From positions 1 through 64,000 of the forward strand of contig CAIJMU010000187.1 in assembly GCA_903821875.1 (NCBI GenBank): a stretch of DNA of 64,000 nucleotides. Reading direction: 5' to 3'. Positions 1 through 64,000 of this stretch are shown piece after piece. Numbering within the stretch: position 1 is the first letter of the stretch; each line of letters starts with the position of its first letter. Under the pieces are notes generated by a model. That model was not told the DNA's origin, did no database searches, and saw only the letters and a program-made list of their open reading frames with translations. A program made the translations under genes and the position numbers. The stretch is from an uncultured Spirochaetota bacterium. GTDB lineage: Bacteria; Spirochaetota; Spirochaetia; Treponematales; Rectinemataceae.

Positions 1-2463
1 GTGTTCAAAATCGATGATGATGTCGCGGTGCCGACCCCGGTGGGCAGCGAGCTCGGGATAGCCTGCTGCTGCCATCAGGCCCTCCTCGGTCTGGAAATGA
101 TGGAGGGCGGAGGCTCGGATCTCGGCGATAAGGTCACCCGCGTCGGGGCAGCTCCCGTCGGCCGCAAGCTGTCGGGAGAGCCCCTGGAGGAGGGCAAAGA
201 GCTGACGGTGCTGGACGTCGATTTCGGCCACACCTACGGAATAGTCGTCCTGCCAGACAAAGTCGAAGCCACTGTGCGCTGACGACAATCGACGGGCCAG
301 GAGTTCCCTGAGCTTCCAGAGAATGATCGGCATGCTTGCAAGGACCTCGGTACCGAGCAGCAGCGCCGTGGAGTCCACCTCCACTGCCAGTTCGAAGAAG
401 GGGGCCAGGGGCGAGAGGAGGCCTTCCTCCCCGAACACCTCGTTTGTGCCTATGCCAAGCACCCTGTGTCCTGCCGCGATCAATCCGATCCTCCCCGAAA
501 CAAGGACATGGACAGGCTGCCCCGGCCCTCCCAACCGCTCTCCGGCATCGTAGGAAACAAGCACCGATGAGGAGGCAAGCCCCTCGATGGCGAGGGAAGA
601 AAGGCCTGAAAAGGAAGGGCAGGAACGGAGGAAGGCCCCGACGCTGAAGCGCCGCGCCCGGTCCGCAGCGAGGTCGTGGGCCGCGATGAGGGCGACATAG
701 CGCGAGACGGGGATAGGGACCGACTCGATGGCTGTCACACAGAGGTACCTGGAAGCCTCGAGTCTCGGGTCGAGGCCCTCCTCCTCGCCGACAAGGGCCC
801 CCGCGGCCAGCTCGACAAGGCTGCCATCAGGGCCTGTCTGTTCAACCAGTCCTGACAGCAGCAACTCGACAGCAGAGAGCCTCGATCCCTGAGCGACAAG
901 CATGGCCCCCCGTTCCCTGGCGATCCAGCCACCCTCGAGGAGGGCTTCGAAGGCTGAAGGGGGAATATCGGGGAAATGGCGCGCGAGGGAGCACCGCGCA
1001 AGCTCCATCCGGTAGTCAGCCTCGGCAGGGAGGAGAATAGTCTCGTCACCGAAATCCACGATCGTGCCGTAGCCCAGGTCCCTGTGAGCGGAGGAATCGC
1101 TGGTATGGCTGAGGAGGAGAAGCCCTGAGCCATCCTCCCTGAAATCCGAGGCATTCCCGTGGATCATCCCCCCGCCGACATCGACTTTCTTGACATCGGC
1201 GGGCTCAAGGTAGGCAGCCTTGGCCCTGTCCGCCGCCTCCCGGCTGATCCCTGGAGCGCCTGCGTCCCCCGTCACCATCGATTCGATGACCGCAACGGAT
1301 GAGAGATCGGCGAGATGGGCATAACTCTGCGTACCAGAGTGGCCCTGCACGCGGAAGCGCAGGCAGGTCGTCTCAATTGGATGAGGAGAGAGGAAGGGCC
1401 AGACCTCGAGACCCCCAAGGTCATTCCAGCAGCCTTCCGAAAGGTCGCGCACCTCGAAGGTCTCGCGGAATGCCGTCCCGTCAAGGCCTGCAAGGGCCTG
1501 CAGCTTGGCCTCGACCGTCGCCCGGATCCAGGGTACCGCCGCGAAGGAAATGCGCCGTTCTGTATGGAGGAGGGCAGTCAGGCCAACGACATGGTCGTCA
1601 TGGGCATGGGTAAGGAAGACACCCCGAAGGTCGTTCACCCCAAGCCCGACGGCTTCGAGACTCTCCCTGACGTGGGGCCCGGCATCTATCAGCCAGGCTT
1701 CGCCGCGATGCATGACGAGGCTCGACATGCAGGGCCGTGCGATATCCCAGCCATCACCCTCCCCGAGATGTACGACCGAGAAAAGCGGCCGCGAAATGGC
1801 ACGGGAGGGAAGCTCGTAGGGACGGGCATAGTGCTCTCCCGGCCGCAGGTTGAGATCGATTTCCGCTACCTCATCCCCGTGGAAGAACTGATAGCGGTTG
1901 GGACCGAGCCTCCTGAGGAAGGTCCCTCCCCTGAGCTCGATGGCTGGCCCCTCGACGGCGCGGAATTCAAGGAGGGACTCCGATCCGCGGAAGCTACCGA
2001 AGGCGAACTTCAGCTTCATCCTGAGGAGTTCATGAGCCTCGACTGCCGAAAGCCCCGCCGCCTCGAGGGCCTCGACTTCCACAAGTCCGTAGTTTCCGAG
2101 GTGGACATAGTGTGCCATCGATTCGAGGTCCTGCTTCAAACCCACGATGAGGGGGCGCTGGCCACTGTTGTTCGGGTGGCCGGGAATGATCATCCCCTGC
2201 CGATACAGCATCTGGAGTACCGGGAACTCGATGAGGTTGGAGAAATGTCCGCCCTGTACGGGGACTTCGGACAGGAGGATGGTGTTCGGTCCGGTTTCCC
2301 AGGTCTTGCCACCTGTCCCCGTCCAGGAGATGGCCCCGGCGATCTTGAGAAGCTTGTAGACGTTTTCCGGACAGCCGCAGAGAATACGCAGGCCCGATTC
2401 CTCTATTTCAATCAGGCTCACGCCGGTGGAAACATGATTCATGGTTATCATGCTGAAAATCAT
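1..2463 (-). CDS. MBL-fold / cNMP-like / bacteriohaemerythrin fusion protein (C-terminus beyond window)
   Basis: The reading frame is open on the minus strand from a stop near 2569 to base 1, so at least 821 codons; the 3' end lies outside. Residues about 220-450 carry a metallo-beta-lactamase fold with the metal motif HAHDDH (residues 286-291). Residues about 600-715 resemble a cyclic-nucleotide-binding beta-roll with FGEEGLL, but the arginine that normally grips the cyclic phosphate is not visible. From about residue 733 comes a bacteriohaemerythrin domain (VWQDDYSVG, IDVQHRQLF, ALHHFQTEE, AHRGRH), a di-iron O2/NO-binding bundle. In-frame ATGs lie at 2463, 2451 and 2442, none with a clear Shine-Dalgarno, so the start is uncertain. 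A cytosolic oxygen or redox sensor/enzyme is inferred. It is divergent from efp. Confidence 0.85.
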   Translation of the reverse strand, partial: MIFSMITMNHVSTGVSLIEIEESGLRILCGCPENVYKLLKIAGAISWTGTGGKTWETGPNTILLSEVPVQGGHFSNLIEFPVLQMLYRQGMIIPGHPNNSGQRPLIVGLKQDLESMAHYVHLGNYGLVEVEALEAAGLSAVEAHELLRMKLKFAFGSFRGSESLLEFRAVEGPAIELRGGTFLRRLGPNRYQFFHGDEVAEIDLNLRPGEHYARPYELPSRAISRPLFSVVHLGEGDGWDIARPCMSSLVMHRGEAWLIDAGPHVRESLEAVGLGVNDLRGVFLTHAHDDHVVGLTALLHTERRISFAAVPWIRATVEAKLQALAGLDGTAFRETFEVRDLSEGCWNDLGGLEVWPFLSPHPIETTCLRFRVQGHSGTQSYAHLADLSSVAVIESMVTGDAGAPGISREAADRAKAAYLEPADVKKVDVGGGMIHGNASDFREDGSGLLLLSHTSDSSAHRDLGYGTIVDFGDETILLPAEADYRMELARCSLARHFPDIPPSAFEALLEGGWIARERGAMLVAQGSRLSAVELLLSGLVEQTGPDGSLVELAAGALVGEEEGLDPRLEASRYLCVTAIESVPIPVSRYVALIAAHDLAADRARRFSVGAFLRSCPSFSGLSSLAIEGLASSSVLVSYDAGERLGGPGQPVHVLVSGRIGLIAAGHRVLGIGTNEVFGEEGLLSPLAPFFELAVEVDSTALLLGTEVLASMPIILWKLRELLARRLSSAHSGFDFVWQDDYSVGVAEIDVQHRQLFALLQGLSRQLAADGSCPDAGDLIAEIRASALHHFQTEEGLMAAAGYPELAAHRGRHRDIIIDFEH

Positions 2464-2698
2464 ACGCCATCGAAGCTTTCGGCGTAAAGGAAGCCATGCA
2501 ACAATCAACGACTGAACCTGCGGGCACAGTCCGAACCCCCGGGTGCATTCTGTACCCGGTGACACTCATCCGCAAAATACGGTAAGATACCGCACTTTTT
2601 CGTTGAGCCAGGCCAGAGACGGTAAAGCGACGGAGCCCAGAAGGCCCTGGGTGTATCCGGAACCAAGGGCCAAATCCACTTACAGGTGAGGAATTACC

Positions 2699-3265
2699 AT
2701 GATCATGACCGGAGATATCAAAGGCGGTACCGTTTTCAAGGTCGGAAGCGACGTCGTCGTCGTCCAACGCATGCTCGGCATCAAGGGCGGCCGCAACGGC
2801 CAGGTCAAGCGCCTGCGCGTGAGGAACATCATCACCGGTTCGACCTCCGAGCTCGGTCTCGACATGGGCGAGAAGTTCGAGGACGTGTCCATCGACTACC
2901 ACCACATGAAGCTCTCCTACCTCGATGGTGACAATTGGGTCTTCCTCGACTCCGAGAGCTACGAGCAGCACGAGCTGACCCGGGAAGACCTGGGCGACGC
3001 CGCCGACTACATGCTCCCCGAGGACGACATGGAGGTCGAGGTCGGATTCTACGAGGGCAAGGCGGTCTCCGTGACGCTCCCTATAAATATCGTACGCACT
3101 ATCACCTACTGCGAGCCGGGCATCAAGGGCGATACCTCGGGCAAGTCCTCCAAGCCCGCCAAGCTCGACACCAACATCGAGATCCAGGTGCCGCTTTTCT
3201 GCGATATCGGGACGAAGATCGTGTTCGACACGCGCGACGGGACCTTCGTGGAGCGGGCGAAGTAG
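2699..3265 (+). CDS. efp: Elongation factor P, arginine-tip (GRN) type
   Basis: EF-P enters the ribosomal E/P site and relieves stalling at polyproline. The 188-residue protein has the three EF-P domains and the C-terminal GDTSG signature. The domain I loop, which is PGKGQ-like with a modified lysine in E. coli, reads KGGRNGQ here, aligning with the SGRNAA loop of Pseudomonas EF-P whose arginine is rhamnosylated by EarP. This protein therefore probably uses EarP-type activation, although earP is not in the window. An AGGTGAGGA ribosome site lies 6 bases before the ATG; a second ATG two codons later is possible. Confidence 0.95.
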   Translation: MIMTGDIKGGTVFKVGSDVVVVQRMLGIKGGRNGQVKRLRVRNIITGSTSELGLDMGEKFEDVSIDYHHMKLSYLDGDNWVFLDSESYEQHELTREDLGDAADYMLPEDDMEVEVGFYEGKAVSVTLPINIVRTITYCEPGIKGDTSGKSSKPAKLDTNIEIQVPLFCDIGTKIVFDTRDGTFVERAK

Positions 3266-3389
3266 AGCAATAGGACGTCCGCCCGGCGGCCTGCCTTTCC
3301 GGGCCCCGGCGGTTCCTGTGGTTGTGGCCTTTTCAAGCCTCCCGTACTCGGCTACTCTCCTGCCACTGCAATACACGGAGGAACCGGCC

Positions 3390-4622
3390 ATGACACGCTA
3401 CACCGACGCCTTCATCAGGGACATCCCCAAGACCGACCTCCACGTCCACCTCGACGGCTCGCTCCGCCTGTCCTCGCTGATCGACATGGCGAAGCGGGGG
3501 AAGGTGGATCTGCCCTCCTACACCGAGTCAGGCATGCGCGAGCTGGTGTACAAGGACAGCTACGCCGACCTGTTGGAGTACCTCAAGGGCTTTCAGTACA
3601 CCTGCGCCGTGATGCGCGACCTCGAGAACCTCGAGCGGGTGTCCTACGAGCTGGCACAGGACAACATCGCGGAGGGCGTCTTCTACATCGAGCCCCGCTT
3701 CGCCCCGCAGCTCCTCATGGACAACCGCGACCTCACCATGGAAAAGATCCTCGAAGCGGTGGACAAGGGACTCAGGCGCGCCAAGACGGAGTTCAACGCC
3801 AGTCCCGCCGTGCGCGAGGGACGGATGCCGCCCTTCGACTACGGCATCATCGCCTGCGCCATGCGCATGTTCGCCGGGGGATACTCCCCCTACTACCGCG
3901 ATTTCTGCACCATTCACAATTACTCCGACCAGATCGAGGTGTTCAAGCTCGGGGCCATCGAGGTGGCGCGGGGCGTCGTCGGCATACGGGACCGCATGGG
4001 CATTCCCATCGTAGGCTTTGACATCGCAGGTCAGGAAGCCGGATACCCAGCCGGGGATTTCCGGGAAGCTTTCGACTTTGTCCACAAGAATTTCATGCAC
4101 AAGACCGTCCACGCGGGCGAGGCCTACGGCGCCGAAAGCATATTCCAGGCCATCACCGACCTCCACGCCGACCGCCTCGGCCACGGCTACTTCCTCTTCG
4201 ACGTCGACAAGGTCACCGATCCGGGGATAAAGGACAAGGATGCCTACATCGAGCGGCTCGCTTCCTTCATAGCCGACCAGCGCGTCACCATCGAGGTATG
4301 CCTCACAAGCAACCTCCAGACCAACCCGGCCCTCACCGACATCCGCAAGCACTCCCTCGGCAAGATGCTCGAGCGCAGGCTGTCCACGACCCTCTGCACC
4401 GACAACCGCCTTGTGTCCAACAACTCGGTGTCGAAGGAGATACGCCTGGCCGTCGACAACTTCGACATCGGCCCGAAGCTGCTCAAGAACATCATCGTCT
4501 ACGGCTTCAAGCGGAGCTTCTACCCGGGACCCTATTCCGAAAAGAGGAACTATGTACGCCAGCTCATTACCTATTATGAGGATGTCGCGCGGAAGCACGG
4601 CATCGACGAAACGGGAGTGTAG
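3390..4622 (+). CDS. add: Adenosine deaminase family protein
   Basis: A 410-residue TIM-barrel amidohydrolase that should deaminate adenosine or a related purine nucleoside in the cytosol. Visible zinc/catalytic motifs are HVHLDGS (residues 18-24), HAGEAYG with the catalytic Glu, and CTDNRLVSN, where the usual TDDP is changed to TDN. That change and the long insert after the HxH motif mean the exact substrate (adenosine, adenine or a modified nucleoside) is open. The ATG at 3390 follows a GGAGGAA ribosome site. The next gene starts 3 bases after the stop, so the two are probably co-transcribed. Confidence 0.85.
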   Translation: MTRYTDAFIRDIPKTDLHVHLDGSLRLSSLIDMAKRGKVDLPSYTESGMRELVYKDSYADLLEYLKGFQYTCAVMRDLENLERVSYELAQDNIAEGVFYIEPRFAPQLLMDNRDLTMEKILEAVDKGLRRAKTEFNASPAVREGRMPPFDYGIIACAMRMFAGGYSPYYRDFCTIHNYSDQIEVFKLGAIEVARGVVGIRDRMGIPIVGFDIAGQEAGYPAGDFREAFDFVHKNFMHKTVHAGEAYGAESIFQAITDLHADRLGHGYFLFDVDKVTDPGIKDKDAYIERLASFIADQRVTIEVCLTSNLQTNPALTDIRKHSLGKMLERRLSTTLCTDNRLVSNNSVSKEIRLAVDNFDIGPKLLKNIIVYGFKRSFYPGPYSEKRNYVRQLITYYEDVARKHGIDETGV

Positions 4623-4625
4623 TCA

Positions 4626-5012
4626 ATGAACGCATCGGGCCCGGTCTTCATAGTTGCCATGACCTTCATCCTCTCCGCCTTCGCCTTCTACACCGTCGGG
4701 GTCTGGGCCGAGCGGATAAGCGGGCGCCTGAAGTGGTGGCACGCCATCACCTTCTGGTGCGGACTCGTCTGCGACACCATCGGTACCGGCGCCATGGGCA
4801 TCATCGCAGGCGGCATGTTCAAGTCGACCATCCACGGCGTGACCGGGATGGCCGCCATCCTGCTTATGCTCTTCCACGCCATCTGGGCCACCATCGTGCT
4901 CAGGAGGAGGGACGAGAAGCTCATCGTCTCCTTCCACAAGTTCAGCATCTTCGTGTGGATCGTATGGCTGATCCCGATGGTCGGCGGTGCGGTCATGGGA
5001 AGCAACGTATGA
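4626..5012 (+). CDS. HsmA/TIGR03987-like small membrane protein
   Basis: A 128-residue integral membrane protein with four hydrophobic segments (about residues 7-24, 38-58, 68-90 and 103-124), separated by short charged loops such as RRRDEK. Composition and length fit the TIGR03987/HsmA-like family, whose function is not known to me. It follows add by 3 bases and overlaps the next start by an ATGA, so translation of the three genes is probably coupled. Confidence 0.6.
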   Translation: MNASGPVFIVAMTFILSAFAFYTVGVWAERISGRLKWWHAITFWCGLVCDTIGTGAMGIIAGGMFKSTIHGVTGMAAILLMLFHAIWATIVLRRRDEKLIVSFHKFSIFVWIVWLIPMVGGAVMGSNV

Positions 5013-5764
5013 GACCTGAGGTGAGGAGCGCTGCCCCTGCCCTGGCAGGGGCACCTTTCCTCGTCGTACTTCTTTCCGCCCTCTTCCTGGCTTCCGCACT
5101 GACGGGCTGTTCTTCCCTGCCCTCCTTCAAGGTTTCCGGACTTCCGCCCTCGGTCCGCGTCGAGGACCACGGAGATTGGATCGCCCTCCTGCCTTCCTCG
5201 GGGACACCGCGCCAGACGGGCCTCCTCTACTATCCCGGCGGCTTTGTCGCGCCCCTGGCCTACCTCGAGGTACTCGCACCGCTGGCCGAGGCCGGCTATC
5301 CCGTCTTCATAGTCAGGATGCCCTTCGACCTGGCATTCTTCGCCCCGGACAAGGGCTTCGAGATAATCGCGAAGGAAAAGCCGGTGAAACGTTGGGTCAT
5401 CGCCGGGCACTCGCTCGGCGGGGTGGCGGCCGCCATCGCAGTCCACGACAGGCCCGGCGTCCTTTCGGGAATCGCCTTCTGGGCTTCCTACCCTCCGGAC
5501 AGCGCCGACCTGTCGGGTACCGCGATCCGGGGCTTGTCCATCAGCGGCAGCATGGACGGCCTTTCGACGCCGGCCAAACTCGCCAAGGCGGCGCCCCTCC
5601 TTCCGAAGGACACAACTACGATCGTGATCGAGGGTGGCAACCACGCGCAGTTCGGATCCTATGGCAGGCAGCGGGGTGACGGCGAAGCGGCGATACCGGC
5701 AACGGAACAACAGGCAGAGGTTGCACAGGCGATGCTCGCGTTCATGGCGACGATCCCGGAATAG
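5009..5764 (+). CDS. Alpha/beta-hydrolase lipoprotein
   Basis: A 251-residue protein with an N-terminal hydrophobic segment ending in the lipobox LTGC (cysteine near residue 32), so probably a membrane-anchored lipoprotein. The hydrolase fold shows the nucleophile elbow GHSLGG, an acidic turn SGSMDG and a late histidine in GGNHAQFG, giving a full Ser-Asp-His triad. It resembles the small alpha/beta-hydrolase family often annotated as dienelactone-hydrolase-like. The ATG overlaps the upstream stop (ATGA at 5009-5012). The substrate is unknown; an esterase or lipase role is inferred. Confidence 0.8.
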   Translation: MRPEVRSAAPALAGAPFLVVLLSALFLASALTGCSSLPSFKVSGLPPSVRVEDHGDWIALLPSSGTPRQTGLLYYPGGFVAPLAYLEVLAPLAEAGYPVFIVRMPFDLAFFAPDKGFEIIAKEKPVKRWVIAGHSLGGVAAAIAVHDRPGVLSGIAFWASYPPDSADLSGTAIRGLSISGSMDGLSTPAKLAKAAPLLPKDTTTIVIEGGNHAQFGSYGRQRGDGEAAIPATEQQAEVAQAMLAFMATIPE

Positions 5765-5849
5765 CGGCCCGGGAGCAGGGGTACCCTCGACCCGACCTCC
5801 CTCTTTGACACTTCACGGGCGAAGAATGATAATCGTTGCAGGAGGAACC

Positions 5850-6848
5850 ATGCTTCCGAAGAACACCGTCCGCTTCCCCGGCATCGATCCCGTTGCGTGG
5901 GAGCATCCCGCCGACCGGGCGGCCCTGTCCGCGCTGCGGCAGGTCAGGGGCCTCGACGAGCTGGTGGGAACCTTCATTTCCCTGACCACCGAGCGTTCGA
6001 TGCAGCTCATGCACTACGCCTCCTCGGTCAAGGTCGGGCCCACCCAGTTCCCCAGGGTCAACTCCCTCGTCGACGACCTGGTGGAGACCTTCGACTGGGG
6101 CTACAGGCCCACTGTCTTCGTGACCCAGAGTCCCTTCTTCAATGCCCACGTCTTCGGCGCGAAGGAACCCTTCATAGTGCTGAACAGTTCCCTGGTCAGG
6201 GGCTTCGACATATCCGAGCTCAAGGTCGTCATCGCCCACGAGTTCGGTCACCTGATGAGCGGACATGCGCTCTACAAGACCCTTGCCTGGCTCCTGGCAA
6301 ACGCGTCGCTCGGGGTGATCCCCCTCGGCGAGGTGCTGGTGAACGCCTTGCAGGCAGCCCTGGCGGAATGGGACCGGAAAAGCGAGCTCAGCGCCGACCG
6401 CGTCGGACTCCTGGCCTCCCAGGCCCAGGAGCCCAGCTTCGCGGTGCTCATGCGCATGGCCGGAGGGGAGGACCTGGCGGAGGTCAACCTCAATGACTTC
6501 TTCGCACAGGCCCGCGAGTTCGAGGAAAAGAAAAGCCTCCTGGACGGCCTCCACAAGATGCTCAACCAGGCCTGGATGAGCCATCCCTACCCGGTAGTCC
6601 GCCTCCAGGAGCTCAAGGCCTGGTCGCTCTCAGGCGGCTACACAGGCATCCTGTCGGGGACCTACCCGAAGCGTGGGGAGCCCCGCCCCGACCTGGGGGC
6701 TGAGGCCCAGGATGCGTTCAATTACTACAGGAAAGCCGTCGACGGCGCCGAAGATCCGATCTCGAAGCTCGCCTCGGGCATCGGGGATGGCATCGAGAAA
6801 GCGGTGGGGGAGCTTGGCGACAGGCTCAGGAACCTCCTCAAGCCCTGA
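5850..6848 (+). CDS. M48-family zinc metallopeptidase
   Basis: A 332-residue protein with the gluzincin motif HEFGH (residues 130-134) and a downstream third ligand in ELSADRVGL, which is the pattern of M48 (HtpX/Ste24-like) peptidases. There is no clear signal peptide or strong transmembrane helix apart from a hydrophobic patch after HEFGH, so it is likely cytosolic or membrane-associated. The C-terminal 60 residues are polar and amphipathic. The ATG at 5850 sits 3 bases after a perfect GGAGGA; an upstream in-frame extension overlaps the previous gene and is not convincing. It lies 33 bases before the cyclase gene. Confidence 0.85.
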   Translation: MLPKNTVRFPGIDPVAWEHPADRAALSALRQVRGLDELVGTFISLTTERSMQLMHYASSVKVGPTQFPRVNSLVDDLVETFDWGYRPTVFVTQSPFFNAHVFGAKEPFIVLNSSLVRGFDISELKVVIAHEFGHLMSGHALYKTLAWLLANASLGVIPLGEVLVNALQAALAEWDRKSELSADRVGLLASQAQEPSFAVLMRMAGGEDLAEVNLNDFFAQAREFEEKKSLLDGLHKMLNQAWMSHPYPVVRLQELKAWSLSGGYTGILSGTYPKRGEPRPDLGAEAQDAFNYYRKAVDGAEDPISKLASGIGDGIEKAVGELGDRLRNLLKP

Positions 6849-6881
6849 GTACAGCGTCAGGATGATACAAGTGGAGGCAGC

Positions 6882-8255
6882 ATGAAACTTGTCGGGAAGC
6901 TCCTTGTCATATTCGGCCTCGGGCTCGCCCTCATGCTCGCCCTCGCGGCCTGGGGCTTCCCCCGCATCGTCTCGAGCATCTCGGAGGTGCAGCTCACCTC
7001 CATGGCACGCACGGTGGGCTCCTGGCTCGTGCACGACCTCGAGAGCCAGAGCTGGACCGGAGACGAACCCTCCTTCGAGAAGGCGATCGACAAGCGCCTC
7101 GAGTTCGTCCAGAGCCTGGGGGAGAGCACGGGCAACTACCGTGTCAACAAGGTCATCATCGTGGACAAGTCGATGCGCGTGGAAATTTCCCACCCGGATT
7201 CGGAGATCGGCGCCGATTACTCCTCCCACGCCGACATCGTCGCGGCCTTCGACGCCAAGGGTCTGGCCGTAGTCCGGGAAGGGCAGGAAGAGGACATCCT
7301 CGCGCCGCTGAAGCTCGCAGACGGCGACGTCCGCGTCCTTGAGATCAAGCTCGACTTCAGCGCGACCCTCGCCCTCCTCGAGGCGCAGTACGCCCGGCTC
7401 CGTGTCATCGCCCTCGCCTTCATCGCCCTCGGGCTCGGTGTGATGGTCCTCGTGCTGCTTTTCGGCGTCAGGCGTGCGGTCCTCGTCCCCCTCGGGCGGA
7501 TCTCCGAGGCGATGGAGCGCGTCGGCTCGGGGGACCTCGAGTCGAAGGCCACCGTGTCCGGCAAGGACGAGATCGCCGCCATGGCCGCCCACTTCAATGC
7601 CATGGTCCTCGGCCTCCGGGAGCGCTTCGAGCTGTCCCGCTACGTTTCGAAATCCACCGTCGGCGTCGCCCGCGCGCGGGCAGGCAAGGCCAACGACGAC
7701 GGGAGCCGCCACGGCCTGGTCGAGCGCAAGGTACTCTGTGTCCTCTTCACCGACGTCCGCGGCTTCACCTCCTACTCCGAGCGCACAGATCCAGCCCGTG
7801 TCATCGACGTGATCAACAGGCTCTTAGGCGTGCAGGAGGAGATCGTCGACGCCTGCTCGGGCTATGTCGACAAATTCGTAGGCGACGAGATGATGGCCAT
7901 CTTCGAGCGCCCTGTCGACGCGGTTGCCGCTGCAGTGGCCATACGCGAGCGCAGCCAGAGGATGAAGGCCGAGATCGACGGCCTCGCGGTCGGCCTCGGG
8001 ATCCACGTCGGGCCCCTCGTGGAAGGCGACATCGGTTCGCCACGCATGATGAACCATACCGTCATCGGCGACACCGTCAACCTCGCTGCACGCCTCCAGG
8101 CGGCCGCCGGCCCAGGCCAGGTGATCGTCTCCGATGCCGTGGCCCGGGACCGGGGCGTCGCAGCGACCTTCACGCTCGCCCCGCTTGCCTCCATCATGGT
8201 CAAGGGAAAAGAAGCCCCGGTAGCGATCCATGAAGTCGGGGGTCGGAGGCTATGA
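6882..8255 (+). CDS. Membrane-bound class III adenylate cyclase with HAMP domain
   Basis: A 457-residue membrane enzyme expected to make cAMP from ATP. It has an N-terminal helix (residues 4-25), a roughly 145-residue periplasmic sensor region, a second helix (about 172-195), a HAMP segment and a C-terminal cyclase domain from about residue 280. The cyclase has both metal aspartates (FTDVRGFTS and FVGDEMMAIF), the adenine-selecting lysine (VDKFVGDE) and aspartate, and the transition-state Asn/Arg in GDTVNLAARL, so it looks catalytically complete and specific for ATP rather than GTP. The ATG follows GGAGG. A possible cAMP receptor is the cNMP-like domain encoded at 1-2463, but that is only inference. 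Confidence 0.92.
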   Translation: MKLVGKLLVIFGLGLALMLALAAWGFPRIVSSISEVQLTSMARTVGSWLVHDLESQSWTGDEPSFEKAIDKRLEFVQSLGESTGNYRVNKVIIVDKSMRVEISHPDSEIGADYSSHADIVAAFDAKGLAVVREGQEEDILAPLKLADGDVRVLEIKLDFSATLALLEAQYARLRVIALAFIALGLGVMVLVLLFGVRRAVLVPLGRISEAMERVGSGDLESKATVSGKDEIAAMAAHFNAMVLGLRERFELSRYVSKSTVGVARARAGKANDDGSRHGLVERKVLCVLFTDVRGFTSYSERTDPARVIDVINRLLGVQEEIVDACSGYVDKFVGDEMMAIFERPVDAVAAAVAIRERSQRMKAEIDGLAVGLGIHVGPLVEGDIGSPRMMNHTVIGDTVNLAARLQAAAGPGQVIVSDAVARDRGVAATFTLAPLASIMVKGKEAPVAIHEVGGRRL

Positions 8256-8330
8256 TCCGATAGTTATGGAATTTCCCCGTACCATCAACTAAGCTCTGGA
8301 ATTCGCCCTCTGGCGGACAAGGAGCGTGCT

Positions 8331-10895
8331 GTGACATCCACCACCGAACCCGAAGCCCTGCAGGGTCTTGATGAGCGCGAGGTCCAGGAGCGTCTTGGAT
8401 CGGAGGGCTACAACGAACTCCCCCAGGCCAAGCGACGCAGCCCCTTCCGGGTAGCCGTCGAGGTGCTGCGGGAACCCATGTTCATCCTCCTTCTGGTCTG
8501 TGGCGGCCTCTACCTCCTTCTCGGTGACGCAGAAGAGGCCCTGATGCTCCTGGGCTTTGTCTTCGTGGTGATCGGCATCACTGTCTACCAGGAAAACAAG
8601 ACAGAAAAGGCCCTCGATGCCCTCCGCGACCTGTCGAGTCCCCGCGCCCTCGTCGTGCGTGGCGGTGTGCAGACCCGCATTCCGGGGCGCGAAGTCGTAC
8701 GCGATGACATAATCCTCGTATCGGAGGGCGACAGGGTACCCTCCGATGCCGTCCTCCTCAGGGCAACCAACCTTTCGGCGGACGAATCCCTTCTGACCGG
8801 CGAATCGGTTCCGGTGCGCAAGCGCAGCTGGGATGGCATTTCAGAGCCTGGACGTCCCGGCGGCGACGACCTGCCGACCATATATTCAGCCACGATGATC
8901 GTCAGGGGCCATGGTATCGCCCGTGTCGTGGCCACCGGGGCCCGCACCGAGATCGGCAAGATCGGCAAGGCCCTCCAGACCCTCGAAACGGGCTCGACAA
9001 ACCTCCAGAAGCAGACAGGACGCATTGTAAGGACCTTTGGCCTTGTCGGAGCAGCCCTCTGCGTCATCGTAGTCGTGGTCTTCGGCTTGAGCCGTGGCAA
9101 CTGGCTCGAGGGCATCCTGGCCGGCCTTTCCCTGGCCATGGCGACCCTGCCCGAGGAATTCCCAGTAGTCATGACGATCTTCCTTGCTCTCGGGGCCTGG
9201 CGCATCTCGAAGCGCAACGTCCTCACAAGGCGGGTCGCCGCAGTGGAGACCCTTGGTTCGGCGACGGTGCTCTGCACCGACAAGACCGGCACCCTGACGA
9301 TGAACCGCATGACAGTCTCAAAGCTTGGCAGCGGGGGCAACTTCCACGAGCTCGGAGACCAGGAAGCCGCCCTGCCGGAAAAGTTCCATGAAATAATCGA
9401 GTTCGCCGTCCTGGCCAGCCCCCCCGATCCCTTCGACCCCATGGAAAAGGCAATGCACGAGGTCGCAGGGCGCACCCTCGCGGCAACGGAGCACGTCCAT
9501 GCTGACTGGCGCCTCATCCGCGAATATCCGCTTTCGGACCACCTTCTTGCAATGTCGCACGCCTGGGAGTCGCCCGACCGCGAGCGCCTCGTCATCGCGG
9601 CAAAAGGCGCTCCTGAAGCCATATCCGACCTCTGCCACTTCGACTCTGCTGGGATCGGTGCGCTCCGCAGGGACATCGATGCCCTCGCCTCGGAGGGGCT
9701 CCGGGTCATAGGAGTGGCGGCAGCCGAGTACGCCCGGGGCGAGCTTCCTGAAAGCCAGCACGATTTCGCCTTCCGCTTCATCGGGCTGATGGGCCTCCGC
9801 GACCCCGTGAGGCCCGGTGTCCCCGAAGCCGTGGCCCAGTGCAGGACTGCGGGCATCCGGGTCGTCATGATCACCGGTGACTATCCGGGCACCGCCATCA
9901 ACATCGCCCGCGCGATCGGCTTGGCCGATCCTACCGCAGTGATCACGGGTCCCGAACTCGAAGCCATGGACGAGGCCACCCTCAAGGCGCGCATCGGGGG
10001 CGTATCGGTCTTCGCGCGCGCTGTTCCCGAGCAGAAGCTCCGAATCGTCGAGGCCCTCAAGGCCAACGGCGAAGTCGTCGCGATGACAGGGGACGGGGTC
10101 AACGATGCGCCTGCCCTCAAGGCCTCGCATATCGGCATAGCGATGGGTGGGCGGGGTACAGACGTAGCCCGCGAATCGGGAGCCCTCGTCCTCCTCGACG
10201 ACGACTTCGCCTCCATCGTCGCCGCGATCCGTGTCGGCAGGCGCATCTTCGACAACCTCCAGAAGGCAATGACCTTCATCTTTTCGGTGCACCTCCCCAT
10301 CGCCGGCATGTCCCTCCTGCCCGTCTTCTTCGGCATGCCACTGGCCCTCATGCCCGTCCACATCCTCTTCCTTGAACTCATAATTGATCCTTCCTGCTCG
10401 GTGATCTTCGAGATGGAGGACGAGGAAAAGGGAATCATGGACAGGAAGCCCCGACCCGAGAGCGAGCCCCTCTTCGGCAAGAGAATGATCTACATAGGAC
10501 TGGTGCAGGGACTCGGAGTCCTGGCCCTCGTCGCGGGCATCTACGCATGGGCCCTCGCTTCCGGGCTCGGCGAGGGGGAGGCGCGCGCCCTTGCCTTCGT
10601 GAACCTCGTGTTCGGCAACCTCGGCATGATCGTCTCCAACCGCTCCTGGACGCGCTCCTTTTTCGCCACACTCCGCATGCCGAACCCCGCTGTCAAATGG
10701 GTGTTCTTCGGTGCCCTGGCCTTTCTCGCGGTAATCGTCTTCGTGCCCTGGCTCAACGGCATCTTCGGCTTCGCGCCTCTCCACAGCTGGGAGTTCGCCC
10801 TCTGCCTCGGTACCGGAGCCATCACAATACTGATCAACGAGGCGGTCAAGATCCCTGGCTGGGTCAGGGCAAGGAGGATGGGGAGGGCTGGCTGA
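8331..10895 (+). CDS. Cation-transporting P-type ATPase (P2/Ca2+-ATPase-like)
   Basis: An 854-residue pump that should use ATP to move a cation across the inner membrane. Visible in order: an N-terminal cation-ATPase domain, the actuator loop LTGESVPV, the M4 ion-binding motif PEEFPV (Ca2+ pumps usually have PEGLP), the phosphorylation site DKTGTLT, an ATP-binding KGAPE motif, the hinge TGDGVNDAPALK and a C-terminal helical bundle. The PEEFP variant is common in a bacterial subgroup of unproved ion specificity, so Ca2+ is a guess. The start is GTG with AAGGAG 6 bases upstream. Confidence 0.9.
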   Translation: MTSTTEPEALQGLDEREVQERLGSEGYNELPQAKRRSPFRVAVEVLREPMFILLLVCGGLYLLLGDAEEALMLLGFVFVVIGITVYQENKTEKALDALRDLSSPRALVVRGGVQTRIPGREVVRDDIILVSEGDRVPSDAVLLRATNLSADESLLTGESVPVRKRSWDGISEPGRPGGDDLPTIYSATMIVRGHGIARVVATGARTEIGKIGKALQTLETGSTNLQKQTGRIVRTFGLVGAALCVIVVVVFGLSRGNWLEGILAGLSLAMATLPEEFPVVMTIFLALGAWRISKRNVLTRRVAAVETLGSATVLCTDKTGTLTMNRMTVSKLGSGGNFHELGDQEAALPEKFHEIIEFAVLASPPDPFDPMEKAMHEVAGRTLAATEHVHADWRLIREYPLSDHLLAMSHAWESPDRERLVIAAKGAPEAISDLCHFDSAGIGALRRDIDALASEGLRVIGVAAAEYARGELPESQHDFAFRFIGLMGLRDPVRPGVPEAVAQCRTAGIRVVMITGDYPGTAINIARAIGLADPTAVITGPELEAMDEATLKARIGGVSVFARAVPEQKLRIVEALKANGEVVAMTGDGVNDAPALKASHIGIAMGGRGTDVARESGALVLLDDDFASIVAAIRVGRRIFDNLQKAMTFIFSVHLPIAGMSLLPVFFGMPLALMPVHILFLELIIDPSCSVIFEMEDEEKGIMDRKPRPESEPLFGKRMIYIGLVQGLGVLALVAGIYAWALASGLGEGEARALAFVNLVFGNLGMIVSNRSWTRSFFATLRMPNPAVKWVFFGALAFLAVIVFVPWLNGIFGFAPLHSWEFALCLGTGAITILINEAVKIPGWVRARRMGRAG

Positions 10896-11002
10896 TGCCG
10901 CGCTGCGCCGCACTGGGTGTGGCAGCCTGGGAATGGTGACATTCGGACAATGCCTCTGCTAAGATGCCGCTCCCGTAGCTGGATGGAAAAGAGGAGACGA
11001 GG

Positions 11003-11722
11003 TTGGGGCAGGAGCCGGGCAAGGGCGAATCGGTAAGGGGCATTTTCAACGACATAGCGGAGGGCTATGACAGCGCCAATCGCCTCATGAGCCTGGGCCG
11101 CGATGCCCGATGGCGCGCCATAGTCGCAGCCCGCTGCTCCCTCAGCCCCGGCAGCACCGTTTTAGACCTTTGCTGCGGCACCGCTGAGCTATCCTTCGCC
11201 CTCGCTGCGGCGGCACCCGGGGTCAGGGTCACTGGCCTCGACTTCTCCTCTGAAATGCTGAGCCGAGCCAGGGAAAAAGCCGCGAGCCGTGGCCTTGAGT
11301 CCCGCATTACCTTCGTCGAGGCCGATGCCACAGTCCTGCCCTTTCCTGACGCAAGCTTCGACGCGGCTACTGTGGGCTGGGGCCTCCGGAACGTCCCCGA
11401 TCTTGGAGCGACACTCCGGGAGATGGTCCGCGTTACCCGCCCCGGGGGCCGTGTGGTATCCATCGACATGGGCCATCCGGGCCTTCCGCTTATAGCCTGG
11501 GTCTACTGGAAGTTCTCCAGCCTCTTTGTGCCTGCCGTCGGATCCCTCGTCGCCAGGAATGCTCCCGCCTACCGGTACCTCCACGAGTCCTCGAAGGCCT
11601 TCATCGATCAGGGTGAACTGTCGCGGCGCTTCAAGGATTGCGGCCTGACCGAGATCAGAATCCGGAATTTCATGGGCGGCGCTGTCGCCCTGGTCGAGGG
11701 AAGGAAACCGCTCCGGGCTTGA
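11003..11722 (+). CDS. ubiE: Demethylmenaquinone C-methyltransferase (UbiE/MenG)
   Basis: A 239-residue SAM-dependent methyltransferase with the UbiE signature order: FNDIAEGYDSANRLMS near the N-terminus, the SAM-binding LDLCCGTAEL, and the late WGLRNVPD motif. It should methylate demethylmenaquinone in the last step of menaquinone synthesis. menA is about 18 kb away in this window, supporting a menaquinone pathway. The start is TTG at 11003, preceded by GAGGAG; no ATG fits the conserved N-terminus. Confidence 0.9.
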   Translation: MGQEPGKGESVRGIFNDIAEGYDSANRLMSLGRDARWRAIVAARCSLSPGSTVLDLCCGTAELSFALAAAAPGVRVTGLDFSSEMLSRAREKAASRGLESRITFVEADATVLPFPDASFDAATVGWGLRNVPDLGATLREMVRVTRPGGRVVSIDMGHPGLPLIAWVYWKFSSLFVPAVGSLVARNAPAYRYLHESSKAFIDQGELSRRFKDCGLTEIRIRNFMGGAVALVEGRKPLRA

Positions 11723-11761
11723 TCAGGCAGGGTGTGCGTTTCTCCCGCGCTTCGCAGCTGG

Positions 11762-12199
11762 CTATGCGGCGGTTGGCTCCACGGCTGTCGGCTTCAAGGG
11801 AATGCCTGCCTTGTTCGCGGCACTACGGAGGGCGCCACCGAAACTGCAGAGGGTTCCACCTTCGCGCGCAGCCAACTCCAGATATGCAGCGTCGTAGCTC
11901 GACAGGCCATGGGCGCGGGCCAGCACAAAGGCAGCAGGCGCAGACTCCTCAAGGGGTCGCGCATCGCGGGAGGGATTGAGCCTCCGTAACATTTCCAGCG
12001 CATGGAAGGCGGCAGCCTCCTCGAGGCGCCCGCGCCTGATCGATCCAACCAATACATTCGTCATTTCGTACCACCACAGCGCTGGCACAAGAATCCTGTC
12101 CCCCTCTTCAATCCCGACCAGGATACTGCGCAGCACGGAGCCATCCTCGTCAGGCAGGAAGAGCGAAGAGGCAGCGCAGGCATCGACAACCCAGGTCAT
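11762..12199 (-). CDS. PIN-domain (VapC-like) toxin, possibly missing one acidic residue
   Basis: A 145-residue PIN-fold protein, normally a Mg2+-dependent RNase toxin. Three of the four acidic PIN residues are visible: Asp6 (VVDAC), Glu46 (WYEMTNVL) and the Asp in SYDAAYLEL. The fourth, usually in a TLD motif before AL.xAA, reads SFGGAL, with glycine in the place of aspartate. It may therefore be weakened or use another residue. The ATG overlaps the antitoxin stop by 4 bases (ATGA), the classic toxin-antitoxin arrangement. Confidence 0.85.
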   Translation of the reverse strand: MTWVVDACAASSLFLPDEDGSVLRSILVGIEEGDRILVPALWWYEMTNVLVGSIRRGRLEEAAAFHALEMLRRLNPSRDARPLEESAPAAFVLARAHGLSSYDAAYLELAAREGGTLCSFGGALRSAANKAGIPLKPTAVEPTAA

Positions 12200-12444
12200 C
12201 GGCGCCCCTCTTCGATGAGAGACCGCACCGAAGGACCGGGCTTGGCTGTCGCACGGATTTCATCAAAGCCCGCCAGCAAGGCAAGGATGTCCGACTTCCG
12301 ATCGGAAACAGGAATAAGCTTTGCCATGGGAACCCCCCTTCGCGTGACAAGTATTTCACGCCCGCCGTGAGCTTCTTCGAGAAGCTCCGAGAATTTGGTC
12401 TTTGCTTCGAAGGCGCCGACTTCTCGAACCATGTCTACCTGCAT
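12196..12444 (-). CDS. PhD/YefM-type antitoxin
   Basis: An 82-residue antitoxin. The N-terminal half (AFEAKTKFSELLEEA, RRGVPMAKLIPV) is the PhD/YefM DNA-binding fold, and the C-terminal half should wrap the PIN toxin. An internal ATG four codons downstream is also possible. A 21-bp palindrome begins 3 bases upstream of the start codon, consistent with autorepression by the toxin-antitoxin complex. The pair is convergent with ubiE. Confidence 0.88.
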   Translation of the reverse strand: MQVDMVREVGAFEAKTKFSELLEEAHGGREILVTRRGVPMAKLIPVSDRKSDILALLAGFDEIRATAKPGPSVRSLIEEGRR

Positions 12445-12447
12445 ATC

Positions 12448-12468
12448 AACTAGTTTATCAAACTAGTT
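12448..12468. promoter_or_regulatory. Palindromic operator of the PIN/PhD toxin-antitoxin operon
   Basis: The arms AACTAGTTT and AAACTAGTT are perfect inverted repeats of 9 bases separated by ATC. The site lies immediately upstream of the antitoxin start and overlaps a possible -10 (TAAACT on the minus strand) that is spaced 16 bases from a TTGATT -35. This is the expected place for TA autoregulation. Confidence 0.7.
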
Positions 12469-12498
12469 TTAAAAATCAAGCATTTTCCTTTTTTTTTA

Positions 12499-12527
12499 TT
12501 GCAGCTATCGACGATTTCAGGCATAAT
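12499..12527 (+). promoter_or_regulatory. Sigma-70-type promoter of the tetR-ABC operon
   Basis: TTGCAG at 12499-12504 and CATAAT at 12522-12527 are separated by 17 bases. The predicted transcription start falls inside the adjoining TetR operator, so bound repressor would block initiation. No Shine-Dalgarno is evident before the ATG at 12552, so the leader is very short. Confidence 0.6.
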
Positions 12528-12547
12528 CCGACCGACCAGTCGGTCGG
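12528..12547. promoter_or_regulatory. TetR-family operator
   Basis: A perfect inverted repeat: CCGACCGAC, a 2-base spacer CA, then GTCGGTCGG. It lies between the -10 and the tetR start codon, a position that indicates autorepression and control of the ABC genes behind tetR. Confidence 0.8.
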
Positions 12548-12551
12548 CACC

Positions 12552-13166
12552 ATGAACACGACACGAGCAGCGGACGCAAGTCCTGACACCAAAACAAGGA
12601 TCCTCGAATCAGCCGCCGCAGTTTTCGCGCGGAAGGGCTACCACGATACACGGATGGATGACATCGTCGCCGAATCCGGCGCTTCGAAGGGCGGCATCTA
12701 CTTCCACTGGCCGAGCAAGGAAAAGATCTTCCTCGCCCTGATCGACAGCTTCGCCGACCAGCTCGAAGGAAGGCTCAAGGAGCGCCTGTCGGCAGCCCCC
12801 GGGGGCATGGCCCGGCTCGATGAGGCCCTCGCGGTCTGCGTCGAGACCTTCGGGCGCTACAAGCTCCTCGCCAAGGTGGCCTTCGTCCAGGCATCCGGCC
12901 TCGGCATGGCCTTCGAGCGGAAACGCCAGGCCATAGGCGACCGATTCATCGCAATTATCAAGGAAAACCTGGAGACGGCCGCGACGGAGGGATCCATCCC
13001 CCCCCTCGACGCCGAGCTCGCAGCCCATGTCTGGATGGGTGCCCTCAACGAGATCATCATGCGCTGGATCCAGACCGGCACACCCGACGCGGCAGCGAGT
13101 CTCCCGGCCCTCCGGACAATCCTCCTCCGGAGTGTCGGAGTCGCTGACGGGCGCTTCCGCACATGA
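12552..13166 (+). CDS. TetR-family transcriptional regulator
   Basis: A 204-residue regulator. The N-terminal HTH (ILESAAAVFARKGY, then SGASKGGIYFHWPSKEKIF) is canonical for TetR, and the C-terminal part is an all-helical ligand domain. The ATG at 12552 was chosen because the conserved helix begins about 15 residues later; the longer upstream frame runs through the operator and toxin-antitoxin promoter. It is the first gene before an ABC importer (28-base gap), so it probably senses that importer's substrate or a related compound. Confidence 0.88.
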   Translation: MNTTRAADASPDTKTRILESAAAVFARKGYHDTRMDDIVAESGASKGGIYFHWPSKEKIFLALIDSFADQLEGRLKERLSAAPGGMARLDEALAVCVETFGRYKLLAKVAFVQASGLGMAFERKRQAIGDRFIAIIKENLETAATEGSIPPLDAELAAHVWMGALNEIIMRWIQTGTPDAAASLPALRTILLRSVGVADGRFRT

Positions 13167-13194
13167 GCCAGACGACCAGAGAAAGGAGCATCCT

Positions 13195-14196
13195 ATGAAA
13201 ACCCGGAACCATGGAGCGTCCATCGCCGCTTTCGCGCTCGCGGCCTTAATCGCCCTTTCCTTCGCCGCGCCGACCTCGGCGACGCCTTCCCTCGCCGCCG
13301 AGGCAGTTCCGACCCTGCGTTTTGCAGCCATGCCCCTCATCGACCTGGTACCCGTCTACGCAGCCGAAAAAGAAGGCCTATTTACGAAGAACGGCGTCAG
13401 GGTGGAGTTCATACCCGTCGGAGCGGCCCCGGCCCGCGACCAGCTCCTGGCGGCGGGCCAGGCCGATGCCGCGGTCAACGAGATCCAGGCTGTAATCAAC
13501 TTCAACCGGGTCACGGTTCGGATGAAGGCCCTCCGCTGGGCGCTCAGGCCGGCACCGGGTTTCCCCCACTTCTTCGTCCTCGGAGCAAAGGGTGCCGGCC
13601 TTTCCGGAGCGGCATCCCTCCGGGGTGTCGAGATCGGCGTGTCCCAGGGCACGATCATCGAATATGTCACCGAGCGCCTCCTCGCGGCCGCGGGCCTCGC
13701 CAAGGGAGACATCAGATCGCTCAACGTGCCTGGCATGCCCGACCGGATGGCCCTCCTGGCCTCGGGCCAGCTAAGGGCCGCCACGATGCCCGAACCCCTG
13801 GCCAGTCTGGCGCGGAAGCAGGGGGCGACCGTCATCCTCGACGATTCAGGGTTCCCCCAGTTCGGCTCGAGCGTGATCTCCTTCCGTACCGAGTACATCA
13901 AGGCCAACCCTGCTGCGGTGAGGGCCTTCCTCGCGGCCATCGAGGAGGCCACTGCCCTCGTCAACGCCAATCCGGAGAGGTATTCGTCCATCCTGGCCGA
14001 ACGGCAGCTTGTGCCCCCGGACATCGCGCCGAACTTCAGGCTGCCACCCTTCCCGACCCGTGGCACGCCCTCGAAGGCCGAGTTCGAGGACGCGCTTTCC
14101 TGGATGAGGGACAAGAACATGCTTGCCCGGGCGAGCGCGGCAGCGCCAGGCCCCCTCTGGGCCGACTCGGTCGACGCTTCCTTCCTCCCGCGATAG
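13195..14196 (+). CDS. ABC transporter substrate-binding protein, NMT1/SsuA-like
   Basis: A 333-residue secreted binding protein with a signal peptide (basic MKTRNH, hydrophobic stretch to about residue 30, Ala-rich cleavage region). The mature part has the NMT1/THI5/SsuA fold hallmarks: VYAAEKEGLFTKNGV near the start, VGAAPARDQLLAAGQADAA, and ASLRGVEIGVSQGT. Family substrates include sulfonates, nitrate, thiamine precursors and riboflavin; nothing here decides between them. An AAGGAG ribosome site precedes the ATG. Genes for the ATPase and permease follow directly. Confidence 0.85.
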   Translation: MKTRNHGASIAAFALAALIALSFAAPTSATPSLAAEAVPTLRFAAMPLIDLVPVYAAEKEGLFTKNGVRVEFIPVGAAPARDQLLAAGQADAAVNEIQAVINFNRVTVRMKALRWALRPAPGFPHFFVLGAKGAGLSGAASLRGVEIGVSQGTIIEYVTERLLAAAGLAKGDIRSLNVPGMPDRMALLASGQLRAATMPEPLASLARKQGATVILDDSGFPQFGSSVISFRTEYIKANPAAVRAFLAAIEEATALVNANPERYSSILAERQLVPPDIAPNFRLPPFPTRGTPSKAEFEDALSWMRDKNMLARASAAAPGPLWADSVDASFLPR

Positions 14197-14212
14197 ACGC
14201 TACAGTAGCCAC

Positions 14213-15016
14213 GTGATCATCCTCGACTCGCTCGGTTTTGCCTGGCCCGGTTCACTGCCCCTCTTCCAGGGCTTCGACCTCGAGGTGGGACGCGGGCAGA
14301 CCTGGGCCATCCTGGGCTCCTCCGGCTGCGGGAAAACAAGCCTCCTGACCCTCATCGCCGGCCTCCTGCATCCACAGGAAGGCCAGATACGCATCGACGG
14401 CGAGCGCGTTGTGCGACCCCGCCCGGGCACGGGCCTGATCCTCCAGGACTATGGCCTCCTGCCCTGGGCGACCGTGCGCGAGAATGCGGGCCTCGGGTTC
14501 CGGGTCCGCGCGTTTTACGGCCCCGACGGAGTGCACGCTCCGAAGGCAGCAACTATGACGATCAAGGAGGACATGGCCGCCGAGGTGGACCGCTGGCTTT
14601 TGCGGCTCGACATCGCCTCGATCGCGGACAGGTATCCCGCCGAGATCTCCGGCGGCCAGCGCCAGCGGACAGCCATCGCGCGTACCCTCGCCCTCGGTCC
14701 CGACCTCCTCCTCATGGACGAGCCCTTTTCCTCCCTCGATGCGCTCACGAGGGAGGATCTTCAGGAGCTTACCCTCGAGCTCTGCCGCGAGGGGAATCTG
14801 ACCCTCGTGATGGTGACCCACTCCATCGAGGAGGCTGCACGGGTCGGGTCACGGATCCTCGTGCTCGGCAGCGCGCCCAACCGGAAAGCCCTCGTCGTTG
14901 ACAACAGCGCCTTCGGGAAGGGTCTCGGAGCGGAGTACAGGGAGGCCTGCGGGCAGCTTCGTGGAGTCCTTGAGTCCGTTTCAGGCACCGGTTTCCGGGT
15001 CGGGGGCAGGGCATGA
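14213..15016 (+). CDS. ABC transporter ATPase, SsuB/TauB-like
   Basis: A 267-residue nucleotide-binding subunit with Walker A GSSGCGKTS, Q-loop LQDYGLLPW, signature ISGGQRQR, Walker B LLLMDEPFSSLD and the switch histidine VTHSIEEA. The LLPW after the Q-loop is typical of nitrate/sulfonate-class importers. The start is assigned to GTG at 14213 because the conserved beta-strand begins at once; no good ribosome site is visible, so translation may be coupled to the upstream gene. It contains a longer than usual segment (about residues 98-120) between Q-loop and signature. Confidence 0.88.
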   Translation: MIILDSLGFAWPGSLPLFQGFDLEVGRGQTWAILGSSGCGKTSLLTLIAGLLHPQEGQIRIDGERVVRPRPGTGLILQDYGLLPWATVRENAGLGFRVRAFYGPDGVHAPKAATMTIKEDMAAEVDRWLLRLDIASIADRYPAEISGGQRQRTAIARTLALGPDLLLMDEPFSSLDALTREDLQELTLELCREGNLTLVMVTHSIEEAARVGSRILVLGSAPNRKALVVDNSAFGKGLGAEYREACGQLRGVLESVSGTGFRVGGRA

Positions 15017-15753
15017 AAAAGCGTCACCTCTTTTTCGCCGCCCTCGCGATACTCCTCTTCTGGGAAGCCGCAGCCCTCCTCGCGGCCATCCCCATCCTGC
15101 CCGCCCCCCACCTCGTGGCAGCCGTCCTGGTGCGCGAACTCGGAGGCGAATTGCCCCTCCACTTTGCGGCGAGCCTCTGGCGCGTCACCGCGGGCATCGG
15201 ATTGTCGGTCCTCCTGGCCACGCCTGCCGGGCTCGCCCTGGGCCAGTCGAAGAAAGCCGACGCCCTCCTGTCTCCCGTGATCTGGATCCTCTACCCGATC
15301 CCCAAGGTAGTATTGGTACCAGTCATCGTCCTCTTCCTGGGCATCGGCGACCTGGCCAAGATCGCGATCATATTCCTGATACTCTTTTTCCAGGTCCTCG
15401 TCCTCGTCCGCGACCAGGCGGCTGCAATACCTTCACAATTGATATTATCACTCCGCAGCCTCGGTGCCGGCCGCCGTGCCCTCTTCCGTCTCGTCTACCT
15501 CCCCGCCAGCATCCCCGCAGTGCTCACGGCGCTCAGGCAGTCGGTCGGAACGGCCATCGCAGTCCTCTACATCGCCGAGCTATTCGCCACGCGGCACGGC
15601 CTTGGGTACTACATCTATTTCCAGGGAAGCACGCTGATGGACTACCCGGCCATGTACGCAGGCATCGTCGCGATGAGCGCCCTGGGCCTGGGCCTGTACT
15701 ACGGCGTGGACTGGCTCGAGCGGAGGCTCTGCCCCTGGAAGCGGGGCGGCTGA
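15013..15753 (+). CDS. ABC transporter permease, SsuC/TauC-like
   Basis: A 246-residue inner-membrane protein with about six helices and the permease EAA-type loop near SLRSLGAGRRALFRLVYLP. It matches the BPD_transp_1 permeases of sulfonate/nitrate importers and completes the three-gene system. Its ATG overlaps the ATPase stop (ATGA at 15013-15016), showing translational coupling. Confidence 0.88.
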   Translation: MKKRHLFFAALAILLFWEAAALLAAIPILPAPHLVAAVLVRELGGELPLHFAASLWRVTAGIGLSVLLATPAGLALGQSKKADALLSPVIWILYPIPKVVLVPVIVLFLGIGDLAKIAIIFLILFFQVLVLVRDQAAAIPSQLILSLRSLGAGRRALFRLVYLPASIPAVLTALRQSVGTAIAVLYIAELFATRHGLGYYIYFQGSTLMDYPAMYAGIVAMSALGLGLYYGVDWLERRLCPWKRGG

Positions 15754-15821
15754 GCGCCGGAAGCCACCCGCACATCCCCTTCGGCTGGACGCAGCCAGCC
15801 CGGAAAGGCTATAGTCGAAGC

Positions 15822-16607
15822 ATGGAAAGTGACTTAAGTGTAATACGGGCAAAGAAAGCCTTCATCATCGACATGGACGGCGTCATCTACCACGGCAACC
15901 GCCTTCTTAAAGGGGCGGGCGAATTCGTGGACTGGCTCAGGGCGAGGGACAAGCGCTTCCTTTTTCTTACCAATTCAAGCGAGCGCTCCCCGATCGAGCT
16001 GTCGCAGAAGCTTGACCGGCTTGGCATCGTGGTCGAGCCCGAGCACTTCTACACGAGCGCCCTGGCAACTGCCACCTTCCTCGCCAGCCAGCTACCGGGC
16101 GGCTCGGCCTACGTCCTGGGCGAGCCGGGCCTCATCAACGCCCTCTACGAGGCGGGCTATACGATGAACAACGTGAACCCCGACTATGTCGTCATCGGCG
16201 AAGCCCATAGCTACGGCCTCGATACGATTGAAAAGGCAGTCAACCTGGTGATCCGGGGAGCTCGCCTCATCGGCACGAATCCCGATGTCAACGGCCCCTC
16301 GGAGAGCGGTGTCGTCCCAGCCTGCGGCGCCCTCATCGCGCCGATCGAACTGGCTACCGGACGAAAGGCCTACTTTGTGGGCAAGCCCAATCCCCTCATA
16401 ATGCGGCACGCCCTCAGGCGGCTCGGGGCGACCCGAGAGGAAACCGCCATTGTGGGAGACCGCATGGACACCGACATTGTCGCAGGCGTCGAGTCCGACA
16501 TGGAAACCGTCCTCGTCCTCTCTGGCGTCACCAAGCGCGAGGATCTTCCCCACTTTGCCTACGGCCCGAGGCACGTGCTGGAAGGGGTTTTCGAGATACC
16601 GGACTGA
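15822..16607 (+). CDS. HAD-IIA phosphatase, NagD/4-nitrophenylphosphatase-like
   Basis: A 261-residue HAD hydrolase with motif I DMDGVIYHG (both aspartates), motif II FLTNSSERS, a C2-type cap, the motif III lysine region GKPNPLIM, and motif IV VGDRMDTDI. This is the NagD / phosphoglycolate-type phosphatase subfamily, which dephosphorylates small phosphate esters in the cytosol. The exact substrate cannot be told. The ATG at 15822 matches the usual N-terminus; the preceding 70 bases are noncoding. Confidence 0.88.
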   Translation: MESDLSVIRAKKAFIIDMDGVIYHGNRLLKGAGEFVDWLRARDKRFLFLTNSSERSPIELSQKLDRLGIVVEPEHFYTSALATATFLASQLPGGSAYVLGEPGLINALYEAGYTMNNVNPDYVVIGEAHSYGLDTIEKAVNLVIRGARLIGTNPDVNGPSESGVVPACGALIAPIELATGRKAYFVGKPNPLIMRHALRRLGATREETAIVGDRMDTDIVAGVESDMETVLVLSGVTKREDLPHFAYGPRHVLEGVFEIPD

Positions 16608-16654
16608 GATCCTTGTAACAATGTACGGCCACAGCCCCTGTTCAGACCTTCTTC

Positions 16655-18385
16655 CTATTGTGAGGGCAACCCAAACGCAGTGCATGCCGCGATGACTGCA
16701 GACAGGATCGGTTCTTTCAGCTCCGCGGCCGCCTGCTGGCGGATCGATTCAGCTGTGAGCTTCTCTTTCAGAACCGAGAAGGCCAGCTCCGATCCGTCCA
16801 CATCCATGACGAGGGCCTTGTCTCCACCCTCCGCAGGATCCCATGCCGGCCAGACCGGAAGCGGAGAGCCTGTGTAATTGTTGGGATCGCCTGTTCGCGC
16901 GAAGGCTGCAAGGTATCGCAGATCGGCATCGATCAGTTTGTCCCTTCCTGGCTTGTTCCGCGCCGTATAGTAGTTGCCGGTGATAAAGGCGACTGAGCTC
17001 GTGTCGGTGCCCAGGAAAAACGGCACTTCGATGGAATGAAAGGCGCCGAGCCGCTGCCCCATGTCGAGGGGGAGGGGGCTTAGGCCCTGGGCGTTTGGAC
17101 TGCCCCAGTCGAAGCGATACGCGTACACAGCGGGAGGGGATGGCATGGTCGACATGGCTGTCGCCACCGAGTCCACGCCTCGATAGCGCCAGGTCATGGT
17201 GACGAATTTCGACAGGGCCTGATAGAGCGCCGCATCCGTACGGAAGCTGTTGTCCGCTCGGGCGTTGAGAAAGAGCTTCCACTCGTCCTTGTTGCTCCCA
17301 ATGATAACTGGAACCTTGTTGGGGTAGCTTCCGTCGAAGAGGCTCGCGAATCCGTCCCTGGGCAGGACATAGCCGTCGGCATAGATCGCGGGGTGGTTCG
17401 ACATTCCCAAACCCGCCGGACTCTTGCCCTGGACAGCGAGGAACTCGCGCGGCGGAAGGGCCATGAGAAAAGACCGGAGGTCGGCGGAACTCATGCCATC
17501 CAACAGGGCGTCGGCTGCCTCTGCGTCCTTGGCCCTTCCCTTGCGGAGGAGGAGCCTGCGTTCAATGTCGCGGCTGGCGGCATCGGCGACATCGAGGCTC
17601 TGGATCACGGTCATGCCGCTTTCGATGACAGCCCGCTGGAAGAGGCCTTCGGCCAGGGGCGAAATAAGGAGCGAGAGGATGTTGAAGGCGCCGGCGGACT
17701 CTCCGGCCAGGGTGACCCTTTCCGGGTCCCCCCCGACTGCGGCGATGTTCTGTCGAACCCATTTCAGGGCCTCTATAATGTCCAGCGTCCCGTAGTTACC
17801 GGAAGCATCCTCCCCTGATTCGCCTTCGGCCAACTGGGGAGAATGGAACCAGCCGAAGACGCCAAGCCGGTAGTTGATCGACACGTACACCATGTTTCCG
17901 GCCGAAGCGACGACCTGGCCGTGATAATCGGCCAAGGAGGAGGTTCCGATGGAGTTCCCGCCGCCATGGACGTACACGTACACCGGCAATTTTACTTCGG
18001 CGCTGTGGGGGCGCCACATATTAAGATAGAGGCAGTCTTCGGATCCCATGCCGCCGATTATGGGAAGCGTCTGGAGGGCCTGGTTGCCGAAGCTGTCGGC
18101 GAGGCGGACCCCATCCCAGGGAAGGGGTGGCCGGGGCGCCTTCCATCGCAGATCGCCCACTGGCGGCCGTGCGTAGGGTACGCCTCTCCAGACCCAGGTG
18201 TTTCGGCTGTCCTCCACGCCCCTGATGGCGCCGTATTCGGACTGGATAAGCGGCGAACCCGTCCACGCGCCGACTTCAAAGGCGGAGGAAGCCAGCCGGG
18301 GTTGGGAGGCGCAGCCTGTGAGGGCAAGGAGAACCGACACGGCAGTGCAAGGGAAGAAAGCACGATTTCTGCTGGGCATAGGCAA
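16655..18385 (-). CDS. Type-B carboxylesterase lipoprotein
   Basis: A 576-residue esterase of the cholinesterase-like family. A signal sequence ends in the lipobox ALTGC (about residue 25), so the enzyme is probably a lipoprotein outside the inner membrane. Catalytic features are the oxyanion loop YVHGGGNSIG, the nucleophile GESAGA, the acidic region GSNKDEWK, and a histidine in GAFHSIEVPFFLG. A start at 18379 (third residue) is equally possible. It is convergent with the HAD gene and divergent from the FliG-C-like ORF, with only 6 bases between the two starts. The natural substrate is unknown. Confidence 0.88.
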   Translation of the reverse strand: MPMPSRNRAFFPCTAVSVLLALTGCASQPRLASSAFEVGAWTGSPLIQSEYGAIRGVEDSRNTWVWRGVPYARPPVGDLRWKAPRPPLPWDGVRLADSFGNQALQTLPIIGGMGSEDCLYLNMWRPHSAEVKLPVYVYVHGGGNSIGTSSLADYHGQVVASAGNMVYVSINYRLGVFGWFHSPQLAEGESGEDASGNYGTLDIIEALKWVRQNIAAVGGDPERVTLAGESAGAFNILSLLISPLAEGLFQRAVIESGMTVIQSLDVADAASRDIERRLLLRKGRAKDAEAADALLDGMSSADLRSFLMALPPREFLAVQGKSPAGLGMSNHPAIYADGYVLPRDGFASLFDGSYPNKVPVIIGSNKDEWKLFLNARADNSFRTDAALYQALSKFVTMTWRYRGVDSVATAMSTMPSPPAVYAYRFDWGSPNAQGLSPLPLDMGQRLGAFHSIEVPFFLGTDTSSVAFITGNYYTARNKPGRDKLIDADLRYLAAFARTGDPNNYTGSPLPVWPAWDPAEGGDKALVMDVDGSELAFSVLKEKLTAESIRQQAAAELKEPILSAVIAACTAFGLPSQ

Positions 18386-18391
18386 CAGTAG

Positions 18392-18655
18392 GTGTCAGGG
18401 GACGCCCTGTCAATTGAAGGCGCCGTCCTTGAGGGCGGGTTCTCGGACTTCGTGATTCAATTGGCGCTGCGGGACATCGACGCGGAAGCCCTGGCGCGGG
18501 CCCTCGTCGACCAGGAGGACGAGGTACGGGACATCATCTTCCGCAACATGACAAAGCGAGCCTGCCTCCTCATTGCGGGGATCGAGTCCCTCGCGGCCAA
18601 AGACAACCCGGTCGTGATGGAAGAGAAGCTCCGTTCCCTTGTGGCGGGCCTGTGA
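18392..18655 (+). CDS. Stand-alone FliG C-terminal-like mini-protein
   Basis: An 87-residue ORF starting at GTG directly after an in-frame TAG. From about residue 18 it matches the FliG C-terminal domain pattern: FSDFV, RDIDAEALARAL, then IIFRNMTKRACLLIAGIESL, comparable to the NMSxRAAEML helix of FliG. In full FliG this domain carries the torque helix that meets the MotA stator. FliG N and middle domains are absent and no flagellar genes are nearby. It may be a modulator of the motor, a diverged adaptor, or a gene remnant. No strong ribosome site is present. Confidence 0.55.
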   Translation: MSGDALSIEGAVLEGGFSDFVIQLALRDIDAEALARALVDQEDEVRDIIFRNMTKRACLLIAGIESLAAKDNPVVMEEKLRSLVAGL

Positions 18656-18774
18656 GGAAAAGATGAGGAGGGACGCGACCCTCCTGGGCCGACCCGAGGG
18701 GACAGTAAAGTACTAATGCATTTATTACGGGAACGCTCAAGGAGGGTCTTTTCAAACTCGCTTCGGCGTCGTGC

Positions 18775-20244
18775 TCATTTTCCCGACCTCCCCTTGACTG
18801 TGCCGTGGCCTCCCAAATCGCCAGGCGCCTCGAGGCGGCTCCCACCCATGAACAAGGCTGCGACCAGGGCGGCCGCCGCGAAACCGGAGGCGACGAGGAA
18901 CACCGTCGAGAGCGAGGCACTGAAGGCCATCGGCCCTTCTCCACGGGCTCGGAGGCCTGCGTTGAGCAGCACACCGAGGAGGCTGACCCCGAAGGTGCTC
19001 CCCACCGAGCGGAAGAAGGCATTGGTCGAGGTTGCCAGGCCGCGGTGGCCAGGCTCGCTGAACTCCTGGGCGGCCGTCGTCAGGGTCGGTCCGAGGATGC
19101 CCTGGCCCAGGCCAGAGATGGCCAAGCCCATCGCCAGAAGCGGGATACCCGTTCCACTTCCCATCGTAGAAAAGAAGAGGAATGAGCCGACCATGAGGCC
19201 CAGACCGGTGATCGTGAGAACCCTGAAGCTGAGCCTGGTCATGAGAAGCCCCGCGGCCATGCTCCCGAGGCCCATGCCCACCATCATGGGAATCAGGAGG
19301 GCCCCGGAGACCGAGGGACTCGCTCCGAGGACTGTCTGGGCGAAGAGGGGCAGGTAGCTGATGCTACCGAACATGCCGAGGCCGAAGAGGAGGGCGACCA
19401 TGCTGACGAGGACGAAGGAAGCATTGCCGAAGAGTCCCAGGGGCAGCATCGGCTCGGTCGAACGCCTCTCGATGCGGACAAAGAGACCGAGGAGTATGCA
19501 TCCAACTACTACGAGAGCCAGGACAAGGAAAAGATCCGGGGCCAGGGTCTTCCCGCCTGCGACCGTCGACAGGAGGAAGGCTATCATCGCGCTCATGAAG
19601 ACCAGGGCTCCCGCGACATCGACCTGCGGCCTCCGCTCCGAACGCTTTTCCGCAAGCCCGCTCCAGATCAGGATGACAGCGGCGACGCCGAGGGGCAGGT
19701 TCATGAAGAAGGCCCAATGCCAGCCCAGCATTTCGGTCACAAGGCCGCCGAGGGGCGGTCCAGCCAGACTTGCCAGGGTGAGGACCGCGGCGAAGAGCCC
19801 CTGCATTTTGCCCCTCCGCTCCGGAGGGAAGATATCGGCGATGATGGTGAAGGCCAGCGGCATGAGCGCGCCTGCGCCGAGGCCCTGAAGGGCCCTGGAG
19901 AGGATGAGCCCGACCATCGAAGATGAGAGTCCCGCGGCCACCGAGCCTCCGAGGAAGAGGGCCATGCCGATGAGGTAGACGCGCCTGCGCCCGAAGATAT
20001 CGGCAAGGCTCCCGAACACCGGAGTCGAGGCGGTCTCCAGGAGCATGTAGGCTGCAAAGACCCAACTATAAAGATCGAGGCCGCCGAGGCTCCGGGCGAT
20101 GGTGGGCATGGCCGTGGTGACGATGGTCTGGTCGAGGGCGGCCAGGAGGAGTCCGAGGAGGAGTCCGGCGCTGACGAGAGCCGGCCTGGTTTTTCCGGCA
20201 TCGCGCTCCGGCGTGGCATTTGTGGAGGCAATTAGTACATCCAT
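18775..20244 (-). CDS. MFS multidrug exporter, DHA2 (14-helix) family
   Basis: A 489-residue drug:H+ antiporter-type carrier. It shows the DHA2 marks LDQTIVTTAMPTIA in helix 1, GSLADIFGRRRVYLIG in loop 2-3 and GPPLGGLVTEMLGWHWAF in helix 5, with about 14 hydrophobic segments. The ATG at 20244 begins 5 bases after the UGT stop and has GGAGG about 10 bases upstream; the long upstream frame is a shadow of the UGT gene. It is the second gene of a TetR-controlled operon, so it may export a glycosylated compound or toxic substrate. Confidence 0.9.
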   Translation of the reverse strand: MDVLIASTNATPERDAGKTRPALVSAGLLLGLLLAALDQTIVTTAMPTIARSLGGLDLYSWVFAAYMLLETASTPVFGSLADIFGRRRVYLIGMALFLGGSVAAGLSSSMVGLILSRALQGLGAGALMPLAFTIIADIFPPERRGKMQGLFAAVLTLASLAGPPLGGLVTEMLGWHWAFFMNLPLGVAAVILIWSGLAEKRSERRPQVDVAGALVFMSAMIAFLLSTVAGGKTLAPDLFLVLALVVVGCILLGLFVRIERRSTEPMLPLGLFGNASFVLVSMVALLFGLGMFGSISYLPLFAQTVLGASPSVSGALLIPMMVGMGLGSMAAGLLMTRLSFRVLTITGLGLMVGSFLFFSTMGSGTGIPLLAMGLAISGLGQGILGPTLTTAAQEFSEPGHRGLATSTNAFFRSVGSTFGVSLLGVLLNAGLRARGEGPMAFSASLSTVFLVASGFAAAALVAALFMGGSRLEAPGDLGGHGTVKGRSGK

Positions 20245-20249
20245 CGTGC

Positions 20250-21512
20250 CTAGCGCCTCCAGTTCCCGCTGATGGTTTCGATGGCCTCTACGGCACGAGC
20301 GACGCCGTCCTCGGAGCGGATGCGCTGGCCAAAGGCAGCCGCGCGGCTCTTTATGCCAGCATCCGTGATGGCCGTGGTGAGCGAAGAGGCAAGGGACTCC
20401 GCCGTGAGGCGCTTGCGCGGGAGGGGCTTCGGACCGACGCCATGACGCGCTGTAAGCAGGCCCCAGAAGGCCTGGTCGCCGTGGAAGGGCACAATGAGGG
20501 ATGGAACTCCCGCACGGTAGCCCGCCGCCGTCGTACCGCCTCCACCGTGGTGGACTACGGCCGCCATGCGTGGGAAGAGCCAGGAGTGGGGCGTCGACTC
20601 GATCATGTGGACGTTCGCCGGTAGGTCCTTCGCTGCCAGGCCTCCCCAACCCGAGAAGACGACCCCACGCTGCCCAGTAAGCTCCAGCGCTTCGAGCACG
20701 AGCTTCGCGGTTTCCTCGGGACTTTCGTTGCTCATGCTTCCAAAGCCGATGTAGACCGGCGCAGCTCCGCTGGCGAGAAAGCGCTCAATGGATTCTGGTG
20801 CCTTCCACTCCGCCGGCTCGTCGAGGAACCAATATCCGGTCAGGAAAATGGAATTCGCGCTCCACTTCCCAGGTCGCGGGATCACCGTGGGACTGATGCC
20901 ATAGAGGATCGGTTCGTCCCGGAGCCGCTTCCATGGACCACCGCCAGGGAAGGGCTTAAGGCCGAGGGTCTCGGCACGGACAATCTTGTCCGCCGGGGCG
21001 TAGGCCATCCAGATCGCCTGGCGCGTGATGAAGTGGGACAGACTGCGAAGCGGGCCGGCTGGCAGTCGCGGAACGAGGGCTCCCGAGAAGTCCCCCGTCG
21101 ATGTGAGCGGCACGTTATAAGCCTGGAGGAACTGGATCCCGAGCTTTTCGGCCACCGACATCGCGATGAAAATTCCCGAAAAGCCTGCGATGATCAGCTC
21201 GCTGCCCCGCGAAGCCGCGAGGGCGTGCTCGGCCATTATTTTCGAGGCAGCCTTAAACTGCTTGGCAAAGTACACCATGGTAGTGATGGCGTTCCCCCGC
21301 TCGAGCAGCTTCCGCATCGCGCCATCCTCGATCGTAGCCTGCATGTCCAGGGGAAGGGAGTGGAACTCAAGGCCGTAGGGCGCGACAAGGCTGGCATAGG
21401 TCTGGTTTGAGATAAGCTTGATCTCGTGGCCCGCCCTCATGAGGCCTTGGCCGAGGGCGAGGTAGGGCTGGATGTCCCCCCTGCTCCCGGGGGCGAAAAT
21501 GGCGATGCGCAT
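20250..21512 (-). CDS. UGT-type glycosyltransferase (GT1)
   Basis: A 420-residue GT-B enzyme of the UDP-glycosyltransferase family. The N-terminal acceptor half opens with IFAPGSRGDIQPYLALG. The C-terminal donor half has the signature region PHSWLFPRMAAVVHHGGGGTT and FHGDQAFWG, as in macrolide- and sterol-glucosyltransferases. It should add a sugar to a hydrophobic small molecule. It is first in an operon with a DHA2 exporter and divergent from a TetR gene across three matching operators, suggesting a glycosylate-and-export resistance unit. Confidence 0.9.
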   Translation of the reverse strand: MRIAIFAPGSRGDIQPYLALGQGLMRAGHEIKLISNQTYASLVAPYGLEFHSLPLDMQATIEDGAMRKLLERGNAITTMVYFAKQFKAASKIMAEHALAASRGSELIIAGFSGIFIAMSVAEKLGIQFLQAYNVPLTSTGDFSGALVPRLPAGPLRSLSHFITRQAIWMAYAPADKIVRAETLGLKPFPGGGPWKRLRDEPILYGISPTVIPRPGKWSANSIFLTGYWFLDEPAEWKAPESIERFLASGAAPVYIGFGSMSNESPEETAKLVLEALELTGQRGVVFSGWGGLAAKDLPANVHMIESTPHSWLFPRMAAVVHHGGGGTTAAGYRAGVPSLIVPFHGDQAFWGLLTARHGVGPKPLPRKRLTAESLASSLTTAITDAGIKSRAAAFGQRIRSEDGVARAVEAIETISGNWRR

Positions 21513-21524
21513 TGCTTCTCCAGT

Positions 21525-21540
21525 ATGACCATCCGGTCAT
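21525..21540. promoter_or_regulatory. TetR operator 1 (UGT-MFS / tetR divergent promoter)
   Basis: ATGACC-ATCC-GGTCAT is a perfect 6-base inverted repeat. It lies just upstream of the UGT start, over or just past the predicted -10 (CATATG at 21538-21543, with TTGCTA at 21561-21566 as -35, spacing 17, minus strand). Confidence 0.75.
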
Positions 21541-21556
21541 ATGACTTGTCGGTCAC
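21541..21556. promoter_or_regulatory. TetR operator 2
   Basis: ATGACT-TGTC-GGTCAC has the same layout as operator 1 with imperfect ends, directly adjoining it (centres 16 bases apart). It falls in the spacer of the predicted UGT promoter. Confidence 0.7.
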
Positions 21557-21592
21557 AATTTAGCAAGAAAACATGGTACCGTCAAGAGTAAA

Positions 21593-21608
21593 GTGACCAA
21601 GCGGTCAC
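21593..21608. promoter_or_regulatory. TetR operator 3
   Basis: GTGACC-AAGC-GGTCAC is a perfect 6-base inverted repeat of the same consensus, 52 bases (centre to centre) from operator 2 and 49 bases before the tetR start. It is placed to repress tetR itself. Confidence 0.75.
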
Positions 21609-21657
21609 TGCCTTGACAGGCTGCGCAGGCACAACCAAGATCGTACAGGGGAAAGAA

Positions 21658-22329
21658 ATGCCGAAAGAAACCTTCCTGAACCTGGCAGAGGCCAAGAGAG
21701 AGTCGTTCCTCGAGGCGGCCTTCCATGAGTTCGCCAGGAACGAGTACCGGGCAGCATCGGTATCCCGGATAGTCGCCAAGCTGGGCATAGCCAAGGGCAG
21801 CGTCTATCAGTATTTCGCTGACAAGAAAGACCTCTACGCCTACCTGCTCGAACTCGCAGCTACCAGAAAACAGGCGTGGATGGTCAAGAAACAGGGCGCC
21901 TCGAGCGCAACACCCTCGTTTTTCGCCAGGCACAGGAACCTCATCCTGGCCAGCGTCGATTTCGACCTCAGAAACCCAAACTACAGCCTCCTTATGGTCA
22001 ACGCGATGAAGGAGAGTCCCGGTACGGAGGCTGGCCTGGTCGTCTCGAGTATCGGGCACCTGACTCTCGATTTTCTCAGGGCCTTGGTCCAGGAGGGGCG
22101 GTCCACAGGCGAATTGCGAGACGACATCGACGAGCTCCTCGTCGCGCAGCTGGTCAATGCCGCCAGCCTTTCAGTCGGCAGCTACATGGAAGCGAAGTAT
22201 GGATTCTCCATCGTCGAGCGCCTGGGCAAGGCGGAGGCCTCCCTGCCCTTCGGCGACAAGGACCTCGAGAAGGCGGTCGATGAGCTCGTTGAACTTCTCC
22301 AGCATGGCATCCGGAAGCCGGGGCGATAG
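21658..22329 (+). CDS. TetR-family regulator of the UGT-MFS operon
   Basis: A 223-residue regulator with a TetR HTH (FLEAAFHEFARNEY, VSRIVAKLGIAKGSVYQYFADKKDLY) and a helical C-terminal ligand domain. AGGGGAAAGAA precedes the ATG at 21658; a longer in-frame start at 21613 would lie close to operator 3 and lacks conservation. It is divergent from the UGT and MFS genes, and three TGACC-N4-GGTCA-type sites fill the gap, so it very probably represses both units and is released by the toxic substrate. Confidence 0.88.
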   Translation: MPKETFLNLAEAKRESFLEAAFHEFARNEYRAASVSRIVAKLGIAKGSVYQYFADKKDLYAYLLELAATRKQAWMVKKQGASSATPSFFARHRNLILASVDFDLRNPNYSLLMVNAMKESPGTEAGLVVSSIGHLTLDFLRALVQEGRSTGELRDDIDELLVAQLVNAASLSVGSYMEAKYGFSIVERLGKAEASLPFGDKDLEKAVDELVELLQHGIRKPGR

Positions 22330-22465
22330 CATTATCGGCTTCCGGACGGTTGGCCGGCTTCTCAGGAAGTGATGGACCCATCGCCTTATTCAATGGTCTT
22401 GAACCACATGCGGGTTTCGCCTTCCGACAACCCATCAAGCAGGGCTCCCTGGCTTGTCCGCCGCA

Positions 22466-22873
22466 CTACACCTCGATGATCCTGACCCGCGGGAAGTGGG
22501 TGCGGACGCGTTCCGGGTCGCGGGTAAGCAGGGGCAGTCCGGAAACTGCCGAATGGGCGCCGATGAAAAAGTCAGGTAGCGGAGATGCTTTGGTGCCGCC
22601 GGCACGACGATAGGAAAGAAAGGCCTTTCCTGCAAGGAAGAGGGCTTCACGAGGAATTGGGAGGAGTTGGAATCCGGCATCCATGATCGCATCCTCGAGG
22701 TCCTCTATCCGGGAAAAGCGGATGGAAATTTCGGCATAGATGATGGGATTGATGGCAATCATCCCCTTTTCGGCGGCAGAGGCGATCGCCATGAGGGATC
22801 GTGAACCCCAGACCGGATCGTCGCTGAAGACGTCGAGGATCACGCTCGAGTCGATCAGGCACCCAGGCATCAA
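22466..22873 (-). CDS. vapC: VapC-type PIN-domain toxin
   Basis: A 135-residue PIN ribonuclease. Acidic residues are seen in CLIDSSVILDVF, in IIYAEISIRF, and in PLPDFFIGAHS followed by LLTRDP, giving the full set. The ATG overlaps the antitoxin stop (ATGA at 22870-22873). It is probably a tRNA- or mRNA-cleaving toxin neutralised by the upstream AbrB-type antitoxin. Confidence 0.9.
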   Translation of the reverse strand: MMPGCLIDSSVILDVFSDDPVWGSRSLMAIASAAEKGMIAINPIIYAEISIRFSRIEDLEDAIMDAGFQLLPIPREALFLAGKAFLSYRRAGGTKASPLPDFFIGAHSAVSGLPLLTRDPERVRTHFPRVRIIEV

Positions 22874-23085
22874 TCACCCCGCGTGAGGGCAAGGATCTCT
22901 TCGGTGCCCATCGCGATGTCTCCCCTACCACGGAGCGCTTCGAGGCGAGCCTCGGAGCGCCGGCAAATTCTGAGAACAATACGATCGTCGTCCTCGACAA
23001 ACTCCACTTCGGAGTTTGCATCAAGGCCGTACTTCATTCGGAGTTCTTGGGGAATTGTCACCTGTCCCTTCGTCGTCACTTTCAT
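22870..23085 (-). CDS. vapB: AbrB/MazE-type antitoxin (VapB)
   Basis: A 71-residue antitoxin with a swapped-hairpin AbrB DNA-binding domain (VTTKGQVTIPQELRMKYGL) and a C-terminal tail for toxin binding. GTAGGAG precedes the ATG. A tandem 14-base repeat and a good promoter lie immediately upstream, indicating autoregulated transcription of the vapBC pair. Confidence 0.9.
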   Translation of the reverse strand: MKVTTKGQVTIPQELRMKYGLDANSEVEFVEDDDRIVLRICRRSEARLEALRGRGDIAMGTEEILALTRGD

Positions 23086-23113
23086 GGTAATACTCCTACG
23101 GTAATACTCTTAC
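23086..23113. repeat. Tandem 14-bp direct repeat at the vapB leader
   Basis: Two adjoining copies of GTARGAGTATTACC (minus strand), differing at one base, cover the predicted transcription start and the vapB ribosome site. Direct repeats in this position are a likely VapBC binding site that could block both transcription and translation. Confidence 0.6.
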
Positions 23114-23356
23114 TTGAATGATAGTAGGCTCGTAAGGCAGGGTCAAGTACGCGCGGTTCAATCTCCGCGTCCGAGCGCTCAGCCGGGCCAGAAGTTCAAC
23201 CAATTGGCCCTTTCCCACGGCCAGCAGGAACTCGGTGTAGCCGAGGGGATGGAGGTCGGCGAGACGGCGACTACACTCGAGGATGCTTTGGGGTGACATT
23301 CCTTCATGTTGCCCGTTGGCGACGAGGAGAACATTGGTGTCGACGACCGCAATCAT
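23096..23356 (-). pseudogene. Remnant of PIN-like nuclease partner of the AAA ATPase
   Basis: The first 30 residues (MIAVVDTNVLLVANGQ, then SPQSILECSRRLADL) match the start of the PIN-like proteins that usually follow DUF3696-type ATPases. After that the reading departs from the family pattern and ends at 86 residues, roughly half the normal length, so the gene looks deleted and fused to unrelated sequence. It overlaps the ATPase fragment's stop by 4 bases, preserving the original coupling. Confidence 0.6.
23118..23146 (-). promoter_or_regulatory. vapBC promoter
   Basis: TTGACC (23146-23141) and TATCAT (23123-23118) are spaced exactly 17 bases on the minus strand. Transcription would start near 23111, inside the direct repeats. 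The promoter lies within the degraded PIN remnant, so vapBC is likely a separate unit from the decayed genes upstream. Confidence 0.65.
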
Positions 23357-24508
23357 TGCGCGCTTATCCTGGCTTTCATCGCGGCTTCTGTGCGAGCCAG
23401 GACATCCTCCATCGCATCACCAAAGAAGTTTTCTGGCCAATTCACGATATTCCCTTCACTGTTCAGTTCGAGAGCTTCCAGCTCTGGGCCAGACCTTCCT
23501 GACTTACAAAAGTAAATGGCCACCTCGCTCAGTCCTAAGCTGCCCTCGGCGATCCGCCTTTGAAGGCGATTGAGCAGGTGTTCGGAATGGCTTTCGATGA
23601 CCAACTGAACGTTTCGAGGACCGTCCTTGTCGTTGGACTGAACCGCAGAAATCAAGGCATCCGCCAGTCGAGACCGGACTTGAGGATGCAAGTGGATTTC
23701 CGGCTGTTCCATCCATACTGTTGAACCAGGTGGCGCGTAGAAGGCCTCTACCAAAGCAGGGAGAACCTGAGACACACCGACTCCCACATCAGTCAGTTTG
23801 ACCTCTGCCATATTGGCCGAGGTCCTTACAAGGACTTCATATTCTCGTCTGCCTTCCGTGATTGCCTGTAGACTGAAACTGTGAATGATGCCAGAGAGCT
23901 AAATCCAGAACGAAACCTGCATTGTCAAACCGGGCCAATGTTCGATCGGAAGCCCGGTAGAACTTCTCGGGGCTTTCAAGGGGCCACTTTCTGCCCACCG
24001 TCTTCACTAATTGGTACGAATCGGATTTCATTTCAAACGTCCCATCTTCACCGACGAAGAAATCCAAATCCATCACTTCCGCGGCATCGTGAAAGAGACG
24101 GAACTCCAAGCGGACCACCTCAGGCTGGTCATTTTTCCCATTGCGGAGAACGGTGCTGAGCGAGATCTCATCGGCCCGGATTGTGAGTGGTTTGGGGCTC
24201 CGTGAATTGACGACTTCCAGCTTTTCGATCAGCTTCCAGCGAAACGCGAAAGAAATTTCTTTCGAAACATCGTGGCCGTTGAGGCAATCCCTGAAGGTTC
24301 ACAAATCGATTAAAGTACCTTGATCACCAAGAAGTATGGCCGATTTGCGGTCGGCCGACATGACGGTTTGTTTCAGAGCGAGCATCAGATGCCCCATGCT
24401 GCTCTTTCCAGCGCTGTTAGCGCCAAAGATGACAGTCAGCGGCGCCATTCGGATCTTGCCGGTATCTCTCCAGGCCTTGAAGTTCTGGATTTGCAACTCT
24501 GTAATCAT
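23353..24508 (-). pseudogene. Broken AAA ATPase (DUF3696-type, OLD/RecF-like)
   Basis: The N-terminus (MITELQIQNFKAWRDTG, Walker A FGANSAGKSS) is intact. At 24299-24301 an in-frame TGA replaces a glycine codon of an L(G)TFRD motif, yet the same frame then continues with family-like sequence to about 23880. There a deletion removes roughly 100 residues and changes the frame. The last part (LTDVGVGVSQVLPALVEAF, EQPEIHLHP, VIESHSEHLLNRLQ) is the usual C-terminal ATPase half with Walker B and switch histidine. Such ATPases pair with nucleases in defence islands. Two independent lesions make it a pseudogene. Confidence 0.75.
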
Positions 24509-24548
24509 GCCTTGCCTCCGGCAGTGTATTCTATACCCACTTCTCTAC

Positions 24549-25610
24549 CTACTTCAATTCCCAGTACTGACTTTCAAGAACCACTCGCCAGGCCGCCAAG
24601 CGACCAAAACCCACTGGCTCGACAGCGCCCTGAGCCTTCAGCTGCTTTAAAACTTTCCTAAGCAGGTCAGGGCTTGCTTCTGAGCAGGCCGTCTGAAGTT
24701 CGGCGATCGTGAACTGGCCGGGAAAGCTCCGGATGGCCTCGATGACGGCCTGCGACTTGGCTCCGGCCGCCGGTTTGATCCGCCGGGCCCGTTCCTCGAA
24801 GTCCTTGTAGGCCGTCTTGACGATGAACAACAGGTAGTTGGTGTAGGGCCATGGATCGTGCTTGGCTTCGTGCCAGTGGAGTGAACTGGTCTCGAGGATC
24901 TCGTAGTAGCGTTCCTTGTTCGACTCGATGAGCCGTTCCAGGCTCAGGTAGCGCCCGACTTCGTAGCCATTCTGGACCAACTGGAGGGCAAACAGGAGCC
25001 GGGAAACCCTGCCGTTCCCGTCGCGGAAGGGGTGGATGCAGAGAAAGTCGAGGTTGAAGGCTGCGATGACGACCAAGGGGGGAACGATGCGGTCTCGGAT
25101 CAGATCTCGGTACAGGTCCACAAGTTCGGCCATGGCTTGGGGTGTCTGATTGGCCGGGACGGTCTGGAATCGGACTCGTTCCCTGCCATCGGCGTGCTTC
25201 TCGATAATGTCGCCATCGCGATCCTTCCAAAGGCCAGCATCCCAGATTTCGCCCCGGGTCAGCTTGTGGAGCGACTGGATGGATTCCAGGGTGATCGGGA
25301 GCGATGCCGGGTTTGAATAAATGCGGTCGAGGGCTTGCTTGTAGCCCCGGATCTCCTCTTCATCTCGGTCGCGAACCGGAGATTGGCCAAAGACGACCGT
25401 ACCGATTCGTTTGCCATCAACATGCACGCCTTCGATCCTGTTGGACGAGACGGCACTCTCGACCAAGGCGAAATCCTTGAGGGTCTTGAGAACTTGGGGG
25501 GCCGAGCGAGTGAAGAGCTCCTGCATGCCCCGGAGTTCACCGAGGTCGGAGAGGGCCCAGGTGGTGGAGAGGGGGAAACTCGAAAGGGAATTCAGGAGCC
25601 TAAGCGTCAT
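24549..25610 (-). CDS. Fic-domain AMP-transferase with winged-helix tail
   Basis: A 353-residue Fic protein. The catalytic loop HPFRDGNGRVSR (residues 193-204) is complete. The N-terminal inhibitory helix motif SNRIEG (Ser56, Glu60) marks class II Fic proteins, held inactive until the glutamate is displaced. Residues about 280-345 form a winged-helix-like domain. It should AMPylate a hydroxyl side chain on a target protein. The ATG overlaps the stop of a truncated upstream gene (ATGA), so its original operon partner is lost. It is intact between two decayed genes. Confidence 0.9.
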   Translation of the reverse strand: MTLRLLNSLSSFPLSTTWALSDLGELRGMQELFTRSAPQVLKTLKDFALVESAVSSNRIEGVHVDGKRIGTVVFGQSPVRDRDEEEIRGYKQALDRIYSNPASLPITLESIQSLHKLTRGEIWDAGLWKDRDGDIIEKHADGRERVRFQTVPANQTPQAMAELVDLYRDLIRDRIVPPLVVIAAFNLDFLCIHPFRDGNGRVSRLLFALQLVQNGYEVGRYLSLERLIESNKERYYEILETSSLHWHEAKHDPWPYTNYLLFIVKTAYKDFEERARRIKPAAGAKSQAVIEAIRSFPGQFTIAELQTACSEASPDLLRKVLKQLKAQGAVEPVGFGRLAAWRVVLESQYWELK

Positions 25611-25757
25611 ACATCCTCGTCTTCGGCTTCGCCTTCTTCTGGCTCAGCACCGGTTGACAGGTTCACGATAGGCTTGCCGGTAGCCACCTCAATGAGGCCC
25701 AGAAGTTGCTTCTGCCGGTCAGACATGAAGGCTTCAAAGTTGTCACTCCGAGGCAAA
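25607..25757 (-). pseudogene. C-terminal fragment of the gene formerly upstream of fic
   Basis: The frame reads LPRSDNFEAF, then RQKQLLGLIEVATGKP and an acidic tail, ending at a TGA overlapping the fic start. The RQxxLLxLIExAxGK pattern looks like the tail of a larger multidomain protein, but I cannot name it securely. Its 5' part is missing: the frame runs directly into the BrxA-like fragment around 25750, which marks a deletion junction. Confidence 0.5.
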
Positions 25758-26000
25758 AAGGGGAACCTTATCGTCCAAACCGTAGAGGGTCACCAGCTTT
25801 CCATAGGTGATCTGCCGGGTCGAAACCGTCGGCTTGCCAAGACAATTCTCTTCGACCACGGCCGCCTTCAGGTCGGTCAAAGGCTCGGCAGCCAGCAGCC
25901 CCATGAGAGTCGTTAGGTCTTCGAGCATGAGCGTTCGACTCAGGTGTACGCTGCCGCCCGTCGGACGGAATCCCATTCGGATTTGCTTCTCGACGGTCAT
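25743..26000 (-). pseudogene. N-terminal fragment resembling BrxA (DUF1819)
   Basis: An 85-codon ORF with GFRPTGGSVHLSRTLMLEDL, then VVEENCLGKPTVSTRQITY and LYGLDDKVPLF. The spacing and motifs resemble the N-terminus of the DUF1819/BrxA proteins of BREX-type phage-defence loci, which are normally about 200 residues. It stops right after the deletion junction, so it is truncated. The family call is from memory of the pattern and is moderate to weak. Confidence 0.4.
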
Positions 26001-26209
26001 TTACTTATGAGCCTCTCACATACCATAGTGCATGATTCCGACCATCTTAGCACGGGCTTTCTCGAACGCCACAGCACACATTTCCGGCGCCGCACGCAAG
26101 ATACTACCATGCATGTAGAACAGATGGCCCGCCCGATCGCGGCAGCACAACGAGAAGAGGCTCAGAGGAGAGGTTTTATTTTTCGGTCGAGCGAAGCCTA
26201 GCGCAGCGT

Positions 26210-26371
26210 TTAGCTGGCACCAGAATCTACGACGATACGACGCGAAAGTCGCTGAGTCAGTACATAGTCCGCGCCCCCGTCGGCCTCGAGAAGCTCACGT
26301 GGAATCAGCGGGAAGATACGATCTCCTGGAAAGCGGCTGAAAATGGGCATTTCAAAGGCGAGGTCCGCCAT
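26210..26371 (-). CDS. Possible 53-residue small protein downstream of the DUF4143 ATPase
   Basis: A short ORF starts at ATG 26371, 16 bases after the stop of the ATPase gene, in the same direction. The protein ends RRIVVDSGAS, which resembles the catalytic turn of retropepsins, but it stops there, so this may be chance. There is no clear ribosome site. The rest of 26001-26387 (387 bases without a firm gene) shows nothing else I recognise. Confidence 0.25.
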   Translation of the reverse strand: MADLAFEMPIFSRFPGDRIFPLIPRELLEADGGADYVLTQRLSRRIVVDSGAS

Positions 26372-26387
26372 TTCGACAGTCTATCAT

Positions 26388-27533
26388 CTACTCAAACGCC
26401 CCGCCCCACAGTTTCTCGAGAAAGGTCCGCCAGTTAAGCAGGCGGATGCCGTCAGTCGTCTCACGGTCGAGGGGGTCGAGGGATACGAGGAGGAGGGTGA
26501 AAGGCAAACCCTCCTCCTTGAGGGCCCTGAGGCCGCCTAGATGCTTGTCACTTGCGCGCCTCGTAGACTTCACTTCGATGGCGAGCCTGGTTCCGACCAG
26601 GAAGTCGACTTCGACGCCACCTTCGCTTCGCCAGTAGGAGAATTCCTCTTTCACCCGGTGGTACGAGATCCAAGCCCTGAGTTCCATAGCGATGAAATGC
26701 TCGAAAGCAGTTCCGAATGCTGTGCCTCCTCCATCAAGGGAGCGCGTCCCGCGGAGGAAGTTGGCGACGCCAACATCAAAGAGGTAAAATTTGGCGGTGG
26801 CTACCGCTTTGCGCTTCCGCGAGCCGCGCCAGGCTGGGAGGGAAAAACCGAGGAACGTGTCCTCAAGAATGCTGAACCAGGCCTTTACGGTGTTTGCATT
26901 CACACCCGAGTCACGGGAGATGTTCGCAAAGTTCACCTGCTCGGAGCTTGCAAGGGCTGTGGTCCTGAAAAAATTCGCAAAGTGCACGAAGTTCTGGACG
27001 AGCGCCTCCTCCTTGACCTCCTCCTTCAGATAGGTATTGACATAGGCGTCAAGCTCCTCGATGGGGTCTGCGCTGTTCCACACCTGAGGAAGACCGCCGT
27101 AGAGGAGGTAGCGTTCGAGTTCAATGCCAGGTAGTTCGGCCGAGGTGAAGGGGAAGAGCCGCGTCTCCCAGGCCCGCCCCGCGAGAAGATTGACGCCACC
27201 CCGCTTGAGTTTCCGAGCGCTCGATCCCGAAAGTACAAAGCGGAGCCCGGCCGTCTCGATGAGGTCATGGACCTCATCGAGAAGTGCGGGAATTTTCTGC
27301 ACTTCGTCGATGACTATGATTCGGCTCGATTTTGCTATCTCCCGCGTAACATCGGCGAGTCGAGATGGGTCTGCAGCCAGGGGCAGAAAGGTTGAGCTCT
27401 TAAGTAGGTTGATGATCGATCCAGCGGGGAACTGGGCCCTGAGCAAGGTGGATTTGCCTGTGCTCCGAGGACCGAAGAGGAAAAGTGATTTCTTCTCTGC
27501 AAGAGTAGTCAGGTCGAGGGTTCGGGTCTGCAT
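26388..27533 (-). CDS. AAA_14/DUF4143 family ATPase
   Basis: A 381-residue protein with Walker A GPRSTGKSTLL (residues 21-31), Walker B IIVIDEVQKIP, sensor LSGSSARKLKRGG, a winged-helix middle part, and the C-terminal DUF4143 domain with a nuclease-like GGVEVDFLVG ... AIEVKST motif. That last motif resembles a PD-(D/E)XK core (D, ExK). The family is widespread in accessory regions; its role is not settled. The gene appears intact, unlike most neighbours in this island. Confidence 0.88.
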   Translation of the reverse strand: MQTRTLDLTTLAEKKSLFLFGPRSTGKSTLLRAQFPAGSIINLLKSSTFLPLAADPSRLADVTREIAKSSRIIVIDEVQKIPALLDEVHDLIETAGLRFVLSGSSARKLKRGGVNLLAGRAWETRLFPFTSAELPGIELERYLLYGGLPQVWNSADPIEELDAYVNTYLKEEVKEEALVQNFVHFANFFRTTALASSEQVNFANISRDSGVNANTVKAWFSILEDTFLGFSLPAWRGSRKRKAVATAKFYLFDVGVANFLRGTRSLDGGGTAFGTAFEHFIAMELRAWISYHRVKEEFSYWRSEGGVEVDFLVGTRLAIEVKSTRRASDKHLGGLRALKEEGLPFTLLLVSLDPLDRETTDGIRLLNWRTFLEKLWGGAFE

Positions 27534-27570
27534 GGAACTAAAATAAGCGATCCATGATCGGTTTTCAACG

Positions 27571-27609
27571 TTGACTATGTGTATTTTGGACCGATTTCAA
27601 CATAGACAA
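27571..27609. repeat. Inverted repeat upstream of the DUF4143 ATPase gene
   Basis: TTGACTATGT and ACATAGACAA form a 9-of-10 inverted repeat with a 19-base gap. Near-copies of GATCGGTTTTCAAC and GACCGATTTCAAC interleave with it. It is AT-rich compared with its surroundings and may be a regulator or end site. The interval 27534-27818 otherwise holds no gene I can support. Confidence 0.35.
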
Positions 27610-27818
27610 TAGTAAATCTGTTTCCGCCCGACTACCCTGCAGCCTCGTCAAGGACACCCTTCGATGGGTTCGCCGGGAATTCTCAATGACGTCCTCGGTC
27701 CGGGCAGAGACAAGATTGAGGAGTGCGGGGGGAATGGCACCGCCGGAAACCGCCACGTGAAGGAACTAGCCAGACACGGGCCCTTCCAGTGCGCTGTTGC
27801 CGGCGATAATATACAGGA

Positions 27819-28493
27819 ATGACGACCTTTAGGCCCATCAAGCTCGGCTTCGTGAACGCCTACCTCCTGCCTGCCGGCGACGGCTTTGTCCTGGTCGACT
27901 CAGGCATGTCCGGCAAAAGGGCGGAGCTCGAAGCAGCGTTGAAAGCGGCAGGCTGCGAATCCGCGGGTAACAAACCCGGGCAGCTGCGCCTGGTGGTCCT
28001 GACCCATCCCGACTATGACCACACGGGCAACTGTCTCTGGCTCCGCGATGTGTGGAAGGCGAAGATCGCCATCCACGAGGCGGACGCCGAAGCCCTCGAA
28101 ACGGGGGTCATGCTTCCGCGGCGGGGTATCGGAGCAGTCATGAAGGTCTTTGTGGGACTCACTTCCCTCCTGCGAAGCGCCAATCCGGGCTGCCCGGTCG
28201 ATGTACGCCTGGCCGAGGGTCAGACCCTCGCGGACTGGGGCCTCGACGCTACGGTCTACCACCTTCCCGGCCATACGCGTGGCTCGATCGGCATCCTCTC
28301 TAGCAAGGATTTTTTCGCAGGGGACCTTGTGGCGAACTGGAAGAAGCCAGGGACGGCCTTTCTTGCGGAGAGCTTCGACGACTACCGTGCCTCGCTGGCG
28401 CGTGTACGGAAAATCGTGCCGGCCGACGGAACAGTGTGGCCGGGACACGGGGGACCCTTCCCCGCTGCCAGCCTGGCTGACATCAGGTTCTGA
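27819..28493 (+). CDS. MBL-fold metallohydrolase (glyoxalase II-like)
   Basis: A 224-residue cytosolic metallo-beta-lactamase-fold hydrolase. Metal ligands are seen in LTHPDYDHTG (the usual HxHxDH has Asp at the second His position), HLPGHTRGSIG, FAGDLV and WPGHGGPF. Members with HxDxDH cleave diverse esters and lactones. The substrate is unknown. It is convergent with the PaaK-like gene. Confidence 0.88.
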   Translation: MTTFRPIKLGFVNAYLLPAGDGFVLVDSGMSGKRAELEAALKAAGCESAGNKPGQLRLVVLTHPDYDHTGNCLWLRDVWKAKIAIHEADAEALETGVMLPRRGIGAVMKVFVGLTSLLRSANPGCPVDVRLAEGQTLADWGLDATVYHLPGHTRGSIGILSSKDFFAGDLVANWKKPGTAFLAESFDDYRASLARVRKIVPADGTVWPGHGGPFPAASLADIRF

Positions 28494-28514
28494 AGACCAG
28501 GGCCACAGCCCCGC

Positions 28515-29858
28515 TCAGGTTCCCTTCCTGGCAATGCTGACAAAACGCTTCCGCTTCATGCCAGGAGGGGGGAGTTCTACCGGCCCGGCAAAGCGGATCG
28601 CCGGTACCAGGCAGCCGTGGCGCTCCAGCCCCGCGCGCAGGGAAGCGAGCACGTCAGCGAGGGCTTTAGCTTGTGCCTCATCCCGCGTTACCGAGAGCCT
28701 GAGTTCGAGGGAGTCATCGCCAGCCTGGGCAATCGCGTAGTCGGATACGAGGCCGCTCGCCGAGATGATCCAGCGGCTGACGAGGTCCGGAAAGACATAC
28801 TGTCGCCCACCCTCCGCAGAGGCAAACCACAGGACGTCGTCGGCCCTGCCGATCACCCGCCGTATGGTGCGGAAGCCGCTCCCACAGGGGCAGGGTTCTC
28901 CCAATTCCACGAGGTCGTTCAACTCGTAGCGGATGAGGGGCTGGACGCGGTTGTAGAGGTTGGTGACGAGCATCCTCCTCGCCTTCTGGCCGGGTTCTGT
29001 GACCGGCCTCCCCTCCCCGTCGAGGAGCTCCACGTACACGAGGTCCTCGTTGATGTGGAGGCTGCCGAGCCGGCAGGCGCTGCCGATGGGACCCTCGCTC
29101 GCCTGGTAGATCTGGATGAGGGGGAGGTCGAAGGCCGAGCGGATGGCGGCCTCGTCAGCCTCCTCGAGGACCTCTGCGTAGGAAACGAGGAGCCTGAGGC
29201 TGGGCATCGAAGGGGCGTGATCAGCGAGGATCCTGAGCATCGAGGGAGGGGCCATGAGGATCTTGGCGCGCATCCTGCCCACCTTGTCGAGGATCGTCTG
29301 GACAGGGGTCATCGTGTTGACATAGTCGAGGCGGATGAGGGGCGCGTTGATGTCCTGGAAGGCCTTGGAGAAGACCCGCAGCATGAAGACGATCCGCCAG
29401 GGAAGGAGACGGATCGGAAGCCCCGAGCGGGCGGCGAAGACAAAGGGCAGGCCCTCCGATATCGCACGCTCGGTGACGACGAGGCCTCGCGAGCCTGAGG
29501 TTCCCGAGGACATGCCGATGACGAAGTCGCGGCCGTCCGGACCCCGGAGGTAGCGGAGCTGATCACCGCTTGCCTCCATCCCGAGGGCGAAGGCTTCGAC
29601 CTCGGAGCGGTGGAGTCCGGCCGTGTTGAGATCGTCGAAGCCCTCGGTAGCGACGGCCTTGTCGATGGTGGGGAGCTCCTCGAAGTTTTCGAGGTCCCTG
29701 CCTGCGTAGAGCCTGCGGTAGAGGGGGCTGGCCGAGACGGCAAATCGTACCAGTTCATTGCATCGCGAACGCTGCCAGTCCCGGAGGTCCTGCCCGCGGA
29801 GGGTGTGGAAATTCCGCTTCAGGGTGAGGAAGTCCCCGATGCCGCGTGCGATGTCCAT
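28515..29858 (-). CDS. PaaK/F390-synthetase-like adenylate-forming enzyme
   Basis: A 447-residue ANL-superfamily protein. It has the phosphate-binding loop SSGTSGSRG, the adenine region IYQASEGPIG, the hinge-preceding VTNLYNRVQPLIRYELND, and a CPCGSGF cysteine motif typical of PaaK/coenzyme F390 synthetase relatives. It should activate a carboxylic acid as an acyl-AMP. The substrate is not evident. It is co-directional with menA (32-base gap) but is not MenE-like. Confidence 0.82.
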   Translation of the reverse strand: MDIARGIGDFLTLKRNFHTLRGQDLRDWQRSRCNELVRFAVSASPLYRRLYAGRDLENFEELPTIDKAVATEGFDDLNTAGLHRSEVEAFALGMEASGDQLRYLRGPDGRDFVIGMSSGTSGSRGLVVTERAISEGLPFVFAARSGLPIRLLPWRIVFMLRVFSKAFQDINAPLIRLDYVNTMTPVQTILDKVGRMRAKILMAPPSMLRILADHAPSMPSLRLLVSYAEVLEEADEAAIRSAFDLPLIQIYQASEGPIGSACRLGSLHINEDLVYVELLDGEGRPVTEPGQKARRMLVTNLYNRVQPLIRYELNDLVELGEPCPCGSGFRTIRRVIGRADDVLWFASAEGGRQYVFPDLVSRWIISASGLVSDYAIAQAGDDSLELRLSVTRDEAQAKALADVLASLRAGLERHGCLVPAIRFAGPVELPPPGMKRKRFVSIARKGT

Positions 29859-29890
29859 TCAATCGCCCTTCCGGGCTGGATCCGCAGGGC

Positions 29891-30820
29891 TCACGCCCGC
29901 CCGCCGGCAATGAACATTCCGACTGCGAACAAGGCTGCCCAGACAAAGGAGGTCTGGCCCGTGCCAGCGAGGGTGGCGTTGAGGGCCTGCCCCTCCTTCC
30001 TGAGTACCGAGGAGGCATTGGCCACGGCGAGGGGGGCCGAAAGCCAGGCGAGCATCGTCCAGGCTGGTACCAGGCCGAGGCCGATGGCGAGGGGCAGGAC
30101 CGCGTAGGCTCCGGCCATGCAGACAAGGTACTCGGCTTTGCCGAAGCCCTTCCCGAAGCGGACGACCAGGGTCCGCTTGCCGACCTGCCGGTCCTCCTCC
30201 ACGTCGCGGAGATTGTTCACAACTAATATATTGACAATTATGAGACCTGGGCCCAGGGCCAGGAGGAAGGGCGCCGGAGCGAGGGCTCCCGTCTGCGTGA
30301 ACCAGGTGCCCGCCACCGCGGCGAGGCCGAAAAACAATAGGACAAAAAGGTCACCGAGCCCGAGGTAGGCCAGGGGGAAGGGACCGGCGGTGTAGGCTAC
30401 TGCCGACAGGATGGCCAGGAACCCGACGCCCAGGAGCCAGGGCCAGGAACCGGGGGCGATGGTGGCCGCGTGCCAGGCGAGCGCGAGCCCCGCGAGGGCA
30501 GCCACACCGATCGCAACCGCGAGTCCCGCCTTCATGGCCCCTGGGGAGATGAGCCCCGCCTGCGTCACGCGCGTGGGGCCGAGGGCGCGGATGGAGTCTG
30601 AGCCCCGCTCGAAGTCAAAGACATCGTTGGCGATGTTGCTCGCGATCTGGAGGGCTGAGGCAACCACGAGGGCCGCGAGGGCGGGCAGGAGCTCGAAACG
30701 GCCGGCCCCGTAGGCGAGGGCCGAGCCGACGATGACGCCGGCCGTCGAGGCGGGGAGGGTCTTGGGTCTGGCGGCCATGATCCAGGCAGCGAGGGGACCG
30801 GGCCGGGAGAGGAGAGTCAT
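29891..30820 (-). CDS. menA: 1,4-dihydroxy-2-naphthoate polyprenyltransferase (MenA)
   Basis: A 309-residue UbiA-superfamily membrane enzyme with eight to nine helices. The two Asp-rich prenyl-diphosphate sites are NIANDVFDFERGSD and NNLRDVEEDRQVGKRT, and the N-terminal AARPKTLPAS is the MenA form. It should attach the polyprenyl chain to 1,4-dihydroxy-2-naphthoate in menaquinone synthesis, upstream of UbiE in this window. It starts 7 bases after the REC-MBL stop, so it is probably in the same transcript. Confidence 0.9.
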   Translation of the reverse strand: MTLLSRPGPLAAWIMAARPKTLPASTAGVIVGSALAYGAGRFELLPALAALVVASALQIASNIANDVFDFERGSDSIRALGPTRVTQAGLISPGAMKAGLAVAIGVAALAGLALAWHAATIAPGSWPWLLGVGFLAILSAVAYTAGPFPLAYLGLGDLFVLLFFGLAAVAGTWFTQTGALAPAPFLLALGPGLIIVNILVVNNLRDVEEDRQVGKRTLVVRFGKGFGKAEYLVCMAGAYAVLPLAIGLGLVPAWTMLAWLSAPLAVANASSVLRKEGQALNATLAGTGQTSFVWAALFAVGMFIAGGRA

Positions 30821-30827
30821 TCCACCC

Positions 30828-32165
30828 TCAGCCCAGATACTCGGTTATTCCGTCATAGCCCAGCCTGATCTGGCCCTTATAGCCGATCTCCGTGGCGATG
30901 CGCCTGACCTGGTTCAGGTTCTCTTCGAGGGTCTCATCGCCATTCTGGGGATCGTGGTGGACGATGACCCAGTCGCGGAGCTTGCAGAGCTTGGCCAGGA
31001 GACAGGCGTTGGACAGGGAAGAATGTCCCCATCCAATCTTGTCTGCATACTCCTTGTTGGTATACTGGGCCTCTCCGAAAAAGATATCGGAGCCTGAGAC
31101 GAAGTCGATCAGTTTCCGATACGGGGCAAGGGCAGCCTCATCCGCTTCGGCCGCGAGGGGATGGCCGAGATAGCCTTTCAGGAATTCGTTGTCCGTGATG
31201 TAGCAGATCGATTTGTCCCCGGTCTCGACCTTGAAGCCAAGTGTGGCACCGGGATGCTGGGTGAATTCCCAATGCACCTTCAATCCGCCCACGTTGACAG
31301 GTCCCTCCGTAAGCTGCTTGAACTCGAGCTTTGCCCGCATGTCCTCGAGCTGTACCGGGAAGTAGTCGCTGTCCAGCTGCCCCCTGAAGATCGATTCGAG
31401 GTCCTTGCCGAAGCCAGGCGCGGCATACAGGACGATCTCGAAACCGGGAATAAAGGCGGGGACAAAGAAGGGAAATCCCTGGATATGGTCCCAATGCGTG
31501 TGACCAATGAATAGATGGATCCTGGAGGGACCCTTGCGCGCCAGTTCAAAGCCCAGGTCGCGGATGCCGCTGCCCGCGTCGAGGATGACAAGGTCATCCC
31601 CACGCTCTATGGTCGCGCAGGACGTGTTGCCACCGTAGCGGGCATAGCGGTTTCCCGAAACCGGAATGGAGCCCCTCGTCCCCCAGATCCTCACCCGCGC
31701 TTCACCGGCTGCTGTCGGCGGCATGTAGGCAACGGTCCCCGTTTCCGTCTGGGAAACAACTACCTTGCCCTCTGCCGAAGCGAGCTGGAAGTATTCCCTG
31801 ACCTTCGCCAGGAGTTCCTCGGGCTTCAGGGGTTTGGCCACTACGGCGAAGGCACCGTCGGTCAGCGCCTGCTCCTCGTCTGGCTTGTAGGTCTTGGCGG
31901 TGCAGATGATGACACCGATGGCAGAGGTCGCTGGATCGGCCTTGATTCTCCGAAGCGCCGCCAGGCCGTGGATCCTGGGCATCATGATGTCCATCACCAC
32001 CAGATCGGGCTTGAAGGAGGCGACCTTTTCGAGGCACTGCTCCCCGTCGAAGGCCACATCGGTCTGGAATCCCGCTTTTTCCAGCACGCGCTTCATCAGG
32101 AAGGCTATGGATTCTACATCCTCGGTAACGAGAACGCGCTTTGGGGTAGATTTAAGCATTGCCAT
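30828..32165 (-). CDS. Response regulator with metallo-beta-lactamase-fold output domain
   Basis: A 445-residue two-domain protein. Residues 8-126 are a REC receiver with phospho-acceptor Asp59 (VVMDIMMP), the Thr/Ala of IICTAK and Lys111. Residues about 155-445 are an MBL-fold hydrolase with WGTRGSIPVSGNRYARYGGN and the motif HTHWDH (222-227), the family that includes RNase Z- and cyclic-phosphodiesterase-like enzymes. Phosphorylation may switch a hydrolytic activity rather than transcription. The ATG overlaps the end of the REC-HPt gene by 14 bases; a second ATG is two codons on. Confidence 0.88.
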   Translation of the reverse strand: MAMLKSTPKRVLVTEDVESIAFLMKRVLEKAGFQTDVAFDGEQCLEKVASFKPDLVVMDIMMPRIHGLAALRRIKADPATSAIGVIICTAKTYKPDEEQALTDGAFAVVAKPLKPEELLAKVREYFQLASAEGKVVVSQTETGTVAYMPPTAAGEARVRIWGTRGSIPVSGNRYARYGGNTSCATIERGDDLVILDAGSGIRDLGFELARKGPSRIHLFIGHTHWDHIQGFPFFVPAFIPGFEIVLYAAPGFGKDLESIFRGQLDSDYFPVQLEDMRAKLEFKQLTEGPVNVGGLKVHWEFTQHPGATLGFKVETGDKSICYITDNEFLKGYLGHPLAAEADEAALAPYRKLIDFVSGSDIFFGEAQYTNKEYADKIGWGHSSLSNACLLAKLCKLRDWVIVHHDPQNGDETLEENLNQVRRIATEIGYKGQIRLGYDGITEYLG

Positions 32166-32868
32166 GATTCCCTCTTTTCCACGTGGCCGCGGCTATCCGT
32201 ATTTCCGCATCGAGCTGATCGAGTACGAGCTCAACCCTCTTACTATCGGGATCTAACGAAGCAGCCTCAAGCTCTGCTCCCAGCTCCGAAATCCTATCGA
32301 ACCCAAAACTCCCGCCAGCTCCCTTGATCGTGTGCCCGAAGGCCGAGACCTCCGCCCAGGCCGAGACCGAAGCCACTGCCTTGGCATGGACGAGGAGCCG
32401 ATCAGCGTCTTTGAGGAAAAGCGGCACAAGCGCTTCCACTTCCGGGTCGAGCCTGGGGGAGGCGGCCGCAGCACCCGGTGAGCCCGGCACAAGAAGGAGG
32501 GCGGATATCGTTGCCACAAGCTGTGTTCGGGTAAAGGGTTTCGTTAGGTAGGCATCGCAGCCTGCCGCTTCCGAATCGCGAACGACTTCCTCACCAGACT
32601 GGGCAGTCAAGGCAATGATCGGCGTCCGAAGCCGGCCTGCGCTTCGCTCGTGATGCCTGATCGCCCTGGTCGCGCTGTACCCATCCATCCTGGGCATGCG
32701 CGCATCCATCAAGATCAGGTCCCATTGTCCTGAATCGGCCAGAGCCACTGCGGCCTCACCGTCGGAGGCATCCCCTACTTCGCAACCTTCCCTCAAAAGA
32801 AAAGCGCGGACCAGCTCCCGATTGATGGCAAGATCGTCAGCCACGAGAATCCTATAGTGCCGCAGCAG
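32152..32868 (-). CDS. REC-HPt phosphorelay protein, probable CTG start
   Basis: About 238 residues. The receiver has the acidic pair in ILVADDLAINREL, phospho-Asp in ILMDARMPRMDG, TAQS and KPF. The C-terminal HPt domain has FGHTIKGAGGSFGF with the phospho-histidine. The first ATG/GTG/TTG in frame (GTG at 32844) would cut off the first beta-strand, while CTG at 32868 has a perfect GAGGAG six bases upstream and gives a full domain. An in-frame TAG lies further upstream. It should relay phosphate between a hybrid kinase and a regulator such as the next gene product. Confidence 0.85.
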   Translation of the reverse strand: MLRHYRILVADDLAINRELVRAFLLREGCEVGDASDGEAAVALADSGQWDLILMDARMPRMDGYSATRAIRHHERSAGRLRTPIIALTAQSGEEVVRDSEAAGCDAYLTKPFTRTQLVATISALLLVPGSPGAAAASPRLDPEVEALVPLFLKDADRLLVHAKAVASVSAWAEVSAFGHTIKGAGGSFGFDRISELGAELEAASLDPDSKRVELVLDQLDAEIRIAAATWKRGNHGNA

Positions 32869-32893
32869 GACAGGCTCCTCGCCTTCCGCCGGC

Positions 32894-33598
32894 TCAGACG
32901 TCAGCTATCAGCAGCGTCTTGGGATCCAGCTTGATCTTGAGATCCTGGAGATTGGTGGACTCGTGGTGCTTTACAACATCGAAATGGATGTATTCGGTCT
33001 TGGGTTCGAGGACGACAAGGACGGCGATGGAGGGCATGAAGGCAGTAAGGATCGTGGGCGCCTTACCCTTTGCGGCGAGCTGCCCATCTATGGGAAGGGT
33101 AGCCGAGAACCAGATCTCGACTGCCATTTCGACCGCAAAGGCATGAACCTTGGCGAGGGTTTCCGGGTTGGATTTCTGGAAATCGAAACCGTCTATGACG
33201 AGGGTGCTGGCCTTGATGCCGCCCTCCACCATGAGGTGGCGGATGGAGCTGAGTATCTGCTCTGTCTTCAGGCTGCCCTGGCTGAAGTTCATGATGACCC
33301 GGTTGTGGACAAGCTCATCGCGGACTTCGTCTGCGTGCTCAAGGCCGCGCTTCTTGGCAACCTCGGTGAAAATGTTCTCATACCAGTCAAAAACGTGGCT
33401 CGTATTGGAGGAGAAGGACACGTGGATGACCTTCTGCCCCTGGAGGAGCTTGTCGATTGCGATCTGTACAAGGACGCTCGTTTTGCCGACGCCCTTCTTG
33501 CTGGCTATGATGCCGATGTTGCCGCTGGCAAGCCCGCCTTCGATGGACTTCTCGAGGACGCGCATCGGACTCTTGGCAATAAGCTCCGCTTTCAGCAT
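32894..33598 (-). CDS. P-loop (RecA/KaiC-like) ATPase of unknown role
   Basis: A 234-residue protein with Walker A IASKKGVGKTS (residues 32-42), a Walker B-like strand STLVIDGFDF, and RecA-like alternation of strands and helices. No family-specific partner domain is seen. It sits between fusA (13 bases) and the REC-HPt gene (25 bases), so it is probably co-transcribed with EF-G. A link to translation or signalling is possible but not shown. Confidence 0.7.
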   Translation of the reverse strand: MLKAELIAKSPMRVLEKSIEGGLASGNIGIIASKKGVGKTSVLVQIAIDKLLQGQKVIHVSFSSNTSHVFDWYENIFTEVAKKRGLEHADEVRDELVHNRVIMNFSQGSLKTEQILSSIRHLMVEGGIKASTLVIDGFDFQKSNPETLAKVHAFAVEMAVEIWFSATLPIDGQLAAKGKAPTILTAFMPSIAVLVVLEPKTEYIHFDVVKHHESTNLQDLKIKLDPKTLLIADV

Positions 33599-33610
33599 GG
33601 GAACTCCTTT

Positions 33611-35701
33611 CTACCGGCCCTGCTCGGCGCGGCGTTTCTCGAGGTACTGCTTCTTCAGCTCATCGGAGACGTTGGTCGGAACCTTCGAGTACTTCAGGAA
33701 CTCCATCGTAAACTCCGCCTTGCCCTGTGACAATGAGCGGATCACCGTGGAGTAACCGAACATCTCGGAAAGGGGAACCTCGGCCTCGACCTTGCAGAAG
33801 TGGCCATCCTCGGAACTCGAGGTGATCAGGCCGCGGCGCTGGTTTATTGAGCCGAATATATTGCCCTGGAACTCTGTCGGACCCTCGACCTCCACCTTCA
33901 TGATGGGCTCGAGGATGGCGGGCCTGGCCTTTTCGTAAGCTTCCTTGAATCCGCCTATGGCTGCGAGCTGGAAAGCGATGTCCGAGGAGTCAACCGCGTG
34001 GGAGGCCCCGTCGTTGACGACGCACTTCACGTTGACGATGGGGAAGCCAATGAGGGCGCCCTTTTCGACGCAGTGCTTGAAGCCCTTTTCGCAGCTCTGG
34101 ATGTACTCGGTCGGGATCGAGCCGCCCTTGACCATGTTGACAAACTCGAAGTTCTTCTCGCTCGAGGGCTCGATCCAGCCGGCGACCTTGCCGTACTGGC
34201 CGGAACCGCCAGTCTGCTTCTTGTGCGTGTAGCTGAACTCGGATTTCTGGGTAATGGCCTCGCGGTAGGCGACCTGGGGCATGCCCGTGGTGACCTCGCA
34301 CTTGTACTCGCGCTTCATGCGCTCGATGTAAACCTCAAGGTGGAGCTCACCCATGCCCTGCACGATCGTCTGGTTGGACTCGGGATCGACAAAGGTGCGG
34401 AAGGTCGGGTCTTCCTTGGTGAAGCGGTTCAAGGCCTTGGCCATCTGGTCGGAGGACTTCTTGTCTGTCGGCTCGATGGCCAGGGAAATGACCGGCTCGG
34501 GCACGTACATCGAGGTCATGGCGACATTGATCTTGGAGTCGCAGAAGGTATCGCCGGAGGCACACTCGATGCCGAAGAGGGCTATGATGTCGCCGGGAAA
34601 GCCTTCGGTGATGTCTTCCATCGTCGAGGCGTGCATGCGCACGAGGCGTCCGACCTTGAAGCGCTTGCGTGCCCTCGTGTTGAGGAGTTCGTCGCCCTTC
34701 TTGATGGAACCCTGGTAGATGCGCACGTAGGTGAGCTGTCCGTACTGCCCATCGTCGAGCTTGAAGGCGAGGGAAACCGTGGGGTGGGCACCCTCAGCCT
34801 GAAGGATGATCTCAGCCTCGCCCTTGTCGAGGTCCAGGGCCACATTCTTCTTCTCGGTGGGATTGGGCAGATAGGCGGAAACGCCATCGAGGAGGACCTG
34901 GACACCCTTGTTCTTGTAGGCGGAACCCACAAACACAGGTACGAGCTGATCGGCGATAGTGCCCCTGCGGACAGCCTCGACGATCATCTCGTTGGTAGCC
35001 TCGCCGTCGAGGTAGGCTTCGGCGAGTTCGTCGGAAAACATGGAAGCCGAGTCCACGAGTTCCTCACGGAACTTTTCGGCATCGCCCAGGAGGTGGGCTG
35101 GAATCTCGGCATAGCGGAGTTCGTCGCCGGCATCGCCATCAAAGTAGACAGCCCGCATTTCAAGGAGGTCGATCAGGCCCTCGAGCTTGTCCTCAAGGCC
35201 GATCGGGAGGGTCATGAAGACGGGATTGAGCCCCAGTTTTTCGGCAAGCTGGGCCTTTACCCTGTAAGGATTGGCGCCAGTCCGGTCACATTTGTTGATG
35301 AAGGCGAGCCGGGGTACATTGTAGCGCTTGAGTTGGCGATCGACGGTGATCGACTGGGACTGGACGCCGGCCACAGCGCAGAGCACAAGAATGGCCCCGT
35401 CAAGAACACGCAGCGAACGCTCGACCTCGATGGTAAAATCGACGTGTCCGGGTGTGTCGATAAGGTTGATCGTCTTGTCCTTCCACTCGACGTTGGTGGC
35501 CGCCGACTGGATGGTGATGCCGCGCTCGCGCTCGAGGTCCATCGAGTCCATGGTGGCACCAGCGCCATCCTTGCCCTTGACCTCGTGGATCGCGTGGATC
35601 TTGTTGCAATAAAAAAGGATTCGCTCGGAGAGGGTGGTCTTTCCCGAGTCGATGTGGGCACTGATGCCGATATTCCGCATCTTGGTGATGTCAAAGGCCA
35701 T
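33611..35701 (-). CDS. fusA: Elongation factor G, spirochaete type
   Basis: A 696-residue translocase. The G domain shows AHIDSGKTT (G1), [10 protein letters not shown] (G2), DTPGHVDF (G3), INKCDRTGA (G4) and [10 protein letters not shown] (G5 region). Domains II to V follow, with a domain IV loop [13 protein letters not shown]. The Ser in HIDSGKT and the overall form match the mitochondrial-like EF-G of spirochaetes and planctomycetes (spdEFG1) rather than the usual HIDAGKT type. It heads a minus-strand run of genes reaching 28.5 kb. Confidence 0.95.
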
Positions 35702-35806
35702 GTCGCTTCTCTACCTCTCCACATATGGATGAACAACGATGAAAGGAAACCTGTTGATTCGATAATTCCGAGTCGGTTCGCAAAGCTTGCGGTTTCCTAC
35801 CCTATT

Positions 35807-35837
35807 TTGAAAAAAGCTGAACAAGCCGGAGTATAGT
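35807..35837 (+). promoter_or_regulatory. Probable promoter of the envelope protein gene at 36001
   Basis: TTGAAA at 35807-35812 and TATAGT at 35832-35837 are spaced 19 bases (18 if GTATAG is used). The interval 35702-36000 is a divergent promoter region between fusA and this gene; no RNA gene is recognised in it. The leader would be about 155 bases. Confidence 0.45.
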
Positions 35838-36000
35838 GATAAGGGCAGGAAGGTTCAAGAGGTAAGGAATTAGGCTTGACGCCACAGCTCTTTCATGAAT
35901 AAGGAGCGAAAATCCCCGAAATAGTCGGTAGGTCTAAGCCCTTGGCAAGACGAGGGCCATGAACGAAAATCCAGGTATCTTATATCTGCCAGGAGTTGAA

Positions 36001-37326
36001 ATGAACATGTCGGCCCGGCGCTTCGCCCTTGTATTGCCATTCATCCTCGTTGCATCCCTCCTTATAGCCCAGAGTCCGGATGTCTCGAAGAAAAAGGACC
36101 TGGCCATTTTCAACATCGGTTGGTACGGCTGGTCCATCCCCCTTGAGACCCTCGGGAGCATCGACCAGAAGACCCGGAAGGTCTTTGTTGACCTTGGCAG
36201 GTTCAATGTCATAGGTATCGAGCAGCGCCTGTCCACAGGCGGCCTCTCGGAATTCATCGCAGCCATCAAGAAGGCCAAGGAAAGCTCTGTTGTCATCCCC
36301 GAGAAATTCCAGTTCGGCGAGGCGACCCTCACCGAGGCTGACTGGAACAGCCTTGTCGGCGCCTTTATCGTCGCGGCCCCGGTGGTCTCCTCCTTCTCGT
36401 CGAAATGGAACGACAAGGCCCTCACCTTCGAGACCAAGCTCACCGTCCACGTGACCTTCGTCGATATCGCGGGGGGCGGAGCAACCCTGGGCGTAGCAGA
36501 AGTAGAAACGAGCGGTTCCGACAAGAAGGACCAGTTCGCATCCATCAAGAGCGCTATCGACTCCATCCCCGACCAGCTCCAATACGAGATCAGGAAAATT
36601 CCAGCCTTCCAGATCTCGAGCAAGATCCTTTCGGTCAAAAGGGGTGAGGTCAAGATGGCCCTCGGACGCAACATGGGCATCCAGGTCGGCGACGAGTATT
36701 CGGTCGTCGAGCGTTCGACCGTCGAGGGTTTCAGTGACGACAGCGAGGTCGGACTCCTGTTGGTCACCTCGGTTGGCTCCGAGGTCTCCACCGCCCAGGA
36801 GATCTACGGTGGAAAATCCATCACGCCAGAGGCTGCCCTCCAGGAAATCCCGAGGCTCGGCATCGACTTCGATCCCTACGCCCACCTCTTCCTCGGGACC
36901 GCCGGCCTCGACTTCGTTCCCGGCTTCCGCGCAGTCGCCACGCGTGGATATATCGGGTTCCGCCCCCTGGCTACAGTCCAGATCCCCCTCGGCCAGATGT
37001 TCAGTTTCGCAACGGTCCTCATCATTCCCGTAGATGTCGCCGTGGGGGGGGAACTGAACGTAAACGCAGGCAGACTCAGTCTCACAGGCTGGGGAGCCGT
37101 CGGCGCTGGCTATGTGCACTTGAGCGAGGCGATCACCGGCACGGATACAAAGACGGACTTCCTGGCCCACCTCGGCGTGCAGGCCTGGGGCAAGGCCGCC
37201 TTACTCATCAGCCGCGACATGCGCGTCTTCGGGGAGGCTGGCCTCGACTACTGGATCCCTATCAACACGCTCTTCAAGCCCTACGGCGGCCTCGGCGTCG
37301 GCGGCGGCGTAGAGCTGAAGCTGTAG
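36001..37326 (+). CDS. Exported protein with outer-membrane-barrel-like C-terminus
   Basis: 441 residues with a signal peptide (MNMSARR, hydrophobic to residue 22, cut near AQS). Residues about 25-260 form an alpha/beta region with a FNVIGIEQRL segment as in CsgG/TolB-like envelope proteins. The last 150 residues alternate polar and hydrophobic residues (FLGTAGLDFVPGF ... GGLGVGGGVEL) like beta-barrel strands. AGGAG precedes the ATG at 36001. The function is not known; it may be an outer-membrane or periplasmic complex part, like the two envelope genes that follow convergently. Confidence 0.65.
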   Translation: MNMSARRFALVLPFILVASLLIAQSPDVSKKKDLAIFNIGWYGWSIPLETLGSIDQKTRKVFVDLGRFNVIGIEQRLSTGGLSEFIAAIKKAKESSVVIPEKFQFGEATLTEADWNSLVGAFIVAAPVVSSFSSKWNDKALTFETKLTVHVTFVDIAGGGATLGVAEVETSGSDKKDQFASIKSAIDSIPDQLQYEIRKIPAFQISSKILSVKRGEVKMALGRNMGIQVGDEYSVVERSTVEGFSDDSEVGLLLVTSVGSEVSTAQEIYGGKSITPEAALQEIPRLGIDFDPYAHLFLGTAGLDFVPGFRAVATRGYIGFRPLATVQIPLGQMFSFATVLIIPVDVAVGGELNVNAGRLSLTGWGAVGAGYVHLSEAITGTDTKTDFLAHLGVQAWGKAALLISRDMRVFGEAGLDYWIPINTLFKPYGGLGVGGGVELKL

Positions 37327-37583
37327 GCCCGAAGCCCATGGGCATAGCCTGACGCGCGGATTCGGGTCAGGCGCTAGGAGCGCCAAGGATTCCGCGCGGA
37401 GCGTGCTACTGCACGTGAGCACGGAATCCGCAGGTGCGACAACGCGACCGGCCCGAAGCCCATGGGCATAGCCTGACGCGCGGATTCGGGTCAGGCGCTA
37501 GGAGCGCCAAGGATTCCGCGCGGAGCGTGCTACTGCACGTGAGCACGGAATCCGCAGGTGCGACAACGCGACCGGCCCGAAGC
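37326..37583. repeat. Tandem 124-bp palindromic repeat units (two full, one partial)
   Basis: Two copies (37326-37449 and 37450-37573), identical as far as I can read, and the first bases of a third fill the gap between two convergent genes. Each unit begins GGCCCGAAGC, contains the hairpin GGCGCT-AGG-AGCGCC, and then a larger stem formed by GGATTCCG ... CGTGCT and AGCACG-GAATCC. The gene stops lie at its edges. It looks like a REP/BIME-type element, perhaps ending transcription from both sides. Confidence 0.85.
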
Positions 37584-37589
37584 AGCGCG

Positions 37590-39050
37590 TCAGGGCAGGT
37601 TCGAGAGGAGGTCCTTGCCGAGGGCATTGGTCCCCGCTTCCACGAGGATCGCGCGGCGGGCCTGGGCCTCGTCGTTGCCGACTGCCGTCACCTGCTTGTC
37701 GGCAGTCCAGAGTACCGCGCCTGAGGCTACGTCGATGGCCGTCGCTGCGACCCGGGCTTCGGCAATCCACATGCCGGAGTCCTGGCGCAGACCGGTGATA
37801 CGCGTAACGCCGTACACAAAGCGCTTGGCCGCCCCGCGCGACGCTGCTTCGCGCACTCTGTCAGGCTGTGCCTCTACGATGAGGGTCGCGTCGATCTGCG
37901 TCGGACTGAGCACAAAGCCCGCCTTGGTGAGAACCCCCTGGAGGCTCGCAGCGCTGACGTTTCCCGGTAGACCCTGTCCCTTCTCATCGAAGTCGAGGAT
38001 GGCCAGGCCCGTGGGTATCTCCTTGGCGCGGGAAACCACCGTAAACTCAGGGTTGGACTGGAGGGCAGACATCGCATCGAGGAGGGGTTCGAGGCTTGGC
38101 GCATAGGCTGGGGGCAGAGCGTCGAGCATGTCCTCCTGGGCAGCGAAGTCCACCTTGACCGTCATCCTCGCCTTGCCCACAAAATCTGGAGAGGGAGGGA
38201 CAAACTCCGCCACACCCTGTTCATCAGTCATGAGGCTCACCGACTTGGTGACGAGCCTCGTCCCGGACTTCCGGGGATAGCCCAGGACGATCTTGACCCC
38301 GGGGACAGCCTTACCCTCAGAGCCGTAGAGGACCGTTACACGAAGCGGCCCAGGCCAGGGGGCTAAGACCGCAATGCTGCCCTTCGGAAAGGCCACCTCG
38401 ATGCTCATCTGATTGAGCAGCCCCACCGCGGCTGCAATGTTCCGTTTGACCTTTATCTCGGGATTCTCGATGCCGGGGCCAGTGGCTGCGGATGCAGCAT
38501 TTATATAGCCGGCAATGGCCTCGACAGCTTTGCCTGCCCGGAGGGCTGCCTTGGCAGCTGCCTCTGGCACGGCGACAGCATCCAGTTTCTCCTGGAGAAG
38601 GGCAGCGACGCGGGCCTTTTCCCGCTCCAGGTCAGCTGTCTTCCAGCCCGCCAGGAGCCACACGGTCGAGAGGTCTGACTTCCTATCGTAGGAGGCGACA
38701 CGATCCTTGATCTTGAAGCCCGTCACATGGTTGGAGGCCTTGCCCTTCACCGTGCTGGAATACTCGCTGGAGATGGCGCCCTTGCTCTCGGTGGTCGACG
38801 AACTCGTCTCGGCAGTCATGTCGACGCCGACGTACATCATCATTCCCGAAGCCAGGTTGGCCAGGGCCGCATCGGCGGCAGCTGCCTCGGCCCTGCCCTT
38901 GGCCTGACCCATTCCGGTGAAAAAGGTTTCACCGCCAGCAGGAGAGGGAAGCTTGGTCGCCCAGGCTGGAGGCGTCTGGCCAGCGGCCGCGAGGGCGGCG
39001 GCCAGCGCAAACAAGGCGACAAAACCGCGCTTGAAAATTCTTCCGTTCAT
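37590..39050 (-). CDS. Exported LPP20/TolB-like envelope protein
   Basis: 486 residues with a signal peptide cleaved after AAAGQ near residue 25 and no lipobox cysteine. Residues 28-180 (FFTGMGQAKGRAEAAAADAALANLA, ... VWLLAGWK) follow the LPP20 family pattern. The remainder includes an Ig-like stretch and a C-terminal domain (AILDFDEKGQ ... GVTRITGL ... VLWTADKQVTAVG) like proteins that bind envelope partners. The start overlaps the upstream gene's stop (ATGA), so the pair is coupled. The exact function is unknown. Confidence 0.65.
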   Translation of the reverse strand: MNGRIFKRGFVALFALAAALAAAGQTPPAWATKLPSPAGGETFFTGMGQAKGRAEAAAADAALANLASGMMMYVGVDMTAETSSSTTESKGAISSEYSSTVKGKASNHVTGFKIKDRVASYDRKSDLSTVWLLAGWKTADLEREKARVAALLQEKLDAVAVPEAAAKAALRAGKAVEAIAGYINAASAATGPGIENPEIKVKRNIAAAVGLLNQMSIEVAFPKGSIAVLAPWPGPLRVTVLYGSEGKAVPGVKIVLGYPRKSGTRLVTKSVSLMTDEQGVAEFVPPSPDFVGKARMTVKVDFAAQEDMLDALPPAYAPSLEPLLDAMSALQSNPEFTVVSRAKEIPTGLAILDFDEKGQGLPGNVSAASLQGVLTKAGFVLSPTQIDATLIVEAQPDRVREAASRGAAKRFVYGVTRITGLRQDSGMWIAEARVAATAIDVASGAVLWTADKQVTAVGNDEAQARRAILVEAGTNALGKDLLSNLP

Positions 39051-39973
39051 TGGAGCCCCGAATCGAAGGTGAGCGACCTTCCGCGTTGATACAGGAGATT
39101 GAGATCGGGCATGCCCGCAGCCTCTGCTGCGTCGAAGACCAGATCCTGAACCTTGTCCGCCTTCACAAAGGCGAAGACATTGAGCCGCGTCTCCTCCGGC
39201 GTATAGCTCACCTGCTCGACCTCGCGGACCTTTTTGCCGAGAGTCCGCCTGAAGGTGGACATGATCTTGGCATCAGGGGTCTTGTTGATGATAAGCTCGT
39301 AGCGGAGTCCCTTGGCCAGGGAGTTCTTCATGAGATCCCTGACCTGGGTGGTAAGGCGCGGCATGAGGGTCCACACCGCCGAAGAGATCGCGTTTCCGGC
39401 AGCCTGGTCGAAATTGGCCGGACTGAAGGCTTCCTGCCCCGTATAGGGGATGGAGCCCAGCATTGTCGCAGTGGCCGGGTCAAAGATCTTGACCGTACCC
39501 TGGGCTGCCGCCTTGAACTTCCCGCCTGACGAAGTGTCCTTGACCGAAAAGTCGATTTCCACATAGACATCGGCATTGAACTTGCGGGCGAGGAACTGCA
39601 GCATGCTGATGGATCCACCGGTCTCGGACTGCCAGGCTGCGGATTGGTCCTTCTTGTTCTTCTCTATCTGGTCGAAATCGATCACCGCGAGCCCAAGCTT
39701 CTCGATGAGGTAGCGGTTGGCCTGGGTCACTGCCATCTTGGCAAGGGCGGGGCTTAGCTTGTCTCCGTCAGCGACAAAAACCATATAATTAAGGTGATCG
39801 AGATAGCCTGTCAGGAAAGCCTGCTCGGCCGCGCTCAGGCCCGTTGTATCGGCAGGAGCGCCTGAACTGCCTCCGGAGGCCTGGGCGGATGCTGGCAAGC
39901 CCGCAGCCAAAAGGACAAGGAGGAAGGCCAACCCCATCGCCATACCCCTCGATAGCAGACAACTTTTCTTCAT
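39047..39973 (-). CDS. Exported protein, DUF6175-like
   Basis: 308 residues with a signal peptide (MKKSCLLSRGM, hydrophobic to about residue 30, ASAQA cut). The mature part has LIEKLGLAVIDFDQIEKNKKDQ, then SISMLQFLARKFNADVYVEIDF, as in DUF6175 proteins. It should lie in the periplasm or at the outer membrane. The ATG at 39973 was chosen for its AAGGAG seven bases upstream. It is first of a two-gene operon with the LPP20-like protein. Confidence 0.6.
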   Translation of the reverse strand: MKKSCLLSRGMAMGLAFLLVLLAAGLPASAQASGGSSGAPADTTGLSAAEQAFLTGYLDHLNYMVFVADGDKLSPALAKMAVTQANRYLIEKLGLAVIDFDQIEKNKKDQSAAWQSETGGSISMLQFLARKFNADVYVEIDFSVKDTSSGGKFKAAAQGTVKIFDPATATMLGSIPYTGQEAFSPANFDQAAGNAISSAVWTLMPRLTTQVRDLMKNSLAKGLRYELIINKTPDAKIMSTFRRTLGKKVREVEQVSYTPEETRLNVFAFVKADKVQDLVFDAAEAAGMPDLNLLYQRGRSLTFDSGLQ

Positions 39974-40126
39974 TCCATGACTCCTTGATATAAGGCCCAC
40001 CGGTGCTGACCCAGCGTACAGGCTAAAGGATGGGAGGAAAGCCCGTCTTTTTCAAGATCCCGCCTCCACTGCTTTTGCTTGCTTCGCCGAATCCCAGGCA
40101 CCATACTCGGGAGGCGGAGGAAATCC

Positions 40127-40585
40127 ATGGACGACACCGACCTTTCAGGCCTCGACCTCGCCGGAGCGCGCGCCTACCTCGTAGAATTCGCCACGAGTTC
40201 CAAGCTTGCACGAAAAGCCCTCACCGCCCTCGACGAGGATCTGGCTCTCTGGACCACGCGTGTCGCCCTGGCCGAGGGCAAGGGTATGGCTGAACTGGCT
40301 GCGGCAGCCAAAACCAAGCTCAGCGAACTCGAGGCGAAGCGCGCTCCACTCGCCGCAGAGCTCGCCGAGACCGAGGACAAGGTCCGCCGAATCCGTGAAA
40401 AGCTCCCCCTTGTCGCCGCCAGCGAGCGGAGCATCGACGCCGACCGCCTCCTTGCGGAGCTGCAGCTGATGACCGGAGAACTCCTGGGGGACACTTCACC
40501 GAAGCTCGAGGCCGACCTGGCTAGGCTCGAATCGGAGGCTGCCGTGGAAGAGGGACTCGCTGCGCTCAAGAAGAACGCGGGGTAA
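40127..40585 (+). CDS. Small coiled-coil protein of unknown function
   Basis: 152 residues, highly charged and helical, with Leu/Ala heptad-like spacing from residue 25 to 150 (KLSELEAKRAPLAAELAETEDKV, cut here). No catalytic motif, signal peptide or membrane segment is visible. GGCGGAGG stands before the ATG at 40127. It ends 4 bases before the convergent ROK gene. It may be structural or chaperone-like; I do not recognise a family. Confidence 0.6.
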   Translation: MDDTDLSGLDLAGARAYLVEFATSSKLARKALTALDEDLALWTTRVALAEGKGMAELAAAAKTKLSELEAKRAPLAAELAETEDKVRRIREKLPLVAASERSIDADRLLAELQLMTGELLGDTSPKLEADLARLESEAAVEEGLAALKKNAG

Positions 40586-40589
40586 GAGG

Positions 40590-41759
40590 CTACTTCCCGA
40601 TCGTCCCACCGCCCTGGAAAAAGCGCTCGAGGGCCAGGGCTACACCTCCGAGGGCGGGAAACTCCGGGTCGAGGCTCGAGCGTTTGATCTCACAGGGACG
40701 GTCGTTGGCCTCGACACGGCGGGCGACCTCCGAAAAGAGCGCTGAATCCCTGAAGGCCGAGCCGTAGAGGGTGACGACCGAGGGGTCGCAGAGTTCGATG
40801 GCATTGCCCAGAGCCCGCGCAAAGTGGCTGGCCAGGAGGGCAAAGGCCTCCGGATCGCGGACTGAGAGTGCAGCGCAGAGGGTCTCGACAGTGGAACCCT
40901 GCATCGAAAGGGCCAGTCCAAGGGCCTGGGCAGACACGAGGGACTCGAGGCAGCCCCTGCGCCCGCAGTAGGGGCAGGGGGGACCATCGGCTGCCACGAA
41001 GGTGTGACCGAGTTCCCCCGCCCGGTTGTGGGCACCCGACCAGGGCAGTCCACCCGGAGTCCAGGCGGCACCGACGCCAGGCCCGTACTTTACCAGGAGG
41101 AGGCCGGCGGGGGGGCTTTTTTTCATATCCGTGAGGAGGAGTTCCGCAACTGAAAGAGCCCTGACATTGTTGTTGACCGACACAGGCACGCCGAGGGCTG
41201 CCTCGAAGGGCTCCCTGATCGGTACAGTCCCCTCCCAGAGGCGCGGCTCCCGGAGGGACAGACCCGAATCCGGATCGACCCGTCCGGTGACACCGACTCC
41301 TGCGCCCAGGACCCCGGCCGCAGCTGCGCCCTCCCCTCCAAGAAGTTCGCCCACCGCCACTGCAGCGGCCTTGGCGAAAACCGTCCCCGGCTCCGCTCCC
41401 CTGGGTACCTTGGGCAGCGAGATGTTCCGTACTCCAAGCACCGTGCCGCCGAGGTCGGAGACGAGGACCTGGATCCTCTCCTGGTCGATGCCGACTCCAA
41501 GAAGCTTTCCCGCCTCGTTCCGTATGCGGAGGAAGATCTTCCGGCGTCCGGCCTTGCCGTTGCCTCCCGAGGAACCCGCCTCGACGATGAGCCCCTCCTC
41601 GAGGAGCTCGCCGACGAGGATCGTCACCGAGGCCCGGGTCAGGCCGATGCTCGAAGCCAGGTCATTGCGTGCAATTGCTCCATTCCTGTGGACGAGGCTG
41701 AGGAGGCCGAAGCGGTTGCGCTTCCTGATGTCACTGGCGCTCAGGCCGCGATGCGTCAT
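40590..41759 (-). CDS. ROK-family transcriptional repressor (proposed SQ regulator)
   Basis: 389 residues. An N-terminal winged HTH (IRKRNRFGLLSLVHRNGAI, LTRASVTILVGELLEEGLI, quoted in part) precedes a ROK sugar-binding domain with AGELGHT and the zinc motif CPYCGRRGCLE. ROK repressors bind palindromes and are released by sugars. Its gene forms a unit with the DUF4867 gene (ATGA overlap) and is divergent from the kduI/sqw-like operon. Two palindromic TTAAAG-type sites lie in the divergent gap, and a third precedes the SQ import operon, so the ligand is probably SQ or a sulfosugar intermediate. Confidence 0.88.
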   Translation of the reverse strand: MTHRGLSASDIRKRNRFGLLSLVHRNGAIARNDLASSIGLTRASVTILVGELLEEGLIVEAGSSGGNGKAGRRKIFLRIRNEAGKLLGVGIDQERIQVLVSDLGGTVLGVRNISLPKVPRGAEPGTVFAKAAAVAVGELLGGEGAAAAGVLGAGVGVTGRVDPDSGLSLREPRLWEGTVPIREPFEAALGVPVSVNNNVRALSVAELLLTDMKKSPPAGLLLVKYGPGVGAAWTPGGLPWSGAHNRAGELGHTFVAADGPPCPYCGRRGCLESLVSAQALGLALSMQGSTVETLCAALSVRDPEAFALLASHFARALGNAIELCDPSVVTLYGSAFRDSALFSEVARRVEANDRPCEIKRSSLDPEFPALGGVALALERFFQGGGTIGK

Positions 41760-42445
41760 GCGCCCTCCAGGGGCGTGACCGCTCGGTTGGGACCGCGCAG
41801 CGTCGGCAAGACCCCCTGGTCGACGAGGACCCTCCTCTCGGGATGGGCGATGATCCACTTGTTGCGCTTGCGGAGAAGGGGATCTCCCGCCGGGCGCTCT
41901 CCTGGCCCGAACTCCAGGTTGGTGCCAGAGGCCAGGATGATGGCGCTCCGGAAGCCCCCGGCATGGACACGGCAGGGTGCCAGGTGAAGGGTTCCCGAAA
42001 ACAGTTCGACTGCCTGCCCACGGAGCAGGACGAGGCCAACAACCTTCGAGGAATCGAAGCCCGGTCCCGGAGACTCCTGGGACAGGTCTCCGCGAAGCCC
42101 TACAAGGAGGACAAGGTCATCGGCAGCAACCACGACCTCGCTACATTTGTGATATTCGAGGCCGTTGAGCGTTGAATTGCGGCCCGCGCAGTAGCCCACC
42201 TGGATCGGCATGCCACCCATATGGACCGCAGCGAGGATCCTTGCGTCCCCTGTCGCCTCGAGGGGAGGATGGGAGGGGACATAGGCGACGCCTTCGGCGG
42301 GAATGGCCACGCTCGCCTCGAGGGCTGCCACGAGAGCTGACCAATCTCCCGGGACGGGCGCGCCATAGGGAGCGAGGGCCCCTTCCTCCAGACCGAAAAG
42401 CCCGACCGAAGGATTGGCCGCGCGAAGCCGCTCGAGGATGCTCAA
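41756..42445 (-). CDS. DUF4867 family protein (possible sulfosugar isomerase or mutarotase)
   Basis: 229 residues matching the cupin-like DUF4867 pattern: YVPSHPPLEA, HMGGMPIQVGYCAGRNSTLNGLEYHK, cut here, then LFSGTLHLAPC and NKWIIAHPE. The histidines and glutamate could bind a metal. I assign the TTG at 42445 because AGGAGG lies six bases upstream; the longer frame lacks a site. The start is in the divergent control region of the SQ locus, with the ROK gene directly behind. A role in sugar isomerisation or anomer conversion is inferred from context only. Confidence 0.75.
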   Translation of the reverse strand: MSILERLRAANPSVGLFGLEEGALAPYGAPVPGDWSALVAALEASVAIPAEGVAYVPSHPPLEATGDARILAAVHMGGMPIQVGYCAGRNSTLNGLEYHKCSEVVVAADDLVLLVGLRGDLSQESPGPGFDSSKVVGLVLLRGQAVELFSGTLHLAPCRVHAGGFRSAIILASGTNLEFGPGERPAGDPLLRKRNKWIIAHPERRVLVDQGVLPTLRGPNRAVTPLEGA

Positions 42446-42501
42446 TCGATGCCTCCTAGTGACACTCTCCGAGAGTAGCACAGCCTCGCTCCTTACGCAA
42501 A

Positions 42502-42522
42502 TAAGTTAAATACTTTCACGAT
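42502..42522. promoter_or_regulatory. ROK operator site A (imperfect)
   Basis: TAAGTTAAA-TA-CTTTCACG matches 16 of 21 positions of the perfect palindrome at 42598. It lies about 57 bases upstream of the DUF4867 start on that gene's side of the divergent gap. Confidence 0.65.
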
Positions 42523-42569
42523 CACGTCATGGCATTTCCCTCGATTACGGCTGATTTTCGCTATGCTCC

Positions 42570-42598
42570 TTGTGGAAGTCCTCGCTGCATGCTAGGAT
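42570..42598 (+). promoter_or_regulatory. Promoter of the kduI/iolB-sqw-like operon
   Basis: TTGTGG (42570-42575) and TAGGAT (42593-42598) are 17 bases apart. Transcription would start within the ROK operator, as expected for simple repression. Confidence 0.6.
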
Positions 42599-42618
42599 AA
42601 GTTAAAGACTTTAACTTA
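42598..42618. promoter_or_regulatory. ROK operator site B (perfect palindrome)
   Basis: TAAGTTAAAG, one A, then CTTTAACTTA: a perfect 10+1+10 inverted repeat of the ROK/NagC-XylR style. It adjoins the -10 and lies directly before the ribosome site of the first gene. Confidence 0.8.
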
Positions 42619-42629
42619 CAGGGGAGCCT

Positions 42630-43385
42630 ATGGCCAGCAAGGACGGCAAGCGATTCCACGCCCGCGACAGCCGCGCGGTACTGCGTGAGGTCTTCAATCA
42701 GCGGGACTCGAACCTCGAGTTCCTCTCCCTCGCCGAGCTCGACATCGTCGATGCCCGCTCGACGAATTTCTGCCACAAGCGGGAGGAGACCCTGGCCTTC
42801 AACCTCGCGGGACCGGCGACGGTGCGCGTGGAGGGGCAGGCTTTTGAACTCGAGCACTACGACATACTCTACATTTCCAGGGGAGCGGAATTCGTCGTAG
42901 AGGCCGGCACCGAACCCGCCCACCTCTACCTCTACCGTGCCCTCGCAGACAAGGTTCATCCCGTCCAGCACATGAAATGGAAGGAGGGCAGGGAAGATCC
43001 CGCGCGCCTCCGCCTCCTCACGCGCAAGAAGGTCTACAAGATGTTCGATGTCGGGGAAAAGGCCGACAGGTTCATGGCGGGCTATACCTTCTATGATGAT
43101 CATTCCCGCGCCTGGCCACCCCATAACCATACCGACCAGGAAGAGTGCTACTCCTTTATCGAGGGTTCGGGTGCCATGCAGGTTTACGAGGATGACGAAA
43201 AGCTCACCTTCGTGAAGGATGTGCAGGTCGGATCCCACGTAAGCATTCCCCTGCTCAACTACCATCCGGTGTTCAGCCACGAGGAACCGCTCTGCTTTAT
43301 CTGGTGCATCGCCGGTGAACGCTACTGGGTCGGCGACAAGGACAAGTCCTTCATGGACGGTACGTCGAAAAAGGTGACGACATGA
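42630..43385 (+). CDS. KduI/IolB-family cupin isomerase (candidate SQ isomerase)
   Basis: 251 residues, two cupin repeats of the KduI/IolB family. Metal-binding residues are visible in the second: PPHNHTDQEECYSF and NYHPVFSH. Family members isomerise uronates and deoxyuronates between aldose and ketose forms. As first gene of the operon, the most economical role is SQ to 6-deoxy-6-sulfofructose, the step assigned to SqvD-type isomerases. An AGGGGAG ribosome site precedes the ATG, and the stop overlaps the next start by an ATGA. Confidence 0.75.
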   Translation: MASKDGKRFHARDSRAVLREVFNQRDSNLEFLSLAELDIVDARSTNFCHKREETLAFNLAGPATVRVEGQAFELEHYDILYISRGAEFVVEAGTEPAHLYLYRALADKVHPVQHMKWKEGREDPARLRLLTRKKVYKMFDVGEKADRFMAGYTFYDDHSRAWPPHNHTDQEECYSFIEGSGAMQVYEDDEKLTFVKDVQVGSHVSIPLLNYHPVFSHEEPLCFIWCIAGERYWVGDKDKSFMDGTSKKVTT

Positions 43386-44257
43386 CGGCAAAGGTCCCCG
43401 AGACGCCTGCCAGCGCGGCGGAAATTTCAGCCCTTGCAGCTAGGGCGAAGTCAGTGCGTCGCGCCTGCCTCCAGTCCATCGCCACCCTCGGCATAGGCCA
43501 CGTGGGTGGCTCCATGTCCGTCGTGGAGATACTCGTAGCCCTGTATTTCCGCCACCTCCGTCTTGATCCGGCTGACAGCAAGGCTGCAGACCGTGACTGG
43601 TTTGTCCTTTCCAAGGGACACGCGGGTCCCGCCCTCTACGCCACCCTCGCCGAAAAGGGCTACCTCCCGAAAGAACTCCTTTCAACACTGAACAAGGGCG
43701 GGACCTCCCTGCCGAGCCACGCTGACAGAAAGCTCACTCCCGGCGTCGACATGAGCACGGGCTCGCTCGGGCAGGGCTTTTCGGCCGCCACGGGCATCGC
43801 CCTCGGCCTCAGGCTGGACGGCCCCCGCTCAGACGGGAGCACCAAGCGCTGCTGGGTGATCATCGGAGACGGGGAGAGCGACGAGGGCCAGGTCTGGGAG
43901 GCCGCATCCTTTGCGGCCCACTACGGCCTCGACAACCTCATCGCTTTCACCGACGCGAACAAATTCCAGATCGACGGCAGCACCGAGGCCGTGATGAACC
44001 TCCGCGACCTCTGTGCCAAGTGGGAGGCCTTCGGCTGGAAAGCCCTCCGCGTCGATGGCCACGACTTCGCTGCCCTTGACCGGGCCATCCTCGCGGCAAA
44101 GACAGAAAAGGGCAGACCAGTGATGATCATACTCGATACGATCAAGGCCAAGGGCGTCCCCGCCCTCGAAGGCAGGGCCGAGAGCCACAACGCGCCCTTC
44201 ACCGCCGTCGAAATGGCCGCAGTGGATGCTGCCAGCGGGGAGGCCCTCCATGGCTGA
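43382..44257 (+). CDS. sqwG: Transketolase N-terminal half (SqwG-like)
   Basis: 291 residues containing the thiamine-diphosphate part of transketolase: GHVGGSMSVVEIL, SKGHAGPALYATLA, and the cofactor motif GDGESDEGQVWEAASFA ending in DANKFQIDG. The other half is the next gene. In the sulfo-TK pathway such a split enzyme moves C2 units from sulfofructose, then from sulfoerythrulose, to glyceraldehyde 3-phosphate. The same halves also serve ordinary pentose metabolism in anaerobes; the sulfo assignment rests on the neighbours. Confidence 0.8.
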   Translation: MTAKVPETPASAAEISALAARAKSVRRACLQSIATLGIGHVGGSMSVVEILVALYFRHLRLDPADSKAADRDWFVLSKGHAGPALYATLAEKGYLPKELLSTLNKGGTSLPSHADRKLTPGVDMSTGSLGQGFSAATGIALGLRLDGPRSDGSTKRCWVIIGDGESDEGQVWEAASFAAHYGLDNLIAFTDANKFQIDGSTEAVMNLRDLCAKWEAFGWKALRVDGHDFAALDRAILAAKTEKGRPVMIILDTIKAKGVPALEGRAESHNAPFTAVEMAAVDAASGEALHG

Positions 44258-45188
44258 CCGTGAACTTCGCGCAGTCTACGCGCAAAAGCTGGTGGCTTTG
44301 GCCGCCAGGGATCCCCGGGTCTGCGTCCTCGAAGCTGATCTGGCCAAGGCCACTGGTACCGGTCCCTTTGCAGCGGCCTACCCCGAGCGTTTCTTCAACG
44401 TCGGTGTCGCTGAGGCCAACCTTGTCGGCGTCGCCTCCGGCCTTTCTGCCACCGGCAGGAAACCCTTCGCGGCCACCTTCGGTTGCTTTGCCAGCCGCCG
44501 CGCCTTCGACCAGTTCTTCCTTTCAGCCAATTATGCGGGTCTTGAGGTAGTCCTTGTCGGTACCGACCCCGGTGTCACGGCAGCCTACAACGGCGGCACC
44601 CACATGCCCCTCGAGGATCTGGCCCTCATGCGCACGGTGCCCGGCCTCGCCATCGTCGAGCCCGCCGATCCGACATCCCTCGAAGCTGCCATCACCCTCG
44701 CCCTCGAGCGGAAGGGCTGCACCTACCTCAGGCTCCAGAGGAAGAGCGCTCCGGAACTCTACCAGGCGAATGAGCATTTCGAATTCGGGAAGGCCAAGCT
44801 GCTCAGGCGTGGAAAGGATGTCACCCTCGTCGCATTGGGCGCCCTTATGGTCGCCGAAGCGCGCAAGGCAGCGGAGACCCTCGCCGCCGAAGGCATCGAA
44901 GCCACCCTGGTCGATGCCTTCACGCTGGCGCCCCTGGACGGAAAACTCCTCCTCGAACTCGCCGGCGAGACCAGGCGCATGGTCAGCTGCGAGAACCACC
45001 GCGTCACCGGAGGCCTCGGCTCGGCGCTCGCGGAGCTGCTAGCAGAAGCGGGAGTTCCCGCACGGCTCGCGCGCATCGGTGTCGCTGCCGATCTCTTCGG
45101 CGAAGTCGGAACCCAGGACTGGCTAGCGGAGCACTTCGGACTGACCGCCCCCCATATCGCCGCTGCGGCACGGGATCTGGTGAAATAG
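44250..45188 (+). CDS. sqwH: Transketolase C-terminal half (SqwH-like)
   Basis: 312 residues: a pyrimidine-binding Tkt domain (LEADLAKATGT, FFNVGVAEANLVGVASGL with the catalytic Glu, NYAGLEVVLVGTDPGV) and the C-terminal domain (VSCENHRVTGGLGSAL). The ATG at 44250 is preceded by GGGGAGG inside the sqwG end, giving an 8-base overlap. It should form the active transketolase with the preceding protein. Confidence 0.8.
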   Translation: MADRELRAVYAQKLVALAARDPRVCVLEADLAKATGTGPFAAAYPERFFNVGVAEANLVGVASGLSATGRKPFAATFGCFASRRAFDQFFLSANYAGLEVVLVGTDPGVTAAYNGGTHMPLEDLALMRTVPGLAIVEPADPTSLEAAITLALERKGCTYLRLQRKSAPELYQANEHFEFGKAKLLRRGKDVTLVALGALMVAEARKAAETLAAEGIEATLVDAFTLAPLDGKLLLELAGETRRMVSCENHRVTGGLGSALAELLAEAGVPARLARIGVAADLFGEVGTQDWLAEHFGLTAPHIAAAARDLVK

Positions 45189-45221
45189 GGTACTGGGGCA
45201 CTTCCCTAGAAGGAGACAAGC

Positions 45222-45698
45222 ATGAAGTTGGCAATTGCATCTGACCTTTCCGGATTCCCGCTTAGGCAGGAGATCGTGAAGCACCTGAAGGAAAACCATC
45301 CCGATATCGAGGTGATCGACTTCGGCATCGAGGACGCTGACCATCCCCAGCCCTATTTCGTACAGGCGCCCAAGGTCGCCACCGCCATCCAGAAGGGCGA
45401 GGCTGAAAAGGGCATCCTCATCTGCGGCACCGGCCAGGGCATGGCCATCGTCGCGAACAAGCACAGGGGCGTGTACGCCTGCGTGGTCGACGATGTCTTT
45501 TCGGGCGAAAGGGCGAAGATCGTCAACAACTCCAATGTCATCACGATGGGCGGCTGGATCACCGCGCCCTTCCTCGGCTGCCAGATCGTGGACGCCTGGC
45601 TTTCCATGTCCTTCACCCAGAAAATGGAATTCAAGAAGGACTTCCTCACCAATGCCTTCAACAAGGTCGTCGAGATCGAGGCGGAGCAGTTCAAATGA
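45222..45698 (+). CDS. sqwI: RpiB/LacAB-family isomerase (SqwI-like)
   Basis: 158 residues of the RpiB/LacAB fold, with the active-site loop ILICGTGQGMAI (Cys acting as base) and NSNVITMGGWIT. In the sulfo-TK route an enzyme of this family (SqwI) isomerises 4-deoxy-4-sulfoerythrose to sulfoerythrulose, preparing it for a second transketolase step. A normal ribose-5-phosphate isomerase B is the alternative. AAGGAGA precedes the ATG; the stop overlaps the next start (ATGA). Confidence 0.78.
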   Translation: MKLAIASDLSGFPLRQEIVKHLKENHPDIEVIDFGIEDADHPQPYFVQAPKVATAIQKGEAEKGILICGTGQGMAIVANKHRGVYACVVDDVFSGERAKIVNNSNVITMGGWITAPFLGCQIVDAWLSMSFTQKMEFKKDFLTNAFNKVVEIEAEQFK

Positions 45699-47137
45699 GC
45701 GCGACTTACACGGTGAGCGACAGCGACGACGGCAGGCTCATAGCGGGTCTTGTCGCCAAGGCGCGTGCCGCTCAGGCTATCGCTGCCACCTGGGACCAGG
45801 AGCGCATCGACGAGGTCTGCCTCGCCGTGGGCTGGGCTGTCTACAACGACGCGAACATCCGTGTCATGGCTCGTGCCGCAGTCGACGAGACGGGCATGGG
45901 TGTCTTCGAGGACAAGCTCACCAAGCACAAGAACAAGGTATTGGGAGTACTCAGGGACATCAAGACGGCCAGGACTGTGGGTTGTATCGACTATGACGAA
46001 GCGAAGGGCATCATGAAATTCGCCAAGCCAGTCGGCGTAGTCGGTGCCCTCGCCCCCGTCACCAACCCGACCGCGACACCCTCCTCCAATGGCCTGTCCA
46101 TCCTCAAAGGCCGCAACGCCGTCATCTTCGCCCCCCACCCCAAGGCCAGGGGCGCATCGAAGCTGGCCTGCGACTTCATGAGGGAAGCGCTCGGGAAGGT
46201 CGGAGCCCCCGAGGACCTGGTACAGTGCATCGAAGAGCCCTCGATCGAGCGTACCGGCGAGCTGATGAGGCAGGTGGACCTCGTGGTGGCCACCGGCGGC
46301 GGGCCGATGGTAAAGGCCGCCTATTCCTCCGGCACGCCGGCCTTTGGCGTCGGTCCTGGCAATGCTGTGCAGTTGCTCGCCGAGGACGCCGATCCTGTCG
46401 ACGCCGCCGCGAAGATATCGCTCAGCAAGGCCTTTGACAACGCAACCTCCTGCTCGAGCGAGAATTCGGTGGTAGCCCACGCCGCTGTCTACGATGCCTT
46501 TGTCGCTGCGATGAAGGAAAAGGGTGCCTACCTCTGTACCGCCGACGAGAAAACCCGCCTCCGCGCCTGGCTCTGGCCCGTCGGCAAGGACGGCCACGAG
46601 GCCCTCAATCCGAAAGTGATCGCCCGCACCGCGATGGTCGTCGCAGAGGGCGCGGGCATCAAGGTGCCGGATGGAACAAGGGTCCTCATGGTGGAGGCCC
46701 AGCTGCCGCGAAGGGGCGGAGAAGCAGTGGACAAGTGGGCCCAGGAAAAGATCTCCCCCGTCCTGGCATTGTGGAAGTGCCCCGATTTCCACAGTGGCCT
46801 CGAAGCCCTCGTGCTCATCACCGATGCCTGCGGCACAGGCCACTCCTCGGGTCTCTTCAGCCAGAAGGACGAGTACATACAGGCGATGGGACTGACCATG
46901 CGCTCGAGCCGGATCATGGTCCGCCAGGGCATGGCCTCGGGCAATGGGGGCACCTTCGCCAACGGCATGCCCTCTACCGTCACCCTGGGCTGCGGCAGCT
47001 GGGGCGGAAACATCACCACTGAGAACATCCACTGGAAGCACTTCATCAACGTGACCTGGCTGGCCCTCCCCCTTCCGATGAACCGCCCCTCCGACGAGGA
47101 GATCTTCGGAAGCCACTGGGCCAGGTACGGGAAGTAA
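45695..47137 (+). CDS. sqwD: CoA-acylating aldehyde dehydrogenase (SqwD/SauS-like sulfoacetaldehyde dehydrogenase)
   Basis: 480 residues of the EutE/AdhE-type acylating aldehyde dehydrogenases. GVVGALAPVTNPTATPSSNG marks the CoA-linked subgroup, catalytic Cys253 sits in NATSCSSENS, and GPGNAV and NGGTFANGMPSTVTLGCGSWGG, cut here, complete the fold. SauS-type enzymes convert sulfoacetaldehyde to sulfoacetyl-CoA with NAD(P)+. The presence right before an ADP-forming CoA ligase supports that role; another short-chain aldehyde remains possible. Its start overlaps sqwI by 4 bases. Confidence 0.8.
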   Translation: MSATYTVSDSDDGRLIAGLVAKARAAQAIAATWDQERIDEVCLAVGWAVYNDANIRVMARAAVDETGMGVFEDKLTKHKNKVLGVLRDIKTARTVGCIDYDEAKGIMKFAKPVGVVGALAPVTNPTATPSSNGLSILKGRNAVIFAPHPKARGASKLACDFMREALGKVGAPEDLVQCIEEPSIERTGELMRQVDLVVATGGGPMVKAAYSSGTPAFGVGPGNAVQLLAEDADPVDAAAKISLSKAFDNATSCSSENSVVAHAAVYDAFVAAMKEKGAYLCTADEKTRLRAWLWPVGKDGHEALNPKVIARTAMVVAEGAGIKVPDGTRVLMVEAQLPRRGGEAVDKWAQEKISPVLALWKCPDFHSGLEALVLITDACGTGHSSGLFSQKDEYIQAMGLTMRSSRIMVRQGMASGNGGTFANGMPSTVTLGCGSWGGNITTENIHWKHFINVTWLALPLPMNRPSDEEIFGSHWARYGK

Positions 47138-47141
47138 GACC

Positions 47142-48266
47142 ATGAAGCTCCACGAGCACGAGGCCAAGGAAGTCTTCGCAAAGGCAGGGATTCCGGTCCC
47201 GCGTTCCTTCCTCGCCCTGGACGCAGCGGCGGCAAGCCAGGCAGCAACTACGATCGGTTTCCCCTGCGTCCTGAAGTCCCAGGTCCTCATGGGCGGACGC
47301 GGAAAGGCCGGGCTCATCAGACTCGTCAAGGATGCTCCAGCGGCCCAGGAAGCCGCGCTGGAGCTCTTCGCAAGCCCCCATGGCGTCCACAAGCTCCTCG
47401 TCGAAGAAGCGGTCGCAATTGAACGGGAAATCTACCTTTCCATCACCGTCGATCCGGTCGCCGCGGAAGCGGTCGTGCTGGCCTGCGCCCAGGGTGGGGT
47501 GGAGATCGAGGAACTCGCGGCCACCGCACCCGAAAAGATCTTCCGCGAGAGCGTGAGCCTTTCCGAGGGCTTCCTTCCCTTCAGGGCGCGAAACCTCTGC
47601 ATGTCCCTCGGACTCTCGGGCGACCTTGCCAAACAGGCTGCTGCCATCCTCGACGCCCTGTGGAAGTGCTTCCGCGCCAACGATGCCGAGCTCGTGGAAA
47701 TCAATCCCCTCTTTGTAACCAAATCCGGCACCCTCATCGCCGGGGACGGCAAGCTCCTCATCGACGATTCCTCCCTGTTCAGGCAGGCAGGCCGCGAAGC
47801 GGGGCGGGATTACTACGATTCAGATGCCGCCTTCGAGGCAGCAAAGGAGGGCATACCCTACCTCCAGTTCGACGGTGACATCTCGCTGATGTGCGCCGGA
47901 GCGGGCCTTACCACCGTCGTCTACGACCTCATCGTCGACGAAGGCGGAACGGTCGCAAACTACCTCGAGTTCGGCGGACCCAACTACCGCAAGGCCGTCC
48001 GTGCCATGGAGCTCTGCCTCAAGAACGATCCCAAGGTAATATTAATTGTGACCTTTGGCACCATAGCCCGGGCCGACGTCATGGCCGAAGGTATCACTGA
48101 CGCCATCGCACGGCTCAAGCCGAAATGCCCGATCATCCCCTGCATCAGGGGCACAGGCGAGGACAAGGCCGTGGAGATGCTCCGCGCGGCTGGCCTCGAA
48201 CCCCTCTTCGACACCGAGGAAGCAGTGCGCAAGGCTGTCGCACTGGCCAAGGGAGGCTATCGATGA
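47142..48266 (+). CDS. ADP-forming acyl-CoA ligase, SucC-like beta subunit (SqwKL-type)
   Basis: 374 residues: ATP-grasp N-domain (MKLHEHEAKEVFAKAGIPVP, KSQVLMGGRGKAGLI), the region AELVEINPLFVT, and a C-terminal ligase domain GGTVANYLEFGGPN with VILIVTFGTIARAD. The fold is that of succinyl-CoA synthetase beta. Preceded by an acylating dehydrogenase, it should release the acid from acyl-CoA and form ATP. In sulfo-TK clusters this is the sulfoacetate-CoA ligase pair SqwKL; I cannot say which letter belongs to which subunit. Overlaps the next gene by ATGA. Confidence 0.8.
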   Translation: MKLHEHEAKEVFAKAGIPVPRSFLALDAAAASQAATTIGFPCVLKSQVLMGGRGKAGLIRLVKDAPAAQEAALELFASPHGVHKLLVEEAVAIEREIYLSITVDPVAAEAVVLACAQGGVEIEELAATAPEKIFRESVSLSEGFLPFRARNLCMSLGLSGDLAKQAAAILDALWKCFRANDAELVEINPLFVTKSGTLIAGDGKLLIDDSSLFRQAGREAGRDYYDSDAAFEAAKEGIPYLQFDGDISLMCAGAGLTTVVYDLIVDEGGTVANYLEFGGPNYRKAVRAMELCLKNDPKVILIVTFGTIARADVMAEGITDAIARLKPKCPIIPCIRGTGEDKAVEMLRAAGLEPLFDTEEAVRKAVALAKGGYR

Positions 48267-49165
48267 GCGTCTTCATCGACCGCGATGACACTATCCTCAT
48301 CCAGGGCATCACCGGCAGCGAGGGTTCCTTCTGGACCAGGCACATGATCGAACTCGGCACCACCGTCGTTGTCGGCGTAACCCCCGGCAAGGAAGGCCAG
48401 AGCGTCGAGGGCATCCCCGTCTACCACTCGGTGCGCCGGGCTGTCGCCGCACATCCAGCCAATGCTGCCATGATCTTCGTGCCTCCGCGCTTTACCAAGG
48501 ACGCCGTCTTCGAGGCCCTCGACTCAGGCATCAGGAAGATCGTCACGATAGCCGAGGGGATTCCCCTCCACGAATGCCTCGAGATCAGGGCTGCCGCCCG
48601 CGACCGGGGCGCCCGCGTGGTCGGCGGCAATACCTCGGGCGTCATCAGTCCCGGCCGCGCCATGATGGGCATGTTCCCCTACTGGATAGAACGGGTCTAC
48701 AAACCAGGGCGCATCGGCATCATGACACGCTCCGGAAGCCTCACGAACGAAGTGACCGCCATGGTCGTAGCCGCAGGTTTCGGCGTCTCGAGCCTTATCG
48801 GTGTGGGTGGCGACTCCGTGCCCGGCACGCGCTTTGCGGAACTCCTTCCCGACTTCCAGGCCGACACTGGCACTGACGCGGTCGTCATAATTGGTGAGTT
48901 GGGCGGAACGATGGAGGAGGAAGTGGCCGAGGCCATGGAAGCCCGGCGCTTTAACAAACCCCTTGTGGCCTTCCTCGGCGGGCGCAACGCCCCCAAAGGC
49001 AGGCGCATGGGCCACGCAGGAGCCATCGTCACGGGAGGCAAGGGTACGGTCGAAGGCAAGACAGCCACCCTCAGGAAAGCTGGCGCCCTGGTAGCCGCAC
49101 GCCCCCGTGAGGTCGGCAGCCTCCTTTTCGAACTCCTGGGCAGAAATCCTGGGTCGAAGGCCTGA
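48263..49165 (+). CDS. ADP-forming acyl-CoA ligase, SucD-like alpha subunit (SqwKL-type)
   Basis: 300 residues of the SucD fold: CoA-binding Rossmann ITGSEGSFWTRHMI, GVTPGKEGQ, and the phospho-histidine loop MGHAGAIVTGGKGT. A complete active site suggests it is functional with the preceding subunit. SucD in the TCA cycle has a slightly different N-terminus; the genomic context points to a sulfoacetyl-CoA substrate. Stop and next start share an A (TGATG at 49163-49167). Confidence 0.8.
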   Translation: MSVFIDRDDTILIQGITGSEGSFWTRHMIELGTTVVVGVTPGKEGQSVEGIPVYHSVRRAVAAHPANAAMIFVPPRFTKDAVFEALDSGIRKIVTIAEGIPLHECLEIRAAARDRGARVVGGNTSGVISPGRAMMGMFPYWIERVYKPGRIGIMTRSGSLTNEVTAMVVAAGFGVSSLIGVGGDSVPGTRFAELLPDFQADTGTDAVVIIGELGGTMEEEVAEAMEARRFNKPLVAFLGGRNAPKGRRMGHAGAIVTGGKGTVEGKTATLRKAGALVAARPREVGSLLFELLGRNPGSKA

Positions 49166-50709
49166 TGGCTGCATCCGGGGGGGATTCCAGGGCGAGGTCA
49201 CCGGAGAACCGCCATACCGGTCCCCAGTCAGGCCCCCAGCCCATCCTGCCGCCCCGCGAGCGCAAGGCCCCCTCCCCCCAGCGCCGCCTCGCGATACTCG
49301 GCATTGGGATAGTCGTACTTGTGCTTGTATTCGGGGCACGCATCCCTGAGTCGATCCGTACCGTTCACGGCGCGACCCTCGCCCCTTCTGGCCAGCACGC
49401 CCTTGCCGTCCTGGCCTTTGCCCTCGTGCTCTGGATCGGGGAGGCCCTCCCCTTCCACATGACAGGCTTTATCGCCATGGGACTCCTTGCCCTCGTGAAT
49501 GTCCAATCCTGGTCGGAGCTCGTCAAGACCGGCTTTGGCGACGAAGCGACAGTCTTCTTCATCGGCGTACTCGCCCTTGCCTCTGCATTGGGTCGATCGG
49601 GCCTCGCCGCCCGCCTCGGCCGCCTCGTCCTCCGTTTCGCAGGAGGCTCGACGCGCGCCCTGGTCTTCTGGTTCCTGGTTGCAGGTGCCTTCCTCGCGAT
49701 GTGGGTGACGGCCCTGGCCGCGGCTGCCCTCATGCTGCCCCTGGCCCGAGGCATCCTCCGTGACGAGGGCGACGAGCCGGGAAGCAAGTTCGGCGCTGCC
49801 CTCATGCTAGCCGTGGCCTTCGGCCCCCTTGTCGGCGCCTGCGGCGCGCCCTCGGGCTCGGGCTCCAATCCCGTCGCCCTCCGTTTTTTGGCCGACATCG
49901 CCCAATTCCATATCAGTTACCTCGACTGGATGCGTATCGGCATTCCCGTCGTCATCGCCCTCCTCCCCCTGGCCTGGGCTGCGATCCTCCTCCTCTTCCC
50001 CCCCGAACGCAGGCGGCTGCGTAGCCCAGGCACGAATCTCCTGGCGGCAGGTTCCCAGAAGGCGACGCCGCTCTCTCGCGACGAAAAGGCTACGGGCATC
50101 GTCTTTCTCCTCGTCGTCGCCTGCTGGCTCGGAGCGCCCTGGCTTGAAAAGCTCGTAAGTGTGAAGATATCCCTGGCCCTCGTGGCCGCCCTCGGCGCGG
50201 CCGCCCTCTTCCTTCCCGGCCTCACTTCCTTCCGCTGGAAGGAGCTTGAAAAGGACATGGACTGGGCAGGCATCCTCCTCATCGCAACGGGTATCGCCCT
50301 CGGCACGGCCCTCTACAAGAGCGGCGCGGCAGCCTGGGCCGCATCCCTGGTGCTGGGAGGCATCGGCTCCCTCTCGCCCTTCTGGCGCATCGCGGCGGTG
50401 GTCGTGGGAGTGCTGGTGGTCAAGGTGGTCTTCTCGTCCAACACGCTGACGGGGACCATCATAGTACCCCTGATCCTGGCCCTCGGGGTCACGCTGGGCA
50501 TCGACGCGCGCCTGCCCGCCCTGGCGGCAGCCTTTACAGCCAACCTCGCGGTCATCCTGGTTACGACGAGTCCGGTCAACGTGCTTCCATGGTCGACAGG
50601 CTACTTCTCCATCGCCGACATGGCCAGGACCGGCTTGGTCTTCGCCCTGCCCGCAGCCCTGGCGCTGGCAGCGATCTTCAGCCTCCTCGGACCGCGGCTA
50701 CTAATGTAG
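49165..50709 (+). CDS. DASS/SLC13-family anion transporter (candidate sulfoacetate carrier)
   Basis: 514 residues, about 11-12 helices, with the DASS features LWIGEALPFHMTG near the start and GSGSNPVAL, plus the C-terminal TSPVNVLPWSTGYFS anion-binding hairpin. The first 45 residues are polar, Pro-rich and may be a tail or an overlong start. Family members carry dicarboxylates, sulfate and sulfonates. As last gene of the operon it may export sulfoacetate, although uptake of a sulfonate cannot be excluded. Other sulfo-TK clusters use TauE-like exporters, so this would be a substitute. Confidence 0.82.
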   Translation: MAASGGDSRARSPENRHTGPQSGPQPILPPRERKAPSPQRRLAILGIGIVVLVLVFGARIPESIRTVHGATLAPSGQHALAVLAFALVLWIGEALPFHMTGFIAMGLLALVNVQSWSELVKTGFGDEATVFFIGVLALASALGRSGLAARLGRLVLRFAGGSTRALVFWFLVAGAFLAMWVTALAAAALMLPLARGILRDEGDEPGSKFGAALMLAVAFGPLVGACGAPSGSGSNPVALRFLADIAQFHISYLDWMRIGIPVVIALLPLAWAAILLLFPPERRRLRSPGTNLLAAGSQKATPLSRDEKATGIVFLLVVACWLGAPWLEKLVSVKISLALVAALGAAALFLPGLTSFRWKELEKDMDWAGILLIATGIALGTALYKSGAAAWAASLVLGGIGSLSPFWRIAAVVVGVLVVKVVFSSNTLTGTIIVPLILALGVTLGIDARLPALAAAFTANLAVILVTTSPVNVLPWSTGYFSIADMARTGLVFALPAALALAAIFSLLGPRLLM

Positions 50710-50737
50710 CCGGCCGCTCCGACCACGCCCGGCTCCC

Positions 50738-52387
50738 CTAGAAGCTTATCTCCTTCGACTTCGACACCTTCATGAAGATCGCCAGGGACACAATGGTCAG
50801 CATTGTAAGGATCGTAGCCAGGGCGGCTGCGTAACCGTAGTTGCCGCGCGTCACGAAGGTATAGATTCCCAGGGTCAGGGTCACTGTCTTGGAGTTGTAG
50901 AGAATGATGGCCGCCGACAGTTCGGTGATGATCGTCACCCAGCTGATGATGGCACCGGAGATGATCCCGTTCCCCATCATCGGCACAGTGATCTCGAAGA
51001 AGGTCTTGAGCTTCGAGGAGCCGAGGCTGATCGCGGCCTCCTCCACGGTGATGGGTATCTGCTGGAGTATGGCCACCGAGGACCGGATGGTGTAAGGCAG
51101 GCGGCGTATGCAGAGGGCGATGACCATGATGGCCACCGTGCCGGTGAGCACCAGGGGCTTCTTGTTGAAGGCCATCACGAGGCTGATGCCGACCACCGAA
51201 CCGGGGATGACATAGGGCAGCATCGACATGGTGTCGATGGTCGAGGTGACGAGGTTGGGCCGCCGCACCACGAGGTAGGAGATGATGATACCTATTATGA
51301 TCACCGCCACGAGGGCAATGCCGCCGATGACAAAGGTGTTGGGGATGGAGTCGCCCATCCGCTTCAAGGCCGCAGTGTAGCTGCCGAAGGAGTAGCCAGG
51401 CTTGAAGATCTTGCCCGAGGTGTTCTGGAAGGACTGGTAGACGATGTAGAGCTGGGGCAGGAAGGAGAGCCCGACAATCCCGTAGGTGAAGAGGTGGATG
51501 AAGACGTTGAAGGGCCCCTTGGCCTTCTTGCGCTCGATGGGATGGAGGGCGTTCATCGTAAAGGCGAAGCGGCTGGAAAGGTAGCGCTGCACGAGGAAGA
51601 AGGCTGCAGTTATGAGGATGGCGATCACGCTGATGGCTGCGGCAAAGTTGAAGTCGGTACCGGTCTCACCGAGGAACTGCGTGTAGATCTCGACCGTGAA
51701 GACCCGGTAGCCCTCGCCAATGAGGAGGGGCGTGCCGAAGTCGGCGAAGGCACGCATGAACACCAGGAGGCCAGCCGCAAGGATGGTGGGCATGCAGAGA
51801 GGGATGACGACCTTGAAAAATCTTGCGACACCAGAGCAGCCCAGGTTGTCGGAAGCCTCCAGGAGGGAATTGTCGATGTTCTTGAGCGCTCCCGAGAGAT
51901 AGAGGAACACGAGGGGAAAGAGCTGGAGGGTCAGCACCAGGAGGATGCCATTGAAGCCGTAGATGTCCGGCATCACCAGGCCCGTGAGCTGCTTGACGAA
52001 GACAGTGATGATGCCCGAGCGGCCCAGGAGCTGGATCCAGGCATAGGCGCCGATAAAGGGCGCGGACATGGAACAGAGTATTATGAGAACCTGGAGGAAG
52101 GACTTCCCCTTCATTTCGTAGAGGTTGTAGAAATAGGCCATCGGGACCCCGATGACCAGGGTCAGGATAGTTGACCAGATCGTGACGTTGAAGCTGTGGA
52201 CGAGGGTCTGCCAGTAGTACTTGGCGCCGAAGAACTTCGCGAACCACTCGAGGCTCAGGCTTCCATTCTCAGCCACCACCGAATTGCGGAGGATCGCAAA
52301 CATGGGATAGAGGAGGAAGATGGCATAGGCGATGAAGATGGCGACGTAGAGCACCGTCCAGATGTCGAACATCCGCCTTCGCGCCAT
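50738..52387 (-). CDS. Two-module ABC permease, FbpB/PhnU-V-like
   Basis: 549 residues forming a double permease with about 12 helices, two BPD_transp modules and two EAA loops (LEASDNLGCSGVARFFKVVIP and VEEAAISLGSSKLKTFFEITVP, both cut). Fused double permeases are typical of Fe3+, phosphonate and related anion importers. Start ATG at 52387 is one base past the ATPase stop. Convergent with the DASS gene, so it is not in the SQ operon but may carry another sulfonate or phosphonate. Confidence 0.85.
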   Translation of the reverse strand: MARRRMFDIWTVLYVAIFIAYAIFLLYPMFAILRNSVVAENGSLSLEWFAKFFGAKYYWQTLVHSFNVTIWSTILTLVIGVPMAYFYNLYEMKGKSFLQVLIILCSMSAPFIGAYAWIQLLGRSGIITVFVKQLTGLVMPDIYGFNGILLVLTLQLFPLVFLYLSGALKNIDNSLLEASDNLGCSGVARFFKVVIPLCMPTILAAGLLVFMRAFADFGTPLLIGEGYRVFTVEIYTQFLGETGTDFNFAAAISVIAILITAAFFLVQRYLSSRFAFTMNALHPIERKKAKGPFNVFIHLFTYGIVGLSFLPQLYIVYQSFQNTSGKIFKPGYSFGSYTAALKRMGDSIPNTFVIGGIALVAVIIIGIIISYLVVRRPNLVTSTIDTMSMLPYVIPGSVVGISLVMAFNKKPLVLTGTVAIMVIALCIRRLPYTIRSSVAILQQIPITVEEAAISLGSSKLKTFFEITVPMMGNGIISGAIISWVTIITELSAAIILYNSKTVTLTLGIYTFVTRGNYGYAAALATILTMLTIVSLAIFMKVSKSKEISF

Positions 52388-52388
52388 G

Positions 52389-53504
52389 TCAGGCCCCGAT
52401 TGCGTCGTTGCGGACGCCAGCGAGGATGTTCCTGCTTCCATCAGGCGTGAAGACATTGATCATTTCGGGCCTGGGCGCAAGAGACATCACGCTGCCCTCG
52501 GGTATGGCGTTGTCGAGCCTGGATTCCTGGATGATCTCGCCCTGCTGGCCCGAGTCGAGGTGGACATGATAGTGGGTATTGGGTCCAAGGAAGACTGCGC
52601 TGTCCACCGTCGCCCTGAGTCCGGGCTCTCCCTCGGCACCGATCCTGAATTCCTCGGGTCTGATCGAAGCGAGGACGGCCATGTCCTTCCGGAATTCCTC
52701 GCGTACATTGGGAAGGGGAACCGAATAGCCGTCGGAAAAGCGAAGCGTCATGGCCGGGCCCTCCGTCTCAAGCCGGGCTTCGATGAGGTTGGTCCGCCCG
52801 ATGAAACTCGCGACAAAGAGGTTGGCTGGCCGCTGGTAGATGTCCCTCGGCGTGCCGAGGTGCTGGATGATCCCGTCCTTCATCACCGCGATGCGGTCGC
52901 TCACCGCCATCGCCTCTTCCTGGTCATGGGTGACATAGACGGTGGTGATGCCGATGCGGTGCTGGATCTCCTTGATCGCGAAGCGCATCTCGACCCGGAG
53001 CTTGGCGTCGAGGTTGCTGAGCGGCTCGTCCATCAACAGGACATCTGGCTGGATGACTAAGGCCCGCGCGAGGGCCACCCGCTGCTGCTGTCCACCTGAG
53101 AGCTTTTCGGGCATGCGGTCGCGGAACTCGGCAATCTTCATGAGCTCGAGGAATTTCAGGGTCTCGCTCTCGATGCGGTCCTTGGCGTACTTGCGGTTCT
53201 TGAGTCCGAAGGCCACGTTGCGCTTGACCGAGAGGTGGGGGAAGATCGCGTAATTCTGGAATACCATGCCGATGTTCCGCTTGCTCGGATCCACAAGGTT
53301 GATGAGCCGGTCATTGAAGAAAAAGTCGCCGCCCTCGATCGTGTTGAAGCCTGCGATCATCCTGAGCAGTGTGGTCTTGCCACAGCCCGAGGGTCCGAGG
53401 AGGGTGAAAAATTCCCCCTCCCTGATGTCGAGCGAGAGGTCGGGGATGACCGTGCTCTGGCCGTAGCGTTTGACGGCGTTCCTGATCCTGATACTTACGC
53501 TCAT
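52389..53504 (-). CDS. ABC ATPase, FbpC/PotA-like with TOBE domain
   Basis: 371 residues with Walker A GPSGCGKTT, Q-loop FQNYAIFPH, signature LSGGQQQR, Walker B VLLMDEPLSNLD and switch VTHDQEEA, followed by an OB-fold/TOBE domain after residue 240. It energises the double permease. The SQ importer at 56.8-59.9 kb lacks its own ATPase; a MsmX-like shared ATPase or this one could serve. This subunit is encoded between permease and binding protein. Confidence 0.9.
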   Translation of the reverse strand: MSVSIRIRNAVKRYGQSTVIPDLSLDIREGEFFTLLGPSGCGKTTLLRMIAGFNTIEGGDFFFNDRLINLVDPSKRNIGMVFQNYAIFPHLSVKRNVAFGLKNRKYAKDRIESETLKFLELMKIAEFRDRMPEKLSGGQQQRVALARALVIQPDVLLMDEPLSNLDAKLRVEMRFAIKEIQHRIGITTVYVTHDQEEAMAVSDRIAVMKDGIIQHLGTPRDIYQRPANLFVASFIGRTNLIEARLETEGPAMTLRFSDGYSVPLPNVREEFRKDMAVLASIRPEEFRIGAEGEPGLRATVDSAVFLGPNTHYHVHLDSGQQGEIIQESRLDNAIPEGSVMSLAPRPEMINVFTPDGSRNILAGVRNDAIGA

Positions 53505-53548
53505 GGTCTTTCGATCCTCCCCTGGGCTTTCATGTGGAATGGCGCGCC

Positions 53549-53574
53549 AAAAACCGGGCGGGTTCGCCGCCCGG
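53549..53574 (-). terminator. Intercistronic terminator after the binding-protein gene
   Basis: An 8-base stem CCGGGCGG/CCGCCCGG with a 5-base loop is followed on the minus strand by TTTTT. It lies between the binding-protein stop and the ATPase start, and would let only part of the transcripts continue, as is usual to give more binding protein than ATPase. Confidence 0.75.
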
Positions 53575-53591
53575 CTTGCACCGGTGCTTCC

Positions 53592-54602
53592 CTAGTTCAG
53601 CTTGGCCCAGAGGTCGGACCACTTCTTCTGCATCTCTTTCTTGTGGGCGGAGGTGTAGGCGATGTCCTCGTAGGCGACCTTTATGGACGACATCGGCTGG
53701 AGATTGGGATTGGAATTGGGGAACTTGGGATTGACGGTCCTGTTGGTGAGGCCCGCGACGATCTTCTGGCACTCGTCAGAGACGAGGAAGTCCATGAAAA
53801 GCCTGGCATTGTCAAGGTTCTTGGCACCGGCGACGATGGCACTGGCGGCGGGAAGCCAGACAGCCCCTTCCTTGGGATAGACGACGCGCACGTTCTTGGC
53901 GCCATCGGCGAGGAGGGCGACGGAGGGATCCTCATAGGTGAGTCCGACAACGTACTCGCCGGCGTAGACGCCCTTGTAGACCGCCGAGGAACCGGAGGTG
54001 AGCTTGCCGCTGAGCTGCTTGATCAGGGACTCGACATAGGTCCAGGCCTGGGGGCTCTCGTAGCCACCCTTTACCAGGAGGATGTTGCAGAGCTGGGCCC
54101 AGGCGCTCGAGGAGTCGGCGGGATTGGCCGAGGCGATCTTGCCCTTCAGCGCGGGATTGAGGAGATCGTCATAACTAGTGATAGTGAGCCCAAGCTGCTT
54201 CTCGAGGTCGGTGTTGACCAGGAGATTGCTGCCGGAAAGGAGGTAATTGGTGAAGAACCCCGTGGTGTTCTGGTAGCCCGCAGGAAGGCTGGCGTTGTTC
54301 TTGGCGACATATTTCTGGAAGATATCGAGGTTGGTCAGGTAGACGCCCATGTTGACGCCGCCGAACATCACGTCAGACTGGGGGTTGGCCTTCTCCGCGT
54401 TCAGCTTGGACAGGGCGGGTCCCGTGCCCATGGACTGGAGGCTGACCTTGATGTTGTTCTTGTCGCCGAAGTAGGTCAGGATGCCCTGGATCTCCCCGTC
54501 GGAGTTCGGCGAGTACACGATCAGGTTGCCTGCGGCGAAGGCCATGCTGCCCATGGCGAATAGGGCGACGACCGCGAGTGCGGCCCTGTTACGGATTTTC
54601 AT
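53592..54602 (-). CDS. ABC substrate-binding protein, FbpA/PhnS-like
   Basis: 336 residues with a signal peptide (MKIRNR, hydrophobic to AFAAG). The mature part has the type-2 periplasmic fold of iron/phosphonate/thiamine binders: LIVYSPNSDGEIQGIL, DVMFGGVNMGVYL, LNPALKGKIASANPADSSSAW. No run of tyrosines typical of Fe3+ binders is evident; a phosphonate or sulfonate ligand is possible. AGGAGG precedes the ATG. First gene of the three-gene importer. Confidence 0.85.
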   Translation of the reverse strand: MKIRNRAALAVVALFAMGSMAFAAGNLIVYSPNSDGEIQGILTYFGDKNNIKVSLQSMGTGPALSKLNAEKANPQSDVMFGGVNMGVYLTNLDIFQKYVAKNNASLPAGYQNTTGFFTNYLLSGSNLLVNTDLEKQLGLTITSYDDLLNPALKGKIASANPADSSSAWAQLCNILLVKGGYESPQAWTYVESLIKQLSGKLTSGSSAVYKGVYAGEYVVGLTYEDPSVALLADGAKNVRVVYPKEGAVWLPAASAIVAGAKNLDNARLFMDFLVSDECQKIVAGLTNRTVNPKFPNSNPNLQPMSSIKVAYEDIAYTSAHKKEMQKKWSDLWAKLN

Positions 54603-54675
54603 GAGATCCTCCTGGAAAAAACAGTGGTTTGCCGTTCCAAGGCCGACCCTTCCAGATCGTGAACGGGTGAAGGAA

Positions 54676-54703
54676 AGTATAGTTCCATCTGCCCAAAGGT
54701 CAA
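54676..54703 (-). promoter_or_regulatory. Promoter of the FbpABC-like operon
   Basis: TTGACC (54703-54698) and TATACT (54681-54676) with 16 bases between, on the minus strand. It is a strong sigma-70-type promoter. The ROK palindrome is not seen here, so this importer is probably outside the SQ regulon. Confidence 0.65.
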
Positions 54704-54737
54704 TACGGCACAGGGTCCCGCCGGCCTTTTTAAGCCG

Positions 54738-56816
54738 TTAGACCAACGAAGCCGCCCTGAAACAGCCCTCCCAGCGTGAGCCTCTGCGATACCAGGCCGC
54801 CGGCTGGCCAAGCGGGGCCGCAGCCTCGACCCAGGCCCTTCCAGGAGCTGCTTCCCCGGTCCACAGATGTACCCAATTGCCATCAATGATCCTGGCGCGG
54901 CGCGAGGTGGCGCCCTTCCGTAGCACCGGGGCGACCAGGAGGTCGGGACCACAGAGGAACTGGTCCTGGATGCGCCAGGCATGAGGATCGCCCTCGTCCG
55001 CGAAGAAGAGGGGCCGGAGGATGGGGGTACCGCGCGTGGAGCATTCATGGGCCAGGTCCCGGAAATAGGGTGAAAGGGCGACGCGGAGGCGGCCCATGCG
55101 GGCCAGGCCTTCCAGGGTCCCGGGATCCGAATCGAACTGCCAGTTGCTCTGGGGCCTGTTGCCCTCGTGGCTCCGCATCCAGACCGTAAAGGCCGCCATC
55201 TCCGCCCAGCGCAGGAAGAGCTCCTTGGTCCGCTTCAGGTGGAAGAGTGTCGTATAACCGCCGATGTCCGAATGGTGGTAGCCATGGCCCAGCATCGCCA
55301 GCGAGAGGGCCGCGGGGATCACGCTGGCTATGCCGTCGTCCTTCGACCAATCGACGTTCTGGTCTCCCGCCCACATGTGATGGCACCAGCGCTGGCTGCC
55401 CGAGTAGCCAGCCCGCATGAAGAAGGTCGCCTTCCCCAGCATGCCGGCTTCCTCGATAGCCTCGTAGTTGACCCGCGCCCAGAGGCTGGGCCAGAGGTTG
55501 TGGGCGTATTCCGCGGGGCTGCCGTCGAAGAGCGTACAGTCGGCAGGCAGGTACTCGCCGAAGTCGGCCATCCACCCGAGCATGCCCTGGCCCAGGAGAT
55601 TCCTCTTGATCAGCTCCTTGAACCATGTCCTGGCCGCCGGGTTGGTGAGGTCGGGAATGCCGGCCTCGAACTCGCCGGCGTCCATGCGGTAGCTCGTGCC
55701 AGCGTGGCTTTTGACCAGGAGGCCGAGCCGGTCGAGTTCCCCGAAGATCGGCTTGTCAGAGGCGAAGTAGCAGTTGACATAGCCTAAGAAGGCGATCCCC
55801 TTTTCTCCTAATTGGGCACATTCGCGCTTCAGGTCAGGATAGAGGGAAGTATCGAGTTCCCAGTTCCAGGAAAGCCGCTTTCCGAAGCCCGTGTAGCGCA
55901 CGCCTGCCCAGTCCTGGGCCCAGATGGCAGAGACAGGCACGCCGGCCGCACGCGCGGCCTGGGCCTTCGCCGTGCAGGTCTCAAGACCGCCCTGGATGCC
56001 CAGGGTGACTCCCTCGTGCACATAGTCAGGCGGTTCCGGCTGGAGGCCGAAATAGCGGGCGGTTTCCGAGGCGAGATCCTGCATGCCGGCGGCGGAGCCG
56101 AACACGAGCCTCCGGGGTTTCTGCCTCGAGAGGAGGATGGCGCGGTCTTTGCCCCGGAAATCGAATTCCGACCAGGCATCGGTCTCGAGGTGGACACGGA
56201 GCCTCCGCGAGGTCGCATAACTCGGCTGGGGAAAGAAGGTCCACCACCAGGTGCCTCCCGCGCCGTCGGCCAGGTCGGCCTTCCAGGTTGTGAGGGTGAG
56301 CTTGTTGCGGCCCACTCCCTGCTCGCTCGTCCACAGGGGCAGCTTCCGCCCCCGCAGGTTGAAACGGGAGAACTGCTCGCCACAGCCGTAGATGCCCTCG
56401 CCCGGTTCAGTGACCAGGGAAAGCCTGTAGCGGTTGGCCCACTCGGGCCCTTCCAGGAATTCCAGGACGAGGCTTTCGGCTTCTCCGGCTCCACCCGGCA
56501 GCTCAGCGCGGCCGGAGTCCTCGGGACCCCGCCTCGGGCCCTTCTCCATGGCTATCGCAATCCGGACGAGGGCTCCACCAGGGCTTCGGAGAAGGACTTC
56601 AGCTGTCTCGCCCCGGCTCGAAAGCTCAGCCAGAGGCAGGGGCGTCCAGCCGGAGAGGCGGTCCTTCGTGCGGAAGTTGCCGCGATACATCCGGTAGCTC
56701 GCCTCGCCCTGGGCGAGGGCCAGGAAGGGACGCGAGGAGGTATGCGCAATGACGGTCTTCCCGTCGAGGCGAATCTCGAAACCCTCCCCTACCGCAGCCA
56801 GCTCCCAGCGGCCCAT
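54738..56816 (-). CDS. yihQ: Sulfoquinovosidase (GH31, YihQ-like)
   Basis: 692 residues of glycoside hydrolase family 31. It releases SQ from SQ-glycerol and related alpha-sulfoquinovosides. The catalytic nucleophile Asp418 (WMADFGEYLP) and acid/base Asp485 (MWAGDQNVDW) are present. The sulfonate-reading residues known in E. coli YihQ map with one constant offset of +13: Gln288 to Gln301, Arg301 to Arg314, Trp304 to Trp317, Tyr508 to Tyr521, Asp405 to Asp418, Asp472 to Asp485. This makes SQ specificity very likely. No signal peptide is seen, so the glycoside is imported first. Start at ATG 56816 (GAGG eight bases upstream); GTG 56825 is possible. Last gene of the SQ import operon. Confidence 0.93.
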   Translation of the reverse strand: MGRWELAAVGEGFEIRLDGKTVIAHTSSRPFLALAQGEASYRMYRGNFRTKDRLSGWTPLPLAELSSRGETAEVLLRSPGGALVRIAIAMEKGPRRGPEDSGRAELPGGAGEAESLVLEFLEGPEWANRYRLSLVTEPGEGIYGCGEQFSRFNLRGRKLPLWTSEQGVGRNKLTLTTWKADLADGAGGTWWWTFFPQPSYATSRRLRVHLETDAWSEFDFRGKDRAILLSRQKPRRLVFGSAAGMQDLASETARYFGLQPEPPDYVHEGVTLGIQGGLETCTAKAQAARAAGVPVSAIWAQDWAGVRYTGFGKRLSWNWELDTSLYPDLKRECAQLGEKGIAFLGYVNCYFASDKPIFGELDRLGLLVKSHAGTSYRMDAGEFEAGIPDLTNPAARTWFKELIKRNLLGQGMLGWMADFGEYLPADCTLFDGSPAEYAHNLWPSLWARVNYEAIEEAGMLGKATFFMRAGYSGSQRWCHHMWAGDQNVDWSKDDGIASVIPAALSLAMLGHGYHHSDIGGYTTLFHLKRTKELFLRWAEMAAFTVWMRSHEGNRPQSNWQFDSDPGTLEGLARMGRLRVALSPYFRDLAHECSTRGTPILRPLFFADEGDPHAWRIQDQFLCGPDLLVAPVLRKGATSRRARIIDGNWVHLWTGEAAPGRAWVEAAAPLGQPAAWYRRGSRWEGCFRAASLV

Positions 56817-56826
56817 GCTGTTCACC

Positions 56827-57654
56827 TCATCCCTTCACGCCGCCGGCGGACACGCCCCGGATGAGGAAGCGCTGCATCGAGACGGTGAAAATAAATATAG
56901 GCAGTAGTAGTATGGTCCCGCCAGCGCAGACCTGGCCCCAGGTCAGGATGTCCGAGCCTATGAGGCTGTTGATGGAGACAGGCGCAGTCCTTGCATTGAT
57001 GCCCGTGAGGATGAGGGCGTAGAGGAACTCGTTCCAGCTGTTGATGAAGGCGAAGACCGCCCCAACCACGAGGCCGGGCGAGACGATGGGAAGGAAGACG
57101 CGGCGGAACACCCCGAAACGTGTGCAGCCATCCACCATGGCAGCCTCCTCGTAGCTCTTGTCCACTGCCGTGAAGAAGGGGAGGAGGAGCCAGATCACGT
57201 AGGGCACGTTGAAACTCGTGTGCGCAAGCGTGAGTCCGAAGACCGTGTCGCGGATGCCGAGGGACTTGAACATCAAGTACAGGGCAATGACCAGGGAGAT
57301 CTGCGGCAGCATGCGGAAAACCAGGAAGCTGTAGGCCAGGAGGTTCCTGCCCTTGAACCTGAAGCGCGATATCCCGTAGGCGGCCATCGCGGCGACGATG
57401 ATCGACGCTGCAGTCGACAGGAGGCCGACCTCGACCGAGGTCCACAAGGACTTCACGAAGCCGGGACGGGCGAGAACCAGTTCGTAGCTCCGGAGCGAGA
57501 GCTGGGAGAATTCGAAGGGCTTCGCCGAGAGGATGATGACGTCCCTCCGGAAGCCATTCAAGAGGGTGATCCCGATCGGGAAGAGCTCCACAATCAGCAC
57601 CAGGAAGGCTGCGACGGCGATCGCGATATTCACGATTGGACGGTTTCGCTTCAT
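56827..57654 (-). CDS. ABC sugar permease 2 (MalG-like) of the SQ importer
   Basis: 275 residues, six helices, with the EAA loop YEEAAMVDGCTRFGVFRRVFLP, cut here, as in MalG/SmoH-type carbohydrate permeases. The ATG at 57654 shares one base with the upstream permease stop (TGATG). The longer upstream frame is a shadow of the first permease. With its neighbours it forms a CUT1-type importer for SQ or an SQ glycoside. Confidence 0.88.
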   Translation of the reverse strand: MKRNRPIVNIAIAVAAFLVLIVELFPIGITLLNGFRRDVIILSAKPFEFSQLSLRSYELVLARPGFVKSLWTSVEVGLLSTAASIIVAAMAAYGISRFRFKGRNLLAYSFLVFRMLPQISLVIALYLMFKSLGIRDTVFGLTLAHTSFNVPYVIWLLLPFFTAVDKSYEEAAMVDGCTRFGVFRRVFLPIVSPGLVVGAVFAFINSWNEFLYALILTGINARTAPVSINSLIGSDILTWGQVCAGGTILLLPIFIFTVSMQRFLIRGVSAGGVKG

Positions 57655-58628
57655 CAGTTGCCGGCCTTCCGCTCGAGTTCTTCGAGACTCATGTTGCGGC
57701 GCACGAGGGTAAGTGCGAAGACCACGGACAGGACGAGGAGGAAGATGGCCATCGCACTGGCCATGCCGACCTTCATGTAGGTAAAGGCCTGCTTGTTGGC
57801 GTAGAGGGAGAACAGGAGGGTCGCTGTCCCGGGGCCGCCTTCGGTCATGGCGAAGACCTCGCTGAAGATGCGGAGCGCGTCGATGAGGCGGAGGAGGAGG
57901 GCTGTCATGATGGTCGGCGTGAGCAGCGGCGTGATGATGATCCTCACACGCTGCCAGTAGCGCGCCCCGTCGATCTCGGCGGCCTCGAGGAGTTCGCCGG
58001 GAATGTTGCTGAGGCCAGCGTAGATGAGCATGAACATGAAGGGCCACATTCGCCAGATGTCCTGGAGGATGACTGCCGCGTAGGCCCAGCCCGGCGTACC
58101 AAGCCAGGAGGTCTCCGGAATGCCCAGGGCCACGAGGATCTGTGCGAGGGGGCCGTAGCGCGGCTGGAGCATGAAGCGCCAGATGATGCCAGAGAGGACA
58201 GGGAGAAAGAACACAGGAAGAAGGAGGAGGGTCCGTACAAAGCCCGCGCCGAAGAACTCACGGTTGAGGAGGAGGGCAGCGGCGTAGCCCAGGATCAGCT
58301 CGATGGGAAGCGCGATGAAGACAAAGCCCAGCTGGAGCCTGAGCGAGTTCCAGAATTCGCTGTCGGTGAAGAGTGTCAGGTAGTTTCCCATGCCCACAAA
58401 GACCCTGGGGCCGAGTCCCTCCGAGAGGGGCCAGTTCCAGGTCGACACGAAAAGGGAAAACAGTATTGGGAATATCAGTACAGCGAAGACCACCAGGAGG
58501 GCAGGAGCGAGAAAGAGAAGGGGCGCCCCCCCCCTCCCCGACCGCTTCGCGCGTGTCGGGAAAGGCGTAGCGCCCCCTGTTTCGTCTTTCCCGCTGCTGC
58601 CGCTAGTAGCCGGCTTTGGAGAGGACAT
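57654..58628 (-). CDS. ABC sugar permease 1 (MalF-like) of the SQ importer
   Basis: 324 residues with a polar N-terminal 35 residues, then six helices and the EAA loop LLEAAEIDGARYWQRVRIIITP, cut here. It matches the MalF/SmoG-type CUT1 permeases. Its start lies 26 bases inside the binding-protein gene, so translation is probably coupled. Confidence 0.88.
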   Translation of the reverse strand: MSSPKPATSGSSGKDETGGATPFPTRAKRSGRGGAPLLFLAPALLVVFAVLIFPILFSLFVSTWNWPLSEGLGPRVFVGMGNYLTLFTDSEFWNSLRLQLGFVFIALPIELILGYAAALLLNREFFGAGFVRTLLLLPVFFLPVLSGIIWRFMLQPRYGPLAQILVALGIPETSWLGTPGWAYAAVILQDIWRMWPFMFMLIYAGLSNIPGELLEAAEIDGARYWQRVRIIITPLLTPTIMTALLLRLIDALRIFSEVFAMTEGGPGTATLLFSLYANKQAFTYMKVGMASAMAIFLLVLSVVFALTLVRRNMSLEELERKAGN

Positions 58629-59880
58629 CGTTGGTCTCTTTCACGATGGCCTTTACAGCGTCAGCGGTGGGCAGCTGTCCGGTGATGCCCTGGACCCAGT
58701 ACTTCTTCACGATGTCCTGGACCTGGGCCACTTCCTTGAACCTCGGGCGGGCTACGGCATATTTCATGGAATCGGCGATGGCAGCGAGCCAGGGCATCTT
58801 CTTGGCATACTGGGGATCGGTGAGGACATCGGCGCGGGCCGGGATGGCGTTGCCTTCGACGACCTTCTGGGCCATGGCCTTGGAGGTCCACCAATAGGCG
58901 AACTCGGCGCCGCCAGCCTTGTTCTTGGCTGCGACAGGAATGCCGACTGCCCAGGCACCGCGGACGGCTACGCGCTTGGACGGGCCTCCGGGGGGCGCCG
59001 AGTAATAGACCTTGCCGGAGACCAGGGAGGTATCGGGATTCTCATAGCTGGCGATGTAGGAAGGCCAGTGGAACTGGGTCCATGCGCCCTTGGGGTCGGT
59101 GGTGAAGGAAGCAATGCGCTCGTTGTGTGCCCAGGTCTCGGAGCCCTTGGGGGACATGGTCATGAGCCTCTTGTAGAACTCCATTCCAGTGACAGCCTTG
59201 GTCTCGTCGAGGACGACCTTGGGCTTGCCGTTGACCCAGTTGATGAAACTGGTGCCGAAGGACTCCCACATGTAGATGGCTTCGGCATGGACGCCGGCTG
59301 CACCGCCGTTGAAGGGACCAAAGCCACCGACGCCGAGGGCGCTGAAGAAGCTGACCTCGTCATCGAGCTGCTTGAAGGTTACCGGCACAACGAGTTCGTA
59401 GCCATACTTGGCCTTGAAGTCCTTCTTGTACTGCGGATTGTCGATCAGGTCCTTCTTGGTGAACCACACATAGATGTTGCCGTTGATCGGGAAGGCGATG
59501 AGCTTGCCATCCCAGGTGCCGACGTCGAGCATGGCCGGGGTCACGCTGTCCTTCGGGGTCTTCTTGAAGACCTTGCCGTCGGGAAGGCTGTCCCAGGTTG
59601 ACATGAGGCTCGCGAAAACGGGGATGTTGCCCTCGTCCAAGGGAACGACATCGTAGTCGCTTGAGGTGGCGGTAACGCCGACCGAGGTCTTGGTAAGGAC
59701 CTGGGGCGGGGCGACCATCTCGACTTCGACCTTGTAGCCGGTGGCTTTCTCGAAGTCGGGGATATTGGCCTGGATGATCTTGGCCAGGGGGTCGTCCCAG
59801 AGCAGGACCTTGATGGACTGCGAACTTACCGCGACAGCCATGGACGCGAGAACGAGCGCAGCGAGGATGAGCTTTTTCAT
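58603..59880 (-). CDS. ABC sugar-binding protein of the SQ importer (SmoF-like role)
   Basis: 425 residues with a signal peptide (MKKLILAALVLASMAVAVSSQ). The mature protein is a cluster-B/D solute-binding protein (VLLWDDPLAKIIQANIPDFEKATGYKVEVE, cut here; ...AFPINGNIYVWFTKKDL) of CUT1 importers. It is first in the operon that ends with the sulfoquinovosidase, after a strong promoter and a ROK-like site, so its ligand is probably SQ or sulfoquinovosyl glycerol. CAAGGAGG stands before the ATG. Confidence 0.85.
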   Translation of the reverse strand: MKKLILAALVLASMAVAVSSQSIKVLLWDDPLAKIIQANIPDFEKATGYKVEVEMVAPPQVLTKTSVGVTATSSDYDVVPLDEGNIPVFASLMSTWDSLPDGKVFKKTPKDSVTPAMLDVGTWDGKLIAFPINGNIYVWFTKKDLIDNPQYKKDFKAKYGYELVVPVTFKQLDDEVSFFSALGVGGFGPFNGGAAGVHAEAIYMWESFGTSFINWVNGKPKVVLDETKAVTGMEFYKRLMTMSPKGSETWAHNERIASFTTDPKGAWTQFHWPSYIASYENPDTSLVSGKVYYSAPPGGPSKRVAVRGAWAVGIPVAAKNKAGGAEFAYWWTSKAMAQKVVEGNAIPARADVLTDPQYAKKMPWLAAIADSMKYAVARPRFKEVAQVQDIVKKYWVQGITGQLPTADAVKAIVKETNDVLSKAGY

Positions 59881-59916
59881 GAAGGCCTCCTTGAGGGGTG
59901 TGCTTCTCAGAAAACC

Positions 59917-59945
59917 ACTACAACATGGCTCGAGAAGGCTGTCAA
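59917..59945 (-). promoter_or_regulatory. Promoter of the SQ import/sulfoquinovosidase operon
   Basis: A consensus -35 TTGACA (59945-59940) and TGTAGT (59922-59917) with exactly 17 bases between. Start near 59910 gives a leader of about 30 bases before the binding-protein ATG. Confidence 0.75.
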
Positions 59946-59951
59946 CACGAT

Positions 59952-59972
59952 TTCATTAAAACCTTTAACTAA
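59952..59972. promoter_or_regulatory. ROK-like operator site C, upstream of the SQ import promoter
   Basis: TTCATTAAAA-CC-TTTAACTAA shares 14 of 21 positions with the perfect palindrome at 42598, including the core TTAAA ... CTTTAACT. It lies 6 bases upstream of the -35, a place fitting activation or interference with RNA polymerase. It links this operon with the ROK gene 18 kb away. Confidence 0.6.
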
Positions 59973-59991
59973 TTCGCGGCTCTCCCGGCAT

Positions 59992-60990
59992 CTAGGCCGA
60001 CGGCAGCCCGACGATCCGGCCGATCCGCTCCCTCCCCTCGCTCTTGTAGGCCCCGTCACGCGCGTTGAAATAGAGGTAGACGGCCCCATCGGTGGGATTG
60101 ATCCGGAAATCGCAGGCATAGACGTGGGAACTCCGCCAGCCGGGGGAGGGGGCAAGGAGGGGTTCGTCACGAGCGAGCTCGAAGTGGAGCCCGTCGGAGG
60201 ACCTGAGGATGAAGAGGGCGGATCGCGAGCTGCCCTCAGCTCCCTGGGTGAGCTTGTTCTGGAGGCCGATCCATCCGTCCTCAAGCTCCAGCACCTTGAT
60301 GGAGCCCGCGCCGAGGGCGCCTGGCGCGGCGTCGCTGGCAGGGTCCAGGAGGGGAGCCGGTGGCGCGGAGAAGGGGCCATGGATGGAGGGGGCATCGGAG
60401 GCGCCGATGAACTTCGGCTCATCGAAGCCGCAGTCGGGAATGGTCACCAGGGAGGCCGAGAACCAGAGCCTCCAGCCGCCAGGAGTGGCCCCGCCTGGCA
60501 GGCCGACCCCTCCGGGCAGGCCGATCGGCACGAGGCAGGGGTTGGAAACCGACTGGCCGAGCGCGCCTGCATCCGACCAGAAAAAGGAGGATTCCAGGAG
60601 TGTCACCGGCTCCGACCAGGCGACAGCGTCAGCACTCATCCGTAGTTCGATGCTGGACTTCCAGCTCGGCCGCCGGGGAAGCATCTGCATCGGCAGGGCG
60701 AAGGGTCGGTAGCGCTCGTAGGCCAGGATGTAGCCTTCCTTGACCCTCCGCACGAAGGGTCGCATGCCCCAGGGAAGGACCCGACCCCGGCTTTCCCAGG
60801 ACAGGCCGTCATCCGACTCGTAGCGCCGGAGCCCGAAGGCGTCATGGGCGAAAAGCAGCCAATTGTGGCCGGGTGTCTCGTGGGGGAAGAGAAAGGTGGG
60901 ATCGGCCAGGACCGGCGAAGGCCAGGGCGGCTCGATGAGGGGGATGCCTGGGTCCTCCCAGCGGAGGGCGAGGAATTGTCCGATCGTCAT
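59992..60990 (-). CDS. GH43/GH32-like five-bladed propeller protein
   Basis: 332 residues of the GH43/32/62/68-type propeller, with repeated W/DPxF-like motifs (VLADPTFLFPHETPGHNW, RRYESDDGLSWESRGRVL, NPTDGAVYLYFNARDG). Asp residues near positions 30 and in the middle could be catalytic, but I cannot assign a substrate. Start ATG overlaps the rlmN stop (ATGA), and the SQ import promoter lies just beyond its end. It might trim a sulfolipid-derived glycan, by context only. Confidence 0.65.
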   Translation of the reverse strand: MTIGQFLALRWEDPGIPLIEPPWPSPVLADPTFLFPHETPGHNWLLFAHDAFGLRRYESDDGLSWESRGRVLPWGMRPFVRRVKEGYILAYERYRPFALPMQMLPRRPSWKSSIELRMSADAVAWSEPVTLLESSFFWSDAGALGQSVSNPCLVPIGLPGGVGLPGGATPGGWRLWFSASLVTIPDCGFDEPKFIGASDAPSIHGPFSAPPAPLLDPASDAAPGALGAGSIKVLELEDGWIGLQNKLTQGAEGSSRSALFILRSSDGLHFELARDEPLLAPSPGWRSSHVYACDFRINPTDGAVYLYFNARDGAYKSEGRERIGRIVGLPSA

Positions 60991-62111
60991 GGCAGCGCTC
61001 CTTTAGGGTCCGTGGCGAGCACCGATGAGCCTGCCCGCAGCTGGCCGCAGGCAGCCATGATGTGGGAACCCTTGCGGCTGCGGGTCCTTACCTGGCAACC
61101 CTCGGCCTCGAGGAGGGCAGCGAAGGCGGAGACCTCAGCATCGGTGGGGGCACGCGCCAGGGGTCGCGAGCCGGGATTGTAGGGGATCAGGTTGAACATG
61201 GCGCGGGCGCGGCCTTCGCTTCCGGGAAGGCCGCGCCCAAGGGCGGAGGCGAAGGCAGCAGCAGCCCTGGCGTCGGCGGGCCCGTCGTTGATGCCCGGGA
61301 GAAGGCACCAATTAAGCGCAAGCACGAAGTTGCGCCTCCCGGGGTAGACTGCCAGGGCGGCGGCGAGGGCGGCGAGGCCCGAGCGTCCGTTGACCGGCAT
61401 GAGGCGCGACCGTGTCTCGTCGTCGGCCGCATTCAGGCTGAGGGACAGGTTAAGGCGCCTGTGGCCACGCTCCCGCAGGGTGGCGATGCCTGATACGATG
61501 CCCGAGGTGCAGACCGTGATCCGCTCCCAGGAGAACCCGAGGCCGCGCCGCTCGGTGAGCACCTTAAGCGCTGCAAGGAGGTTCTCGAGGTTGTCGAGGG
61601 GCTCCCCCATTCCCATGAACACCACATTGCCTGGCTCCCAGCCAAGGAGGACGCGCGCGGTGACCAGCTGGGCCACGATCTCGGCCGCATCAAGGTCGCG
61701 GACAAGTCCACCATGCCCGGTCTCGCAGAAGGAGCAGGCCATGCGGCAGCCCACCTGCGAGGACAGGCAGATGGTCGCACGCTTCCGTCCGTCAGGGCGA
61801 GGCGGCATTGGAATGAGGACGCACTCGACCTCGGCGCCATCCCCGCAGGCCATTACCGCCTTGACTGTCGCGCCGAACTCCCCCTCTTCCTCGACGCAGC
61901 GCCGCACGTCGAGGAGCTTCACCCCGAAGGCACCTTCGTAGGCGGCTACGGACCTGTCAGCGAGACCGAGCCCTTCGAGGTCGAGTCGGCCACGCTCGAA
62001 GGCCCGCGCATAGACCCTGCCCGCCACGCCCCGCCCCGAGGGAAGGGAGGCCACTTGGGCTTCGAAGCCGGCAAAGCTGAGTCCGAGAACGTCATGATTT
62101 ATTACTGCCAC
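60987..62111 (-). CDS. rlmN: 23S rRNA (A2503) / tRNA methyltransferase RlmN
   Basis: 374 residues of the radical-SAM RlmN family. The cluster motif CRMACSFCETG supplies three cysteines (C-x3-C-x2-C), and GNVVFMGMGEPLDN, the methyl-carrying late cysteine region (SHIMAACGQLR) and LIPYNP are all present. It methylates C2 of A2503 in 23S rRNA and A37 of some tRNAs. A GTG start at 62111 fits the family N-terminus; in-frame ATGs further upstream run into the DMT gene's region and are rejected. Confidence 0.92.
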   Translation of the reverse strand: MAVINHDVLGLSFAGFEAQVASLPSGRGVAGRVYARAFERGRLDLEGLGLADRSVAAYEGAFGVKLLDVRRCVEEEGEFGATVKAVMACGDGAEVECVLIPMPPRPDGRKRATICLSSQVGCRMACSFCETGHGGLVRDLDAAEIVAQLVTARVLLGWEPGNVVFMGMGEPLDNLENLLAALKVLTERRGLGFSWERITVCTSGIVSGIATLRERGHRRLNLSLSLNAADDETRSRLMPVNGRSGLAALAAALAVYPGRRNFVLALNWCLLPGINDGPADARAAAAFASALGRGLPGSEGRARAMFNLIPYNPGSRPLARAPTDAEVSAFAALLEAEGCQVRTRSRKGSHIMAACGQLRAGSSVLATDPKGALP

Positions 62112-62220
62112 GGCACCATTGTCGGTGTTGGAGGCCCGCGACGCAACATGGCTGCCCCGGTTCGACCCCCACGATCCGCAGTGCCTTGCGGAAAAAACCT
62201 GTAGCCGACAGAATCTGGCA

Positions 62221-63084
62221 ATGCCTCCCCTACTCCTCGCCCTCGTCGCAATCGGCATCTGGAGCAGCCTTGCGCTGCTTACCACCCTCGTCGCGGGACT
62301 GCCGCCCCTGTTCTCAACTGGTGTGGCCCTCTGCATCGGCGGCCTCGTGGGCCTGCCAGGAGTCCGCAACTGGCGGCTTCCTCCCTTTACCTTCGCTGTC
62401 GGGGTCGGAGGCATCTTCGGCTACCATGCCCTCCTCTTCGCCGCTTTTTCCCTCGCACCGGCAGTCGAGGTCAATCTCCTCAACTACCTCTGGCCCCTCC
62501 TGATCGTGCTGCTGTCACCACTCGTCCTCCGGGGACTCAGGCTGACCCCGCGCCACGTGGCGGGTGCAGTGGCGGGACTTTCGGGAGCTGTGCTCATTGC
62601 CACGGGAGGAGGACCGATAGGGGCGGCTTCAGGTGGCCAGCTTCCCAACCAGCTCGCAGGCTATCTTCTGGCGCTGTCCGCAGCCCTTGTATGGGCTGTC
62701 TACTCGCTCATGACCAAGCGTGTGCCGCCCTTTCCCACGAGCGCCGTCGGAGGATTCTGCCTCGCTTCGGGGCTCCTCTCGCTCGCGCTCTTCCGCCTCA
62801 GCGGCGGGGCCACGTTTGTCATGCCGCATCCGAACCCGGGCGAATGGCTGGCCCTCGCCGCCCTGGGCATAGGCCCCATGGGTGCAGCCTTTTTCGCCTG
62901 GGACGCAGCGCTCAAGCGGGGCGACCCACGCATCATTGGCTCCCTGGCCTATCTCACGCCCCTCCTGTCGACCATGAACCTCGTGCTGTTCGGGGGAAAG
63001 AAGGTCGGGCCCCTGGCCTTGGTCGCCCTTGTCCTGATTGTCGGAGGGGCCGCCCTCGGAGCCCTCGGAAAACGCAGTCGCTAG
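62221..63084 (+). CDS. DMT-family (EamA) exporter
   Basis: 287 residues, ten hydrophobic helices in two EamA halves (AIGIWSSLALLTTLVAG; GPMGAAFFAWDAALKRGDPRIIGSLAYLTPL, cut here). The second-half motif resembles YddG-type aromatic amino-acid exporters. Substrate not proved. The ATG at 62221 was chosen; an earlier in-frame ATG overlaps the start of rlmN. The stop overlaps that of perR, which runs toward it (CTAG at 63081-63084). Confidence 0.85.
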   Translation: MPPLLLALVAIGIWSSLALLTTLVAGLPPLFSTGVALCIGGLVGLPGVRNWRLPPFTFAVGVGGIFGYHALLFAAFSLAPAVEVNLLNYLWPLLIVLLSPLVLRGLRLTPRHVAGAVAGLSGAVLIATGGGPIGAASGGQLPNQLAGYLLALSAALVWAVYSLMTKRVPPFPTSAVGGFCLASGLLSLALFRLSGGATFVMPHPNPGEWLALAALGIGPMGAAFFAWDAALKRGDPRIIGSLAYLTPLLSTMNLVLFGGKKVGPLALVALVLIVGGAALGALGKRSR

Positions 63085-63542
63085 GCGAGGGTCGAGACCG
63101 TGCAGCTTGGGCAGATACCAGTTATGAAGTATTGAGACGATTCGGCTATGAAGCCCAGGGGCAGTTCCGGCAGCGACGCCGCTTGGAGCCCGCCAAGGTC
63201 GACGACGCATCCGCAGCTCCTGCAGGCGAAGTGGGCATGGGAGGAGACCTCTGCGTCGAAGCGCAGCTGGCTCCCCGTGATGGCAAGTTCCTGGGCGATG
63301 CCGGCTCCCACGAAGAGTTCGAGGGTGGAATAGACAGTGGTGCGGGACAGTGTCGGCATCTCGGGCGAGAGCTGCCGGTGGATGGCGTCGGCGGAGGGAT
63401 GCTCGCGGGTCGAGGCTAAGGCCTCGTAGATTCGGAGACGCTGGGGCGAGGGCTGGATCCCCTTTTCACGAAGAAAGCTTGCTGTGTTCAGGAGGCCCCC
63501 GATCGGCGCTGCCGTGGAGGGGCAGGAAGCCTGCCTCTCCAC
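63081..63542 (-). CDS. perR: PerR-type peroxide regulator (Fur family)
   Basis: 153 residues. The N-terminal winged helix (FLREKGIQPSPQRLRIYEAL, DAIHRQL, TLSRTTVYSTLELF) is Fur-type. The regulatory site matches PerR rather than Fur: RFDAEVSSHAHFAC gives Asp and two His, VVDL the second Asp, and EHPSAD the His whose oxidation releases DNA. CRSC and CPSC form the structural zinc site. It follows rubrerythrin by 9 bases and very likely represses it until peroxide is sensed. Confidence 0.88.
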   Translation of the reverse strand: MERQASCPSTAAPIGGLLNTASFLREKGIQPSPQRLRIYEALASTREHPSADAIHRQLSPEMPTLSRTTVYSTLELFVGAGIAQELAITGSQLRFDAEVSSHAHFACRSCGCVVDLGGLQAASLPELPLGFIAESSQYFITGICPSCTVSTLA

Positions 63543-63551
63543 GTCGGTAGC

Positions 63552-64000
63552 CTACTTGAAATAGCGGTTAAGAAGTCCGCGGAAGGCCGCGCCGTGGCGG
63601 GCCTCGTCCTTGCACATCTCGTGGACAGTGTCGTGGATCGCGTCGTAGCCGAGTTCCTTGGCACGCTTGGCGATCTTGAGCTTGCCCTCGCAGGCGCCGA
63701 ACTCGGCGTCGGCGCGGAGCATGAGGTTGGTCTTGGTATCAGCGTGGACGACCTCGCCCAGGAGCTCGGCAAAGCGGGAAGCATGGTCGGCTTCCTCGAA
63801 GGCTATGCGCTTGTAGGCTTCTGCCACTTCGGGATAGCCCTCGCGGTCGGCCTGCCTGCTCATCGCAAGGTACATCCCTACCTCGGTGCACTCACCGGCA
63901 AAGTTCATCTTGAGGCCCTCGACCACCTCGGCGTCCAGACCCTTGGCCACGCCAATGCGGTGCTCGTCAGCCCAGGCAGCGTTGTTGGCAGCCTTCTTTT
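63552..64000 (-). CDS. Rubrerythrin-family NADH peroxidase (N-terminus beyond window)
   Basis: 149 codons are visible. The di-iron four-helix bundle has [22 protein letters not shown], cut here, [11 protein letters not shown] and CKDEARHG, with the glutamates and histidines of the family. The upstream part visible at the edge ([13 protein letters not shown]) implies a longer protein with a rubredoxin domain at its N-terminus, outside this window. It reduces H2O2 in the cytosol of anaerobes. Probably co-transcribed with perR. Confidence 0.88.

Follow-up and report, generated by a model that had tools for sequence, protein, structure and literature searches.

Sulfoquinovose (SQ), a plant sulfosugar, is produced in billions of tons every year. 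Surveys of its breakdown pathways find the organisms that degrade it by demanding each known enzyme. One published survey required a sulfoquinovose isomerase, detected by BLAST, for its sulfo-transketolase (sulfo-TK) calls (PMC13372026), and because of that requirement it would miss clusters like the one described here. In the first step of these pathways, SQ is isomerised by SqvD, a protein of the FucI family (PMC9594981). The closest described system is the sulfo-TK variant that leads to sulfoacetate (Chu et al. 2023; reviews PMC12890257 and PMC11659671), which has already been reported from Spirochaetes, Firmicutes and Tenericutes.

A probable sulfoacetate-type sulfo-transketolase gene cluster

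The window, a stretch of 64,000 nucleotides, comes from the genome assembly of an uncultured spirochaete (G000; 4.68 Mb in 193 contigs, 97% complete). Judging from its gene content, the cluster listed in Table 1 very likely encodes a sulfo-TK pathway to sulfoacetate: SqwGH and SqwI are present, and SqwD and SqwKL are found in place of SqwF. Compared with the sulfoacetate variant as described in those reviews, the window shares SqwGH, SqwI, SqwD, SqwKL and SqvB, and likewise has a spirochaete host, but it contains no SqvD, a KduI/IolB-like cupin being encoded in its place. It also differs in carrying a DASS carrier rather than a TauE-type exporter, and in having an extra, PhnSTU2-like ABC transporter. 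Genes of the cluster recur in loci L009 and L013, and more distant counterparts are found in loci L078-L083, which are of Acholeplasma type or from Firmicutes.

Table 1. Predicted features of the sulfoquinovose gene cluster, in window coordinates. Gene identities, gene order, active-site residues and the absence of SqvD are read from the sequence; the activities, the cupin's above all, are predictions.
Feature	Position	Strand	Remarks
ROK-family regulator	40590..41858	-	divergent from cupin; 55-65% orthologs adjoin cupin in relatives; true start probably inside frame
SqvB (DUF4867, PF16161), putative SQ ring-opening/mutarotase partner	41756..42481	-	179.6 bits; divergent from cupin/Sqw genes
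KduI/IolB-like cupin, proposed SQ to sulfofructose (SF) isomerase	42630..43385	+	SqvD place; metal motif H165, H167, E172, H212
SqwG, transketolase N-terminal half	43382..44257	+	ATGA overlap with cupin
SqwH, transketolase C-terminal half	44226..45188	+	
SqwI, RpiB-like sulfoerythrose isomerase	45222..45698	+	
SqwD, CoA-acylating sulfoacetaldehyde dehydrogenase	45695..47137	+	SauS-like, 494 bits; model cut-off 600
SqwK, beta subunit, ADP-forming sulfoacetate-CoA ligase	47142..48266	+	
SqwL, alpha subunit, ADP-forming sulfoacetate-CoA ligase	48125..49165	+	
DASS-family anion symporter, probable sulfoacetate exporter (predicted substrate)	49165..50709	+	found with SqwDKL in related spirochaetes
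PhnSTU2-like ABC transporter (fused permease, ATPase, binding protein)	50738..54602	-	between DASS carrier and sulfoquinovosidase
GH31 sulfoquinovosidase (predicted), YihQ type	54738..56816	-	QQRWY pocket; nucleophile D418; acid/base D485
sugar ABC permease	56827..58047	-	MalG-like domain in C-terminal part of frame; adjoins sulfoquinovosidase in related clusters
sugar ABC permease, UgpA-like	57654..58628	-	
sugar-binding protein SBP_bac_1, probable sulfoquinovosyl-glycerol/SQ receptor (predicted substrate)	58603..59880	-	

The isethionate-type sulfo-TK cluster of genome G004 (L010) combines SqwGHI with an alcohol dehydrogenase and a TauE-like carrier. Because that cluster has these two genes while DASS carriers go with SqwDKL, we assign the DASS protein of the window, provisionally, the export of sulfoacetate. 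The PhnSTU2-like transporter has no counterpart in the other clusters compared; its substrate is perhaps a small sulfonate. Between the sugar transporter genes and an RlmN-like gene, a frame of 332 amino acids (59992-60990) matches no Pfam or NCBIfam family.

A cupin in the place of SqvD

More interesting than the sulfoquinovosidase in this cluster is its SQ isomerase, which appears to have been replaced by a non-orthologous protein. SqvD is encoded directly before SqwG in nine other spirochaete clusters (L008/G324, L013/G387, L106/G424, L103/G449, L174-L176, L178 and L179), and two of these genomes, G324 and G387, belong to the same family as G000. In the window this slot is occupied by the cupin gene. 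Orthologs of the cupin, at 72-84% identity, occur in six more spirochaete genomes, G433 (the genome of L007), G336, G358, G395, G431 and G453, which with the window makes seven genomes. The cupin gene lies directly before SqwG in six of the seven, window included, and before SqwI in G395; all six of the SqwG-linked genes share the four-base ATGA overlap of cupin stop and SqwG start. The G395 cluster (L150) retains the cupin, SqwI, SqwD, SqwKL, DASS and sulfoquinovosidase genes, while SqwGH is absent from it; a general split transketolase encoded elsewhere may serve in its stead.

The two families are mutually exclusive in the genomes surveyed. A sample of 394 genomes from the same taxonomic order has SqvD in 26, the cupin in seven, and both in none. 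Because Pfam model PF02952 missed the SqvD of G002 and so is unreliable for this family, the SqvD protein itself served as the query, and it found no SqvD ortholog in any of the seven cupin genomes; for G001, a cupin carrier that lacks SqvD, G002 was the positive control. Among 18 spirochaete SqwG clusters, ten have SqvD, six have the cupin and two have neither in view, a lack of overlap with a chance probability of 0.0015 if shared descent is ignored. In phylogenetic trees of SqwG and SqwH the cupin clusters form a single clade, with support of 100/100 and 100/99 respectively, so the exclusion may reflect one replacement event; SqwI is too short a sequence for its tree to resolve the cupin clusters. 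Cupin relatives at 55-57% identity are encoded outside Sqw clusters, so the cupins linked to Sqw genes probably make up a specialised branch.

The SqvD proteins of spirochaete sulfo-TK clusters (for example L106:1498-2811, minus strand) score about 205 bits against NCBIfam model NF048012, for which the cut-off is 700, and will therefore be overlooked in automatic annotation.

KduI and IolB are aldose-ketose isomerases that act on sugars with a carboxylate at C6. KduI has also been proposed to turn glucuronate into fructuronate (PMC3578941). The cupin of the window belongs to the KduI/IolB family in Pfam (57 bits; cut-off 23.9), and KduI is its top match by sequence, profile and fold searches alike. 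Like KduI (5-keto-4-deoxyuronate isomerase) and IolB (5-deoxyglucuronate isomerase), it has two domains and an HxHx4E...H metal site, whose ligands are invariant among the cupins and include all four of those in KduI. In contrast to both, it is only about 24% identical at the profile level, is linked to sulfoquinovose genes, and falls far short of the curated ortholog cut-offs, with 55 of the 250 bits set for KduI and 35.5 of the 205 bits set for IolB. Fold and ligands thus agree with the KduI/IolB superfamily, although the AlphaFold model (mean pLDDT 56) can be trusted only for the N-terminal half and is poor past residue 128 or so. Among the papers searched, a set that did not extend to the primary reports of the variant pathway, none of relevance ties sulfoquinovose to KduI, IolB or a cupin isomerase.

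SqvD (or SftI), of the FucI family, and the cupin are unrelated in fold and family, yet they share the place before SqwG and the proposed reaction. Because KduI and IolB isomerise C6-acid sugars, and the conversion of SQ to sulfofructose is the same reaction on a sugar with a C6 sulfonate, the cupin is likely to be a non-orthologous SQ isomerase that has replaced SqvD. It is fairly likely that sulfoquinovose isomerases include a third class, unrelated to the others, in which a KduI/IolB-like metal cupin has taken over from SqvD in one lineage of spirochaete sulfo-TK clusters and applies the known chemistry of C6-carboxylate sugar isomerases to a C6-sulfonate sugar. If the cupin is indeed the isomerase, it represents a new enzyme class at the first step of sulfoglycolysis.

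Other candidates for the isomerase

The SQ isomerase of G000 could instead be an unlinked member of the FucI family, leaving the cupin some other job, such as the interconversion of anomers or ring forms alongside SqvB. The genome encodes three FucI-family proteins outside the locus, one of them a true FucI, and the other two (C88:54450 and C134:10622) weakly match the NCBIfam sulfoquinovose isomerase model, with 64 and 50 bits against a cut-off of 700. SqvB-type proteins, moreover, also belong to the cupins, and a mutarotase role has been proposed for them (PMC11968277). Both FucI-family candidates, however, are just 22-27% identical to SqvD, the closest that this 97% complete genome comes to that enzyme, whereas members of the main SqvD group share 52-77% identity and many spirochaete SqvD proteins share 64-80%. 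Cupin carriers G336 and G358 have no SqvD match listed at an E-value of 1e-3, and G001 has none either. SqvB still occurs in several cupin clusters, so a putative mutarotase is already on hand there. We consider an unlinked FucI-family isomerase unlikely.

It is more doubtful still that the cupin acts as a different isomerase of the pathway, for example between sulfoerythrose and sulfoerythrulose, with a general or unnamed sugar isomerase handling SQ. The arrangement in G395, where the cupin gene directly precedes SqwI and SqwGH is missing, would fit such a role, as would the presence of SqwGHI without a recognised SQ isomerase in G004 and G360. Against it, SqwI, an RpiB-type protein with 73-86% identity among spirochaete clusters, is encoded in every cupin cluster long enough to show it and already fills the sulfoerythrose step, and the cupin gene sits in the place of SqvD, not that of SqwI.

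Genome G004 has no SqvD ortholog and, at L010, no linked cupin in view; the rest of its contig was not found among the 60 contigs sampled. At L195 of G360, SqwGHI lies beside a GH31 gene with Q at the R301 position, in a genome that lacks SqvD and encodes a 55% relative of the cupin on another contig. Since both SqwGHI clusters are without SqvD or a linked cupin, the absence of SqvD alone is no sign that the cupin does its work, and further types of SQ isomerase may exist. YihS had no match in five cupin genomes, a weak negative because the search had no positive control and E. coli was not picked up in the PF07221 control; AGE-family fragments are present in G000 on contigs C45 and C192.

With the cupin as SQ isomerase, the explanation as a whole, consisting of sulfoquinovosidase, sulfoacetate-type sulfo-TK pathway and cupin, is quite likely to be right. 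Sulfoquinovosyl glycerol would be imported by the sugar ABC transporter and hydrolysed in the cytoplasm by the GH31 enzyme to alpha-sulfoquinovose, a step strongly indicated by the enzyme's residues, with D418 as nucleophile and D485 as acid/base, while R314, W317 and Y521 would hold the sulfonate. SqvB, as proposed in the literature, may help to open the SQ ring, and the metal-dependent cupin, rather than a FucI-type SqvD, would convert SQ to sulfofructose. The loss of two C2 units through the action of SqwGH and SqwI would leave sulfoacetaldehyde, which SqwD and SqwKL would oxidise to sulfoacetate with a gain of ATP, and the DASS carrier would presumably export the product.

The predicted sulfoquinovosidase

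The reading frame of the GH31 enzyme, on the minus strand, spans 54738-56825 if begun at a GTG codon, or starts at 56816 if begun at ATG; residue numbers here, as in the first-pass annotation, follow the ATG start, which gives 692 residues. Its best solved relative by phmmer is YihQ of E. coli (5aed; 666 bits, E 6e-199, 47% identity), and the GH31 sulfoquinovosidases all rank far above other GH31 enzymes in that search of solved structures. In YihQ, according to the sulfoquinovosidase literature, the five residues Q262, Q288, R301, W304 and Y508 form the sulfonate/SQ pocket. The first-pass annotation had named six YihQ residues as conserved at a constant shift of +13 across about 220 residues, and every one agrees: Q288, R301, W304, D405, D472 and Y508 correspond to Q301, R314, W317, D418, D485 and Y521. 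Q262, absent from its list, is likewise kept, as Q275, so that the whole pocket is present in addition to both catalytic aspartates.

The shift also survives proper alignment, and over a longer span than had been claimed, running without gaps from YihQ position 92 to 647; before position 92 the offset is -7, +3 and +11, and after 647 it is +14. Where that annotation took the constant register as making sulfoquinovosidase activity very likely, we retain the prediction and reject the offset as independent evidence, since it reflects nothing beyond a gap-free alignment at 47% identity and breaks down in the N-terminal domain. The evidential weight therefore lies in which residues are conserved. 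The further suggestion that the enzyme anchors the interpretation of the locus holds; the gene sits in a recognisable sulfoglycolytic cluster.

The QQRWY pocket is nearly invariant in about 80 homologs from several phyla, the exceptions being a KERWY-type sequence from Acetobacteraceae and an R301Q sequence from Alicyclobacillus. The closest sulfoquinovosidases from named genomes come from Spirochaetota assemblies, with 69% identity in Spirochaetes bacterium RA.bin94. Conservation of the pocket is not automatic at 40-43% identity, because a GH31 paralog in G000 itself, on contig C178 and 40-43% identical to the enzyme of the window, has the changes R301Q and Y508F. In a fold search with the AlphaFold model (pLDDT 87), the first 23 matches in PDB are all sulfoquinovosidase chains (TM 0.90-0.94, rmsd 1.9-2.7), with E-values of 2e-73 or better as against 1e-43 for other GH31 enzymes. 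Pocket residues, paralog control and modelled structure together make it very likely that the protein is a sulfoquinovosidase. It shares with GH31 sulfoquinovosidases (YihQ, 5aed/5oht; BmSQase, 8r56; SftG, 6pnr) the fold, the catalytic pair of aspartates and the five QQRWY residues, aligned without gaps over 555 residues, but it differs from enzymes such as YihQ, in addition to its 47% identity, by a longer N-terminal domain with insertions, and it is encoded in a sulfo-TK rather than a sulfo-EMP cluster. As a further, ordinary representative of a known family, it is unsurprising when taken alone. That it might be a general alpha-glucosidase, as the name of NCBIfam model NF007746 implies (814 bits; cut-off 553), is very improbable, since the R301Q/Y508F paralog passes the same model (728 bits), whose name thus does not discriminate. 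A sulfoquinovosidase is favoured by the full sulfonate pocket, by the structures that the model of the protein matches and by the sulfoglycolytic genes around it.

The C178 paralog, a YihQ-type GH31 protein (L143:13956-16049, minus strand), probably has a different glycosidase specificity; its neighbours are genes for an MFS_2 transporter, an aldose-epimerase-like protein and two URO-D proteins.
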